From: Allokutzneria sp. A3M-2-11 16
GTDB taxonomy: Bacteria > Actinomycetota > Actinomycetes > Mycobacteriales > Pseudonocardiaceae
DNA length: 46,243 nucleotides
Direction of reading: 5' to 3'
Assembly: GCF_024213555.1 (NCBI RefSeq)
Contig: NZ_JANAVO010000025.1
Location: forward strand, 1-46,243
Shown here: piece after piece, positions 1-46,243 of the stretch
How positions within the stretch are numbered: position 1 is the stretch's first letter
How the letters are laid out: each line of letters begins with the position of its first letter
Position numbers and translations under genes: made by a program
The notes under the pieces: generated by a model
Told to the model about the DNA's origin: nothing
Databases searched by the model: none
The model's input: only the letters and a program-made list of their open reading frames with translations

Positions 1-816
1 CACGCCGCGATCGCCGAGCAGGACTTCCTCGCCTTCGCCGAAACCCACAACTACACCGCGACTCGCAGGCATGCGGTCCGGTTCATCACCAAACTCGACC
101 CCAAGGCCGCCGAACGCCGTCACAAGGAGAAGCGCAAGGCCAGGTTGGTGGAGAAGATCCCCCAAGACGACGGCATGTGCCTGCTGAGGATGTTCTTCCC
201 CGCCCTGCAAGCCTCTCTGATCTACGACCGGATCGACCGCATCGCCAGAGCCCTTCCGAAGGATCACCGGACGTTGGATCAGAAGCGGGCCGATGTCACC
301 ATGGATCTGTTGATGGGCAAGGAAACCGGTGCACCCCAAGGCCAGGTCACCGTCTACCTCACCATGCCCATGGGCTCCTTCCTCGGCCTCGACAACGAAC
401 CCGCCATGCTCCACGGCTACGGACCACTGCCCGCGAAGATCGCCCGGGATGTCGCTGCGGGAGGGATCTGGAAGCGCATCCTGACCGACCCGGTCACCGG
501 GATCGCCGAGGACGTGACGACGTATCGGCCCTCAGCGAAGCAGCGGGAGTTGATCCACGCCCGCTACCCCACCTGCACCGCCATCGGCTGCAACCGACCC
601 GCACACCGTTGCGATCTCGATCACTGCTGCCCCTTCGACGGCACCAACACCACCATCGACAATCTGCGGCCGAAGTGCAGACGGCACCACCGGATGAAGC
701 ACGAATCCAACTGGAAGTGCGAAAACCTCCCCGACGGGCGGCACGTGTGGACGACGCCGAACGGGAAGACGCAGGAGACGGAAGCGGAACCGATTGCGGA
801 ACCGGCGCCCTTCTAG
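1..816 (+). CDS. DUF222/HNH endonuclease domain protein, 5' truncated
   Basis: The frame is open from the first base of the window, so the start codon lies outside; 271 residues are visible. The first two thirds read as the C-terminal part of a DUF222 domain. The end is an HNH nuclease domain: CTAIGC, then CDLDHC, then NLRPKCRRHH, which give the paired Cys/His zinc ligands and the catalytic DH. Proteins of this family are numerous in actinobacterial genomes and are assumed to be DNA endonucleases, often linked to mobile DNA; their substrates are not known. The stop overlaps the stop of the convergent kinase gene through a shared CTAG. The family call is firm, the function is inferred. Confidence 0.85.
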   Translation, partial: HAAIAEQDFLAFAETHNYTATRRHAVRFITKLDPKAAERRHKEKRKARLVEKIPQDDGMCLLRMFFPALQASLIYDRIDRIARALPKDHRTLDQKRADVTMDLLMGKETGAPQGQVTVYLTMPMGSFLGLDNEPAMLHGYGPLPAKIARDVAAGGIWKRILTDPVTGIAEDVTTYRPSAKQRELIHARYPTCTAIGCNRPAHRCDLDHCCPFDGTNTTIDNLRPKCRRHHRMKHESNWKCENLPDGRHVWTTPNGKTQETEAEPIAEPAPF

Positions 817-1715
817 GGGTGAGCGGGCTGTGCCTGGCCGACCATGCGTGCATACATCCGGCCAGGGCTCGGCGTGCTCGGTGGGCTCAGGAAACCGGGC
901 AGGGGCGGGAGATTCACCGCGAACGGGCGCAGGCGCTCGTACAGCTCGGTGGCGTCGGCGGGGCGGTGCTCGGGTTCCTTCTCCAGCAACTGGTGCACGA
1001 GTGCGTTGAGCTCCTGCGGCACTCCGAGGACGGGGGGCGGGCGTTCCTTGACCTGCTTCTCGAAGATCGCGTAGGCGGTGGGGCCGGTGAAGAGTTGTTG
1101 CCCCGTCAGCATTTCGTGCAGGACGCAGCCGAGCGCGTACAGGTCACTCGGTGGGCCCGCGACGCCGCGCTGGATCTGCTCGGGAGCCATGTACGACGGG
1201 GTGCCGAGGAGCTGGCCCGCGCGGGTGAACTGGGCGACATCGCTCTCGCGCAACACAGCGAGGCCGAAGTCGAGGACCTTCACGCTGCCATCAGGACAGA
1301 GCATCAGGTTGGTGGGCTTGAGATCGCGGTGGCAGATGGCCAAAGCGTGCGCCGCCGCGAGGACCGCGCAAGCCTGGGCGGCGATCGACGCGGCCCACGG
1401 GACGGGGACGGGGCCGGACTCGCCGACGAGGTCGGAGACGGTGACGCCCTCAATGAACTGCATGACCTGGAACAGCCGATGATCCACCGTGCCGAAGTCG
1501 TAGAGCACGGGCGCGCCGGGATGCTCCAGCCGAGCCAGGATGCGCGCCTCACGGACGAAGCGGCGCTCCAACTCGTCGTCGGGGCCACCGGGCAACTGGA
1601 GGAACTTCACCGCGACCCTGCGATCCAGGTGCTTGTCGTGCCCCCGGTACACCGCGCCCATCCCGCCGCGCCCCAGCGGCAGGTCTTCGAGCAGATAGCG
1701 GTCGGCGACGAGCAT
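813..1715 (-). CDS. Ser/Thr protein kinase, cytosolic, PknB-like catalytic domain only
   Basis: A complete Hanks-type kinase of 300 residues. The glycine loop is GRGGMG near residues 15-20, the ATP lysine is K37 (VAVKF), the catalytic loop is HRDLKPTN with D131, DFG is at 149-151 and APE at 177-179. A short Pro-rich tail follows; no transmembrane segment or PASTA domain is present, so it is a soluble kinase. Start ATG at 1715 has a GAGGGG ribosome binding site. It begins three bases after the stop of the upstream DNA-methylase-like gene and is probably co-transcribed with it. A PP2C phosphatase is divergently encoded just beyond, so kinase and phosphatase may act on the same substrate; that is inference. 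Confidence 0.92.
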   Translation of the reverse strand: MLVADRYLLEDLPLGRGGMGAVYRGHDKHLDRRVAVKFLQLPGGPDDELERRFVREARILARLEHPGAPVLYDFGTVDHRLFQVMQFIEGVTVSDLVGESGPVPVPWAASIAAQACAVLAAAHALAICHRDLKPTNLMLCPDGSVKVLDFGLAVLRESDVAQFTRAGQLLGTPSYMAPEQIQRGVAGPPSDLYALGCVLHEMLTGQQLFTGPTAYAIFEKQVKERPPPVLGVPQELNALVHQLLEKEPEHRPADATELYERLRPFAVNLPPLPGFLSPPSTPSPGRMYARMVGQAQPAHP

Positions 1716-1718
1716 CCA

Positions 1719-3470
1719 CTAGCCCCTCGGTCCCAAGCTGCCATCGACGAGTCCGTCGAAGCCTAGCCGGACCAGCGCCTGCCCGGCGGCGGCGGTCTCG
1801 CGCAGGGTGTCGGCCAGCTCGGCGAGGCGGCGGAACGCGGCGCCGTACGCGCGCTGCTCGGCGAGGGAGAGCCGGGGGAGCTGGGTGCGGCGCGCATCCA
1901 CCCGGCTGGAACCCAGGTGGGCGCGGTGGTCACCGGCGCGCAGCGCCCCGGCCAGGAAATCCGCGTCCATCCGCTCGGGATCGACGCGATAGGCCGCGAG
2001 GTGCGCGCCCAGCGTCACGGTCGTGGTCGCCACCCGGGCCACGCCAAGAGGGGAAGCGATCACGTCACCCGGCTCCGCCGTGACCAGGTCAGGGCCGCCC
2101 GCACGGCCAGTGGGCGCGCGGCCCTCGGCGAGGTCGTCCACGGTCAGCACCGGGCGGTCGCCCTCGCTCATCCTGGTGGGGGAGTGACGGACCGAGACCA
2201 GCCCGGCCTTGACCAGCTCGCCGAGCGTCGTGGTCGGCAGCGACCGGCGCTGCGCGAACACGTCCAGCGCGGGCACGGCAGCCGGGGCAAGAGCGCGGAA
2301 GCGGTCCAGCGCAGAGGAGAACTCGCGGCCGAGGTCGCGATCCCCGCCGCCGCGGTGCCGCGCCGGGCTGATGTCGACGTCGTCGTCGAGCAGGTCGATG
2401 ATCCGCACCCCCTCCCCGGCTTCGAGGTCCACTGTGGACAGATCCGGGCCCGCCTCCATCAGGACCAGCTGCGACGGCGGCCGGTCCTGCGGTTCCGGCC
2501 TGCGCAGCAACCACAGGTCCGAGCCGGTGCCGGGGAGCGTGATGACCGCCCGCAGCGCGCCCGCCCGCAGCAGGTTGCCGCGGATGCGTCGGCCCGGACG
2601 GCGGCTCGCGGCGGCGCTGGGCAGCAGGATCGCCACCCGGCCGCCGGGGCGCACGTGCGCGAGGCAGTGCTGCACCCACGCCAGCTCCGGCTCTCCGCGC
2701 GGCGGCAGGCCGTACTCCCACCGAGGGTCGCCGGTCAGCTCCGCGTAGCCCCACGCGCGCTCGTTGAACGGTGGCTCGCACACTACGGCGTCGGCCTGCA
2801 CGTCGGGAAAACCGTTCTGCTGCAAGGAATCCGCGCAGACGACCTCCGCTTCGAGCCCGCGCAGGACCAGCCTGGCGGACGCGATCTTCGCGAACGAGGG
2901 GTCGATGTCCTGGCCGAGCGCGCGAGCGGGGGAACCGCCGAGCAACAACGTGCCGAGCCCGCACGCGGGGTCCAGCACCGTCCCGGAGTTCGCGCCCGCC
3001 AAGCGAATCATCAGCTCGGCGACATCGGGTGCGGTGACCGTGAGCCGCCGCGAATGCGCCTCGACGTAACGTTCGCAGATCAGGTCGAGCGCCTGGGCAG
3101 GGCCGTGCTCCTTGGCCAGTTCGAGGAGCGCCTCGGTATCGGCGGGCTCCTCACCGGATACGAAGAAACCGTTGTCGCGCAACAGGAGGACGGCGGCCGA
3201 AGCGACCAGCTCGCCGAGCCGGAGGTCGTCGCCCTCCGCGCGCAACCGCTGCCAGGCCCGGTCGGCCCAGGACAGCCGGTAGACCTTGCCGTTGCGGCGC
3301 AACCACTCCTCGACCTCGCGCAGCGAGAACAGCGGGCTGCTCGCGGTACCGCCGACCGGCTGCGGGAAATCGTCGTGGCGGCGCCGCCAGTTGCTCACCG
3401 CGGCCCGGCCCACGTCGACCAGGCGCGCGATTTCACCCGCGTTGACGGTGGCGTCTTGGTTCATGGGCAT
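1719..3470 (-). CDS. HTH-N6 adenine DNA methyltransferase fusion (HsdM-like, possible HsdS-like tail)
   Basis: With the start at 3470 it has 583 residues; ATGs at 3488 and 3464 are alternatives and none has a clear ribosome binding site. Residues 8-62 form a small winged or MerR-like HTH (GEIARLVDVGRAAVSNWRRR). A class I SAM methyltransferase domain follows, with motif I LDPACGLGT near 166-174 and motif IV CEPPF near 231-235. From about residue 405 the chain resembles a type I specificity (target-recognition) region. Motif IV of N6-adenine methylases is normally N/D/S-PP-Y/F; Glu at the first position is unusual and may mean altered or lost catalysis. No restriction subunit is adjacent. It is the first gene of an operon with the kinase. 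Role unknown: orphan methylase, regulator or defence component are all possible. Confidence 0.8.
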   Translation of the reverse strand: MPMNQDATVNAGEIARLVDVGRAAVSNWRRRHDDFPQPVGGTASSPLFSLREVEEWLRRNGKVYRLSWADRAWQRLRAEGDDLRLGELVASAAVLLLRDNGFFVSGEEPADTEALLELAKEHGPAQALDLICERYVEAHSRRLTVTAPDVAELMIRLAGANSGTVLDPACGLGTLLLGGSPARALGQDIDPSFAKIASARLVLRGLEAEVVCADSLQQNGFPDVQADAVVCEPPFNERAWGYAELTGDPRWEYGLPPRGEPELAWVQHCLAHVRPGGRVAILLPSAAASRRPGRRIRGNLLRAGALRAVITLPGTGSDLWLLRRPEPQDRPPSQLVLMEAGPDLSTVDLEAGEGVRIIDLLDDDVDISPARHRGGGDRDLGREFSSALDRFRALAPAAVPALDVFAQRRSLPTTTLGELVKAGLVSVRHSPTRMSEGDRPVLTVDDLAEGRAPTGRAGGPDLVTAEPGDVIASPLGVARVATTTVTLGAHLAAYRVDPERMDADFLAGALRAGDHRAHLGSSRVDARRTQLPRLSLAEQRAYGAAFRRLAELADTLRETAAAGQALVRLGFDGLVDGSLGPRG

Positions 3471-3504
3471 CACGGTAGCAGCGACCATGCACAGGCTGAT
3501 TGCT

Positions 3505-3521
3505 TGTGAACTGACTTCACA
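3505..3521. promoter_or_regulatory. Palindrome TGTGAA-N5-TTCACA between divergent methylase and PP2C genes
   Basis: A perfect 6-5-6 inverted repeat lies between the divergent starts, 18 bases before the PP2C ATG. It resembles a CRP-type site, but the TGTGA/TCACA half-sites are 7 rather than 6 bases apart. It is well placed to act on both promoters. The palindrome is seen; the operator role is inferred. Confidence 0.4.
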
Positions 3522-3538
3522 GGTGCTCTACTGGTGTC

Positions 3539-4348
3539 ATGACAAACAGCTTGCGCGTCGCCATCGGCTCTGATCCCGGGCCGAACCGGGCGGAGAACGA
3601 GGACTCCGCGCTGGTCAGCCCCTGTTCGCTCGCGGTGGCGGATGGGATGGGCGGCCACGTGTACGGCGAGGTGGCGAGCTCGGCCACGATCGGTGCGTTT
3701 GTCGATCTCGATGCCTGGGCCACCGGCGTCGACCTGCGCGAACACGACACGCTGGCGCTCGTCCGGGACGGGGTGGCCGAGGCGGCGCGCAGGCTGGACG
3801 CGCTGACGGACGCCGAGCCGGAGCTGCGGGGGATGGGCACGACGGTCACCGCGTTGCTCTGGGACGGCACCGGCTTCGCGGTGGCCCACGTCGGCGACTC
3901 CCGCGCTTACCTGCTCAGGGACGGCCTGCTCGGCCAGCTCACCCACGACCACACGATGGTCCAGTCCCTTGTGGACGCCGGGCGGATCACCGCCGAGGAG
4001 GCCGAGCGGCATCCGCGCCGGTCAGTGCTGATGCGCACCCTCCAGGCGGGCAACGCCTTCGAGCCGGACCTGTTCCGGGTCGAGGCCCGGCGCGGCGACC
4101 GGTTCCTGGTGTGCTCGGACGGGCTGACCGACGTCGTCGGTGATCACGCGGTGCGCGAGGCCCTGGCCACGGCGGGCGAACCGGCCGACGCGGTGCACTG
4201 GCTGATCACCTTGGCCGTGCGTGCGGGCGGTCCCGACAACATCACCTGCGTGGTCGCGGACGTGGTGCAGGACGAGGTGGCGGACCCGGGCGCTGGACGG
4301 ATCACCGTTGGCGCGCACCGGGTCCTCGGATCTCGGAAGGCGAGCTAG
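3539..4348 (+). CDS. PP2C-family Ser/Thr protein phosphatase
   Basis: A 269-residue PPM/PP2C phosphatase with the metal-binding motifs in order: RAENEDS near the N-terminus, VADGMGGH, VGDSRAYLLRDG, SDGLTDVV and GPDNITCVV. The length is a bare catalytic domain with no membrane segment or sensor domain. There is no obvious ribosome binding site before the ATG and the palindrome at 3505-3521 lies just upstream, so a very short leader or leaderless mRNA is likely. Enzymes of this class reverse Hanks-type kinases. The divergent methylase-kinase operon suggests its partner is the kinase at 813-1715. Confidence 0.92.
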   Translation: MTNSLRVAIGSDPGPNRAENEDSALVSPCSLAVADGMGGHVYGEVASSATIGAFVDLDAWATGVDLREHDTLALVRDGVAEAARRLDALTDAEPELRGMGTTVTALLWDGTGFAVAHVGDSRAYLLRDGLLGQLTHDHTMVQSLVDAGRITAEEAERHPRRSVLMRTLQAGNAFEPDLFRVEARRGDRFLVCSDGLTDVVGDHAVREALATAGEPADAVHWLITLAVRAGGPDNITCVVADVVQDEVADPGAGRITVGAHRVLGSRKAS

Positions 4349-4350
4349 CC

Positions 4351-4385
4351 GGCTCGTGTCGTCAACTGGCTCGTGTCATTCAACT
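4351..4385. repeat. Tandem direct repeat, two units of 17-18 bp
   Basis: GGCTCGTGTCGTCAACT is followed directly by GGCTCGTGTCATTCAACT, just after the PP2C stop. The rest of the 160-base gap up to 4508 shows no gene or clear terminator. Confidence 0.6.
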
Positions 4386-4508
4386 GGCGCTGTCCCACTG
4401 CTTGAGCACGGCCGGAACATATCGGGAGCCGCCGACAACCTCGGTTCGGCTCAGGTCGAATGTTCGATCGCTGACAACCGCGCGTCACCCGGACGGCGTA
4501 GAAGGGGC

Positions 4509-5897
4509 GTGAAGCAACTTCGTCTCCTCGTCACACTGATGCTGGCGCTGGTGCTGAGCGCGCCGCCAGCGTTCGCCGCCGGACTCGGCGACCCGATCTT
4601 CCCCGCGGACGGCAACACCGGTTACCGCGTCACCCGCTACGCGCTGGATTTCGCCTGGCAAGCCCCGAAAAAGCCATTCGACGCCACCACGACGGTCGAA
4701 GCGGAGGCCACGCAGGCGCTGTCGAGCTTCACCCTGGACTTCGCGGGCAACCAGCTGCGTGAGGTCACAGTGGACGGAGCCGCGGCGACCACCAAGCGCA
4801 CGGGCGACAAGCTCACCGTCACCCCGGCGAAGGCCCTCGCGGCGAAGCAGCGGTTCACCGCGAACATCCGCTACACGGCCGATCCCACGCTCCAACGCAG
4901 GCGCAGCGACGCGATCAGCGTCTACGGCTGGATTCCCACCACGGACGGCACTGTCGTCTACCCGCAGCCCAACGGCGCGCGGCTGATCTTCCCGAACAAC
5001 GACCACCCGAGCCAGAAGGCGCCGATCGCGATCACGGCCTCCACGCCCGCCGACATCACCGCCGTGGCCACCGGAACCCTCAAGTCCCGCACGGAGATCG
5101 CCGGGAACCGCGTGCGCTGGTCCTACGACTCCCCGCAGCCGGTGGCGACGCAGCTCGTCGGCCTCGCGATCGGCAAGTTCAGCATCACCAACGGGACCGG
5201 GCCGAACGGCCTGCCGCTGCGCGACGCCGTGCCGACCGACCTGGTGCAGAAGGTCGAGAAGTACCGCACCCGGACCCCTGGCCACCTGGAATGGATGGAG
5301 AAGCGGGTCGGCAGGTACCCCTTCGACAACTACGGAATCGTTGTGGCGCACACGGATCTCGGTGTGGCACTGGAGACGCAGACGCTGTCGATGTTCCCCG
5401 AGGGCGACCTCACCGGTTCCGAGGTCGCGGCCGAGAAGGACATGGTCCACGAGCTGGCACACCAGTGGTTCGGCAACAGCGTGACCGTCCGCCAGTGGTC
5501 GGACCTGTGGCTCTCCGAAGGCCACGCGCGGTTCTACGAGCGCGTGTACGCGGCGGAGAAGGGCTGGGAGAACCTGGACCAGAAGATGCGCGAGATCTAC
5601 GCGCAGCACGACTCCTGGCGCTCGACCTACGGCCCGCCCGCCAAGCCGACCGAGCCGAAGCTGTTCAGCCGCATGGTCTACGACGGCTCCGCGCTGGTGA
5701 TCTACGCGCTGCGGCAGAAGGTCGGCGCGGCGGCGTTCGAGAAGATCCAGCGCGCGTGGGTCGCCCAGTACCGGGACAAGGCGGCGAGCACGGCCGACTT
5801 CATCGCGCTCGCCTCACGGGAAGCGGGCACCGACCTGACGGCCTTCCTCAGGTCCTGGCTCTACGACGCCAAAACCCCGCCCATGCCCGGCTGGTGA
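4509..5897 (+). CDS. Secreted M1-family zinc metallopeptidase, short form
   Basis: GTG at 4509 gives a 462-residue protein beginning with a Sec signal peptide (positive VKQLR, a hydrophobic stretch, then APPAFAA). The frame stays open further upstream, but only this start gives a sensible leader. After the N-terminal beta domain come the substrate motif GVALETQ (GAMEN-like) and the zinc motif HELAHQWFGN with the third ligand in WLSEGHARF, that is HEXXH-X18-E. The chain ends soon after the catalytic domain and lacks the C-terminal helical domain of PepN-type enzymes. Expected to be an extracellular aminopeptidase. It converges with the PAC2 gene across an inverted-repeat element. Confidence 0.9.
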   Translation: MKQLRLLVTLMLALVLSAPPAFAAGLGDPIFPADGNTGYRVTRYALDFAWQAPKKPFDATTTVEAEATQALSSFTLDFAGNQLREVTVDGAAATTKRTGDKLTVTPAKALAAKQRFTANIRYTADPTLQRRRSDAISVYGWIPTTDGTVVYPQPNGARLIFPNNDHPSQKAPIAITASTPADITAVATGTLKSRTEIAGNRVRWSYDSPQPVATQLVGLAIGKFSITNGTGPNGLPLRDAVPTDLVQKVEKYRTRTPGHLEWMEKRVGRYPFDNYGIVVAHTDLGVALETQTLSMFPEGDLTGSEVAAEKDMVHELAHQWFGNSVTVRQWSDLWLSEGHARFYERVYAAEKGWENLDQKMREIYAQHDSWRSTYGPPAKPTEPKLFSRMVYDGSALVIYALRQKVGAAAFEKIQRAWVAQYRDKAASTADFIALASREAGTDLTAFLRSWLYDAKTPPMPGW

Positions 5898-5898
5898 G

Positions 5899-6006
5899 AG
5901 GGCCTGTCTGGCAGGTCCGTGTTCGCGATAGCCGGGCCGCTGTGGCCAGACTTCGGCCTACGGCCGGGGCAGACTCTCATCGAACGAGACCTACCAGACA
6001 GGCCCT
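5899..6006. repeat. 108-bp inverted-repeat element between convergent genes (terminator or MITE-like)
   Basis: Arms of 19 bp at 5899-5917 and 5988-6006 (AGGGCCTGTCTGG..AGGTC and its complement, one mismatch) enclose about 70 bp that contain a smaller palindrome, CGGCC-TAC-GGCCG. The element starts one base after the M1 stop and its right arm overlaps the PAC2 stop codon. It could be a bidirectional terminator or a miniature inverted-repeat element; I see no clear target-site duplication. Confidence 0.65.
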
Positions 6007-6913
6007 ACTTGCCGTCGGCCTGTTCGGCGAGGAAGCGCTCGAACTCCTCGCCGAGCTCGTCGGCGGTGGGCATGCGCTCGTTGGACTCCGCGAGGAGGCT
6101 GCGCTCGCCGACCGCCTCGGTGAACGCGTCGTACTGGCGCTCGAGGCCGCGCACGACCTCGGCCACCTCGTCGGACTCCGAGACCTGGCGCTCGATCTCC
6201 TCGTTGGTGCGGGCGGCGGCCTCGCGCAGGCCGCGCTCGGGCAGCTCAAGCGCGGCCACCGAGCCCACCGCACCGAGCAGGCGCAGGCCCGCCTCGGGGT
6301 AGACCGACTGCGCGAGGTAGTGCGGAACGTGCGCGGCGTAGCCGATCGCGTCGTGGCCCGCCTCGCCGAGCCGCAGCTCCAGCAGGGCCGAAGCGCTGCC
6401 GGGGACCTGGATGCGGTTGAAGACCTGCGGGTAGTCCGCGACCAGTTCGCCGCGCGTGGCGTGCGCGGTGACGCCGAGCGGGCGGGTGTGCGGGGCGCCC
6501 ATCGGGATGCCGTGGAAGCCGACCGTGAGCCGGACGCCCCAGCGCTCGACCAGCCCGCGCACCGCCGCGATGAAGCGTTCCCACTGGTTGTCCGGCTCGG
6601 GACCGGTGAGCAGCAGGAACGGCGTGCCCGCGGTGTCGTGCACCAGCCGGATCACCAGCTCGGGGGCGTCGTAGTCCGCCCAGTGGTCGGTGGCGTAGGT
6701 CATCGCGGGTCTGCGCGAGCGGTAGTCGATCAGGGTGTCCACGTCGAAGCGCGCGATCACCCGGCTCTCCAGGGAGTCCACCAGGTGGTCGGCGAGGACC
6801 CGCCCCGCGCCGCCCGCGTCCATGAACCCGTCGAGGTTGTGCAGCAGAACGGTGCCGTCGAGGTCGGGGACGTCCGAGTCCACCTCGACCAACTGCTCCG
6901 GATCCAGTCCCAC
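6005..6913 (-). CDS. PAC2 family protein (proteasome assembly chaperone-like fold)
   Basis: A 302-residue protein typical of the actinobacterial PAC2 family. Recognisable parts are an N-terminal LLHNLDGFMDAGGAGR, then RPAMTYATDHWADY, FLLLTGPEPDNQWERF, HGIPMGAPHTRP, and a C-terminal helical segment rich in Glu and Arg (residues about 235-300). GTG at 6913 has a strong GGGAGG five bases upstream. Family members are common near proteasome-bearing actinobacterial genomes, but their role is not established; the name reflects fold similarity to eukaryotic proteasome chaperones. The family call is from memory of the sequence pattern. Confidence 0.85.
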   Translation of the reverse strand: MGLDPEQLVEVDSDVPDLDGTVLLHNLDGFMDAGGAGRVLADHLVDSLESRVIARFDVDTLIDYRSRRPAMTYATDHWADYDAPELVIRLVHDTAGTPFLLLTGPEPDNQWERFIAAVRGLVERWGVRLTVGFHGIPMGAPHTRPLGVTAHATRGELVADYPQVFNRIQVPGSASALLELRLGEAGHDAIGYAAHVPHYLAQSVYPEAGLRLLGAVGSVAALELPERGLREAAARTNEEIERQVSESDEVAEVVRGLERQYDAFTEAVGERSLLAESNERMPTADELGEEFERFLAEQADGK

Positions 6914-7044
6914 CGCTGCCTCCCAGGTACCTGACTACACCGTGCTTCTCCCTGCCCAACGCGGAGGCGTCGCGAAGCATTCCCCTGTGATCCTGCTCGC
7001 GCCCCCACCGCGCGGAGGGCACTCAGCATGCTAAGGATTGCACG

Positions 7045-7800
7045 GTGATCTGGTGGCACGCGGTCGTCATCTTCGTCGCCGGGGTGTGGGCGGGCACGAT
7101 CAACACGGTGGTCGGCTCCGGCACGCTGGTGACCTTCCCCGTGCTCGTGGCGCTCGGCTACCCGCCGGTCACCGCGACCACCTCGAACGCGATCGGCCTG
7201 GCACCCGGCACGATCAGCGGCGCCATCGGCTACCGCGAGGAGCTGCGCGGGCAGGGGTCGCGGTTGCTCCGCTTCGGCATCGCCTCGCTGCTCGGCGCGG
7301 TCGGCGGCACGGTGTTGTTGCTGTCGCTGCCCAAGGACGCCTTCGAGACCATCGTGCCCGTGCTCGTCGGCCTCGCCGTGGTGCTGGTGATCATCCAGCC
7401 GCGGGTGTCGAAGTGGGTGGCCTCGCGCAAGGCAACCCCGGCGGCCAGCGGCGGCGCCGTGCTGCTGTTCCTGATCTTCCTGATCGGCATCTACGGCGGG
7501 TACTTCACCGCCGCGCAGGGCGTGATGCTGGTGGCGGTCATGGGCATGTTGCTCGCCGAACCGCTGCAACGCCTCAACGGCATCAAGAACGTGCTCTCCG
7601 CCGTGGTGAACGTGGTCGCGGGCGTGATCTACGCCTTCGTCGCGCCGGTGAGCTGGCCGGTGGTCGGCCTGCTTGCCGCGGGCTCGGTGCTCGGCGGCGT
7701 GCTCGGCGCGAAGATCGGCAGGAAGCTGTCGCCGACCGTGCTGCGCGCGGTGATCGTCGTGGTCGGCGTGGCCGCGATCATCCACCTGCTGCTGAAGTGA
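7045..7800 (+). CDS. TauE/SafE-type membrane exporter
   Basis: A 251-residue polytopic protein with about eight hydrophobic helices. The N-terminal repeat has the family pattern AGTINTVVGSGTLVTFPVL followed by ATTSNAIGLAPGTISGAIGYR, and the second half repeats it as GIYGGYFTAAQGVMLV and GIKNVLSAVVNVVAG. GTG at 7045 is preceded by AAGGA. The family exports sulfite, sulfoacetate or related anions; the substrate cannot be read from the sequence. It stands alone, divergent from PAC2 and overlapping the convergent GNAT by 23 bp. Confidence 0.9.
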   Translation: MIWWHAVVIFVAGVWAGTINTVVGSGTLVTFPVLVALGYPPVTATTSNAIGLAPGTISGAIGYREELRGQGSRLLRFGIASLLGAVGGTVLLLSLPKDAFETIVPVLVGLAVVLVIIQPRVSKWVASRKATPAASGGAVLLFLIFLIGIYGGYFTAAQGVMLVAVMGMLLAEPLQRLNGIKNVLSAVVNVVAGVIYAFVAPVSWPVVGLLAAGSVLGGVLGAKIGRKLSPTVLRAVIVVVGVAAIIHLLLK

Positions 7801-8344
7801 GCAGCCACTCCTCCTTGGTAAGCGCGTACTCGACCTCGCCGTGTTCGGTGCCGGGCAACGGGTTCTCGTGCTCCTCGTGGTAGGTGCGGACGTGTCGCAG
7901 CCCGCACTTCTCCATCACCCGCCGCGAGCCGGAGTTGACGAACATGGTGCTCGCGGTGACCCGCCGGACCGCTGCCTCGCGAAAGCCCAGCTCGATCAGC
8001 GCGAGCGAACCCTCGGTGGCGTATCCCTTGCCCCACGCGGACTTCCGCAACCGGTAGCCCAGTTCGACCTCGCCATCCGGAGCGCCCTCGTTGGGGCGGA
8101 AGTGGAACCAGCCGAGGAAACGGCCCTCCCGGTCCTCCGCCGCCCAGAAGCCGTAGTGCGGGAAGTTCTCGTAGTACCAGAGGAAACGCGGCAGGATGTC
8201 GTGCTCCACCTCGGAGCGCGGAGTCGCCGCCGCGTCGAGGTAGCGCATGACCTCGGGATCGCTGTCCAGTTCGACGAGGTTGTCCACATCGGACTCGGTG
8301 AACCGCCGCAGCACCAGGCGCTCTGTCTCCAGGAAGACGTGCAT
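7778..8344 (-). CDS. GNAT-family N-acetyltransferase (RimJ/RimL type)
   Basis: ATG at 8344 gives 188 residues starting MHVFLETERLVLRRFTESD, the classic beginning of RimJ/RimL-like acetyltransferases. An open frame continues upstream but belongs to antisense sequence of the next gene. The acetyl-CoA loop reads YRLRKSAWGKGYATEGSLAL (residues about 96-115), and MFVNSGSRRVMEKCGL matches the conserved C-terminal segment. The substrate (N-terminal amino group or small molecule) is unknown. The 3' end overlaps the TauE gene tail to tail. Confidence 0.88.
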   Translation of the reverse strand: MHVFLETERLVLRRFTESDVDNLVELDSDPEVMRYLDAAATPRSEVEHDILPRFLWYYENFPHYGFWAAEDREGRFLGWFHFRPNEGAPDGEVELGYRLRKSAWGKGYATEGSLALIELGFREAAVRRVTASTMFVNSGSRRVMEKCGLRHVRTYHEEHENPLPGTEHGEVEYALTKEEWLLTSAAGG

Positions 8345-8370
8345 GGGCCGATGGTCGCACGAGCCGCCAC

Positions 8371-9750
8371 TCAATTTCGGAGCGAGACGTTCGCGCACGG
8401 CGCGTGTCGCTTCACCAGCTGGCTCCGCGCCTGCGAGCGGGCCAGGTTCCACTCCCGCCAGCTGTCGGGTGCCTCCTCCAGCTCGATGGTCGGCCAGTAC
8501 AGCACGCAGGCCCGCTGCGGCTCGGGCAGCCGCTGGAGCGCGGGCACCGCGTCGACGGACAGCTTGGTGAGGTAGATGTAGTCGATTTTCCCGGTGCTCT
8601 CCAGGCGGCTGATGTTGCCGTCCGCGATCAGCCGCTCCGGGTTCAGCACGGCGAGGCCGAGCAGCGCCACCATGCCGGTCGCGACGACCGCGCCGGGCAG
8701 CCACGGCCCGCGCAGCCGGACCCCCGCCGCGATGACGAGCAGGTAGACCAGGCCCAGCCACAGTTCGCACGCGAGCACGAGGATGCGCAGCACGGTGAAC
8801 CCGTACTCCTCTTGGTAGATCCACATGCGCACGGCCGCTCCGGCGACGATCACCAGTGACAGCACTGACAACGCGCCGAGCAGCACGCGCAGCCAGGTTC
8901 GGTCACCGCTGGTTTCCCGTGGTGCTAAACGAGAAGCGAGCCCGATCACGCCGAGGGTAAGAGCCGTGACCACCAGCAGCTGCCAGAAGCCGCGCCGTGC
9001 GTACTCCGCGTAGGACAGATCACCGACGACGCTGAACAAGGCGGGGAGCTGCACGGAGACGAAGGCCGCGAACAGCAGCACGAGCACGCTGATCGGCAGA
9101 ACCCATTCGATCCGGCGGAGGCTGATCTGCGGCAGCTCCAAGGAAAACTCCGGCTGAGGCTGGGTCAACGCCCAGCAAAGGCCCGTCGCGAACAGGGCCG
9201 CCACGACGAACATCGTGACCGAGGTGAACGTCGAGGAACTGTCCACTGTGGGCACTAGTGAGCGCACGAGGGCTTCGAAAGCCGGATCGGCGCTGACGAG
9301 CAGTCCGCCGAACACGATGAGCAGCACTCCCGAGACGGCGACCGCGAGCAGTGTTCTGGTGTTGCCGCGTGGACGGATCTCGCGCACGCCCCGCCTCAGC
9401 CAGTGCAGCCGGGTCAGCGCGTTGATCGGAGCTTCGATCGCGCCGCGCAGGGAAGTGCCCGCCACCGCGAGTGAGGCGGCGACGATCGCGGTGAGCGCGC
9501 ACAGGGTGAACAGCCATCGGGAATCGCGGAAGACGCCGACCGCGACCAGGGCCAACGCGAGGACCGCCCAGCCCGGATTTCGTTTCCGCACACTGGTTTC
9601 CGTGCTGCGCGCCGCTACCACCACCGCGGCGGCCATGGCCAGCGCTGTGATCATCCAGCCGAGCCCGGGTCGTACCGGGCTCAGCGCGAGTGCGGCCACG
9701 AGACCGCTCGCGGCGACCGCGGCCAGCACAGGGGGCATCGCTCTGTCCAC
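8371..9750 (-). CDS. DUF4173-like polytopic membrane protein
   Basis: GTG at 9750 is preferred because an AAAAGGAG (9759-9766) lies eight bases upstream; an open frame extends to 9819 but runs into repeat DNA. The 459-residue product has about ten to twelve hydrophobic helices. The segment YAEYARRGFWQLLVVTALTL near the middle and the end of the chain (SVDAVPALQRL) resemble DUF4153/DUF4173 proteins. Function unknown. The start codon lies inside one of the GTCCACTGTGGAC palindromes. The neighbouring GNAT runs in the same direction but is separated by 26 bases, so co-transcription is possible. Confidence 0.75.
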   Translation of the reverse strand: MDRAMPPVLAAVAASGLVAALALSPVRPGLGWMITALAMAAAVVVAARSTETSVRKRNPGWAVLALALVAVGVFRDSRWLFTLCALTAIVAASLAVAGTSLRGAIEAPINALTRLHWLRRGVREIRPRGNTRTLLAVAVSGVLLIVFGGLLVSADPAFEALVRSLVPTVDSSSTFTSVTMFVVAALFATGLCWALTQPQPEFSLELPQISLRRIEWVLPISVLVLLFAAFVSVQLPALFSVVGDLSYAEYARRGFWQLLVVTALTLGVIGLASRLAPRETSGDRTWLRVLLGALSVLSLVIVAGAAVRMWIYQEEYGFTVLRILVLACELWLGLVYLLVIAAGVRLRGPWLPGAVVATGMVALLGLAVLNPERLIADGNISRLESTGKIDYIYLTKLSVDAVPALQRLPEPQRACVLYWPTIELEEAPDSWREWNLARSQARSQLVKRHAPCANVSLRN

Positions 9751-9782
9751 TGTGGACACTCCTTTTCGGGCAGGGGTTTTTG

Positions 9783-9833
9783 CCCTGAATGAGTCATTGG
9801 GGGAGTTGGCGGCCCCCAATGACTCGTTCAGGG
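9783..9833. terminator. Long hairpin, 21-bp arms, 9-base loop
   Basis: The left arm is 9783-9803 and the right arm 9813-9833; the arms pair with a single mismatch (CCCTGAATGAGTCATT then five G). It lies upstream of the membrane-protein start and downstream of the histidine kinase stop, so it could end the two-component transcript. Its arms are also units of the palindromic repeat family at 9783-9980. Confidence 0.5.
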
Positions 9834-9980
9834 AGATCGCACGTGCGTCAATGACTCGTTCAGGGCGTTAAGCGTGGTGAATGGGCTGGTCAGGGCGTTG
9901 GGGTGCGAATGCCTTGTTTGGGGCGTTGGGTTCCCTGAACGACTCGTTCAGGGAACTGAGCGCCCCAAATGAGGCGTTGA
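9783..9980. repeat. Cluster of about seven degenerate palindromic units (AATGACTCGTTCAGGG-like)
   Basis: Units begin near 9783, 9813, 9849, 9878, 9906, 9931 and 9962 and are variants of CCCTGAA(T/C)GAGTCATTGGGG and its complement. The best one, at 9930-9956, is a perfect 27-bp palindrome with 13-bp arms around one base; it contains the stop codon of the histidine kinase. Spacing is irregular (about 25-36 bp) and no cas genes are present, so this is not CRISPR. Confidence 0.7.
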
Positions 9981-11003
9981 TCTTGAGGATGCGTGAGGGG
10001 AGTGGGGTTGGGGGCGGGTGGCGGGGAGGGTGACGGTGATGTGGCTGCCCAGGGCGGCGATGGTGCCGCCGTGCAGGTCGACCACCCAGCGCGCGATGGC
10101 CAGGCCGAGGCCGGTCCCGCCGCCCCCGGCGCGCTCGCCGCGGGTGAAGCGTTCGAAGACGCGGTCGCGGTCCTCGGGCGGGATGCCGGGCCCCTCGTCG
10201 TGCACCTCGATGACCAGGTCGGCGCCGCGGACGAGCGCGATCAGCCGCACTTCGCCGCCGGGAGGGCCGTGGCGGGCGGCGTTGTCGAGCAGGTTCACCA
10301 CGACCTGGTGCAGCCGCGCCCGGTCGGCGTAGACGGTGGCGCCGGGAGGCACGCGGAGAACGAAGCGGGCGGAAGGCGCCATGACCTGGGCCTCGGCGAC
10401 GACGGACTCCAGCAGCGGGCCGACGGGGAAGACCGAGCGGTCCAGGCGGTGCGCGCCCGCGTCGATGCGCGAGAGGTCGAGCAACTCCGCGACCAGGGTC
10501 CCGAGCCGTTCGGTCTGCGCGAGCGCGGTGCGCATGGTCGCGGAGTCGGGCGGGGTCACGCCGTCCACGACGTTCTCCAGGACCGCTCGCAGAGCGCTGA
10601 TCGGTGTTCGCAGCTCGTGCGAGACGTTGGCGATGAGGTCCCGCCGCTGCTGGTCGGCCGCGCCCAGGTCACCGGCCATCTGGTTGAACGCCGTGGCGAG
10701 CTGGCCGACCTCGTCCCGGGCGGTGGCGCGGACGCGGCGGTCGTAGTCGCCGCGCGCCATGGACTTCGCGGCGGAGGTCATCTCGCGCAGCGGCCTGGTC
10801 ATCCCGTGCGCCAGCACCTGCGAGGCGACCAGGGCGATCAGCACGGCGGTGGCCGCGGTGCGCGGCGGGAGCCACCCGATCTGGTTCCAGAAGAACAGCA
10901 GCGACGCGGTGAGCGAGGCGACCACGACGAGACCGAGCTTGAACTTGATCGACGGCACCGGGTCGAGGGGCCGTGGCACCCGGTCCAGCCAGGCGCGGAT
11001 CAC
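9948..11003 (-). CDS. Sensor histidine kinase, two-component system
   Basis: A 351-residue membrane histidine kinase. Two transmembrane helices (about residues 22-39 and 47-66) are joined by only about seven residues, so there is no real extracytoplasmic sensor domain. HAMP follows to about 119, then the H-box NVSHELRTPISAL with H129, the N-box VVVNLLDNAARHG, and ATP-lid motifs HDEGPGI and GGTGLGLAIARW. GTG at 11003 has GGAGG seven bases upstream and overlaps the response-regulator stop by four bases (GTGA), so the pair is translationally coupled. It probably senses a membrane or intramembrane signal; the target genes are unknown. Confidence 0.93.
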   Translation of the reverse strand: MIRAWLDRVPRPLDPVPSIKFKLGLVVVASLTASLLFFWNQIGWLPPRTAATAVLIALVASQVLAHGMTRPLREMTSAAKSMARGDYDRRVRATARDEVGQLATAFNQMAGDLGAADQQRRDLIANVSHELRTPISALRAVLENVVDGVTPPDSATMRTALAQTERLGTLVAELLDLSRIDAGAHRLDRSVFPVGPLLESVVAEAQVMAPSARFVLRVPPGATVYADRARLHQVVVNLLDNAARHGPPGGEVRLIALVRGADLVIEVHDEGPGIPPEDRDRVFERFTRGERAGGGGTGLGLAIARWVVDLHGGTIAALGSHITVTLPATRPQPHSPHASSRSTPHLGRSVP

Positions 11004-11659
11004 CGGGGCACCTCCAGCGCGTAGCCGACGCCGTGCACGGTGCGGATCAGATCGGCGCCGAGCTTGCGGCGCAAGGCTTTCACGTGACTGTCGACGGTGC
11101 GGCTGCCCCCGGCGTCGTTCCACCCCCACACGGCGCGGAGCAGCTGTTCGCGGGGCAGCACGGCGCGCGGGCGGTCGGCGAGGCAGGCCAGCAGGTCGAA
11201 CTCGGTGGGGGTGAGGTGCACCTCCACACCGGCCCGGTGCACGCGCCGTTCGGTCGCGTCGATCCGCAGGTCGCCCAGGTCGGGGACCGCCGCCCGGTTC
11301 ACCCGGCGCAGCAGCACCCGGACCCGGGCGGCCAGCTCCCGGATGGAGAACGGTTTGGTGAGGTAGTCGTCGGCGCCCACCGCGAGCCCGACGAGCAGGT
11401 CCGTCTCGTCGTCGCGAGCGGTCAGCATGAGCACCGGGACCGGCCGCCGGGCCTGGACGCGCCTGCACACCTCCAGCCCGTCGAAGCCCGGCAGCATCAC
11501 GTCCAGCACCACGAGGTCGGGCTCGGTCTCCTCGGCGACGCGGACCGCGGTGGGGCCGTCGTGCGCCAGCTCCACCGCGAACCCCTCGGCCCGCAGCCGG
11601 TCGGCCACCGAGGTGGCGATGGTCAGATCGTCCTCGACGACCAGCACGCGCTGCTGCAT
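11000..11659 (-). CDS. OmpR/PhoB-family response regulator
   Basis: 219 residues from ATG at 11659; a GTG at 11677 is an alternative start. The receiver domain begins RVLVVEDD, has the phospho-acceptor D53 in LVVLDVMLPGFDG, the conserved T/S in LMLTARDD, and K in LTKPFS. The C-terminal winged helix (about 125-219) reads LTPTEFDLLACLA, RTVDSHVKALRRKLG and IRTVHGVGYAL, typical of OmpR-class DNA-binding domains. It is the first gene of the two-component operon and is divergent from nothing; the ThuA-like gene lies upstream in the same direction. Confidence 0.94.
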   Translation of the reverse strand: MQQRVLVVEDDLTIATSVADRLRAEGFAVELAHDGPTAVRVAEETEPDLVVLDVMLPGFDGLEVCRRVQARRPVPVLMLTARDDETDLLVGLAVGADDYLTKPFSIRELAARVRVLLRRVNRAAVPDLGDLRIDATERRVHRAGVEVHLTPTEFDLLACLADRPRAVLPREQLLRAVWGWNDAGGSRTVDSHVKALRRKLGADLIRTVHGVGYALEVPR

Positions 11660-11709
11660 GGACCCGACTCTAAGCACCGGTTGTGGTGCTCACGCGGCCG
11701 AGTTGTGCA

Positions 11710-11725
11710 GATCCTGTGAAGGATC
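11710..11725. terminator. Small hairpin GATCC-TGTGAA-GGATC at the end of the ThuA-like gene
   Basis: Five-base arms around a six-base loop overlap the ThuA-like stop codon. There is no T-run, so a terminator role is weak. Confidence 0.25.
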
Positions 11726-12506
11726 AGCGCCTGCCCAGCCAGCCCAGCCCGTCGACCAGGAACCGGTTCTGCACCTCGCTGGCGAAGGTCGAGGACAGCG
11801 GCCGGTTGTTCGGGTAGTCCATGGCGTTGTGCCCGAAGTTGGCGTAGAGCATCCGGTAGTTCTCGTTGCTCCACATGATCGGGTAGTAGCCGCTGTACCA
11901 GCTCTGGTTCGGGTCGGTGCCCAGCGGGAAGCTCGACGGGTCGACCGAGGCCAGGATCGTGATGTCCGGGTTGCGGCGCAGGTCGTTGTTCCAGCTGTAC
12001 CACTCGCTCACCGCCGAGGTCCACGTCGCGGGCAGCCGCGTGGTCGACGGGTGGGCCCGGTCCTCGGTCCTGAGCACGGCCGTCGTCGGGCCCCACGTGT
12101 TGGAGCGGAACGCGAGGAACGTGTTGTGGTACCAGGGCCAGTTGCCCGGCTCCGTGGTGAACGCCGAGACGTGGAAGCCCAGCCAGCCGCCGCCGTTGTC
12201 CATGTACCGCTGGAACCCGGAGCGCTGCGCGGCGGTCTGCGGCAGGTTGTCCAGGAACATCACCACCTGGTACTGGCTCAGCCCCGGCGAGGTGAGCAGG
12301 TTCCAGTCCGTCGAGGCGGTGTAGGAGAACTCGTGCTGCGCGGCGAGCTGCGGGAAGCGCTCGTTGGCCTCCTTGACGAAGCTGATGTGCGCGGCGTCCC
12401 AGGTCCCGCTGTAGAGCGCGAGGACCTTGAACCGCGGCGCCGCCTGCGCGGGCAGGGCCGCGAGGAACAGGAGGGCGGCGAACAGGGCGAGCAGACGCTT
12501 GACCAT
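11724..12506 (-). CDS. Secreted ThuA-like domain protein
   Basis: 260 residues starting with a signal peptide (MVKRLLALFAALLFLAALPAQA). GAAGGGA lies about five bases before the ATG. The mature part follows the ThuA (glutamine amidotransferase-like) pattern: KVLALYSGTWDAAHISF, VVMFLDNLPQTAAQ, MDNGGGWLGFHVSAF, PDITILASVDPSSF, YPIMWSNENYRMLYANFGHNA. ThuA-like proteins are linked to trehalose or other glycan use in some bacteria and often occur as exported domains in actinobacteria; catalytic activity is unproven. A LacI-type half-palindrome lies in the promoter region, which fits sugar control. Confidence 0.82.
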   Translation of the reverse strand: MVKRLLALFAALLFLAALPAQAAPRFKVLALYSGTWDAAHISFVKEANERFPQLAAQHEFSYTASTDWNLLTSPGLSQYQVVMFLDNLPQTAAQRSGFQRYMDNGGGWLGFHVSAFTTEPGNWPWYHNTFLAFRSNTWGPTTAVLRTEDRAHPSTTRLPATWTSAVSEWYSWNNDLRRNPDITILASVDPSSFPLGTDPNQSWYSGYYPIMWSNENYRMLYANFGHNAMDYPNNRPLSSTFASEVQNRFLVDGLGWLGRR

Positions 12507-12576
12507 GCGGGTCCCTTCGAATGAGCGGAGGGAACCGGCGGCTTGTTGCCATCCGCGATTGTGTTGCCGCATCGGA

Positions 12577-12591
12577 TGGTAAGCGCTCTCA
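12577..12591. promoter_or_regulatory. Possible LacI-family operator upstream of the ThuA-like gene
   Basis: TGGTAAGCGCTCTCA has the central AGCGCT and partial outer symmetry seen in LacI-family sites of actinobacterial sugar genes. It lies 71 bases upstream of the ThuA start. A nearby inverted repeat, CCATCCG (12549-12555) with CGGATGG (12573-12579), adds symmetry. No LacI gene is in the window, so this is tentative. Confidence 0.3.
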
Positions 12592-12619
12592 CGGGGCCGC
12601 GTCGAGGTGAACCTCGCCT

Positions 12620-12637
12620 TGACAAATAAATTTGTCA
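12620..12637. promoter_or_regulatory. Perfect palindromic operator TGACAAATAAATTTGTCA for the ArsR-like gene
   Basis: An AT-rich 18-bp palindrome (8-bp arms, two central bases) stands out in GC-rich DNA and overlaps a -35-like TTGACA at 12619-12624. It ends 18 bases before the ATG of the downstream ArsR-like regulator, where no ribosome binding site is visible. This is the expected layout for autorepression of an ArsR-type operon with a near-leaderless mRNA. Confidence 0.7.
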
Positions 12638-12654
12638 GTGTCAGCGTTGTCGTC

Positions 12655-13239
12655 ATGCTCGAGGTAGCGGTGATCGAGGACCCGGCCGCGGCCGAGGTCT
12701 GCCTGGACCCGGTGCGCGCCCGCCTGCTCGCCGAGCTGGCCGAGCCCGGCTCGGCGACCACGCTGGCCGCGAAGGTCGGGCTGACCAGGCAGAAGGTGAA
12801 CTACCACCTGCGGTCGCTGGAATCGCACGGCCTGGTCGAGCTGGTGCAGGAGCGGCCGAGGGGCAACTTCACCGAGCGCGTGCTGCGGGCGACCGCCGCC
12901 TCGTACGTGATCTCCCCGGCGGCGCTGGCCCCGGTCCAGCCCGATCCGAGTCGCGCGCCGGACCACCTGTCGGCACGCTGGTTGCTGGCGGTGGCGGCCC
13001 GGCTGGTCCGCGACGTGGGCGCGCTGATCACCGGGGCCACCAAGGCCCGCAAGCGGCTGGCCACGTTCGCGGTCGACGGCGAGATCCGCTTCGCCTCCGC
13101 CGCCGACCGGGCCGCCTTCGCCGAGGAACTGGGGGTCACCGTCAGGTCCCTGGTCGCCAAGTACCACGACGAGTCCGCCGAGGGCGGCCGTCCGCACCGC
13201 GTCGTCGTCGCGCTGCACCCCAGCGTTAAGGAGAGTTGA
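12655..13239 (+). CDS. ArsR-like winged-helix transcriptional regulator
   Basis: 194 residues from ATG at 12655; a frame extension to 12607 would read through the operator and is rejected. Residues 15-85 form an ArsR-type winged helix: DPVRARLLAELAEPGSATTLAAKVGL, recognition helix TRQKVNYHLRSLESHGLVEL, then a wing. The C-terminal half is helical (WLLAVAARLVRDVGALI, FAEELGVTVRSLVAKYH) and may bind a ligand; I see no metal-binding Cys cluster. It is one base from the first of three SRPBCC genes. ArsR plus AHSA1/SRPBCC pairs are common in actinobacteria, where the SRPBCC protein probably responds to the same ligand. Confidence 0.9.
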   Translation: MLEVAVIEDPAAAEVCLDPVRARLLAELAEPGSATTLAAKVGLTRQKVNYHLRSLESHGLVELVQERPRGNFTERVLRATAASYVISPAALAPVQPDPSRAPDHLSARWLLAVAARLVRDVGALITGATKARKRLATFAVDGEIRFASAADRAAFAEELGVTVRSLVAKYHDESAEGGRPHRVVVALHPSVKES

Positions 13240-13240
13240 G

Positions 13241-13936
13241 ATGGGCCGCGAGTTCGAACTGCGCCTGGAAGTCGTCCTGCCCGCCACCCCGGAGGAGGTC
13301 TGGACCCTCGTCGCGACGCCGGAGGGCCAGGCCGCCTGGTTCATGCCGGGCGAGGAGATCGGGCCGGACGGCGCCGAGGTCTGGGACCCGCCCAAGCGCC
13401 TGGTCTTCAGGACGCCCTCGGCGGATGACGGCTCCTTCCACGCCTTCGAGTACCTGATCGAGGGCCAGGAGGACGGCACCGCGCTCACGTTCGTCCACAG
13501 TGGAGTAACCGGTGCCGGTTGGTCGGAGGAGTACGAGGAGATCACCACGATCGGCTGGGCCTTCTACCTGCACACGATGCGCGAGTACCTGACCCACTTC
13601 CGCGGCCGCCCCAACGTCTACGTGGAGGCGGACGGTCCGGAGTCCTCGGCGAGGCAGCAGGCGTGGGACCAGCTCCTCGCGACGCTGGGTGCGTCCGCCG
13701 TCGGTGACGAGGTCTCCCTGGACGTGCCCGGGCTGCCTCGCCAGCAGGGCGTCGTGGACATCATCAACGACAACTTCGTCGGCTTCCGCACCGAGGACTC
13801 GCTCGTGCGCTTCCACGGCCGGATGCGCCTGGGCATGTCCATAGCGGTGAGCCAGCACGCGTACAGCCCGATCGATGCCGAGGCGTACACCGCGGCGTGG
13901 AAGGCGTGGCTGGACGCGCAGTTCGAGGGGAGCTGA
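13241..13936 (+). CDS. SRPBCC (AHSA1-like) protein, tandem copy 1
   Basis: 231 residues. The N-terminal 140 residues are an SRPBCC/START-like ligand-binding fold: FELRLEVVLPATPEEVWTLVATPEGQ, AAWFMPGEE, FHAFEYLIEGQEDGTALTF, VHSGV, then a helix ending YLTHF. About 90 further residues (conserved QQGVVDIINDNFVGFRTEDS) form an extension present in all three copies. The gene starts one base after the ArsR-like stop with AAGGAGA in front. The fold binds hydrophobic small molecules or acts as an Hsp90 co-chaperone in eukaryotes; here the ligand is unknown. Confidence 0.9.
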   Translation: MGREFELRLEVVLPATPEEVWTLVATPEGQAAWFMPGEEIGPDGAEVWDPPKRLVFRTPSADDGSFHAFEYLIEGQEDGTALTFVHSGVTGAGWSEEYEEITTIGWAFYLHTMREYLTHFRGRPNVYVEADGPESSARQQAWDQLLATLGASAVGDEVSLDVPGLPRQQGVVDIINDNFVGFRTEDSLVRFHGRMRLGMSIAVSQHAYSPIDAEAYTAAWKAWLDAQFEGS

Positions 13937-13937
13937 G

Positions 13938-14633
13938 ATGGGCCGCGAGTTCGAGCTGCGCAAGGAAGTCGTCCTGCCGGTGAGCCCGGAGGAGGTCTGG
14001 TCGGCGGTCGCGACACCGAACGGCCAGGCCGGTTGGTTCATGCCCGGTGAGGAGATCGGGCCGGGCGGCGCCGAGGTCTGGGACCCGCCCAAGCGCCTGG
14101 TCATCAAGCTGCCGCCGGGCGAGGACGGTTCCTTCCACGCGTTCGAGTACCTGGTCGAGGGCCGCGAGGACGGCACCGTGCTGCGATTCGTCCACAGTGG
14201 ACTGACCGGCGCGGGCTGGCCCGAGCAGTACGAGACGATGACCTCGTACGGGTGGGACTTCTACCTCCACTCGCTCGTGGAGTACCTGACCCACTTCCCC
14301 GGCCGCTCCACCGTCTACGTGGAGGCCGAGGGCCCGGCCGCGTCAGCGGAGGCGGCGGCGTGGGACCGGTTCGTCGCGGCGCTGGGCGTGTCCGCGGTCG
14401 GCGACAGGATCTCGGTGTCGCTGCCCGGAGTGCCGAGCCAGGACGGCGTCGTGGACATCATCAACGAGGCCTTCGTGGGCTTCCGCACCGAGGACTCGCT
14501 CGTGCGCTTCCACAGCCGCAAGCACATGTCCATGGCCGTCGCGGTGAGCCAGCACGCGTACAGCCCGATCGACGCCGACGCGTACACCGCGGCGTGGAAA
14601 GCGTGGCTCGACACGCAGTTCGAGGGGAGCTGA
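13938..14633 (+). CDS. SRPBCC (AHSA1-like) protein, tandem copy 2
   Basis: 231 residues and the same two-part layout as the copy before it; the two share most of their sequence, including the start MGREFELR and the end AWKAWLD.QFEGS. It begins one base after the stop of copy 1, with the ribosome binding site GAGGGGAG lying inside the last codons of copy 1. Differences cluster in the middle (DFYLHSLVEYLTHFPGRS) and in the C-terminal extension (SRKHMSMAVAVSQHAY), where a changed ligand preference could lie. Confidence 0.9.
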   Translation: MGREFELRKEVVLPVSPEEVWSAVATPNGQAGWFMPGEEIGPGGAEVWDPPKRLVIKLPPGEDGSFHAFEYLVEGREDGTVLRFVHSGLTGAGWPEQYETMTSYGWDFYLHSLVEYLTHFPGRSTVYVEAEGPAASAEAAAWDRFVAALGVSAVGDRISVSLPGVPSQDGVVDIINEAFVGFRTEDSLVRFHSRKHMSMAVAVSQHAYSPIDADAYTAAWKAWLDTQFEGS

Positions 14634-14634
14634 C

Positions 14635-15324
14635 GTGGGCCGCGAGTTCGAGCTGCGCAAGGAAGTCGTCCTCCCCGTGAGTCCGGAGGAGGTCTGGGCG
14701 GCGGTCGCGACACCGGAGGGCCAGGCCGCCTGGTTCATGACCGCCGAGGAGATCGGGCCGGACGGCGCCGAGGTCTGGGACCCGCCCAAGCACCTCGTCA
14801 TCAAGACCCCGCCCGGTGAGGACGGTTCCTTCCACGCGTTCGAGTACCTGATCGAGGGCCGCGAGGGCAGTGCGGTGCTCCGGTTCGTCCACAGTGGAAT
14901 GTCGGGCGACGCCTGGCCGGACGAGTACGTGGACATGACCGAGATGGGCTGGGACTGCTACCTCCACTCGCTGCGCGAGTACCTGGTCCACTTCGGTGGC
15001 CGCCCCGCCGTCTACGTGGAGGCCGACGGCCCGGCGTCGTCGACGGAGTGGGACGCGTGGAACCGGTTCGTCGAGCGGCTGGGCGTGGCGGAGGCCGGGG
15101 ACGAGGTCTCCCTGTCCGTGGCGGGTCTGCCGAGCCAGGACGGTGTCGTGGACATCATCCGTCCGGGCTTCGTGGGTATCCGCACCCAGGACTCGCTCGT
15201 TCGCTTCCACTGCAGGGTGCCCCTGGGCATGCCGGTCGCGGTGGGCCACCACGTCTACCGCCCGATCGACACCGGCGCGTACACCGAGGCGTGGAAGGCG
15301 TGGCTCCACTCGAACTTCTCCTGA
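14635..15324 (+). CDS. SRPBCC (AHSA1-like) protein, tandem copy 3
   Basis: 229 residues from a GTG, one base after copy 2, with the same GAGGGGAG site. It is the most diverged copy: WFMTAEE for WFMPGEE, GVAEAGDEVSLSVAGL, and a different C-terminus ending AWLHSNFS. The SRPBCC core motifs remain intact. Tail-to-head spacing of one base for all three copies shows tandem duplication inside one operon. Confidence 0.9.
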   Translation: MGREFELRKEVVLPVSPEEVWAAVATPEGQAAWFMTAEEIGPDGAEVWDPPKHLVIKTPPGEDGSFHAFEYLIEGREGSAVLRFVHSGMSGDAWPDEYVDMTEMGWDCYLHSLREYLVHFGGRPAVYVEADGPASSTEWDAWNRFVERLGVAEAGDEVSLSVAGLPSQDGVVDIIRPGFVGIRTQDSLVRFHCRVPLGMPVAVGHHVYRPIDTGAYTEAWKAWLHSNFS

Positions 15325-15355
15325 GTGTCGGGGGCGCGGGCTACCGTCATGCGCC

Positions 15356-16288
15356 ATGAACGCCTTCCCCGCGGTCGCCGACCCGTTCCGGCGGGAGCTG
15401 CTCGCGCACTGCTACCGGATGGTCGGCTCGGTGCACGACGCCGAGGACCTGGTGCAGGAGACCTACCTGCGCGCGTGGCGGGCGTACGACAAGTTCGAGC
15501 AGCGCTCGTCGGTGCGGACCTGGCTCTACCGCATCGCCACCCGCGTGTGCCTGACGGCGCTCGAAGGGCGGGGGAGGCGGCCGCTGCCGACCGGCCTCGG
15601 GGGACAGCGCTGCGATCCCGGTGACGATCTCGTGCGGCCGCCGGAGATCACCTGGCTGGAGCCCTTCCCGGACCGCGACGACGACCCGGCGTCGATCGTC
15701 GCGGGCCGGGAGAGCCTGCGCCTGGCGCTGGTCGCGGCGTTGCAGCACCTGCCGCCGCGCCAGCGCGCCGTGCTCGTGCTGCGCGATGTGCTCCAGTGGC
15801 GGGCGGCCGAGGTGGCGGAGGCGCTCGACGTCTCGGCCGCCGCGGTGAACAGCCTGCTGCAACGCGCCCGCGCGCAACTGGAAACCGTTGCGCCACAAGA
15901 AGACCAGCTCATCGAGCAGCCGGAGCAGCGGGCTCTGCTCGACCGCTACGTGCGCGCGTTCGAGGCCAAGGACGTCGCCGCGATCGTCGAACTGTTCACC
16001 GCCGACGCGGTGTGGGAGATGCCGCCGTTCACCGCGTGGTACCAGGGGCGGGCGGACATCGCGCGGCACCTCAGGCAGCGGTGCCCGGCCGTGCCCGGTG
16101 GGCAGCGCCTCATCCCGGTCAGCGCCAACGGCCAGCCCGCCTTCGCCAACTACCTGCGCACGGAGGACGGCGTGTTCCGCGCCTTCAACGTGCAGGTGCT
16201 GACGATCGGGCCCGCGGGCGTGAGCCATGCGGCCGTCTTCCTCGACACCTCGCTCTACGCGGCGTTCGGCCTGCCCGAGGTGCTCTGA
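15356..16288 (+). CDS. ECF sigma factor with C-terminal SnoaL-like domain (SigG/SigJ type)
   Basis: 310 residues. Sigma region 2 is FRRELLAHCYRMVGSVHDAEDLVQETYLRAWRAY, then VRTWLYRIATRVCL. Region 4 is LQHLPPRQRAVLVLRDVLQWRAAEVAEALDVSAAAVNSLLQRARAQL. From about residue 195 a SnoaL-like alpha+beta domain follows (LDRYVRAFEAKDVAAIVELFTADAVWEMPPF). Such ECF factors have no classical anti-sigma factor; the fused domain is thought to control activity. It lies 31 bases after SRPBCC copy 3 and may belong to the same operon. ATG at 15356 is chosen because it begins the sigma homology. Confidence 0.9.
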   Translation: MNAFPAVADPFRRELLAHCYRMVGSVHDAEDLVQETYLRAWRAYDKFEQRSSVRTWLYRIATRVCLTALEGRGRRPLPTGLGGQRCDPGDDLVRPPEITWLEPFPDRDDDPASIVAGRESLRLALVAALQHLPPRQRAVLVLRDVLQWRAAEVAEALDVSAAAVNSLLQRARAQLETVAPQEDQLIEQPEQRALLDRYVRAFEAKDVAAIVELFTADAVWEMPPFTAWYQGRADIARHLRQRCPAVPGGQRLIPVSANGQPAFANYLRTEDGVFRAFNVQVLTIGPAGVSHAAVFLDTSLYAAFGLPEVL

Positions 16289-16378
16289 GGGATTCAGCTG
16301 CCGCTGACGCGTGTTGCCAAGACGGCCCGTGTCCGCTTACATCGCTCCCAAGGTAGTTGCCCTCGATGGGAGTGTGTC

Positions 16379-17164
16379 ATGCGTGTTTTAGCCGCCCTTG
16401 CCGCCGCGGCCCTGCTCGTCACCGCTGGATCGGCCGTGGCCGGGACTCCTGAGGCCCCCGCCGGGGCCCGGCCCACCGTGGTGCTCGTGCACGGTGCCTT
16501 CGCCGAGTCCGCGAGCTGGGCCGGGGTGATCACCAGGCTGCGCGAACGGGGCTATCCGGTGATCGCCGCCGCGAATCCGCTGCGCGGCCTGGCCGGCGAC
16601 GCCGAGCACGTCTCCCGGGTGATCCGCAGCGTCAAGGGGCCGGTCGTGCTCGCCGGGCACTCCTACGGCGGTTCGGTGATCACCAACGCCGCCAGGGGAA
16701 ACCCCAACGTGAAGGGCCTGGTGTTCGTCGCGGCGTTCGCGCCGGAGCAGGGGGAGAGCGGGGCGGACATCGCCAAGCGGTTCCCCGGCGGCACCTTCGA
16801 CGAGGTCGTGGAGAAGATGCCGCTCGGCGACGGCAGCAACGACCTCTACATCCGTCAGGACCGGTTCTGGGACCACTTCGCCGCGGACGTGCCCGCCGCC
16901 GAGGCGCGGGTGATGGCCGCGACGCAGCGGCCGGTCCGCGACGTGGCGCTGGCCGAGAAGTCCGGCGCGCCCGCGTGGAAGACCGTGCCCTCGTGGTTCC
17001 TGCTGGCCGGGGCGGACCAGAGCATCACGATCGCGGCTCAGCGGTTCATGGCCGGGCGCGCCGGGGCGCGCGCCGTCGTCGAGATCACCGGGGGCTCGCA
17101 CGCGGTCGGGGTCTCCCACCCCGGCGCCGTGGTCGACCTGGTCGTCAAGGCCGCCCGGGGCTGA
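16379..17164 (+). CDS. Secreted alpha/beta hydrolase
   Basis: 261 residues with a signal peptide (MRVLAALAAAALLVTAGSAVAG). The hydrolase core follows: VVLVHGAFAESASW (oxyanion strand), nucleophile elbow GHSYGGSV, an acid in the strand WFLLAGADQSI, and catalytic His in GGSHAVGVSHP. It resembles the esterase group of plant salicylate esterase/hydroxynitrile lyase relatives. The substrate is unknown. A GGGAG site precedes the ATG. It lies 90 bases downstream of the sigma factor and overlaps the convergent SARP gene by 20 bp. Confidence 0.88.
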   Translation: MRVLAALAAAALLVTAGSAVAGTPEAPAGARPTVVLVHGAFAESASWAGVITRLRERGYPVIAAANPLRGLAGDAEHVSRVIRSVKGPVVLAGHSYGGSVITNAARGNPNVKGLVFVAAFAPEQGESGADIAKRFPGGTFDEVVEKMPLGDGSNDLYIRQDRFWDHFAADVPAAEARVMAATQRPVRDVALAEKSGAPAWKTVPSWFLLAGADQSITIAAQRFMAGRAGARAVVEITGGSHAVGVSHPGAVVDLVVKAARG

Positions 17165-18914
17165 GCGTCGGCGCGGGGGCCGGGGCGGGCGTCCCGGCCC
17201 CGAGCACCGCGGCGAGCCGTCGGGTCAGCGGGTCGATGGTGAATCCGTCCATTGTGGACCGGACGAGGTGCCACGCGACCAGCTCGCCCAGCGGCCGCCG
17301 CACGCTCGTGGTCGAGGTCCGGAGCAGGCCCGCCGCGTCGCCGAGGGTGAACGACGAGTGCGGCAGCAGCCCCAGCAGCGCCAGCAACCGTTGTGCGGGA
17401 AAGGAAAGCCGTTCCTGGGTGCGGGCGAAGGCGGCCGGCAGGGATGCCGCCTCGTCACCAGGGACGACCAGCGCGGCGAAGAAGTCCTCAGTGGACAGAT
17501 CGCGGGCGTGCTCGCGCAGCGACTGACCGCACCGGTTGGCCCCGGCGATCCGCACCGCCAGCGGGTTCCCGCCGCACAGCCGCACGATCTCCTCGGCCGC
17601 CCCGTACTCCGTCATCACCAGCGCCTCCCCGGTGACCCGGCCGAGCAGCGCGATCGAGTCCGCCGAGGGCAGCGGCCCCAGCTCCACCCGGGAGGCGCCC
17701 TGCACCGCGACCAGCCCGCTGAGCCGGTTCCGGCTGGTCACCACCACCGTGCACGGCGCGGTCCCGGGCAGCAGCGGCCGGATCTGGTCCGCGCTGTCGG
17801 CGTCGTCGACCATGATCAGCATCCGGCGGTCGGCCAGCGCGGACCGGAACAGCGCGGCGGCGGCGTCCACGCTCGCGGGCACCTCGGTCACCGGAACCCC
17901 CAGCGACACCAGGAAAGCCGTCAGCACGTCCAGCGGGGCGGCACCGCCGCGCAGGTCCACGTGCAGCTGCCCGTCCGGGAAGCGCTCCGCCGCGCGGTGC
18001 GCCCAGTGCAGCGCGAGCGCGGTCTTGCCGATCCCGGCCGCGCCGGTGATCACGACGATCGGCCCGGGTTCGGCGTCCAGCCGGGCCAGTTCCTCTTCTC
18101 TCCCAAGGAAGTCCGGCACCGCGAGCGGCAGCTGGCGCGGCAGCACCGCGCTCGCCCGCGCCGGGTTCAACGACAGGTCGCCGTCCAGGATCCGGCGCCG
18201 CAGCTCCCGCAGCGCCGCGCCCGGTTCGACGCCGAGCTCCTCGCGCAGCAGCACCTCGGCCCTGCGGTAGGTGGCCAGCGCGTCGCCCTGCCGCCCGCAG
18301 CGGTGCAGCGCCCGCATCTCCAGCTCCCACAGCCGTTCCCGCAGCGGGTGCGCGCTCGTCACCGGCGGCAGTTCGGCGGCGGCGACGTCGTGCCTGCCCA
18401 GCGCGAGCAGCGCCGAGAAGCGGTCCTCGGTCGCGTCCAGCCGCAGCTGCGTGAGCCGGGCCGCCTCCGCCTCCAGCGCCGGGGGCAGCGGCAGGTCCTC
18501 CAGCACGGCGCCGCGCCACAGCTCCAGCGCCCGGGTCAGCCGGTCCAGCGCCAGCCCGGCCTCGCCAGCGGCCAGCGCCGCCCCGCCCTCGGCGGCCAGC
18601 CGCTCGAAGCGCTCCGCGTCCAGCTCACCGGGCTCCACCCGGAGCAGGTACCCACCCCGGCTCGCGGGCAGCCTGGGCGCCCCGCCGTCCTCCAGCACCT
18701 TGCGCAGCCCCGCCAGGTACGACTGGAGGTTCGCGGCGGCCGACGGCGGCGGCTCGTCCCCCCACAGCTGCCCGACCAGCTCGGCGGTCCGGACCGGCCG
18801 GTTCGCCCGCGACAGCAGGATCGCCAGCGCGACCCGCTGCTTGCGGCGGTTCAACACGACCGGTGCGCCGCCCGCGTCACGGACGTCCAATGCGCCGAGC
18901 ACCCGGAATCTCAC
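17145..18914 (-). CDS. SARP/AfsR-type regulator with BTAD and NB-ARC ATPase domains
   Basis: 589 residues from GTG at 18914. Residues 1-95 form an OmpR-like SARP DNA-binding domain (FRVLGALDV, RRKQRVALAILLSRAN, YLAGLRKVLE, GGYLLRV). Residues about 96-245 are the bacterial transcriptional activation domain. An NB-ARC-like ATPase follows with P-loop GAAGIGKT at 291-298, Walker B LIMVDDAD, and PLLPGTAPCTVVVTSRNRLSG. The chain ends after the ARC2-like helices and has no TPR array. SARPs usually activate neighbouring secondary-metabolite genes, and this one is divergent from the polyketide operon, so it is the likely pathway activator. Confidence 0.92.
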   Translation of the reverse strand: MRFRVLGALDVRDAGGAPVVLNRRKQRVALAILLSRANRPVRTAELVGQLWGDEPPPSAAANLQSYLAGLRKVLEDGGAPRLPASRGGYLLRVEPGELDAERFERLAAEGGAALAAGEAGLALDRLTRALELWRGAVLEDLPLPPALEAEAARLTQLRLDATEDRFSALLALGRHDVAAAELPPVTSAHPLRERLWELEMRALHRCGRQGDALATYRRAEVLLREELGVEPGAALRELRRRILDGDLSLNPARASAVLPRQLPLAVPDFLGREEELARLDAEPGPIVVITGAAGIGKTALALHWAHRAAERFPDGQLHVDLRGGAAPLDVLTAFLVSLGVPVTEVPASVDAAAALFRSALADRRMLIMVDDADSADQIRPLLPGTAPCTVVVTSRNRLSGLVAVQGASRVELGPLPSADSIALLGRVTGEALVMTEYGAAEEIVRLCGGNPLAVRIAGANRCGQSLREHARDLSTEDFFAALVVPGDEAASLPAAFARTQERLSFPAQRLLALLGLLPHSSFTLGDAAGLLRTSTTSVRRPLGELVAWHLVRSTMDGFTIDPLTRRLAAVLGAGTPAPAPAPTLSPGRP

Positions 18915-19221
18915 GTCGTGCAGCGTAGGGAGCCGCGCTTAACGCGCACTAATCGCTGTTTTGCCGTGCTATATGAAAGCGATCATGGAGTTCTCCAGAT
19001 CATTCCACGATCGGATTGGTTTGGCGGGACTCTGCGTAATCGCTGAGCCGCTCCACCTGCGTGAAGGATGATTCCCGAACGTGCGACTTACGCGCCCCTT
19101 TGGTCGCGGCTAACGTCGATTAACGACCCGGCCTGTCGAGTTGATGACCGTGGTCGCGTCATTCTTTCCGCATTCTTTTCAGTCGCTCTCGCGCGCCCGT
19201 AAACGATGGGATGTGTTCGTG
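18915..19221. promoter_or_regulatory. 307-bp divergent promoter region with SARP-like direct repeats
   Basis: No gene is seen here. Two places show paired elements ten bases apart: TTAACG/TAATCG starting at 18939/18950 and TAACG/TAACG at 19111/19121. The nonamer TAATCGCTG occurs at 18950-18958 and again at 19037-19045. SARP proteins bind short direct repeats close to one helical turn apart, so these are candidate operators for both directions. The repeats are visible; binding is inferred. Confidence 0.4.
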
Positions 19222-19779
19222 ATGACCACTTCGGCCACCAGCCTGCTCGACCGCAAGTACGCGAGGCGGTTCGCGATGTTCGACGTGGACGGGGACGGGT
19301 ACCTGGAGGCGGGGGACTTCACCGAGCTGGCGAATCGGCTGATCGAGGGGCTGGGGGCGGTCCCGGACTCGGCGACGGCCCAGCGCGTGCGGGAGGGCTA
19401 CCAGGACCTGTACGCGGCGCTGATCAGGGAGATCGACACTGACGGCGACGGCCGGATCTCCCAGCGGGAGTTCGTCGCCGGGATGGCGCGCGTGGCCGGG
19501 GACCGGGCCGGGTTCTCCCGGATGATCGAACCGTTGGCGCGCACCAACCTCCAGCTGTGCGACGCGGACGGGGACGGACTGCTGGACCGGCCGGAGTTCG
19601 CCCGGCTGCTCGGCCTGTTCAACGCCGTTGCGCTGCCCTCGGCCGAACGGATCTTCGACCGGCTGGACACCAACCGCGATGGCATGCTCTCCGTCGCCGA
19701 GATCCTCGACGCGCTCTGCGACTTCTACCTCAGCGACGATCCCGGGTCACCGGGAAACCTGCTCTTCGGCGCGGTCTGA
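19222..19779 (+). CDS. Four-EF-hand calcium-binding protein (calerythrin-like)
   Basis: 185 residues, nearly all accounted for by four EF-hands with loops at 21-32, 72-83, 114-125 and 149-160 (DVDGDGYLEAGD, DTDGDGRISQRE, DADGDGLLDRPE, DTNRDGMLSVAE). All loops keep the 1, 3, 5 and 12 ligands; loop 1 has Asp instead of Glu at position 12. The protein resembles calerythrin of Saccharopolyspora and is probably cytosolic. It is nine bases upstream of the FabG-like gene and opens the polyketide operon, an unusual companion for such genes. It may buffer calcium or make the pathway calcium-responsive; the link is not known. Confidence 0.88.
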   Translation: MTTSATSLLDRKYARRFAMFDVDGDGYLEAGDFTELANRLIEGLGAVPDSATAQRVREGYQDLYAALIREIDTDGDGRISQREFVAGMARVAGDRAGFSRMIEPLARTNLQLCDADGDGLLDRPEFARLLGLFNAVALPSAERIFDRLDTNRDGMLSVAEILDALCDFYLSDDPGSPGNLLFGAV

Positions 19780-19788
19780 GGGGCAGCC

Positions 19789-20595
19789 ATGTTCGGTCTC
19801 GAAGGAAGAACGGTGCTGGTCACCGGTGCCTCCAGGGGTATCGGCAGGGCGATCGCGCTGGCCTGCGCCGAGGTGGGCGCCGACGTGGCGCTGCTGGCGC
19901 GCGGCACCGACGCGCTGCGCGAGGTCGCCGAGATCGTCGAGAAGCTCGGCCGCCGCGCCCTCGTGCTGACCTGCGACGCCGGTGACGAGGACCAGGTGCG
20001 CGCGGCCGTCGCGGACACCGTCGCGCAGTTCGGCAGGCTCGACGTGCTGGTCAACAACGCGGGCGGATTCGGCTTCGCCGGGCCGTTCCTGGAGCTGACC
20101 GCGCGGGACTGGGCCGATGCGATCCGGCTCAACCTGGACTCCGTCGTCCACTTCTGCCGTGCGGCCGGCCGGGTCATGGTGCGCCAGCGCTCCGGTTCGC
20201 TGATCAACATCGGTTCGGTGTCCGGGGTCGGCGGGGTGCCGATGCTCTCGCACTACGCGGCGGTGAAGGCGGCGGTGGTCTCGCTGACCAGGTCGCTGGC
20301 GGCGGAGTGGGCCGCGAGCGGCGTCCGGGTCAACTGCGTGGTGCCCGGCTGGATCACCACCGAGCTGACCAGGGCGATGTCCGGGCAGGAGGAGGTCTCC
20401 GAGGGGCTGCTGCGCGCCGTGCCCGCCCGGCGGTGGGGCGATCCGGAGGACGTCGCGGGCGCGGTGGTCTACCTGGCCGGTGACGCGGCGAAGCTGACCA
20501 CCGGCTCCTGTCTGACCCTGGATGGCGGCATGACCAGCACGATCGGCGGTCCCACGCTGATCGACATGCTGGAGATGGGGCGGATTCCGGTATGA
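19789..20595 (+). CDS. FabG-like short-chain dehydrogenase/reductase
   Basis: 268 residues with the classical SDR signature: TGASRGIG for the NADPH loop, NNAG, then catalytic Ser in IGSVSGVGG and YAAVK, and the PGWI C-terminal segment. Sequence features fit a 3-oxoacyl-ACP reductase or a related alcohol dehydrogenase. GAGGGG lies five bases before the ATG. Its stop overlaps the start of the AT-ACP gene by the sequence ATGA. A separate KR domain exists in the megasynthase, so this enzyme may act on another carbon or a later intermediate. Confidence 0.9.
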   Translation: MFGLEGRTVLVTGASRGIGRAIALACAEVGADVALLARGTDALREVAEIVEKLGRRALVLTCDAGDEDQVRAAVADTVAQFGRLDVLVNNAGGFGFAGPFLELTARDWADAIRLNLDSVVHFCRAAGRVMVRQRSGSLINIGSVSGVGGVPMLSHYAAVKAAVVSLTRSLAAEWAASGVRVNCVVPGWITTELTRAMSGQEEVSEGLLRAVPARRWGDPEDVAGAVVYLAGDAAKLTTGSCLTLDGGMTSTIGGPTLIDMLEMGRIPV

Positions 20596-21905
20596 GCGCC
20601 AGGACCGTTCTGCTGTTCCCCGGGCTCGGGGCGTACTCCACGGGCATGCTGCGGCAGGCCGCGGGTGAGCACCCGGAGGTCGCGGAGACCTTCGCCGGGA
20701 TCGACCGCGCCGCCGCCCGCCACGGTGTCCCCTCGGTCGCCCGTGTGGTGCTGCACGAGGAGCCGCGGCCGATCCGGGAGATGCTGGCGTTGCCGACCGA
20801 GGTGCTCCAGCTGGCGATCTTCGGCGCCTCCGTGGTCACGCACCGGGTGCTGGCCGCTGCGGGACTGCGGCCCTATGCGTTGCTGGGCCACAGTTTCGGC
20901 GAGATGGCCGCGCTCGTCGCCGCCGGGGCGTTCACGCTCGACGACGGGGTCCGCCTGGTGTGCGCCCGTGCCGAAGCCCTCGCCGAGTGGGAGGGCAGGG
21001 GGGCGATGGCCGCGATCGGCGCCAACGAGGCGGTGACGCTGCACCTGATCGGCGCGATGGACGAGCCGGACCTCGCGGTCGGGTGCCTCAACGCGCCGCG
21101 GCAGACGGTGATCAGCGGCCCCGTTGAGGCGATCGACCGGGCCGGGCGGGTGGCGAAGGCGCTGGACCTGTTCTACGCCAAGCTGCACCTGCCGTACGCC
21201 TCGCACCACCCGAGCGCGCGGCCCGCGGTCGGCAGGTTCCTCGGGCTGATGGACGGGATCGAGCAGAAACCCTTGGAGCACAAGGTGTATTCGCCAGTGC
21301 ACGGTCGTTGGTACAGCGACGCCGACGACCTGAAGTTCGCCATCGCGGAGTGCATGGTGCTGCCGGTGCGCTTCACCGACGCGGTCCGCGACCTGCACTC
21401 CTCCGGCGCGACGGTCTTCGTGGAGTCCGGTGCGCTGAACGCGCTCACGCGCTGCGTCGAGCTGACGGTTCCCGGAGTGCGGACGGTCGCGCCGCTGCTG
21501 GACTCCTCGGACGAAACAGGGGGGCTCCGGCGCGTGCTCACCGGTGAGTCCGATGTGCGTCCGCCGCGCACCGACACCGCTTCGGCGGTCGTCGCGCCCG
21601 TGGAGATTCCCGCGGCGCGCGAGCCCGAGCTTGGCAGCTCCGCGGTGCCGGACAAGGACACCGTGCTGGCGAAGCTGCGCGCGCTGTACGCGGCGGCGCT
21701 GGAGTACCCGGAGGACGTGCTCACCGAACGGGCCCTGCTCGAAGCCGAACTCGGCGTGGACTCGTTGAAGCAGACCGCGTTGCTGTCGCGGGTGGTCGAG
21801 GAGTTCGGCCTGCCCGACCGGCCCGGTGAGCTGCGAGTGTGGGAGCTGCCGTCGCTCGGGGCGATCGCCGACCACGTGCTGGGCGCGGAGCGGGTTCGGT
21901 CATGA
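20592..21905 (+). CDS. Stand-alone acyltransferase-acyl carrier protein didomain (TcsA-like)
   Basis: 437 residues. Residues 1 to about 300 form an acyltransferase: LLFPGLGAY, nucleophile S101 in GHSFGE, catalytic H205 in YASHHPS. After a Pro/Ala linker, residues about 350-437 are an acyl carrier protein with the phosphopantetheine site S391 in LGVDSLKQ, a form like that of polyunsaturated fatty acid synthase ACPs. The YASH motif is associated with methylmalonyl rather than malonyl specificity in modular PKS; GHSFGE does not decide it. An AT-ACP without KS also occurs as TcsA/AllA in FK506 allylmalonyl biosynthesis. Both ends overlap neighbours by ATGA, indicating coupled translation and a stoichiometric complex with the next protein. 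Confidence 0.88.
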   Translation: MSARTVLLFPGLGAYSTGMLRQAAGEHPEVAETFAGIDRAAARHGVPSVARVVLHEEPRPIREMLALPTEVLQLAIFGASVVTHRVLAAAGLRPYALLGHSFGEMAALVAAGAFTLDDGVRLVCARAEALAEWEGRGAMAAIGANEAVTLHLIGAMDEPDLAVGCLNAPRQTVISGPVEAIDRAGRVAKALDLFYAKLHLPYASHHPSARPAVGRFLGLMDGIEQKPLEHKVYSPVHGRWYSDADDLKFAIAECMVLPVRFTDAVRDLHSSGATVFVESGALNALTRCVELTVPGVRTVAPLLDSSDETGGLRRVLTGESDVRPPRTDTASAVVAPVEIPAAREPELGSSAVPDKDTVLAKLRALYAAALEYPEDVLTERALLEAELGVDSLKQTALLSRVVEEFGLPDRPGELRVWELPSLGAIADHVLGAERVRS

Positions 21906-24900
21906 GCGAACGGGTTGTCCTTGTCACGGGCGGAGTCCGGGGGCTGGGCCGGGCCATCTCGCTCGCGTTCGCCGGGCACGGCGACCGGGTGATCGCCAAC
22001 TACTTCCACGCGCGGGAGGAGGCGGTCGCCTTCGAGGCCGAGCTGGCGGCGCGGGGCCGCCTGGTCGAGCTGATCAGGGCTTCGGTGGCCGACCGCGGGC
22101 AGGTCGATGCGATGTTCGACGAGATCGCGGCCCGCCACGGGCGCTTGGACGTGCTGGTGAACAACGCGGCGTCCGGCGCGTTGCTCCCACTGTCCGAAGT
22201 GGACGAATCGCACTGGCAGCGGGCCTTCGACACCAACCTGCGCGGCAGCCTGTGGTGCGCGCGCAGGGCGGCGGAGCTGATGACGGGGGAGCACCCGGCG
22301 ATCGTCAACCTGTCCTCGCTCGGCAGCAGCCTGGTGATCAGCGACTACGCCACGGTGGGCACGACGAAGGCCGCGGTCGAGGCGCTGACCCGTTACCTCG
22401 CCGTCGAGTACGCCGGGCGCGGAATCCGGGTGAACACCGCGTCGGGTGGCCTGCTGGACAACGCGATCGCCGGGATGTTCCCCGACGCTCAAGCCCTCGC
22501 GGACCAGGTCAGGGCGGCCACGCCGCTGGGCAACCGCCTCGGCACCGAGCGGGAGCTGGCCGAGCTGGTGGTCTTCCTCGCCTCCCCTGCGGCGTCCTGG
22601 ATCACCGGCCAGACCGTGGTGGCCGATGGCGGGCTCTCCCTGGGCTCGATGTCGTTGTCCCCCAAGCCTTCGGTGCCCGAGCCGGTGCCTGAGCCGGTTC
22701 CTGGCGCGGTCGCCGTGGTCGGGATGGGTGTGGTCACTCCGGGCGCCAACAACCCGGACGAGCTGTGGAAGGTGTTGTCCGGTGAGGACAACGTCTTCGT
22801 GGAGCCGGAGTGCTTCGACATCTCCTCCTTCCACTCGACGGACCCGGCCGCCGAGGACCGCTCGTACACGCCACGATCCGGCTTCATCACCTCCTTCGTT
22901 CCGCATCCCCGACTACAGCCGGTTGTGGAGCGGAGCACCCTTTGGCTGCGGCACAGCCTGCTCACCGCACTCGACGGCGTCACCGTCGGCGACCGGTGTT
23001 TCGCCGCGTTCGGCGCGACCGTGGACGGCAGCCAGGAACTGGAGGAGTACCTGGTCTACGCCGGAGCCCGGAAGCATTTGGGAGACAACGGCACTCTCCG
23101 CGACCGGTACGTGCGTGAGGTGAATCCCTCGGAGTACCTGCCACATCGCGTCGGCCGCAACGCGATCGATGGGCTGCTACCGGACAAGACCGAACTGGTG
23201 ATGGTGGACACGGCGTGCTCGTCCTCGCTCTACGCGGTGGACCTCGGCATGAAGGCGCTGCGAGAAGGCTCGTGCGAGGTCGCCGTCTGCGGCGGAACGT
23301 TTGCTTACAGTGCACGGAATCTGGTGCTCTTCTCGAAGCTCTCCGGGTTGTCCAGGTCGGGCCGGGTGCGGTCCTTCGACCGGGCCGCGGACGGTGTGCT
23401 GTTCTCCGACGGTGCCGGAGTCGTGGTGCTCAAACTGCTCGACAAGGCCCGTGCGGACGGTGATCGGGTCCTCGGCGTGATCGAGGGCGTCGGCCTGTCC
23501 TGCGACGGGCGTGGCAAGGCGATCTACGCGCCCAACGAGGCGGGCCAGGTACTCGCGCTCCGCCGGGCTTATGAGCGCACGGGAACGGACCCCGCCTCGG
23601 TCCACTGGGTGATCGGCCACGCGACGGGCACACAGGCGGGGGACAGCACGGAACTGGCCGCCTTGCACCGCGTCGCGGGTTCCGGCCCGCCCGCGCTGTT
23701 GTCGTCGAACAAGCCGATCGTCGGGCACACCGGATGGAGCGCGGGCATCGTCTCGCTGGTGCAGGCGTTGTCCGGCCTGCAGCGTGGATCGGTGCCCGCG
23801 CAACGGTATCTGCGGCAACCCATCCCGATCCTGGACAGCAGCAGGTTCCGGCCGATGACCACGGCAACTCCTTTGCCAGCGAAGCGACCCCGCCGCGTCG
23901 CCGTGTCGTCGTTCGGGTTCGGCGGCACCAACGCGCACCTCCTGCTCACCGACGCGCCGTCAGCTCACGAAGGCACTATCTCCGCTGACGAGCTGGTCGT
24001 CGTCGGCTGGTCAGCCCACCTGCCCGGGTTCGACGCCGCCGAGACATCGGCTTGGTTCCGCGGTGAGCGCGCCGCCCCGGACCCGGACTTCGGCGCCGAC
24101 TACCCGCTGCCGGACTTCGCCGAGGTCCGGCTTCCCCCGGCGACGCTGCGCACGATGGACCGCGGCCAGATCATGATCCTGCGCGCGGCCGGTCAGCTCG
24201 ATCCCCGGGTGCGGGCGGTGTGCGAAGAACTCAAGGACACCACCGGCGTCGTGGTCGGTCACACCGGGCCGACGAGGCGCGCCGTGCAGTACGCGCTTCG
24301 GTGCTACCTGGGCGATCTACGCCGCCGCGTCGGCGAGGACCCCGGGTTCGACGAGCTGGAGCGGGAGGTGCGTGCGGCGGTGCCGCCCAGCACGGAGGAC
24401 GCCTTTCCCGGGATCATGCCCAACCTGATCCCGGCCCGGCTGTCGGCGTTGGCCGACTGGCACGGGCTGAACCTCACCGTGGACACGGGACTCTCCGCCG
24501 GGATCGACGCGGTGCGTTGTGCGGAGCGGTATCTCCGGCACGGTGACCTCGACGTGGCCGTGGTGGCCGGTATCAGCGGCAACAGCGGCCCGGAGCTCGC
24601 CTCGGTGCTCGCTGACCAACCGCCCGTCGCGGAGGGCGCGTTCATGGTGGTCCTGACCCGCCGTGCCACGGCGTCGCGGCACGGCCTCCCCGTTCTCGGC
24701 ACGCTCCGCACCGAGCTGGCCGCGGTTGATCCTTCGTCCAGGCCGCAAGCGCTCCGCCCGCTGGCCGGGCTCGGCCGCACCTATCTCGGCGCGGACCCGA
24801 TTCTGGCCATGACCGCGGCCTTGGCCGCCGAACGCGAGTGCACGATCGGTGCGGCCGAGACGTGGGGCCCGCGGATCATCGTCTCCCCAACGCGTGCCGC

Positions 24901-26941
24901 TGTCGAGCGGATGGAGCGCCGCCTCGTGCCGGTGCCCGCACGTGTCGTCCGAGCGGAGCTGCCCGCGGTTCCCGACGGCGCACTGGTGATCACGGAGGAG
25001 ACCGAGGACGTGCCGAACGCCAGGCACATCCGCGTGATCGTCGACGTCGGGGCTTCCCGGACCGCTCCGGATGACCTCTCTGCCTTGCTGCGCCTGCGAA
25101 AGGTGCACGACCTGGCCTACCTCGCGGTGCAGCGGTGGGAGGACGGCGGTTCGTTCGCGGTGCTGATGGTCGACGCCCTGCGCGACGGGGTCGTCCACCC
25201 CGCCACCGCGCCGTTCACCGGCTTGGTGAAGAGCCTCGCCAGGGAGAGGTTCGCCTTCGCCGTCCTCACCGACTCGAAGGATGTCCGGCCGGACCTCCTC
25301 GCCACGGAGTCGGCTCTGGCGCGTGAACTGGCCGTCGCGGTGTACTCCGGCGGCACGCGGATGGAGCACGTCCTGTTCGCGGCGCCTGTCCATCCCGGCC
25401 CTCCGCAACGGCTTGAGGTCGTCGTCGCGGTCGGTGGAGCGCGCGGGCTGACCGCACGGCTGCTCGCCGACCTGGCCCGTGCGCACCGGCCGGAGATCTA
25501 CGTGCTGAGCCGGACCTCCCCTGGAGAGCGAACCGATGTCGGTACGCGCCAGTCGTTCATCGCCGCCAATCCACAGTGGACAGTCCAGGAGGCCTCGACG
25601 GAGTTCGACCGACTGCTGGCGGGTGCGCGGGCACGGCGTGAGCTCGACCTGCTCACCGGTCTGTGCGGTCCGGGGAAGGTGCGCCACATTCCCTGTGACA
25701 TCACCGATTCGGCCGCTGTCATGGCCGCGATCGACCAGGTTCCCCCGCGCGTGGACCTGCTGATCAACGCCGCCGGGCTGCACAACGGGGGTGAGGTCCG
25801 GTCGGTGCCGCTGGAGCGGGCACGTGCCGTTCGGGACACCAAGCTGCTCGGCTACCTCAACCTCCGCCGCGCCTTCGCGGGCCGGGAACCCGCGCGGTGG
25901 GTCAACTTCGGCTCGCTGCTCGCGGTGCTGGGCTGGCCGGGGGAGGCGGACTACTGCTCCGGCAACGACATCCTGAACGCGGCGGCCACCTGGCAACGGC
26001 ATTTCGGCGGCACCCACGAGACGACGCTGTCCTGGGCGCTGTGGCGGGAGTCGGGTTTCGCCGCCCAACCGGTGATCCGAGACCACCTGCTCCGGCAGAA
26101 CGCGCTCACCGGGCTCTCCGACCGTGACGGCTGCGCGCTGTTCGCGGCCGAGTTGTCCAGTGTGGACAGTGCTCCTGAGGTCACCTACCTCGGTCCGGCG
26201 GAGCGTGCCCTGATCTCACCGCGCTGGTGTCCCTCCGCGGGCTTCCTGGAACACCACCGCGTCCGTGGTCGCGCCGTCGTACCCGCCGCGATGCTCGTCG
26301 ACCTGGTCGCGCGTCCCGGGGAGGTGGTCACCGACCTGGAGTTCCACGCGCCGGTCCTGCCGGGCTCGGACTACCGGGTGACCGGCGATCGCGTCCTGAG
26401 CGATCTCATCGCGCCGAACGGCGCTCTGCTCAAGGCCGATCGCGTGCACATGACGTACACCATCCACAAAGGATCGTCCGGTTCTCCCGTGGTGGAACGC
26501 GTTCCAGGCTCACCGATCACACCGCCCTTCTACGGGCCGGGAGGCGAGGTCGAGCTCAGCGGTCCCTTCGCCTCGCTCCGCGATGTCCGTACTTCCGACG
26601 CGGGCGGGTCGGCGGTGTTCGCACCGTCGTTGGGAGAGTGGGACTTCGCCTCATTCCGCATCCCCGTGCTGCTCGTCGATGCTCTGGTGCAGCTCCTGTT
26701 GCTGCCGCGCACTGCGATTCCAGTGCGCATCGGCCGGATCGAACTGCGCACCGACCTCAACGATGTAGAGCTGCTTTCCCGTTATGGCAATGAGATCGTG
26801 CTCGCCACCGACACCTCCGGCTCCGCTGTGGCGAGTGTGGCCGGAGACGTGCTCGCCGTGGTTTCCGGAGTGCGGACAAGACAGGGAGAACCCAGTGAGC
26901 GATCAGAGCCTGCAAGCGCTGGCGCGGCTCGTACACGGTGA
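21902..26941 (+). CDS. Type I megasynthase: ER(FabL-like)-KS-CLF-like-KR-DH
   Basis: 1679 residues. Residues 1-250 form an SDR with TGGVRGLG and Y149-X6-K156, the FabL-type enoyl-ACP reductase spacing. After a PEPVPEPVP linker, a ketosynthase (about 268-690) has C439 (VDTACSSS), H573 (GHATGT) and H609 (IVGHTG). About 695-925 is a second, truncated KS-like unit with VDTGLSAG in place of the Cys, reading as a chain-length-factor-like domain. A ketoreductase spans about 1010-1440, with the NADPH loop GGARGLTAR at 1178-1186, K1314, S1338, Y1351 and N1355. A double-hotdog dehydratase (1443-1655) has H1452-X3-G-X4-P and D1593-X3-Q. There is no AT, ACP or thioesterase; the AT-ACP gene upstream supplies the first two. 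The KS-CLF pairing recalls TcsB and PfaC. Confidence 0.85.
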   Translation: MSERVVLVTGGVRGLGRAISLAFAGHGDRVIANYFHAREEAVAFEAELAARGRLVELIRASVADRGQVDAMFDEIAARHGRLDVLVNNAASGALLPLSEVDESHWQRAFDTNLRGSLWCARRAAELMTGEHPAIVNLSSLGSSLVISDYATVGTTKAAVEALTRYLAVEYAGRGIRVNTASGGLLDNAIAGMFPDAQALADQVRAATPLGNRLGTERELAELVVFLASPAASWITGQTVVADGGLSLGSMSLSPKPSVPEPVPEPVPGAVAVVGMGVVTPGANNPDELWKVLSGEDNVFVEPECFDISSFHSTDPAAEDRSYTPRSGFITSFVPHPRLQPVVERSTLWLRHSLLTALDGVTVGDRCFAAFGATVDGSQELEEYLVYAGARKHLGDNGTLRDRYVREVNPSEYLPHRVGRNAIDGLLPDKTELVMVDTACSSSLYAVDLGMKALREGSCEVAVCGGTFAYSARNLVLFSKLSGLSRSGRVRSFDRAADGVLFSDGAGVVVLKLLDKARADGDRVLGVIEGVGLSCDGRGKAIYAPNEAGQVLALRRAYERTGTDPASVHWVIGHATGTQAGDSTELAALHRVAGSGPPALLSSNKPIVGHTGWSAGIVSLVQALSGLQRGSVPAQRYLRQPIPILDSSRFRPMTTATPLPAKRPRRVAVSSFGFGGTNAHLLLTDAPSAHEGTISADELVVVGWSAHLPGFDAAETSAWFRGERAAPDPDFGADYPLPDFAEVRLPPATLRTMDRGQIMILRAAGQLDPRVRAVCEELKDTTGVVVGHTGPTRRAVQYALRCYLGDLRRRVGEDPGFDELEREVRAAVPPSTEDAFPGIMPNLIPARLSALADWHGLNLTVDTGLSAGIDAVRCAERYLRHGDLDVAVVAGISGNSGPELASVLADQPPVAEGAFMVVLTRRATASRHGLPVLGTLRTELAAVDPSSRPQALRPLAGLGRTYLGADPILAMTAALAAERECTIGAAETWGPRIIVSPTRAAVERMERRLVPVPARVVRAELPAVPDGALVITEETEDVPNARHIRVIVDVGASRTAPDDLSALLRLRKVHDLAYLAVQRWEDGGSFAVLMVDALRDGVVHPATAPFTGLVKSLARERFAFAVLTDSKDVRPDLLATESALARELAVAVYSGGTRMEHVLFAAPVHPGPPQRLEVVVAVGGARGLTARLLADLARAHRPEIYVLSRTSPGERTDVGTRQSFIAANPQWTVQEASTEFDRLLAGARARRELDLLTGLCGPGKVRHIPCDITDSAAVMAAIDQVPPRVDLLINAAGLHNGGEVRSVPLERARAVRDTKLLGYLNLRRAFAGREPARWVNFGSLLAVLGWPGEADYCSGNDILNAAATWQRHFGGTHETTLSWALWRESGFAAQPVIRDHLLRQNALTGLSDRDGCALFAAELSSVDSAPEVTYLGPAERALISPRWCPSAGFLEHHRVRGRAVVPAAMLVDLVARPGEVVTDLEFHAPVLPGSDYRVTGDRVLSDLIAPNGALLKADRVHMTYTIHKGSSGSPVVERVPGSPITPPFYGPGGEVELSGPFASLRDVRTSDAGGSAVFAPSLGEWDFASFRIPVLLVDALVQLLLLPRTAIPVRIGRIELRTDLNDVELLSRYGNEIVLATDTSGSAVASVAGDVLAVVSGVRTRQGEPSERSEPASAGAARTR

Positions 26942-28709
26942 CTGTGAGCCGGAGTTCCGCGAGGAGCTGCGGAAGATCTTCCGCGACGAGCTGTTCGCGC
27001 CGCGTGAGGGCCTCACCTACCAGGAGGAGCTGCGGCTGACCTACGAGCGAATGCGCTTCGCCAACGACCACGTCAGCGCTGACGAACTCGTCGAGCACCC
27101 GCACCGGCTGTTCGCGTTGCTGGAGTGGTCCGCCGTGGTGAGCCCGTCCCTGTTCGTCGCGATGGTGACGCACTACTGCGGCGCCTTGGCGGCGATCCGC
27201 GAACTCGGTGCGGGACGCGACGACCTCGACGAGTACATCACCGCTTTGGAGAAGATGACCGCGACGGGCGCACTGCTGATCACCGAGCTGGGTTACGGCA
27301 ACAGCCACGTGTCGATGCGCACGCGGGCGACCTATGACCACGAGCGCCGGGACTTCGTGCTGCACAGCCCTGACGAGGCCGCGCGCAAGTTCATGCCCAA
27401 CGTCGGCCTCCCCGGAGTGCCCAAGCTCGCGACGGTCGCCGCGCAGCTCAACATCCGCGGTGAGGATCGTGGCGTGTTCCTGTTCGTCGTGCGCCTCCGT
27501 GACACCGACGGCCCGCTTCCCGGAGTGTCGATCACCCAGCTGCCCGAGGCGACCCAGGTGCCCATGGACTACGCGGTGATCTCCTTCGACCAGGTGCGGA
27601 TTCCGTTGAGCTCCCTCCTGCACGACAGCGCTTCGATCACCGAGGAGGGTGGCTTCCACGATCCCGTCGAGGACCAGAAGCTGCGCCTGGTGCGGTCGCT
27701 CACCGTCGCCCAGAGCGTGCGCACCGCCCAGACCGCCGCGCTCGCTTCGGTCGCTCGGGCCAGCGCCCAGATCGCTTTGCGTTACTCGATGCGCCGTCCC
27801 GCCATGGAGCCGGACAGCCCGTGGGTTCCCGTGATCCGCCACCGCACGCAGCAACGCTCGCTCTACACGGCCCTGGCCACCGCCTACGCCCTGACCTGCC
27901 ACGCCAACCGCGCGAAGACCGCCAAGGCCACCGCGATGACCTGCAACTCCGCCAACCGCCCCGTCCCACCGTCCACTTTGGACCCGCTGGCGCGAACCCT
28001 GTCGCTGACCAAGGCGATCACCACCTGGAAGACCGAGCGCCTGACCGCCGAGTGCAGGCAACGGTGCGGCGCGCGCGGGGTGTTCACGGTCAACCGCCTG
28101 CTGGACTACCAAGGCTTGGCGATCGTCAGCGAAGCCGCGGGCGGCGACAACTTCCTCCTGTGCCTGGACGCCGCGCGATCAATGGTCGCCGAGGTGCGGT
28201 ACACCCCGCCGACCTCCGACCTGCTCGATCGCGACATGTGGCTCAACCTCGCCAGGACCCGCGAACGCGAACTCCACAGGGCCTTGAAGTCCCAGGACTC
28301 CCTCACCGAGGCCGTGGAGTTCGCCGAGGCACACGGCAGCCGCCTGATCCTGGAGAGCCTGTTGGCCTCTGTGTCCTCTGCGTCCACTGTGGACTCGCCC
28401 GAGGCCGCAGCGGCACTGCGCCCGCTCTGCGCCCTGTACGCGCTGACCGAGATCAACTCGTCGGCGGCGTGGTACCTGTGCGAGGGCCTGTTGACCCCGG
28501 CCCAGGTCCGTGCGATCCCGCAGCGCCTCAACGAGCTGTGCGAGGAGCTGACCCCGCACGTGGACCTCCTCCTCGCGGCCTTCGAGCTGCCCGAGGACGT
28601 CCTGCGCGTCCCGATCACCGACGGCGACCTGTCCATGGTGGCGGGTGCGGTCGGCCTCCCGGAGCAGCGCGCCGCACTGGAGCAACCCCTGGCGGTCCCT
28701 GCGCCGTGA
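26895..28709 (+). CDS. Acyl-CoA oxidase/dehydrogenase-like flavoprotein
   Basis: 604 residues from GTG at 26895, with CAGGGAGA in front and 47 bp of overlap with the megasynthase gene. The layout follows peroxisomal-type acyl-CoA oxidases: N-terminal helices, the FAD loop ITELGYGNSHVSMRTRATYD near 129-148, a beta domain (FVLHSPDEAARKFMPN), then C-terminal helices with CGARGVFTVNRLLDYQ and SEAAGGDNFLLCLDAAR, where the catalytic Glu is expected. It should introduce a C=C bond into an acyl-CoA or acyl-ACP. The FK506 cassette also has an acyl-CoA dehydrogenase (TcsD/AllD), which oxidises the terminal carbons. Here it is the last gene of the operon. Confidence 0.85.
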   Translation: MSDQSLQALARLVHGDCEPEFREELRKIFRDELFAPREGLTYQEELRLTYERMRFANDHVSADELVEHPHRLFALLEWSAVVSPSLFVAMVTHYCGALAAIRELGAGRDDLDEYITALEKMTATGALLITELGYGNSHVSMRTRATYDHERRDFVLHSPDEAARKFMPNVGLPGVPKLATVAAQLNIRGEDRGVFLFVVRLRDTDGPLPGVSITQLPEATQVPMDYAVISFDQVRIPLSSLLHDSASITEEGGFHDPVEDQKLRLVRSLTVAQSVRTAQTAALASVARASAQIALRYSMRRPAMEPDSPWVPVIRHRTQQRSLYTALATAYALTCHANRAKTAKATAMTCNSANRPVPPSTLDPLARTLSLTKAITTWKTERLTAECRQRCGARGVFTVNRLLDYQGLAIVSEAAGGDNFLLCLDAARSMVAEVRYTPPTSDLLDRDMWLNLARTRERELHRALKSQDSLTEAVEFAEAHGSRLILESLLASVSSASTVDSPEAAAALRPLCALYALTEINSSAAWYLCEGLLTPAQVRAIPQRLNELCEELTPHVDLLLAAFELPEDVLRVPITDGDLSMVAGAVGLPEQRAALEQPLAVPAP

Positions 28710-28749
28710 GCCGGTGATCCCCACGCCGAACCCAGGAAGAGACACCGCA

Positions 28750-28815
28750 GTGCAAGGCTTCGAACGGTTCGCCTCCGTCCACGCCGATCGCCGAAAAGCG
28801 CGCACTCGGTGCTGA
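28750..28815 (+). CDS. Possible 21-residue small ORF
   Basis: GTG at 28750 has AGGAAGAG eight bases upstream and opens 21 codons (VQGFERFASVHADRRKARTRC) rich in Arg, ending TGA at 28815. It sits in the gap between the acyl-CoA oxidase-like gene and the GNAT gene. The ribosome binding site is good but there is no conservation evidence; it could be a small peptide, a leader or a gene remnant. Confidence 0.2.
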   Translation: MQGFERFASVHADRRKARTRC

Positions 28816-28892
28816 CGGTCGACCTGGTCGATGAGCCCGGTCATCCGGGTCCTCACCCTCTTCGCGGCGAAGCTCAAGCAAGGTTGACCGAC

Positions 28893-29471
28893 ATGCCGAA
28901 GCTCGTTTCGCCGGTCTGCGCGCCCGGAAGTCTCGCGAACTCCCCACAGCCCGCGATCCCCTTGGCGAGCCTGACCCTGCGACCATGGCGCACCGAAGAT
29001 CGCCCAACCCTGCTCACCGCCTTCGCGGAACCTGACATCCAACTGTGGCACCGGTTGTCGCTGGAGTCCGTCGCCGAGGCCGAGGAGTGGGTCACGAGCT
29101 GGGTGCTGCGTTGGGCGGCGGAGGAAGCGGCCAGCTGGGCGATCACCCTTGGGGCGCAGGTGCTCGGACAGGTCGGGCTACGCGGAGTGGACCTCGCCGA
29201 AGGGTACGCGGAACTGTCCTACTGGGTGCTTCCCGAGGCGCGTGGTCAGGGCGTTGCGGCGCGCGCCACCGAAGCCCTTGCCGACTGGGCGTTCGACGTG
29301 GTCGGGCTGCACCGGCTGGAGATCGGGCACTCGGTGCGCAACACGGCGTCCTGCGCGGTGGCACGACGGCTCGGATTTCCCTTGGAGGGCACGAAGAAGA
29401 GCGCCTACCTGCACGCGGACGGCTGGCACGACGCCCATCTGCACGCTCGGGTCAAGCCCGCCGCGCGGTGA
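28893..29471 (+). CDS. GNAT-family N-acetyltransferase (RimJ/RimL type)
   Basis: 192 residues from ATG at 28893. The start of the fold is LASLTLRPWRTEDRPTLLTAF; the acetyl-CoA loop is YWVLPEARGQGVAARATEAL, followed by VGLHRLEIGHSVRNTASCAVARRLGFPLEG. These are the normal RimJ/RimL motifs. It lies 183 bases after the polyketide operon in the same direction, so it may be a separate gene or a tailoring acetyltransferase; the sequence does not decide. The 3' end overlaps the convergent membrane-protein gene by 20 bp. Confidence 0.88.
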   Translation: MPKLVSPVCAPGSLANSPQPAIPLASLTLRPWRTEDRPTLLTAFAEPDIQLWHRLSLESVAEAEEWVTSWVLRWAAEEAASWAITLGAQVLGQVGLRGVDLAEGYAELSYWVLPEARGQGVAARATEALADWAFDVVGLHRLEIGHSVRNTASCAVARRLGFPLEGTKKSAYLHADGWHDAHLHARVKPAAR

Positions 29472-29970
29472 AGAAGAGCCCGCACAGCAACAGCGTCAGC
29501 CCGGACAGCACACCGCTGACGATCGGCACCCAGGCGACCGCGGACGTCCACACCATGGCCAGGCCGATGCCGCCGAGGATCGTCATGACCACGCCGGGGA
29601 CGGCGATCGTCCAGGTCTTCCACACCGGGACGAAGGCGACGAAGTGGATGCCGACGACGACCGCGATCCAGGCGATGTTCGCCTGCACCGGGGCTTCGAG
29701 GGCGCGCAGCACCTGGAAGCCGCCGAAGAGCGCGACGACCTCGGCGAGGACCACGAACCAGTAGCCCTTGGTGAAGCCGCCGGTCGCCTTGTCCGCCGCG
29801 GGTTTCCCTGTCTGCCGAAACGTTACGACGAGGACCGCCGCCAGCAGCACGACGGCGAGGACCCGCGCCGCCGTCGTCAAGGCGCTGCCCAGCGGCGCGC
29901 CCGCGTTCGCGAGGACGAACGCCGTCCCGCCAGTTGCTCCGATGAGGGTTCCGATGGCCTGCTGCCGCAC
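29452..29970 (-). CDS. Small polytopic membrane protein
   Basis: 172 residues from GTG at 29970 with about five hydrophobic helices (around residues 7-27, 33-51, 70-90, 98-118, 123-165) and no catalytic motif I recognise. It starts nine bases after the stop of the vWA-CHAT gene and is probably expressed with it, so it might anchor or be a target of that protein. Family unknown to me. Confidence 0.75.
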   Translation of the reverse strand: MRQQAIGTLIGATGGTAFVLANAGAPLGSALTTAARVLAVVLLAAVLVVTFRQTGKPAADKATGGFTKGYWFVVLAEVVALFGGFQVLRALEAPVQANIAWIAVVVGIHFVAFVPVWKTWTIAVPGVVMTILGGIGLAMVWTSAVAWVPIVSGVLSGLTLLLCGLFFTARRA

Positions 29971-29979
29971 CGGCGGAGA

Positions 29980-32900
29980 CTACCCCGCGGCGAGGCCGAT
30001 CGACGGTGAGACGAACGGCACGTACGCCAGCCCCAGCGGATTCCCCTTCGCCAGCAACGCGATCCGGGCGCGCATCACCGCGACCCCGATCGCGTCCCGG
30101 TTGATCACGAAGGAGCGCAGCACCTCCTGGCCGAACTCGTCGGCCAGCTCCTCGAACACGGTGGTCTCAGTGCCGATCACGCCGCTGGCGAGCGCCTCGT
30201 TGACGAAGTAGCCGACCAGACCCATCGCCCGCTCCGGCCGCATCCCGGTGACCTTGCTGGTGTTGAGGAACACCAGCGGCCTGCTCCGCTGCCAGCGCAG
30301 CCTGCGCTGCCGGAGGTCGGCCGGGGTGAGCGGTTCCTCGGAGTCGGTGCCGACGCGCAGGAACGGGGTGTCGCCGTCGACCCCGCCGTGCGAGTAGAAG
30401 TAGACGACCTGCGGGTCACTGTCCAATTCGGACAGTGTGCGCTCGTGGGTCTCGCCGAGCTGGAACCCGCGCCACGGCAGCATCCTGCGCAGCGCCGCGC
30501 TGTGCTCCTCGGCGGAGGCGAAGCCGCGGTAGACGCCGCCCGCCAGGCCGACACCGTTGCCGGAGGGCAGCGTCGGCGGCAGCGACGGCCCGAGCCCGAC
30601 CGAGACCGGCAGGCCGAGCGCGTGCCGGAAACCCCAGAACCCACCGGGGCACACCGTCGTCGGATCGGGCTGGCGCGCGTGGGCGCAGGTGCGCAGGAAA
30701 CACGGACTGCCGTACAGGCCGCCGCGCTGCACGGCGGCGAGGAAGTCCGCGCACAGCCGCAGCACCGGCGAGCCGATGTCCAGCGGCAGGTCGTAGATCA
30801 GCGCGGTCGGCAGCACGTGGCGGCTCGACGGGGCGAGCGGGATCTGCACGAACCCCGGCTTGGCGAACGCGGCGCCGACGTGCTCGGGCACCCCGCTCAT
30901 CAGGAGCTGGTACAGGCGACGGCCGTGCGTGGCGAGCAGGCCGAGGTCGAGGGTGAACTGCTCGACGGTGGGCGGTTTGGCGTAGCGGTACTCCAGTCCG
31001 GCGCGCCACGGTTCGGCGCTGGCCCACGCGACCCGGTTCAGCGCGCCGCGCGCGAGCCGGATCTCCTCGGCGAGCTGGTGTTCGCCGAGCGAGGTCTCCG
31101 CGCGCAGCGTCTCCCTGCCGTCGGAGGCGACCAGCCGGACGGACTGGCTCCCCCTGCCGTCCCCGGTGAGCAACAGGCTTCCCGAGTGCTCGGGGACCTG
31201 GGGCATGCTGAGCGTCTCCGCCGGGTCGGCCACCCGGTAGTCCACTGTGGACGTCATGGCATTGGGGCAGGGCACGGGTTTCGCGGTGATCTGGACGTGC
31301 ACGAGGATCGACTGCACGAGGGTCTGCCGCCAGTAGACGTTGCAGCGCACCCGTGCGGGGCCGAGCGTGTACGGCGAGGTGACCGGGAAGCACAGCCGCG
31401 TCCCGTCCTGGACGATGGACGGCTGCCGGAGCACCGTGGAGCTGCCGTCCGCGCCCAACCGGATCTGGCCGAGCGCCGCGTCCTGCTTGATCGCGAACTC
31501 GCCGGGGAACTCGAACAGCGCCACCGACAGCACCGCGTCCTCCGCTCCGGTGACGGGCGGTGGAGCCTGGATCTCCACCCAGAACCAGAAGTTCTGCGCG
31601 GCGGGCACACCAAGTCCGGCGTCGAGGTCCTTGCGCGGATCGGCGGGCAGCGCGAGCCCCGTGCGCACGGTGGTGACCTGCGCGGGCCAGGGCCCGCTCG
31701 TCCGGCCACCGCTCGTCGGGATCGGGTGCGGTGCGGAGAGTTGCGGCGATGCGGGCCGGGGGATCGCGGGGCGCGAAGCCTGCGCGGGGTGCGCCGGGTG
31801 CATCGCGGGCACCGGGATCGCGGGCGACGACATCACGGGCGACGACATCACAGGGGATGACGCGGTCGCCCACGGCGCCGGTGCGACCACCGTCGGTGCC
31901 GCGATCGCCGGGGAGGCGCCGTTCGCCGCGCCGTTTGCTGTCGCGGGCGCCTTTGCGATCATGGTCGGTTGGGCCACGACCGTGGTCGGGGCTGCTTCGG
32001 CGGGCGGCGGGTTCTCGGAACGCGAGAGTGCGACGGTCGCGGCGGGTTCACGCTTGAGGACCGTTGTCTTCTGCGGTTCTGGAGCGGAGACCTGGGAGAG
32101 CAGCTTCTTGATGCGCGGCGTCTCCCCGGTCGGCAGGGCGTGCTTGCGCCGCGCGCGCTTGAGCACCGTGGTCTCAGCGGTGGACGGTTGCTGGGGGGTG
32201 GTGCCGTTCGGGCTCGTCGCCATCGACGGCCAGCCGCCCCACGAGCCCGTCGATGCGTCCACAGTGGACGGTTCGGGTTCCTCGGTGTTCTCGGCGTGAG
32301 ATGCCGCGGGCCGCGCTTCGGTGTCGCGCAAGGCATCGCCACGCGACACCTCGGCACTGGGCGTCGGCTCGAAGCTGGGTGGAGCCTCGACGCGAGGCAG
32401 CGGTGTCTCCGAAGGCGGCGGGGTCGCTGGCCGGGATGGCCTCGCGACGCGCGACCGTGCCTTCACAGGGGGTGGCTGCTCGACAGGAGACCGTTCCTCG
32501 ACACGGGGCGGCGCTTCGACGCGAGGCAGCGGTTCCGCGGGCGACGGCGTTTCCGCCGAAGGCAGCCTTTCCACCGAAGGCAGCGTTTCCACCGAAGGCA
32601 GTGGTTCGACGGACGGCGGGGCTTCGATACGAGGCAGGGACTCGCCGGGCGGCAGCGCCGTGATGGACGGCAACGCCTCGCCGGACGGCTGCGGTTCAAC
32701 GGCCGACCGCGGCTCAACCGGAGGCTGAGGTTCAACGGGAGGCAGCGGTTCAACGAGAGGCAGAGCCTCGACGCGGGGCAGGGAATCGACAGAAGGCGGC
32801 GTCTCGGTGGAAAGCGAAGGTTCGACGGCAGGCAGGGCCTCGACGCGAGGCAGGCTTTCACCGGGCGGCAGGAACTCACCGGACGACAGGGAATCCGAGG

Positions 32901-34368
32901 GCGGCGGGGTTTCGACGCGGGGCAGTGGCGGCTCGGCGGCAGCCCTGGCCGCGCGCCCGGTGGCCGTCTCGACAGGAACGTCGGCGGGGGGCTCGGTGGG
33001 CGCGAGCGGTTCGGGGAAGGCGGAATCCCAGGGCACGTCGAGGATCTCGTCCTCGGCGCGGCGGTGCCTGCCGCGCGGCCGGGGGCTCGGCGTGCTGAGC
33101 GTGGACTCGATCGCCTGCACGACGGCGCGCCGTCTGCGAGCGGGCTTCGGGGCCTTGGGCACCACGGACATGCCGTTGGCCGCGGGCTGCTCCTTGAGCC
33201 GGACCGCGCCGGTCACCGGGTCGGACTCCACGACCCGGTCCAGCTGGTTCAGCATCTCGGTGTCACCGGCCTCGGCCGCGTGCCGCACGGCCTCGCTGAA
33301 CTGTTCGTTCGCGGACACCATGTTCCCTTCAGCGCGGGCGGTCAGCGCGGCGCGCACCGCCCTGGCCAGGTCGGACTTGCCCAGCACCGCCGCGACCATC
33401 GGGTCGAGCGGCAGGGTGCGGCCGATCTCCTCACTCCAGCTCGCGGTGACCAGGCCCGCGGCGAGCGGGACGAACTCGCCCGGTTCTCCCGCCGTGGCGG
33501 GCCGGACCAGCCGCGCCCTGGTCGCGATCACGGACTGGCCGGAGCCGGAGGGTTCCAGTTCGACGCGCAGGTGGTACTCGCGCCGCTCGGCCCCCCACGC
33601 GTCGGTGCGGTAGCCGAGCCTGCCACGGCGCTGCGTCAGGTCCACGTGCACGGGGTGGACCTGTTCCAGCAGGCGGACGCGGGCGCCCTTGGGCAGCCAC
33701 AGGCGCAGCGCGGTGTCGCTGACCGACTTGGTCATCATCCCGGCGACCGCGCTGACCAGGTTGGTGGGCAGCCGCGCGGGGTCGGCGACCAGTTCGACCG
33801 AGCCGCCCAGCCTGCCCGCGATCGTGCGCAGCCCGCCGACGTCGCTGTTCTCGCCGACCGCGACGCAGTCGCAGACGAAGTGCCCGGCGCACGCCTCGGC
33901 GGCCCGCGCGAGCTCCCGCTCGTCCTCACCGCTGTCACGCGCCGTGACCAGCAGGGCGTGGCGAACGGCACCCTCGTGTTCGACGAACAGTCGATCCGCC
34001 AGCGCCAGCCAGTCGCGCATCGTGGCCGAACCGCTGCCGGGCGTCACGATGGACACGGCGGCCTTGGCGACGGCGCGGTTCTCCGGGGTCGCCGGGCACA
34101 GCTGGCGACCGACCGGGAAGGCCATCCGGGACCCGGCGAGCACGGCGAAGGCGACCCCGTCCGGGAGGGCGTCGACGGCGGCCATGACGGCCTGCTTCAG
34201 GTGGGCCGAGCCGTCGAAGATGATCACTTCGGCGGCCGGGGGCGGTTCCGAGGGCGCGGCGGGGAGCGGGGTGGCGCGGACCGAGAGCACCGCGTCGAGC
34301 TCGCGGGTGCCCGGCGGCAGGTGCTCGTTGTGCGAGACCTCGATGTCGAATCCGAGTCGCTCGCGCAT
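29980..34368 (-). CDS. vWA-like / hexapeptide-repeat / CHAT domain protein
   Basis: 1462 residues from ATG at 34368, with GAAGG seven bases upstream; the frame is open further upstream but lacks homology. Residues about 45-215 look like a von Willebrand A domain with a degenerate MIDAS (FDGSAH instead of DxSxS). Residues about 480-680 are a Pro/Glu-rich linker built on the hexapeptide LP(S/R)VE(T/A/P). The C-terminal 270 residues are a CHAT (caspase-like) domain: H1327 in YFYSHGG, but the expected Cys position near 1371 reads FLNTSK, with no Cys. The peptidase is therefore probably inactive or altered. TTVLKR occurs twice in the linker. Role unknown; CHAT proteins are often in cell-death or signalling modules. 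Confidence 0.8.
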   Translation of the reverse strand: MRERLGFDIEVSHNEHLPPGTRELDAVLSVRATPLPAAPSEPPPAAEVIIFDGSAHLKQAVMAAVDALPDGVAFAVLAGSRMAFPVGRQLCPATPENRAVAKAAVSIVTPGSGSATMRDWLALADRLFVEHEGAVRHALLVTARDSGEDERELARAAEACAGHFVCDCVAVGENSDVGGLRTIAGRLGGSVELVADPARLPTNLVSAVAGMMTKSVSDTALRLWLPKGARVRLLEQVHPVHVDLTQRRGRLGYRTDAWGAERREYHLRVELEPSGSGQSVIATRARLVRPATAGEPGEFVPLAAGLVTASWSEEIGRTLPLDPMVAAVLGKSDLARAVRAALTARAEGNMVSANEQFSEAVRHAAEAGDTEMLNQLDRVVESDPVTGAVRLKEQPAANGMSVVPKAPKPARRRRAVVQAIESTLSTPSPRPRGRHRRAEDEILDVPWDSAFPEPLAPTEPPADVPVETATGRAARAAAEPPLPRVETPPPSDSLSSGEFLPPGESLPRVEALPAVEPSLSTETPPSVDSLPRVEALPLVEPLPPVEPQPPVEPRSAVEPQPSGEALPSITALPPGESLPRIEAPPSVEPLPSVETLPSVERLPSAETPSPAEPLPRVEAPPRVEERSPVEQPPPVKARSRVARPSRPATPPPSETPLPRVEAPPSFEPTPSAEVSRGDALRDTEARPAASHAENTEEPEPSTVDASTGSWGGWPSMATSPNGTTPQQPSTAETTVLKRARRKHALPTGETPRIKKLLSQVSAPEPQKTTVLKREPAATVALSRSENPPPAEAAPTTVVAQPTMIAKAPATANGAANGASPAIAAPTVVAPAPWATASSPVMSSPVMSSPAIPVPAMHPAHPAQASRPAIPRPASPQLSAPHPIPTSGGRTSGPWPAQVTTVRTGLALPADPRKDLDAGLGVPAAQNFWFWVEIQAPPPVTGAEDAVLSVALFEFPGEFAIKQDAALGQIRLGADGSSTVLRQPSIVQDGTRLCFPVTSPYTLGPARVRCNVYWRQTLVQSILVHVQITAKPVPCPNAMTSTVDYRVADPAETLSMPQVPEHSGSLLLTGDGRGSQSVRLVASDGRETLRAETSLGEHQLAEEIRLARGALNRVAWASAEPWRAGLEYRYAKPPTVEQFTLDLGLLATHGRRLYQLLMSGVPEHVGAAFAKPGFVQIPLAPSSRHVLPTALIYDLPLDIGSPVLRLCADFLAAVQRGGLYGSPCFLRTCAHARQPDPTTVCPGGFWGFRHALGLPVSVGLGPSLPPTLPSGNGVGLAGGVYRGFASAEEHSAALRRMLPWRGFQLGETHERTLSELDSDPQVVYFYSHGGVDGDTPFLRVGTDSEEPLTPADLRQRRLRWQRSRPLVFLNTSKVTGMRPERAMGLVGYFVNEALASGVIGTETTVFEELADEFGQEVLRSFVINRDAIGVAVMRARIALLAKGNPLGLAYVPFVSPSIGLAAG
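32340..32930 (-). repeat. Coding hexapeptide repeat (18-bp units), LPxVEx
   Basis: About 25-30 imperfect copies of a six-residue unit (LPSVET, LPRVEA, LPPVEP) encode the linker of the vWA-CHAT protein. At 32550-32600 the DNA is an almost exact 18-bp tandem repeat of TTTCCACCGAAGGCAGCG. The repeat number is likely to vary between strains. Confidence 0.75.
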
Positions 34369-34550
34369 CTCCTGGCCTTCCCGGGACGTCGTCAGCGGGC
34401 CGTGCTCTGCGGAGCGCTGCTCACCGTCGGCGGGACCACGAAACGCTCCTCCAGATGGGTGCGAACCGAACACGAGGCAGCACACATGGTTGCACGCCAT
34501 CCCTCGACCGCGTGAGACGCAATCACATCCATGGAACCCGATCCGGGAAC

Positions 34551-34594
34551 TTAGCACTCTCCGCACTTGTCGTATGATGTACGGTATGGTGTAC
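34551..34594 (+). promoter_or_regulatory. Promoter of the SnoaL-like gene with overlapping TetR-type operator
   Basis: A -35-like TTAGCA (34551-34556), a 16-base spacer and TATGAT (34573-34578) form a plausible promoter. A 23-bp sequence at 34572-34594 matches the perfect palindrome at 36002-36024 in 17 of 23 positions and covers the -10 element, as expected for repression. Confidence 0.6.
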
Positions 34595-34615
34595 GGCGAA
34601 CGAGGAGGAGAGCAG

Positions 34616-35056
34616 ATGTCAGGTGTGCCGGAGTCGGTCGCGGACAGTGGCGCGTTCCAGCCGAGCGAACAGGACGTGGCGAGCGTGCACGCGTGGTTCG
34701 CCGAGTACGACGCCCACGCCGCCGCCGGTGACGTGGAGAAGATGGCCGATATGGCGATGTACCCGCTGAACGTGGTCAGCGACTCGCCGGAGGGCAACGG
34801 CGCGGCCGCGCAGTGGGCGCGCGCGGGCTTCGTCGAGTCGATGAAGCACGTCGTCGGCGGCGCGGGCGAGGTGAAGATGGAGTCGGTCCGGAAGCCGATC
34901 TTCCTGACCGGCAAGCTGGTCGTCGTCATCACCGAGGCGACCTTCACGACGGCCGAAGGGGCCCAGGACGTCCGCTACGCCGACGTCCTGGTCAAGGTCG
35001 ACGACAGGTGGCTGTTCCAGACGATGATCCAGGGCGGCTGGGGCGAGAACCTCTAG
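34616..35056 (+). CDS. SnoaL/NTF2-like small protein
   Basis: 146 residues from ATG at 34616 with a strong GAGGAGGAGA. The chain has the NTF2-like shape: an N-terminal helix (DVASVHAWFAEYDAHAAAGDVEKMADM), YPLNVVSD, a long beta meander and YADVLVKVDDRWLFQTMI at the end. Members include polyketide cyclases, isomerases and non-enzymatic ligand binders; no clear catalytic pair is visible. The TetR-type site over its promoter links it to the ABC exporter operon. Confidence 0.85.
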   Translation: MSGVPESVADSGAFQPSEQDVASVHAWFAEYDAHAAAGDVEKMADMAMYPLNVVSDSPEGNGAAAQWARAGFVESMKHVVGGAGEVKMESVRKPIFLTGKLVVVITEATFTTAEGAQDVRYADVLVKVDDRWLFQTMIQGGWGENL

Positions 35057-35074
35057 TCCCAGCCGGGTAGGGGC

Positions 35075-35196
35075 GTCTTCAAGTACCCCCGACCCCCTCC
35101 GCGGCAGTCGCAAACCGCCCCCAACCCCGGCGACGGACTCCAGGGGTTGGGGGCGGTTTTCGGTCGTGACAAGGGGGGTCGGTAGGACTTGAAGAC
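35075..35196. terminator. Bidirectional terminator in a nested inverted repeat
   Basis: The inner hairpin has 17-bp perfect arms at 35112-35128 and 35143-35159 and ends in TTTT on the plus strand and in a T-run on the minus strand. Outer arms near 35075-35098 and 35172-35196 (GTCTTCAAGT and its complement) extend the pairing imperfectly. It lies between the convergent SnoaL-like and TetR genes. Confidence 0.85.
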
Positions 35197-35199
35197 GGG

Positions 35200-35955
35200 C
35201 TAACGGCGGTTCACCAGGGATTCGATGCCGTCGAGGATGCGGGCGAGGCCGAACTCGAAGGCGTGGTCGGGGTTGACGGCGGCGTTGTGCGCCTCGCCCG
35301 CGGCCACGCCGACCGCCGCGGCCAGCGGGTAGGTCTCCGGGTCGGACATGCGGGCCAGGAACGGTTGGTGCGCCTGCCACCACTTCTCGTCGGTCATGCC
35401 CGTGTGCTGCTCGGCCTGCGCGGTGTCCACGCTCGTGCGGGCCGCGCCGTGGACGAAGCCGAGCACCAGGGTGATCACCGAGTCCATCTCCACCATGGTC
35501 AGCCCGATGCCGTCGACCGCGCGCAGCTCGTAGTCGTACTTCGCGATCATGTTCGGCCCGAGCACCGGCCGGTTCGCCGCGACCTGGAGCAGCCACGGGT
35601 GCCGCAGGTAGAGCTTGTGGTTCTCCCTGGCCACCTGCTCCAGCCGGACGCGCCACGGTTCGCCGCCGAGGTCGGGGCGCGCGGTCTCGCCGCACACCAT
35701 GTCCTGCATGACGTCGAACAGCTCGCCCTTGCCGGGGACGTGGGTGTAGAGCGACATCGTCCCGACGCCGAGCTGCTCGGCCACGCGGCGCATGGACAGC
35801 GCGCCGAGCCCTTCGCGGTCGGCGACCTCGATCGCGGCCCGCACGATGCCGTCGACGCTGAGGTCCGTCCTGCCCTTCCTGGCGCTGCGTTCCGCGGTGC
35901 GCCACAGCAGCGCGAGGCTCCGGGCCGGGTCTCCCGTACCGCTGTATTCGGCCAT
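35200..35955 (-). CDS. TetR/AcrR-family transcriptional repressor
   Basis: 251 residues. The N-terminal TetR HTH reads LSVDGIVRAAIEVADREGLGALSMRRVAEQLGVGTMSLYTHVPGK (residues about 32-76), and the rest is an all-helical ligand-binding domain of the type often found with drug exporters. GGAAGG lies six bases before the ATG. It is divergent from the DrrAB-like operon with a 23-bp palindrome between them, so it probably represses both its own gene and the exporter and is released by the exported compound. Confidence 0.92.
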   Translation of the reverse strand: MAEYSGTGDPARSLALLWRTAERSARKGRTDLSVDGIVRAAIEVADREGLGALSMRRVAEQLGVGTMSLYTHVPGKGELFDVMQDMVCGETARPDLGGEPWRVRLEQVARENHKLYLRHPWLLQVAANRPVLGPNMIAKYDYELRAVDGIGLTMVEMDSVITLVLGFVHGAARTSVDTAQAEQHTGMTDEKWWQAHQPFLARMSDPETYPLAAAVGVAAGEAHNAAVNPDHAFEFGLARILDGIESLVNRR

Positions 35956-36001
35956 GTAACGCCTTCCGCTCTGCCGACGACTAGGTCATCGTAGCTTCTC
36001 G

Positions 36002-36024
36002 GTACGTTGTACGGTACAACGTAC
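36002..36024. promoter_or_regulatory. Perfect 23-bp palindrome, TetR operator
   Basis: GTACGTTGTAC, one central base, and its exact reverse complement lie between the divergent TetR and ABC genes. A 17/23 copy occurs at 34572-34594. A fully symmetric site of this length in the TetR promoter region is strong evidence for the repressor binding site. Confidence 0.85.
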
Positions 36025-36049
36025 GGGCAAGCGCGGTGAAGGGAGACCG

Positions 36050-36997
36050 ATGGGTTCGGAGACGGCGGTGCGCGCCGAGGGACTGACCAAGCGCTACGGC
36101 GGCACGACCGTGCTCGACGGCGTGGACCTGCGTCTGGAGCGAGGTCGGGTGCTCGGGCTGCTCGGGCAGAACGGCGCGGGCAAGACCACGACCGCGCGGG
36201 TGCTGACCACGCTGCTCAAGGCCGACTCCGGCCGCGCGGAGGTGGCGGGCTTCGACGTCGCCACCGAGGCGCGGCGGGTGCGGGCGAGCATCGGGCTGGT
36301 CGGCCAGCACGCGGCGGTGGACGAGGTGCTCAACGGCCGCGACAACCTGGTCATGTTCGCCCGGCTGCACGGGTTGCGTCCGAGTGCGGCGCGTGCACGG
36401 GCGAACGAGCTGCTGGAGCGCTTCCGGCTCGGTGACGCGGCGAAGCGGCCGGTCGGCAAGTACTCGGGCGGGATGCGGCGGCGGCTCGACCTGGCCGCGA
36501 GCCTGGTGTGCACACCGAAGGTGCTCTTCCTCGACGAGCCGACCACGGGCCTGGACCCGCACAGCCGCGCCGAGGTGTGGGCGGAGGTGCGCGCGCTGGT
36601 CGCGGCGGGCACCTCGGTGCTGCTCACCACGCAGTACCTGGAGGAGGCCGACCAGCTCGCCGACCACATCGCGGTGATGGCGGCGGGCCGGGTGATCGCG
36701 GAGGGCAGCCCGGCCGCGCTCAAGGCGGACCTGGGCGGCGACCGGATCGAGGTGGTGCTGCACGAGGCGGCGGACCTCGCGCGGGCGCAGGCGGTGATCG
36801 CCGCCACGACCGGCGAAGAACCCTTGGTGGACAACGACACCCGCATGATCGGCGCACCGGTGGACGATCGGGTCCGCACGCTCACGCGGACGGTCAACGC
36901 GCTGCACGACGCGGGCATCGACGTCGAGGACGTGACGCTGCGCCGTCCGACCCTCGACGAGGTTTTCCTGCACCTGACCGGGAAGGAGGCCGCGTGA
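36050..36997 (+). CDS. ABC transporter ATP-binding protein, DrrA-like
   Basis: 315 residues. Walker A GQNGAGKTT, signature YSGGMRRRLDLAASLV, Walker B VLFLDEPTTGLDP, and the D/H loops are all present. The C-terminal tail (about 230-315, ending RRPTLDEVFLHLTGKEAA) is the extension typical of DrrA/CcmA-type drug exporters. GAAGGGA precedes the ATG. It overlaps the permease start by GTGA, so the pair forms one ABC-2 exporter. The substrate is unknown. Confidence 0.93.
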   Translation: MGSETAVRAEGLTKRYGGTTVLDGVDLRLERGRVLGLLGQNGAGKTTTARVLTTLLKADSGRAEVAGFDVATEARRVRASIGLVGQHAAVDEVLNGRDNLVMFARLHGLRPSAARARANELLERFRLGDAAKRPVGKYSGGMRRRLDLAASLVCTPKVLFLDEPTTGLDPHSRAEVWAEVRALVAAGTSVLLTTQYLEEADQLADHIAVMAAGRVIAEGSPAALKADLGGDRIEVVLHEAADLARAQAVIAATTGEEPLVDNDTRMIGAPVDDRVRTLTRTVNALHDAGIDVEDVTLRRPTLDEVFLHLTGKEAA

Positions 36998-37773
36998 ACA
37001 GGCTCGCGGCCGACACGTGGACGTTGACCCAGCGCGATCTGCGGCACTGGGTCGCCCAGCCGACGCCGGTGGTCATCGGGCTGCTGTTCCCGGTGATGAC
37101 CGTGCTGATGTTCGGGTTTCTCTTCGGCGGCGCGCTTTCCGTGCCCGGCGGCGGGAACTACCGCGAGTTCCTGATGCCGGGGATGTTCGCGCTCACGATG
37201 GTCTTCAGCATGGAGTCGACCATGGCGGCCGTGGTCACCGACGCCCAGCGCGGGGTCACCGACCGGTTCCGGTCGATGCCGATGGCGTCCTCGGCGGTGC
37301 TGCTCGGCCGCAGCTGCGCGGACATGCTCAACGCCGCCGTGGGGCTCGTCGTGCTCGTCGTCTGCGGCCTGCTCGTCGGCTGGCGGTCGAACGGGAGCTT
37401 CGGGGCGACGGTGCTGGCGTTCGCGCTGTTGTTGCTGCTGAGGTTCGCACTGATCTGGGTCGGCATCTACCTCGGGTTGCTGATGAACGGCCCCGAAGCC
37501 CTCGCCGCGGCGCAGATCCTGGTGTGGCCCTTGGGTTTCCTGTCGAGCGCGTTCGTCTCGCCGGACACCATGCCGGGCTGGCTGGGCACCGTCGCGGAGT
37601 GGAACCCGCTCTCCGCGACGGTCGCGGCGACCCGGACCTTGTTCGGCAACCCCGGCGTCGGGACGTCCTGGGCGGCGGAGAACGCGGCCGTTTTCGCCGT
37701 CGTGTGGCCGATCCTGCTCGTGGTGATCTTCCTCCCCTTGTCCGTGCGCCGCTACCGCGCTTTGAGCCACTAG
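36994..37773 (+). CDS. ABC-2 type permease, DrrB-like
   Basis: 259 residues from GTG at 36994, the start that overlaps the ATPase stop and keeps the family N-terminus (LTQRDLRHWVAQPTPVVIGLLFPVMTVLMFGFLFGG). Six transmembrane helices are expected, with the conserved cytoplasmic segment DAQRGVTDRFRSMPMASSAVLLGR and the terminal VRRYRAL. It forms the membrane channel of the exporter. Confidence 0.92.
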   Translation: MNRLAADTWTLTQRDLRHWVAQPTPVVIGLLFPVMTVLMFGFLFGGALSVPGGGNYREFLMPGMFALTMVFSMESTMAAVVTDAQRGVTDRFRSMPMASSAVLLGRSCADMLNAAVGLVVLVVCGLLVGWRSNGSFGATVLAFALLLLLRFALIWVGIYLGLLMNGPEALAAAQILVWPLGFLSSAFVSPDTMPGWLGTVAEWNPLSATVAATRTLFGNPGVGTSWAAENAAVFAVVWPILLVVIFLPLSVRRYRALSH

Positions 37774-37781
37774 GAGCCTTG

Positions 37782-40019
37782 TTGCACATCGAGATCACCG
37801 GCGCGCGGGAGAACAACCTCAAGGACGTGTCGCTGCGCATCCCCAAACACGCGATCACCGTGTTCACCGGCGTTTCCGGCTCCGGCAAGTCCTCACTGGT
37901 CTTCGACACGATCGCGGCGGAGGCGCAGCGGCAGCTGGGCGAGACGTTCTCCACCTTCATCCGCAACCTGCTGCCGGGCTACGGTCAGCCGGACGTGGAC
38001 GCGATCGAGAACATCTCGGCGGCGATCGTGATCGACCAGAAGCCGCTGCGCGGCAGCTCACGGTCCACAGTGGGCACTGCGACGGAGATCTACTCGTTGC
38101 TGCGCCTGCTGTTCTCTCGCGCGGGCAAGCCGTTCGTCGGCTATTCCAACGCGTTCTCCTTCAACGATCCCGCGGGCATGTGCCCGGAGTGCGACGGGCT
38201 CGGCGAGGCGGTGCGGCTGGACCTGGACAAATTCCTGGACCGATCGAGGTCGCTCAACGACGGCGCGCTGCTGCACCCGAACTTCGCGGTCGGCGGGTGG
38301 TACTGGAAAACCTATGCGGCGTCGGGGCTTTTCGACCTGGACAAGCCGCTTTCCGAGTACAGCGAGCAGGAATGGCAGGTCCTGCTGCACGGAGCGGACG
38401 CGAAGGTCGCGCTCGCCTGGCAAGGTGGTGAGATCAACTCCGCATATGAGGGGCTGGTCGAGAAGTTCACCCGGCTGTACATCAAGAAGGACGCCGGGGA
38501 GATGTCGGAACGCAATCGCGCTGTGTTCCAACGCTTCGTGAAGACGGCGACCTGCACGCTGTGCGAAGGCGGACGGCTGACGCGAGCCGCGCTGGAGTGC
38601 GAGTTCAACGGCTACACCATCGTTCAGCTGAGTGCTATGGAGGCGACCGAACTCGCTGCGGTGCTTGAGGAATTCCATGACGAAACAGTCACACCTGTTC
38701 GGGACAGCCTGCGTGATCGTGTGCGGCGGCTGATCGGCATCGGGCTGGGCTACCTCAGCCTGGACCGGCCCACGGGCACGCTCTCCGGGGGTGAGGCGCA
38801 GCGCGTGAAGATGGTGCGGCACCTCAACAGCAGCCTCACGGACATGATCTACATCCTGGACGAGCCGAGCGTCGGCCTGCACCCACGCGATGTGCGGCGG
38901 CTCAACGAACTGCTGATCCAGTTGCGGAACAAGGGGAACACGGTACTCGTCGTCGAGCACGACCCCGACGTCATCGAGGTGGCCGACCACGTGGTGGACA
39001 TGGGCCCGCATGCGGGCACACGCGGTGGAACGGTCGTCTTCGAAGGCTCGGTCGCTGGTCTCAAAGAGGCCGGAACGCTCACCGGAACCCATATGCGGCA
39101 ACAACTTCAGTCGAAGAAAGAGGTTCGGAAGCCGATCGGGCGGATCGCGATCACGGACTTCAGCTCGCACAACGTCAAGGGCCTTTCCGTTGACGTGCCG
39201 ACCGGAGTGCTGACCGTCGTCACGGGGGTGGCGGGCTCGGGCAAGAGCACGCTGATCAACGAAGGTTTCCGCGCGGCCTGCCCGGACGCGATCACGATCG
39301 ACCAGACGGCGGTGGCCACGTCGATCCGCTCCACTCCGGCGACCTACACCGGCATGATGGACGAGATCCGCAAGTTGTTCGCGCGCGCCAACAAGGTCAG
39401 CGCGTCGTTGTTCAGCTTCAACTCGGCAGGGGCGTGCGGGAACTGCCAGGGGCTCGGTGTGGTCTACACCGACCTCGCGTTCCTCGAAGGGCTCAAATCG
39501 GTGTGCGAGCAGTGCCAGGGCAGGCGGTTCACGCCCGAGGTGCTGGCGAAAACCCTTCGTGGCGCGTCGATCGCGGACGTGCTCGGGATGAGCGTCGCGG
39601 AGGCGGTGGAGTTCTTCACCGAGGACAAGCTCACCCGCGTGCTGCGCGCGCTCGCCGATGTCGGCCTGGACTACCTGACCCTCGGGCAGCCGCTGAGCAC
39701 GCTGTCCGGCGGTGAGTGCCAGCGCATCAAGCTGGCGACACAGCTGCACCGCTCCGGGGCCACGTACGTGCTGGACGAGCCGACGACCGGCCTGCACATG
39801 TCGGACGTCGCGCACCTGCTGGGAGTGCTGGAACGCTTGGTGGACAAGGGCGGCACGGTGGTGGTGATCGAGCACAACCTCGACGTGGTCCGCAATGCCG
39901 ACTGGGTGGTCGACCTGGGGCCGGAGGCGGGCGCGCACGGCGGGCGGGTCGTGTTCGAGGGCACTCCGGCGGAGTTGCTCTCGGCGAGTACCCACACCGC
40001 GGAGGCGTTGCGCGGTTAA
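37782..40019 (+). CDS. UvrA-like ABC protein, DrrC-type
   Basis: 745 residues from TTG at 37782, with AGGAG five bases upstream. Two ABC cassettes are present: Walker A GVSGSGKSS and GVAGSGKST, signatures TLSGGEAQRVKM and TLSGGECQRIKL, Walker B YILDEPSVGLHP and YVLDEPTTGLHM. Cys pairs of the UvrA zinc modules remain (CPECDGLG, CTLCEGG, CGNCQGLG, CEQCQGR). It is about 200 residues shorter than housekeeping UvrA, which fits DrrC-like resistance proteins that act on DNA-bound drugs. It is the third gene of the TetR-controlled operon. Confidence 0.88.
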   Translation: MHIEITGARENNLKDVSLRIPKHAITVFTGVSGSGKSSLVFDTIAAEAQRQLGETFSTFIRNLLPGYGQPDVDAIENISAAIVIDQKPLRGSSRSTVGTATEIYSLLRLLFSRAGKPFVGYSNAFSFNDPAGMCPECDGLGEAVRLDLDKFLDRSRSLNDGALLHPNFAVGGWYWKTYAASGLFDLDKPLSEYSEQEWQVLLHGADAKVALAWQGGEINSAYEGLVEKFTRLYIKKDAGEMSERNRAVFQRFVKTATCTLCEGGRLTRAALECEFNGYTIVQLSAMEATELAAVLEEFHDETVTPVRDSLRDRVRRLIGIGLGYLSLDRPTGTLSGGEAQRVKMVRHLNSSLTDMIYILDEPSVGLHPRDVRRLNELLIQLRNKGNTVLVVEHDPDVIEVADHVVDMGPHAGTRGGTVVFEGSVAGLKEAGTLTGTHMRQQLQSKKEVRKPIGRIAITDFSSHNVKGLSVDVPTGVLTVVTGVAGSGKSTLINEGFRAACPDAITIDQTAVATSIRSTPATYTGMMDEIRKLFARANKVSASLFSFNSAGACGNCQGLGVVYTDLAFLEGLKSVCEQCQGRRFTPEVLAKTLRGASIADVLGMSVAEAVEFFTEDKLTRVLRALADVGLDYLTLGQPLSTLSGGECQRIKLATQLHRSGATYVLDEPTTGLHMSDVAHLLGVLERLVDKGGTVVVIEHNLDVVRNADWVVDLGPEAGAHGGRVVFEGTPAELLSASTHTAEALRG

Positions 40020-40027
40020 ATGATGCC

Positions 40028-40501
40028 GTGGTGGAGATCGAGGTCCTGCGTCGCACGCGGAAGCTCTCGGTGGCGCTGACGGCGCTGCTGGGAATGTGGT
40101 TCTTCGGCAACCTGTACGAGCAGATCGTGTGGAACCCGCAGCTGCTCGCCGACCCGAGACCCGGTTCTCTCGTCGGTGAACTGGCCTGGGGGAGCCCGGT
40201 TTTCTACTACCTCCCCTGGGTGCCGATCACGTTCATCGCCGCTGCGGCGCTGCGCGTGCGGTTCGGCGCGGCGGTTCCGGCAGGAGTGCGGCGGGCGTGG
40301 AACCTCGGCCTCGGCGCGCTCGCGGTCGGGCTCGCGATCAAGGTTGTGCTGGTGACCCGGGTGAACCCGGTTTTCCGTGATGCGGCGGCGACTTCCGCGC
40401 AGGTGCACGACAACGCCGTTGTCTGGGCTTTCGCCAACGGCGTTGTCGTGCTCGCTGTCGCCGCCGCCCTGTACTTCTTCACGGCTTGGCGGCGGGTCTA
40501 G
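40028..40501 (+). CDS. Small four-helix membrane protein, last gene of the exporter operon
   Basis: 157 residues from GTG at 40028 (the next GTG at 40031 is equally possible), eight bases after the DrrC-like stop. Four hydrophobic helices are seen, with the loops WFFGNLYEQIVWNP and SPVFYYLPWVPITF. I do not recognise the family. Position suggests it belongs to the export or resistance function. Confidence 0.7.
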   Translation: MVEIEVLRRTRKLSVALTALLGMWFFGNLYEQIVWNPQLLADPRPGSLVGELAWGSPVFYYLPWVPITFIAAAALRVRFGAAVPAGVRRAWNLGLGALAVGLAIKVVLVTRVNPVFRDAAATSAQVHDNAVVWAFANGVVVLAVAAALYFFTAWRRV

Positions 40502-40510
40502 CGTTTCCTG

Positions 40511-41101
40511 TCAGTCGCTGAAACCGGTGTACGCGTAGGGCTTGTAACCGTTGTAGGTCCTCGCGTGCGTCCGGTGCGCGGTGCCGCCGGAGCTGCTGGC
40601 CTGCTCGTAGACCCAGTAGCTGGTCTTCGCCGCGTTGGCCCACTTGTCGAAGATCATCACGTGACCGGCGCTGCCGAGGCTGCCCGCCCCGAGCTTGCCG
40701 ATCGCGTCGCCCTGGCGGATCTGGTCCCAGGAGATCGCCCGCACCACGGCACCGGGGGTGCCGTAGCCACCGCGCAGCATGCTGTCGGTGTTGTGGTTGA
40801 CCGCTTTCCCGCTCGCGGTGCGGACGTTCCACACCATCGACGCGTAGCCGGAGCAGTCCGTACGCCAGCCCTGGAAGTACTTGGACATGCTGTACGGGAT
40901 GGGCCTGCCGCCGTTGGCGGTGAGCCAGGTCCGCGCCCTGGCGATCGCCGCCGCCCTGGTGGTGGCCTCGATTCCGGGGTCGGTGGCGCTGACCTGGGTG
41001 GGAGACTCGGCGGGCGCGGCGGGCTCGGCGGCGGCCGGTGCGACAGCACCCACCGACAGGCCCATCGCCAGCGCGAGCATCACAACGCTCTTCCTTGACA
41101 T
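40511..41101 (-). CDS. Secreted NlpC/P60-like cysteine hydrolase
   Basis: 196 residues with a signal peptide (MSRKSVVMLALAMGLSVGAVAPAAA). The catalytic Cys lies in TDCSGYASMVWNV and the His in AGHVMIFDKW, separated by about 65 residues with WDQIRQGDAI between, the NlpC/P60 or CHAP arrangement. Likely acts on peptidoglycan peptides or an amide. GAGGAGAC precedes the ATG. The beta-lactamase-like gene lies 52 bases upstream in the same direction, so the two may be co-transcribed. Confidence 0.8.
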   Translation of the reverse strand: MSRKSVVMLALAMGLSVGAVAPAAAEPAAPAESPTQVSATDPGIEATTRAAAIARARTWLTANGGRPIPYSMSKYFQGWRTDCSGYASMVWNVRTASGKAVNHNTDSMLRGGYGTPGAVVRAISWDQIRQGDAIGKLGAGSLGSAGHVMIFDKWANAAKTSYWVYEQASSSGGTAHRTHARTYNGYKPYAYTGFSD

Positions 41102-41153
41102 GACTGTCTCCTCTTCTCCTTGTGCAGGGTTGGATTCGTGGAGAACACGGACA

Positions 41154-41984
41154 TCATGAGTTGAGGTCCTTGTGGATCGCTTTGGCGACGCCCTCGATGG
41201 TGGTGTGGCCGTAGACCTCCGAGGAGTTCCCCTCGGTCAGCACCACGATCTGGTAGTCCTTGCCCTTGCCGGAGAACACGCCGAGGCTGTTGATCCGCCA
41301 GCCGACGCCGTCGCCCCGGTCCACCCAGCCGTTCTTCACCCGCACCGCGGTGCCCGCGGGCGCGCCGACCGGGGTGCCCCAGCGCTGCCCGGCGACGACC
41401 TTGCCCATCAGGTCGAGCACGTAGGCGCGCGAGGCCGCGGTGAGCACGGAGTTGTTGGTGGTCAACAACGTCAGCATGGCGCTCTGGTCGGTGGCGGTGA
41501 TGTGCGTCTTGCCCCACCAGCCGCTGGAGTCGATGGTGGTGCCGCGCATCCCGGCCAGCGCCATGAACTTCTTCATCCCGGCCGCGGTCACCGAGTCCCA
41601 CAGCGCGGTCGCGGAGTCGTTGTCCGACTTGGTGATCATCGCGCTGGCCCACTGCTTCTCCTGCGCGGTCAACGCCCTTCCCGCGTCCTGCGCCTTCTTC
41701 AGCACGGCGGCCAGGATCGTCACCTTGATGACGCTGGCGGACTGGAACTGGCGGCCCGCGTTGAGCGTGCAGCTGAGCCCGGCGCCGGGATAGCGCAGGC
41801 TGACCGCGGCCGTGCCCTGGCGTCCCTTGAGCGCCGTCGCGATGTCAGCGGCGAGCTTCTGCGCGAGTGCAGGGTTGGCGCTGGACGAACAGGCTGGAGC
41901 GGCGGCGGGCAGTGCCTGCGCGGAGGCGGGGATCGCGGTGATGGGCAGTGCGACTACGGCGAGGGCCGCGGCGAGCTTGTGCAT
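41154..41984 (-). CDS. Secreted class A beta-lactamase-like serine hydrolase
   Basis: 276 residues from ATG at 41984 (ATG at 41996 is the alternative) with a signal peptide ending near ASAQA. Active-site motifs: S84-V-I-K87, S120-D121-N122, and K217-N-G where class A enzymes have KTG or KSG. A clear omega-loop Glu is not obvious, so it may be a penicillin-binding or esterase-like member rather than a true beta-lactamase. The chain otherwise follows the class A fold. An 18-bp near-palindrome lies upstream. Confidence 0.82.
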   Translation of the reverse strand: MHKLAAALAVVALPITAIPASAQALPAAAPACSSSANPALAQKLAADIATALKGRQGTAAVSLRYPGAGLSCTLNAGRQFQSASVIKVTILAAVLKKAQDAGRALTAQEKQWASAMITKSDNDSATALWDSVTAAGMKKFMALAGMRGTTIDSSGWWGKTHITATDQSAMLTLLTTNNSVLTAASRAYVLDLMGKVVAGQRWGTPVGAPAGTAVRVKNGWVDRGDGVGWRINSLGVFSGKGKDYQIVVLTEGNSSEVYGHTTIEGVAKAIHKDLNS

Positions 41985-42011
41985 GGGACGCCCCATTGGT
42001 GTCGGCAGGGT

Positions 42012-42029
42012 GTGTGGCGTACGCCTCAC
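42012..42029. promoter_or_regulatory. Near-palindrome centred on GGCGTACGCC upstream of the beta-lactamase-like gene
   Basis: GTGTGGCGTACGCCTCAC is symmetric except for one pair and lies 28 bases upstream of the ATG. It is a candidate operator; no regulator for it is identified in the window. Confidence 0.35.
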
Positions 42030-42103
42030 CCTGACAACGCGTCCCCGTTCCGCGCACTCCTTTTCGCGTCCGCGGAAACCATCGCGGCACCAGCGAAAAA
42101 CCA

Positions 42104-42129
42104 GTGGGCTGAAGCGGAGTTCAGCCCAC
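42104..42129 (-). terminator. Rho-independent terminator of the Gfo/Idh/MocA gene
   Basis: Perfect 10-bp arms (GTGGGCTGAA and its complement) around a six-base loop, followed on the minus strand by TGGTTTTT. The hairpin includes the stop codon of the oxidoreductase gene. Confidence 0.85.
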
Positions 42130-43050
42130 GCCGTGGAATGCCTCGACGATCTCCTGCACGCGCAGCGCGGCCGCGAAGTCCGCGAGACCCGGCCCGGCGT
42201 CGCCACCGCGCACCGCCGCGGCGAACAGCGACAGGCGCTCCGCCTGCGAACCACCGGCCAGCTCCACCGGCTTCCAGTCGCCGCCCTCGGAGACGGACAG
42301 CTCGCTCCAGTCGCGCAACAGGTAGGACCGCCGCGAACCCCACAAGATCCACTCGTAGCGCTCGGCGCCCGCCATGCCGGTGCGCCCGGACACGTGCACG
42401 GGCACCTCGCCCGCGCGGAGCAGGGCGTGCGCCGCGACCTCGCTGGCACCGGGCGCGTAGTCCACTCCGGCGACCTCCACGCCCAGCGGTCCCAGGATGC
42501 GGTCGGTCAGGTACACGAAGTGGGACAGCACTTCGCGGACGAAGCCGCCCTGCTCGCGCTCGTCGAGCCAGCGCGCGTCCGCCTGGAAGGGCCGCGGCCA
42601 CCGGGGGAAGTGCAGCCGGATGTCCACCCCGAGCACGTCACCGACATCGGCGCGTTCGACCTCGGCGACCGAGGGCTGGTCGGACAGGGCGAAGTTCACC
42701 GCGGTCGCCACGCCCGCGCGCTCGGCCGCCTCCGCCATCCGCCGCCCCTCGGCGAGGTCGACCGCGAGCGGCTTCTCACAGAACACGGCCTTGCCGGAAG
42801 CCAGTGCGGCGAGGGCGAAACGCTCGTGCAGCGCGGGCGGGGTCGCGATGTACACCGCGTCCAGGTCGTCGGCCTCGGTGAGGTCCATGCTGTCGGTCGA
42901 GAAGGCCAACCCGGGGAAGTCGGCTGCCTGGCGGCTGGGGTCGCTCACGCGGCGGACCTCGAAGTCCGGGTGCTGCGCGGCGATGCCGAGCACGCGCGTG
43001 CCCATCGCGCCCAGACCGATGATGCCCAGCCGTACCGGTGCAGCCGTCAT
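42121..43050 (-). CDS. Gfo/Idh/MocA-family NAD(P)-dependent oxidoreductase
   Basis: 309 residues. The N-terminal Rossmann fold reads RLGIIGLGAMGTRVLGIA, then DAVYIATPPALHERFALAAL and the family signature GKAVFCEKPLAVD (the EKP motif). The C-terminal half is the alpha/beta substrate domain. Members oxidise or isomerise sugars and inositols; the substrate is unknown. It is divergent from the zinc alcohol dehydrogenase with only 36 bases between the two start codons, so they may share control. Confidence 0.92.
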   Translation of the reverse strand: MTAAPVRLGIIGLGAMGTRVLGIAAQHPDFEVRRVSDPSRQAADFPGLAFSTDSMDLTEADDLDAVYIATPPALHERFALAALASGKAVFCEKPLAVDLAEGRRMAEAAERAGVATAVNFALSDQPSVAEVERADVGDVLGVDIRLHFPRWPRPFQADARWLDEREQGGFVREVLSHFVYLTDRILGPLGVEVAGVDYAPGASEVAAHALLRAGEVPVHVSGRTGMAGAERYEWILWGSRRSYLLRDWSELSVSEGGDWKPVELAGGSQAERLSLFAAAVRGGDAGPGLADFAAALRVQEIVEAFHGVG

Positions 43051-43086
43051 GCGCTCACCCTACGGATAGTGGCAGTGTGTGACCTC

Positions 43087-44127
43087 ATGCAGGCAACAGT
43101 CATTTACGGCGCCGGTGACGTGCGAGTGGAACACGTGCCCGACCCGAAGATCATCGAATCCACGGACGCGGTCGTGCGCGTGGTCCGCTCGTGCATCTGC
43201 GGCAGCGACCTCTGGCCCTACTCCTCGATGGAGGCGACCCCGGAGGGACGGCGCATCGGGCACGAGTTCCTCGGCGTCGTCGAGGAGACCGGCTCCGACG
43301 TGCACGGCCTCCAGCGCGGCGACCTCGTCGTGGCGCCGTTCGTGTACTCGGACAACACGTGCGAGTTCTGCGTCGAGGGCCTGCACACCTCGTGCCTGCA
43401 CGGCGGCTTCTGGGGCGATGAGCAGGTCGACGCGGGGCAGGGCGAGGCGGTGCGCGTGCCGCAGGCGGACGGCACCCTGGTGAAGCTCCCGGCCTCGGCG
43501 AACGACCCGGCGCTGCTGCCGTCGCTGCTCACGCTCTCCGACGTCTTCTCGACCGGCCACCACGCGGCGCTCAAGGCGGGCGTCAACGAGCGCACCAGCG
43601 TCACCGTGATCGGCGACGGCGCGGTGGGCCTGTGCGCGGTCCTCGCGGCCAAGCGGCTCGGCGCCGAGCAGATCATCCTGATGGGCAGGCACGAGGCGCG
43701 CACCGACCTCGGCCGCTCGTTCGGTGCCACCGACGTGGTCGCCGAGCGCGGCAAGGAAGGCACCGCGAAGATCCGCGAGCTGACCGCCGGTGGCCGCGGC
43801 ACGCACACGGTGCTGGAGTGCGTCGGCACGCTCCCCGCCTTCGAGACGGCCATGCGCGTGGTCCGCGCGGGCGGCTCGGTCAGCCGGGTCGGCGTGCCGC
43901 AGTACCAGGACGGGCCCATCGGCGGCCTCCAGTTCGGCCGCAACGTGACGGTGACCGGCGGCGTCGCCCCGGCTCGGCACTACATCCCGCAGCTGCTGCC
44001 GGACGTCATGGAGGGCAAGGTCGACCCCGGCCGCGTTTTCGACCGCACGATCGGCATTTCCGAGGTTCCCGACGGCTACCGGGCGATGGCCGCCCGCGAG
44101 GCGCTCAAGGTGCAGATCGCGTTCTGA
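43087..44127 (+). CDS. Zinc-dependent medium-chain alcohol dehydrogenase
   Basis: 346 residues from ATG at 43087. The GroES-like domain has catalytic-zinc residues in SCICGSDLW and IGHEFLGVVEETG and structural-zinc cysteines in CEFCVEGLHTSC. The NAD(P) domain has VTVIGDGAVGLCAVLAAKRLGA followed by IILMGRHEAR; Arg/His after the loop suggests NADP or mixed preference. This resembles the actinobacterial zinc-ADH group related to threonine and formaldehyde dehydrogenases. It overlaps the convergent amidohydrolase gene by 23 bp. Confidence 0.92.
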   Translation: MQATVIYGAGDVRVEHVPDPKIIESTDAVVRVVRSCICGSDLWPYSSMEATPEGRRIGHEFLGVVEETGSDVHGLQRGDLVVAPFVYSDNTCEFCVEGLHTSCLHGGFWGDEQVDAGQGEAVRVPQADGTLVKLPASANDPALLPSLLTLSDVFSTGHHAALKAGVNERTSVTVIGDGAVGLCAVLAAKRLGAEQIILMGRHEARTDLGRSFGATDVVAERGKEGTAKIRELTAGGRGTHTVLECVGTLPAFETAMRVVRAGGSVSRVGVPQYQDGPIGGLQFGRNVTVTGGVAPARHYIPQLLPDVMEGKVDPGRVFDRTIGISEVPDGYRAMAAREALKVQIAF

Positions 44128-45220
44128 TCCCGTTGTGCCAGACCGAGTGAACGCGGTCCGGCAACGCGGCGACGTCGAGGGTGGCGTCGCGCAGCAGGAG
44201 CAGGTCCGCCCGCAAGCCCGGCTCGACGCGGCCACGGTCGTCGTCGAGCCGGAGCAGGCGGGCCGCCTCTGATGTAGCTGCCTTCACCGCGCCCTCGTCG
44301 CCGAGCCCCGCCTCCTTGAGCAGGCGCAGTTCCTCCAGCAGGTCCAGGTGCGGGCGCATGGCCATGTCCGAGCCCGCCGCGATACGCACTCCCGCTTTCA
44401 TCGCCAGGCGCACGGAGTTCTTGTGGGCTTCGTTGTTGTGGATCGGCGCGAGGGTTGGGACGTACCAGCAGTCGCGCATCGCGTTCACGGCTTCCTCGTC
44501 CAGGAACACGCCGTGCTCGATGCTGCGGACCCCGGCGCGCGCGGCCGCAGTGGCGGCTTTCGCACTGTGCGCGTGGGCCATCACGTCGCGGCCGCAGCGC
44601 CTGGCTTCGTCGACCACGGCGCGCAGTTCCTCGTCGGTTGCTGTGATGTCGCGTCCTGTTTGGACAGACCGGAGCGATCCGCTCGCGCCGAGCTTGATCC
44701 AGTCCGCTCCGGCCTGGACCATCCGCCGCACGGCCGCCCTCGCCGAGTCCGGGCCGTCGAACACCGGGTCCGGCAGCGAGGGATCGCCGAGCCTGTCGCG
44801 GCGCCCCAGGTCCGGCTCCCATGCGTCGCCGAGCCCGCCCGTTGGGGAGAGCTGGCGCAGGCTGATGATCAGGTCCGGCCCGGTGATCCAGCCCTCGCCG
44901 AGCGCGTGTTTGAACCCCGCGTCCGCGCCCCACGCATCGCGCACCGTCGTCACCCCGCGATCGAGCAGGCGACGCAGAACCGGGACCGCTTCAAGGATTC
45001 TCGCGCTGCGCGGTAGCGACTCCGCGCGCGGGAAAGCGACGTGCGCGTGGCAGTCGATCAACCCCGGCAACAGCAACCCGCCGCCGCAGTCGATCCGCTC
45101 GTCGCCGTCCAGCCCCTGTCCGACCGCCTCGATACGGTCTTCGACGAGCCGAATGTCGTTGCGGTGCGCGGTTCCACTGTCCGGGTCGAAGACCAGCGCG
45201 TTGGCGAGGACCGTCCTCAT
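44105..45220 (-). CDS. Metal-dependent amidohydrolase
   Basis: 371 residues from ATG at 45220, which overlaps the MerR stop by ATGA. The TIM-barrel metal motifs are HAH in LPGLIDCHAHVAF, a probable carboxylated Lys in ADWIKLGASGS, His in VMAHAHS and SIEHGVFLD, and Asp in GSDMAMRPH. The pattern fits the prolidase/imidazolonepropionase-like group of binuclear zinc hydrolases. The substrate is unknown; control by the upstream MerR regulator suggests it is inducible. Confidence 0.9.
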   Translation of the reverse strand: MRTVLANALVFDPDSGTAHRNDIRLVEDRIEAVGQGLDGDERIDCGGGLLLPGLIDCHAHVAFPRAESLPRSARILEAVPVLRRLLDRGVTTVRDAWGADAGFKHALGEGWITGPDLIISLRQLSPTGGLGDAWEPDLGRRDRLGDPSLPDPVFDGPDSARAAVRRMVQAGADWIKLGASGSLRSVQTGRDITATDEELRAVVDEARRCGRDVMAHAHSAKAATAAARAGVRSIEHGVFLDEEAVNAMRDCWYVPTLAPIHNNEAHKNSVRLAMKAGVRIAAGSDMAMRPHLDLLEELRLLKEAGLGDEGAVKAATSEAARLLRLDDDRGRVEPGLRADLLLLRDATLDVAALPDRVHSVWHNGIRTRSAP

Positions 45221-45906
45221 GAGACATACCGGTGCAGGTGCGCCGCCGCTTCCAACATCGCCGTCGCCCGCCACGTGAGCTGCGTCCGGCGCTGCGCGAT
45301 GGCCTCCCGGAGCGCGTCACCGTTGCCCGACTCGCGCAGACCCTCCAGCACCGGGCGGATCTGGTCCAGCGGGTACCGCCCCTGCCGGAGCATGCGGATC
45401 ATCCGCGCGTCCCGGATGTCGGCCGTGCTGTACGTCCGGTACTTCGTGGCCCGATCACGTTGCGGCGCAAGCAATTCTGCCGCCTCCCAGACGCGCAGTG
45501 CCGATGTGCGAATGCCCAGGTGCGCCGCCAGCTCCCCGATCCGCAGGCTGCTCGGCGCATTCGCCGCGTCCAGGTCCTGGTCGGCGATCACTTCGAGCGC
45601 GTCGCTGATCTCCTGGAGCGACCTGCGCTGCTCGTGCAGCTCCGCGTGCCCCGCGTCGATCATCGCCAGAGCGCTCGGCACATCGTCGTCGTGCACCGCG
45701 TGCATGACCTGTTGCGCCGTGTCCGCGCCGAATCCCCGTGCGAGGGCCCGGTAGGTGAGCAACGCCCGCAGGTGCCGGTCCTCGAAGCACCGGTACCCGG
45801 AGTCGGTGCGCGGAGTCGGCGGGAGCACGCCCGCGTCCGCGTAGTTGCGAACCTGCTGGGTCGAGATACCCGCCGCTCTCGCCAGGTCGACCGGGCGGAG
45901 TGTCAT
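45217..45906 (-). CDS. MerR-family regulator with two HTH domains
   Basis: 229 residues. A MerR winged helix occupies the N-terminus (RPVDLARAAGISTQQVRNYADAGVLPPTPRTDSGYRCFEDRHLRAL), a coiled-coil-like helix follows (SLQEISDALEVIADQDLD), and a second MerR-type HTH is at about 120-190 (LRIGELAAHLGIRTSALRVWEAAELLAP, KYRTYSTADIRDARMIRMLR). Two DNA-binding modules in one chain is uncommon. It is coupled with the amidohydrolase and probably regulates that operon. Confidence 0.88.
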   Translation of the reverse strand: MTLRPVDLARAAGISTQQVRNYADAGVLPPTPRTDSGYRCFEDRHLRALLTYRALARGFGADTAQQVMHAVHDDDVPSALAMIDAGHAELHEQRRSLQEISDALEVIADQDLDAANAPSSLRIGELAAHLGIRTSALRVWEAAELLAPQRDRATKYRTYSTADIRDARMIRMLRQGRYPLDQIRPVLEGLRESGNGDALREAIAQRRTQLTWRATAMLEAAAHLHRYVS

Positions 45907-46243
45907 GGGGGTGAGGGTAGTTGGTCGGGTTTGCTGGGTGGGGCGCTGGGCTTCGTGGGGCTGGGCTTCCTGCTTGCGTGGCTGGGCTTTCAGCGTTCGT
46001 GGGCTGGGGCTTCCAGCGGGGCTGTGCTTCCAGCTTGCGCCGGTTCCAGCTGGGGGTCGGCTTGACCTGGGGCCCCTTGCGCGTGCCCTTGGGCCTCACG
46101 GGGGCACGGGATGAAACCCCGGCCCCCGCGGCCGAGCGTATGGCACGCGCTCCCCAGGTAAAGCCGCGCGTTGACTCATCAAATATGCCCGCGTGGGTGG
46201 GTCGTTGCCTCATGGGGTGATGCCCGCGGTGTGGCGTGTGTGG
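45907..46243. repeat. Non-coding G-rich region with degenerate GCTGGGCTTCC repeats
   Basis: No convincing gene is seen in these 337 bases. Units of GCTGGGCTTCC or close variants start at 45945, 45960, 45981, 46003 and 46021, several able to pair with an adjacent CCAGC. From about 46050 to 46213 the minus strand reads a peptide-like frame (GIFDESTRGFTWGARAIRS) that I associate with a repeated intergenic element of this order; I treat it as repeat DNA, not as a gene. Confidence 0.45.

Follow-up and report, generated by a model that had tools for sequence, protein, structure and literature searches.

A conserved Allokutzneria operon with an ER-KS-CLF-KR-DH megasynthase: a probable iterative, fully reducing acyl-chain synthase from a bacterial family of its own

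What is made by an actinomycete operon that pairs a small separate AT-ACP protein with a megasynthase whose domains run ER-KS-CLF-KR-DH? The window considered here, the whole stretch of 46,243 nt that was analysed, corresponds to contig C17 in the 8.8 Mb genome of Allokutzneria sp. A3M-2-11 16. An ORF check found all six ORFs at the coordinates given beforehand, and domain calls with Pfam and NCBIfam agreed with the domains named for the six proteins, the DH being weak and below the Pfam cut-off (Table 1). A SARP gene opposes five plus-strand genes encoding, in order, an EF-hand protein, a FabG-like SDR, the AT-ACP, the megasynthase and a protein of acyl-CoA-oxidase (ACOX) fold. The EF-hand and SDR genes are separated by a 9 bp gap (19779/19789), 4-bp overlaps join the SDR to the AT-ACP gene (20592-20595) and the AT-ACP gene to the megasynthase (21902-21905), and the ACOX-like gene overlaps the megasynthase end by 47 bp (GTG start at 26895, megasynthase stop at 26941). 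This GTG, with GGGAGA upstream, is also found in the congener; the EF-hand start is better placed at ATG 19222, and the same ATG occurs in the congener. The arrangement claimed in a sequence-only reading of this DNA, five genes in one direction with a 9-bp gap or overlaps opposite a SARP, is therefore confirmed.

Table 1. Features of the operon and their positions in the window.
Feature	Position	Strand	Basis
Short, AfsR-like SARP regulator with an NB-ARC ATPase domain	17145..18914	-	BTAD 4e-43, NB-ARC 1.3e-10
Divergent promoter region, SARP versus operon	18915..19221	.	intergenic; blocks conserved with L038
EF-hand protein, calerythrin-like	19222..19779	+	EF-hand_1 1e-22; best structure match calerythrin 1nya
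Free-standing FabG-like SDR	19789..20595	+	adh_short_C2 1.1e-70
AT-ACP: acyltransferase (GHSFGE, YASH) and one ACP (GVDSLKQ)	20592..21905	+	Acyl_transf_1 1.4e-29, PP-binding 1.8e-6
ER-KS-CLF-KR-DH megasynthase, 1,679 aa	21902..26941	+	Pfam: SDR, KS, second partial KS, KR, weak DH
FabL-type ER domain (N..S..Y-X6-K)	21902..22642	+	PRK08063 FabL (below cut-off); 3oic; signature motif
KS domain	22709..24010	+	active Cys in DTACSSS; HATGT; NKPIVGH
CLF-like domain, Leu at KS Cys position (end approximate)	24041..24988	+	second PF00109 stretch
KR domain (Ser in NFGSLL, Tyr in ADYCSGN; start approximate)	25016..26203	+	Pfam KR 5.1e-32, P0005 residues 1196-1404
DH double-hotdog region (HRVRGRAVVP; VLLVDALVQ)	26234..26908	+	PKS_DH_N 7e-4, below cut-off; HxxxGxxxxP
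Acyl-CoA-oxidase-fold flavoprotein	26895..28709	+	ACOX_C_alpha1 and ACOX (Pfam); catalytic Glu to Gly, codon 28140-28142

All six genes are present in the congener (G001) and are under purifying selection against it, with dN/dS values between 0.17 and 0.31 (SARP 0.29, EF-hand 0.31, SDR 0.22, AT-ACP 0.17, megasynthase 0.21, ACOX-like 0.19). A third congener (G002) retains the flanking genes and the SARP (90% identity) and lacks window positions 19095-27804, with two short ACOX relics left at that locus; this pattern marks the operon as a block that can disappear in one piece. The operon is real and conserved.

The sequence-only reading had made its case depend on homology of the N-terminal SDR and the CLF region to their families, and both homologies were found. 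Among SDR models, PRK08063 FabL fitted the N-terminal domain best, with 239 bits, the runner-up among SDR-only models reaching 180; the FabL cut-off of 328 bits was not reached, and by these scores we class it as a FabL-like domain and not as a FabL equivalog. Its best SDR structure match, 3oic, is annotated as an enoyl-ACP reductase, and it carries the full Asn-Xn-Ser-Xn-Tyr-X6-Lys signature given for FabL in the consulted portion of PMC9260719 (IVNLSSLG ... DYATVGTTK, with Y-X6-K at residue 149), so that model, structure match and motif agree with the original ER call. The CLF region matched the family's own KS profile over 82 columns (probability 75, E 2.6e-5), and KS and CLF together are collinear with a PfaC-like KS-CLF of the same genome (BLASTP 30% over 710 columns, E 4e-52). 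The fold comparison of the megasynthase covers model residues 2-423, corresponding to the KS, with the CLF half outside; the 50 KS structure matches listed all lie within 3 Z units, so their rank says little. The DH of relatives L033 and L036 scores 2e-9 and 3.6e-11, and the active-site motifs of the megasynthase in the window are intact.

A search for the same domain order, asked for beforehand, was made as a CLF-specific scan of named genomes, in which 120 stretches matched the pattern and 46 loci were confirmed. The order ER, KS, CLF was found in every one of the 46, and the arrangement is therefore not a product of chance. A KR comes next in 45 (one contig ends first), a DH was detected in 41, and an AT lies upstream in 43, the other three loci starting too late on their contig. 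The ER, KS, CLF and KR matches share one frame in 40 loci; the KR is in another frame in L060, L071, L078 and L083 and the ER in L052, and L070 is cut. With the window included, the KS Cys is present in 47 of 47 loci and the CLF Cys is missing in 46, the exception being Kutzneria L083. The ER Tyr is kept in 45 and replaced by Phe in L039 and L040, two of the nine members of the window subclade, which suggests that the ER may not be essential throughout.

Family members were found in Streptomycetaceae, Pseudonocardiaceae, other Actinomycetota and three Bacillota (L047, L051, L056), and their distribution is patchy. Counting the window genome each time, strong matches (E < 1e-190) occur in 6 of 60 near relatives; at order level the family is present in 12 of 397 genomes at E < 1e-78, a count from which five of 20 matches (E 1e-33 to 1e-56) that may be other CLFs were excluded, and in 16 at 1e-25; at phylum level it is present in 2 of 396 at 1e-40. 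When 13 of the 47 family KS were placed in a tree with 20 reference KS, the family formed a 100/100 clade on a stem of 1.35, apart from modular, PfaA-type, PfaC-type and FabF/type II KS; support for the deeper branching was weaker (89/84). The Pfa entries in this tree come from two pfa-like clusters of the window genome and not from characterised enzymes. A second tree, of all 47 family KS, placed the window in a subclade of nine loci (window, L038-L043, L045 and L046; SH-aLRT 100) that spans Allokutzneria, Saccharothrix and Streptomyces, L038 being Allokutzneria sp. NRRL B-24872. Tailoring neighbours (P450, FAD oxidoreductase, FMO, SnoaL) accompany other loci, cluster c3 in 20 of 47 and c4 in 14 of 47, and suggest that other branches make a tailored polyketide. 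No published description or named product of an ER-KS-CLF-KR-DH family was found in the open-licence PMC papers searched, and, as far as those searches show, the family may be undescribed. The portions consulted of a 2011 survey of pfa-like clusters describe no such domain order (PMC3098273), nor is it mentioned in those of a 2026 survey (PMC13291983).

The locus might instead be a silent or decaying island, intact on paper and not functional, as its loss from G002 with a relic left behind, a flavoprotein without its catalytic Glu (see below) and an apparent frameshift near the DH in Actinoalloteichus could suggest. We regard this as very improbable given purifying selection on all six genes, the intact active-site motifs, and the occurrence of subclade members in Saccharothrix and Streptomyces.

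The sequence-only reading held that the domain order is unlike that of modular, enediyne or standard PUFA synthases, and this is borne out. Enediyne PKS are single chains of order KS-AT-ACP-KR-DH-PPTase, which differs from the order here, and no PPTase domain was found among the operon proteins. Ishigamide-type KS/CLF and other reducing type II systems consist of free-standing subunits, in contrast to the fused KS-CLF of the window. RerA of Rhodococcus erythropolis PR4 is, like the present locus, a cryptic actinobacterial iterative type I synthase; as described in the part of the source consulted, its domain order differs (KS-AT-ACP-ACP-KR-DH with a PPTase-TE partner), it makes polyenes, and it has neither CLF nor ER (PMC11563203).

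PUFA (Pfa) synthases come closer: they too have KS and CLF on one chain, AT, ACP, KR, DH and ER activity, and an iterative logic, and the homology to the PfaC-type KS-CLF has been given above. If the operon encoded a relative of these enzymes, the product would be a long linear lipid, unsaturated or saturated, built from malonyl-CoA. With the family KS HMM, two PfaA-type KS of the window genome score 273 and 287 bits, exceeding the best pieces of five modular KS (195-223 bits), and other family branches have malonyl-type AT motifs, with two ACPs by motif in 13 loci outside the window subclade. Against this, three other type I KS of relatives reach the PfaA level (277-295 bits), PfaC-type KS score just 172-173 bits, and the window KS stands in its own clade, with neither PfaA nor PfaC KS. 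Set beside the PfaA/C/D order as given in the consulted portions of PMC3098273 and PMC13291983, the domain order here is different. The AT-ACP is a small separate gene with a single ACP, and an N-terminal FabL-type SDR ER replaces PfaD. No gene of the pfaA type, KS-MAT-ACP(n)-KR in the same portion of PMC3098273, was found among the operon proteins, and all KS matches on the contig lie in the megasynthase. The AT motif of the subclade, YASH, is a further point against this reading, which we consider unlikely.

The sequence-only reading favoured a self-contained relative of the FK506 allylmalonyl cassette (allAKRD/tcs) with KR, DH and ER fused on. In one form of this idea the operon would be an extender or starter cassette, its short acyl-ACP being oxidised by the flavoprotein and handed to one of the genome's many modular PKSs. 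Compared by description, from the portion of the source consulted, both are small operons with an AT-ACP, a ketosynthase and an enzyme of the acyl-CoA dehydrogenase/oxidase family; in the FK506 cassette a KS and an AT-ACP are accompanied by AllR, a carboxylase/reductase, and AllD, a dehydrogenase, and its reductase and dehydratase steps are presumed to be supplied from elsewhere (PMC11959593). This part of the claim, the co-occurrence of AT-ACP, KS-CLF and flavoprotein, stands, and the genome has many KS elsewhere (93 PF00109 matches in all) to which a unit could be delivered. The rest does not hold: Pfam detected no crotonyl-CoA carboxylase/reductase (AllR) homologue among the operon proteins, the activity on which the FK506 cassette depends according to the same portion of PMC11959593; KR, DH and ER are fused here and suit several rounds; the ACOX fold has lost its Glu; and there is no modular PKS on the contig. 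A cassette of this kind is accordingly an improbable explanation, and the "short" output expected of it found no specific support. On the features compared, the operon belongs to neither the PUFA nor the FK506-type families, while sharing a working logic with both.

The extender was considered from the AT motifs, counted in 44 of the 47 loci (three without an AT, on cut contigs, were left out). YASH occurs in nine of these ATs, those of the window subclade, and the other 35 carry xxFH, a difference that maps to one change on the KS tree. As a rule, a YASH motif in a PKS acyltransferase points to methylmalonyl and xAFH to malonyl. The YASH of the window is in register with that of a modular AT (8jpt). 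Ten modular ATs of the window genome were compared: YASH is combined with GHSQG in five and HAFH with GHSIG in four (by eye), and one is odd; the window AT, unlike its YASH counterparts, combines YASH with GHSFG, and for that reason a methylmalonyl extender is put forward only as a prediction. A single ACP is recognised by motif in each of the nine subclade loci, as in most others. A FabG-like SDR lies just 5′ of the AT-ACP in seven of the nine, with homologues of 57-63% directly upstream in L041, L042, L043, L045 and L046; in L039 and L040 the sole SDR match (39-41%) is downstream.

Among family loci the ACOX-like gene is present in exactly the nine of the subclade, and in all nine its product lacks the catalytic Glu. 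The site compared, which we take to be E421 of rat ACOX in both role and number, is Gly in the window, L038, L039 and L040 and Ala in L041, L042, L045 and L046, as well as, by eye, in L043; in the model it falls in a low-confidence loop (residues 410-419). The ACOX fold is otherwise present with its C-terminal alpha domains. A flavoprotein that lacks this base is as likely to catalyse oxygenation, or some other flavin reaction, as 2,3-desaturation, and simple alpha,beta-desaturation is doubtful on these residues. A search of open-licence papers on ACOX and its catalytic glutamate found none.

Chain release had been noted as lacking an enzyme, which is correct for the operon of the window: Pfam found no thioesterase among its proteins, and a WS/DGAT gene is likewise absent. 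The statement does not extend to four Saccharothrix members, which carry a WS/DGAT gene (HSLSDG or HSISDG) 34-61 bp upstream of the SDR. Of these genes, that of L045 was assigned with Pfam and NCBIfam, at 265 bits against an NCBIfam cut-off of 310, and the other three by BLAST cluster membership. They are the best hint about release, suggesting that the chain is passed to an alcohol. In the window genome, WS/DGAT matches number three: one full-length, on another contig, and two partial.

Taking the domains, motifs and conservation together, we think it rather likely that the operon encodes a synthase that works iteratively and with full reduction, belongs to a bacterial family of its own, and makes a probably methyl-branched acyl-ACP. 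The AT-ACP would load the extender, predicted to be methylmalonyl, on its own ACP, the KS would condense with the CLF shaping the pocket, and KR, DH and FabL-type ER would reduce each new beta-keto unit, with repeated cycles leading to a saturated acyl-ACP that is probably methyl-branched. Tailoring of the chain, or of a carrier-bound intermediate, may fall to the free SDR and the flavoprotein, and release could occur by acyl transfer to an alcohol or other carrier, with the transferase encoded elsewhere in the window genome. Mycocerosic acid synthase (Mas) with PapA5 offers a parallel as an iterative reducing synthase with a methylmalonyl-type AT (here predicted); the parallel proposed for release is that an HxxxD acyltransferase moves the chain to an alcohol. 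Mas itself has a single-chain cis-AT order, an MDR-type ER and no CLF; structure 9d2y matched the megasynthase over the KS region (residues 290-710). A bolder proposal, offered tentatively and to our minds more doubtful than probable, is that the window branch belongs to an undescribed megasynthase class of Actinomycetota and Bacillota, with a FabL-type ER fused to KS-CLF-KR-DH and a separate AT-ACP, and that it independently evolved the Mas/PapA5 logic of multimethyl-branched chains and WS/DGAT transfer, its ACOX fold being repurposed after loss of the base.

In this family KS-CLF chemistry in the style of type II systems is combined with a FabL-type reductase and a separate AT-ACP, and the result would be a minimal iterative synthase that reduces fully and has a chain-length factor. 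Its two-gene core, about 6.3 kb here, is small enough to reconstitute and would be a natural system in which to examine how reduced chains have their length set by a CLF. Because of the AT switch on one branch, relatives of malonyl type and of methylmalonyl type can be compared as nature provides them. The acyl-CoA oxidase without its base is a candidate source of new flavin chemistry acting on acyl chains. If the family is undescribed, some fifty clusters in sequenced genomes would gain a first annotation.

The SARP probably switches the operon on; it is 81-82% identical in the congener, and its presence in G002 without the operon suggests that it may have other targets. Repeats in the promoter region comprise a 15-nt pair and an 8-nt pair in the window and an 11-nt pair in L038, with no candidate SARP-binding repeat pair common to both species. 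The EF-hand gene is closely linked to the operon only in the two Allokutzneria genomes, and we rejected it as a core part beyond the genus, the only close copy beside the operon being that of the congener. EF-hand matches occur in all eight subclade genomes searched, 1 to 10 in each, and a weak match (30%) near the operon of L041 is one of nine there. An alpha/beta hydrolase at 16379-17164 was considered as a release enzyme and set aside, since the ORFs picked at the congener locus include no match to it and most of it is missing from the G002 locus. A GNAT gene at 28809-29471 is kept in G002 without the operon, has no match among the picked G001 ORFs, and is a neighbour outside the operon. 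The Pfam scan covered 19 window ORFs beyond the six operon proteins, among them a zinc-dehydrogenase ORF at 41812-44127, 13 kb from the operon.

The SARP gene is not confined to loci that hold the synthase operon: a third Allokutzneria (locus L112) retains it at 90% identity with the operon deleted, and the regulator may have targets other than the operon. Upstream and downstream of the operon, the window encodes the features listed below, among which the two adjoining ABC proteins resemble drug-resistance pairs.

Predicted genes flanking the synthase operon in the window
Feature	Window position	Basis
AHSA1-like genes, two in tandem	13241-14633	Pfam scan of window ORFs
ECF-type sigma factor with SnoaL-like tail, after the AHSA1-like pair	14996-16288	Pfam scan
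SARP	17145-18914	
1,655-aa open frame	29980-34947	Pfam: two von Willebrand A-type matches only
ABC transporter ATPase with DrrA-type C-terminus and adjoining ABC and UvrA DNA-binding domain protein	36050-40019	Pfam

Among relatives of the synthase, the motif table of the family loci revealed that the catalytic Tyr of the ER domain is replaced by Phe (motif GFSACGTAK, near 7601-8371) in L039 and L040, the two Streptomyces members of the YASH branch, and it is possible that the ER of these two loci was lost naturally. A Cys at the CLF position was found only in L083 from Kutzneria CA-103260 (CLF near 10061-10735) and is absent in 46 of the 47 loci. Near the DH end of the Actinoalloteichus caeruleus DSM 43889 locus (L043 / L032) there is an apparent frameshift between the KR and the ACOX-like gene, which may be either real or a sequencing error. 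Adjoining the relative in L031, a single open frame (12411-17303) fuses a KR domain with a UDP-glycosyltransferase domain, a hint that the product of this branch may resemble a glycolipid. Two more pfa-like KS-CLF clusters were identified in the same genome as the window (C38:196327-203732 and C4:120731-128160).
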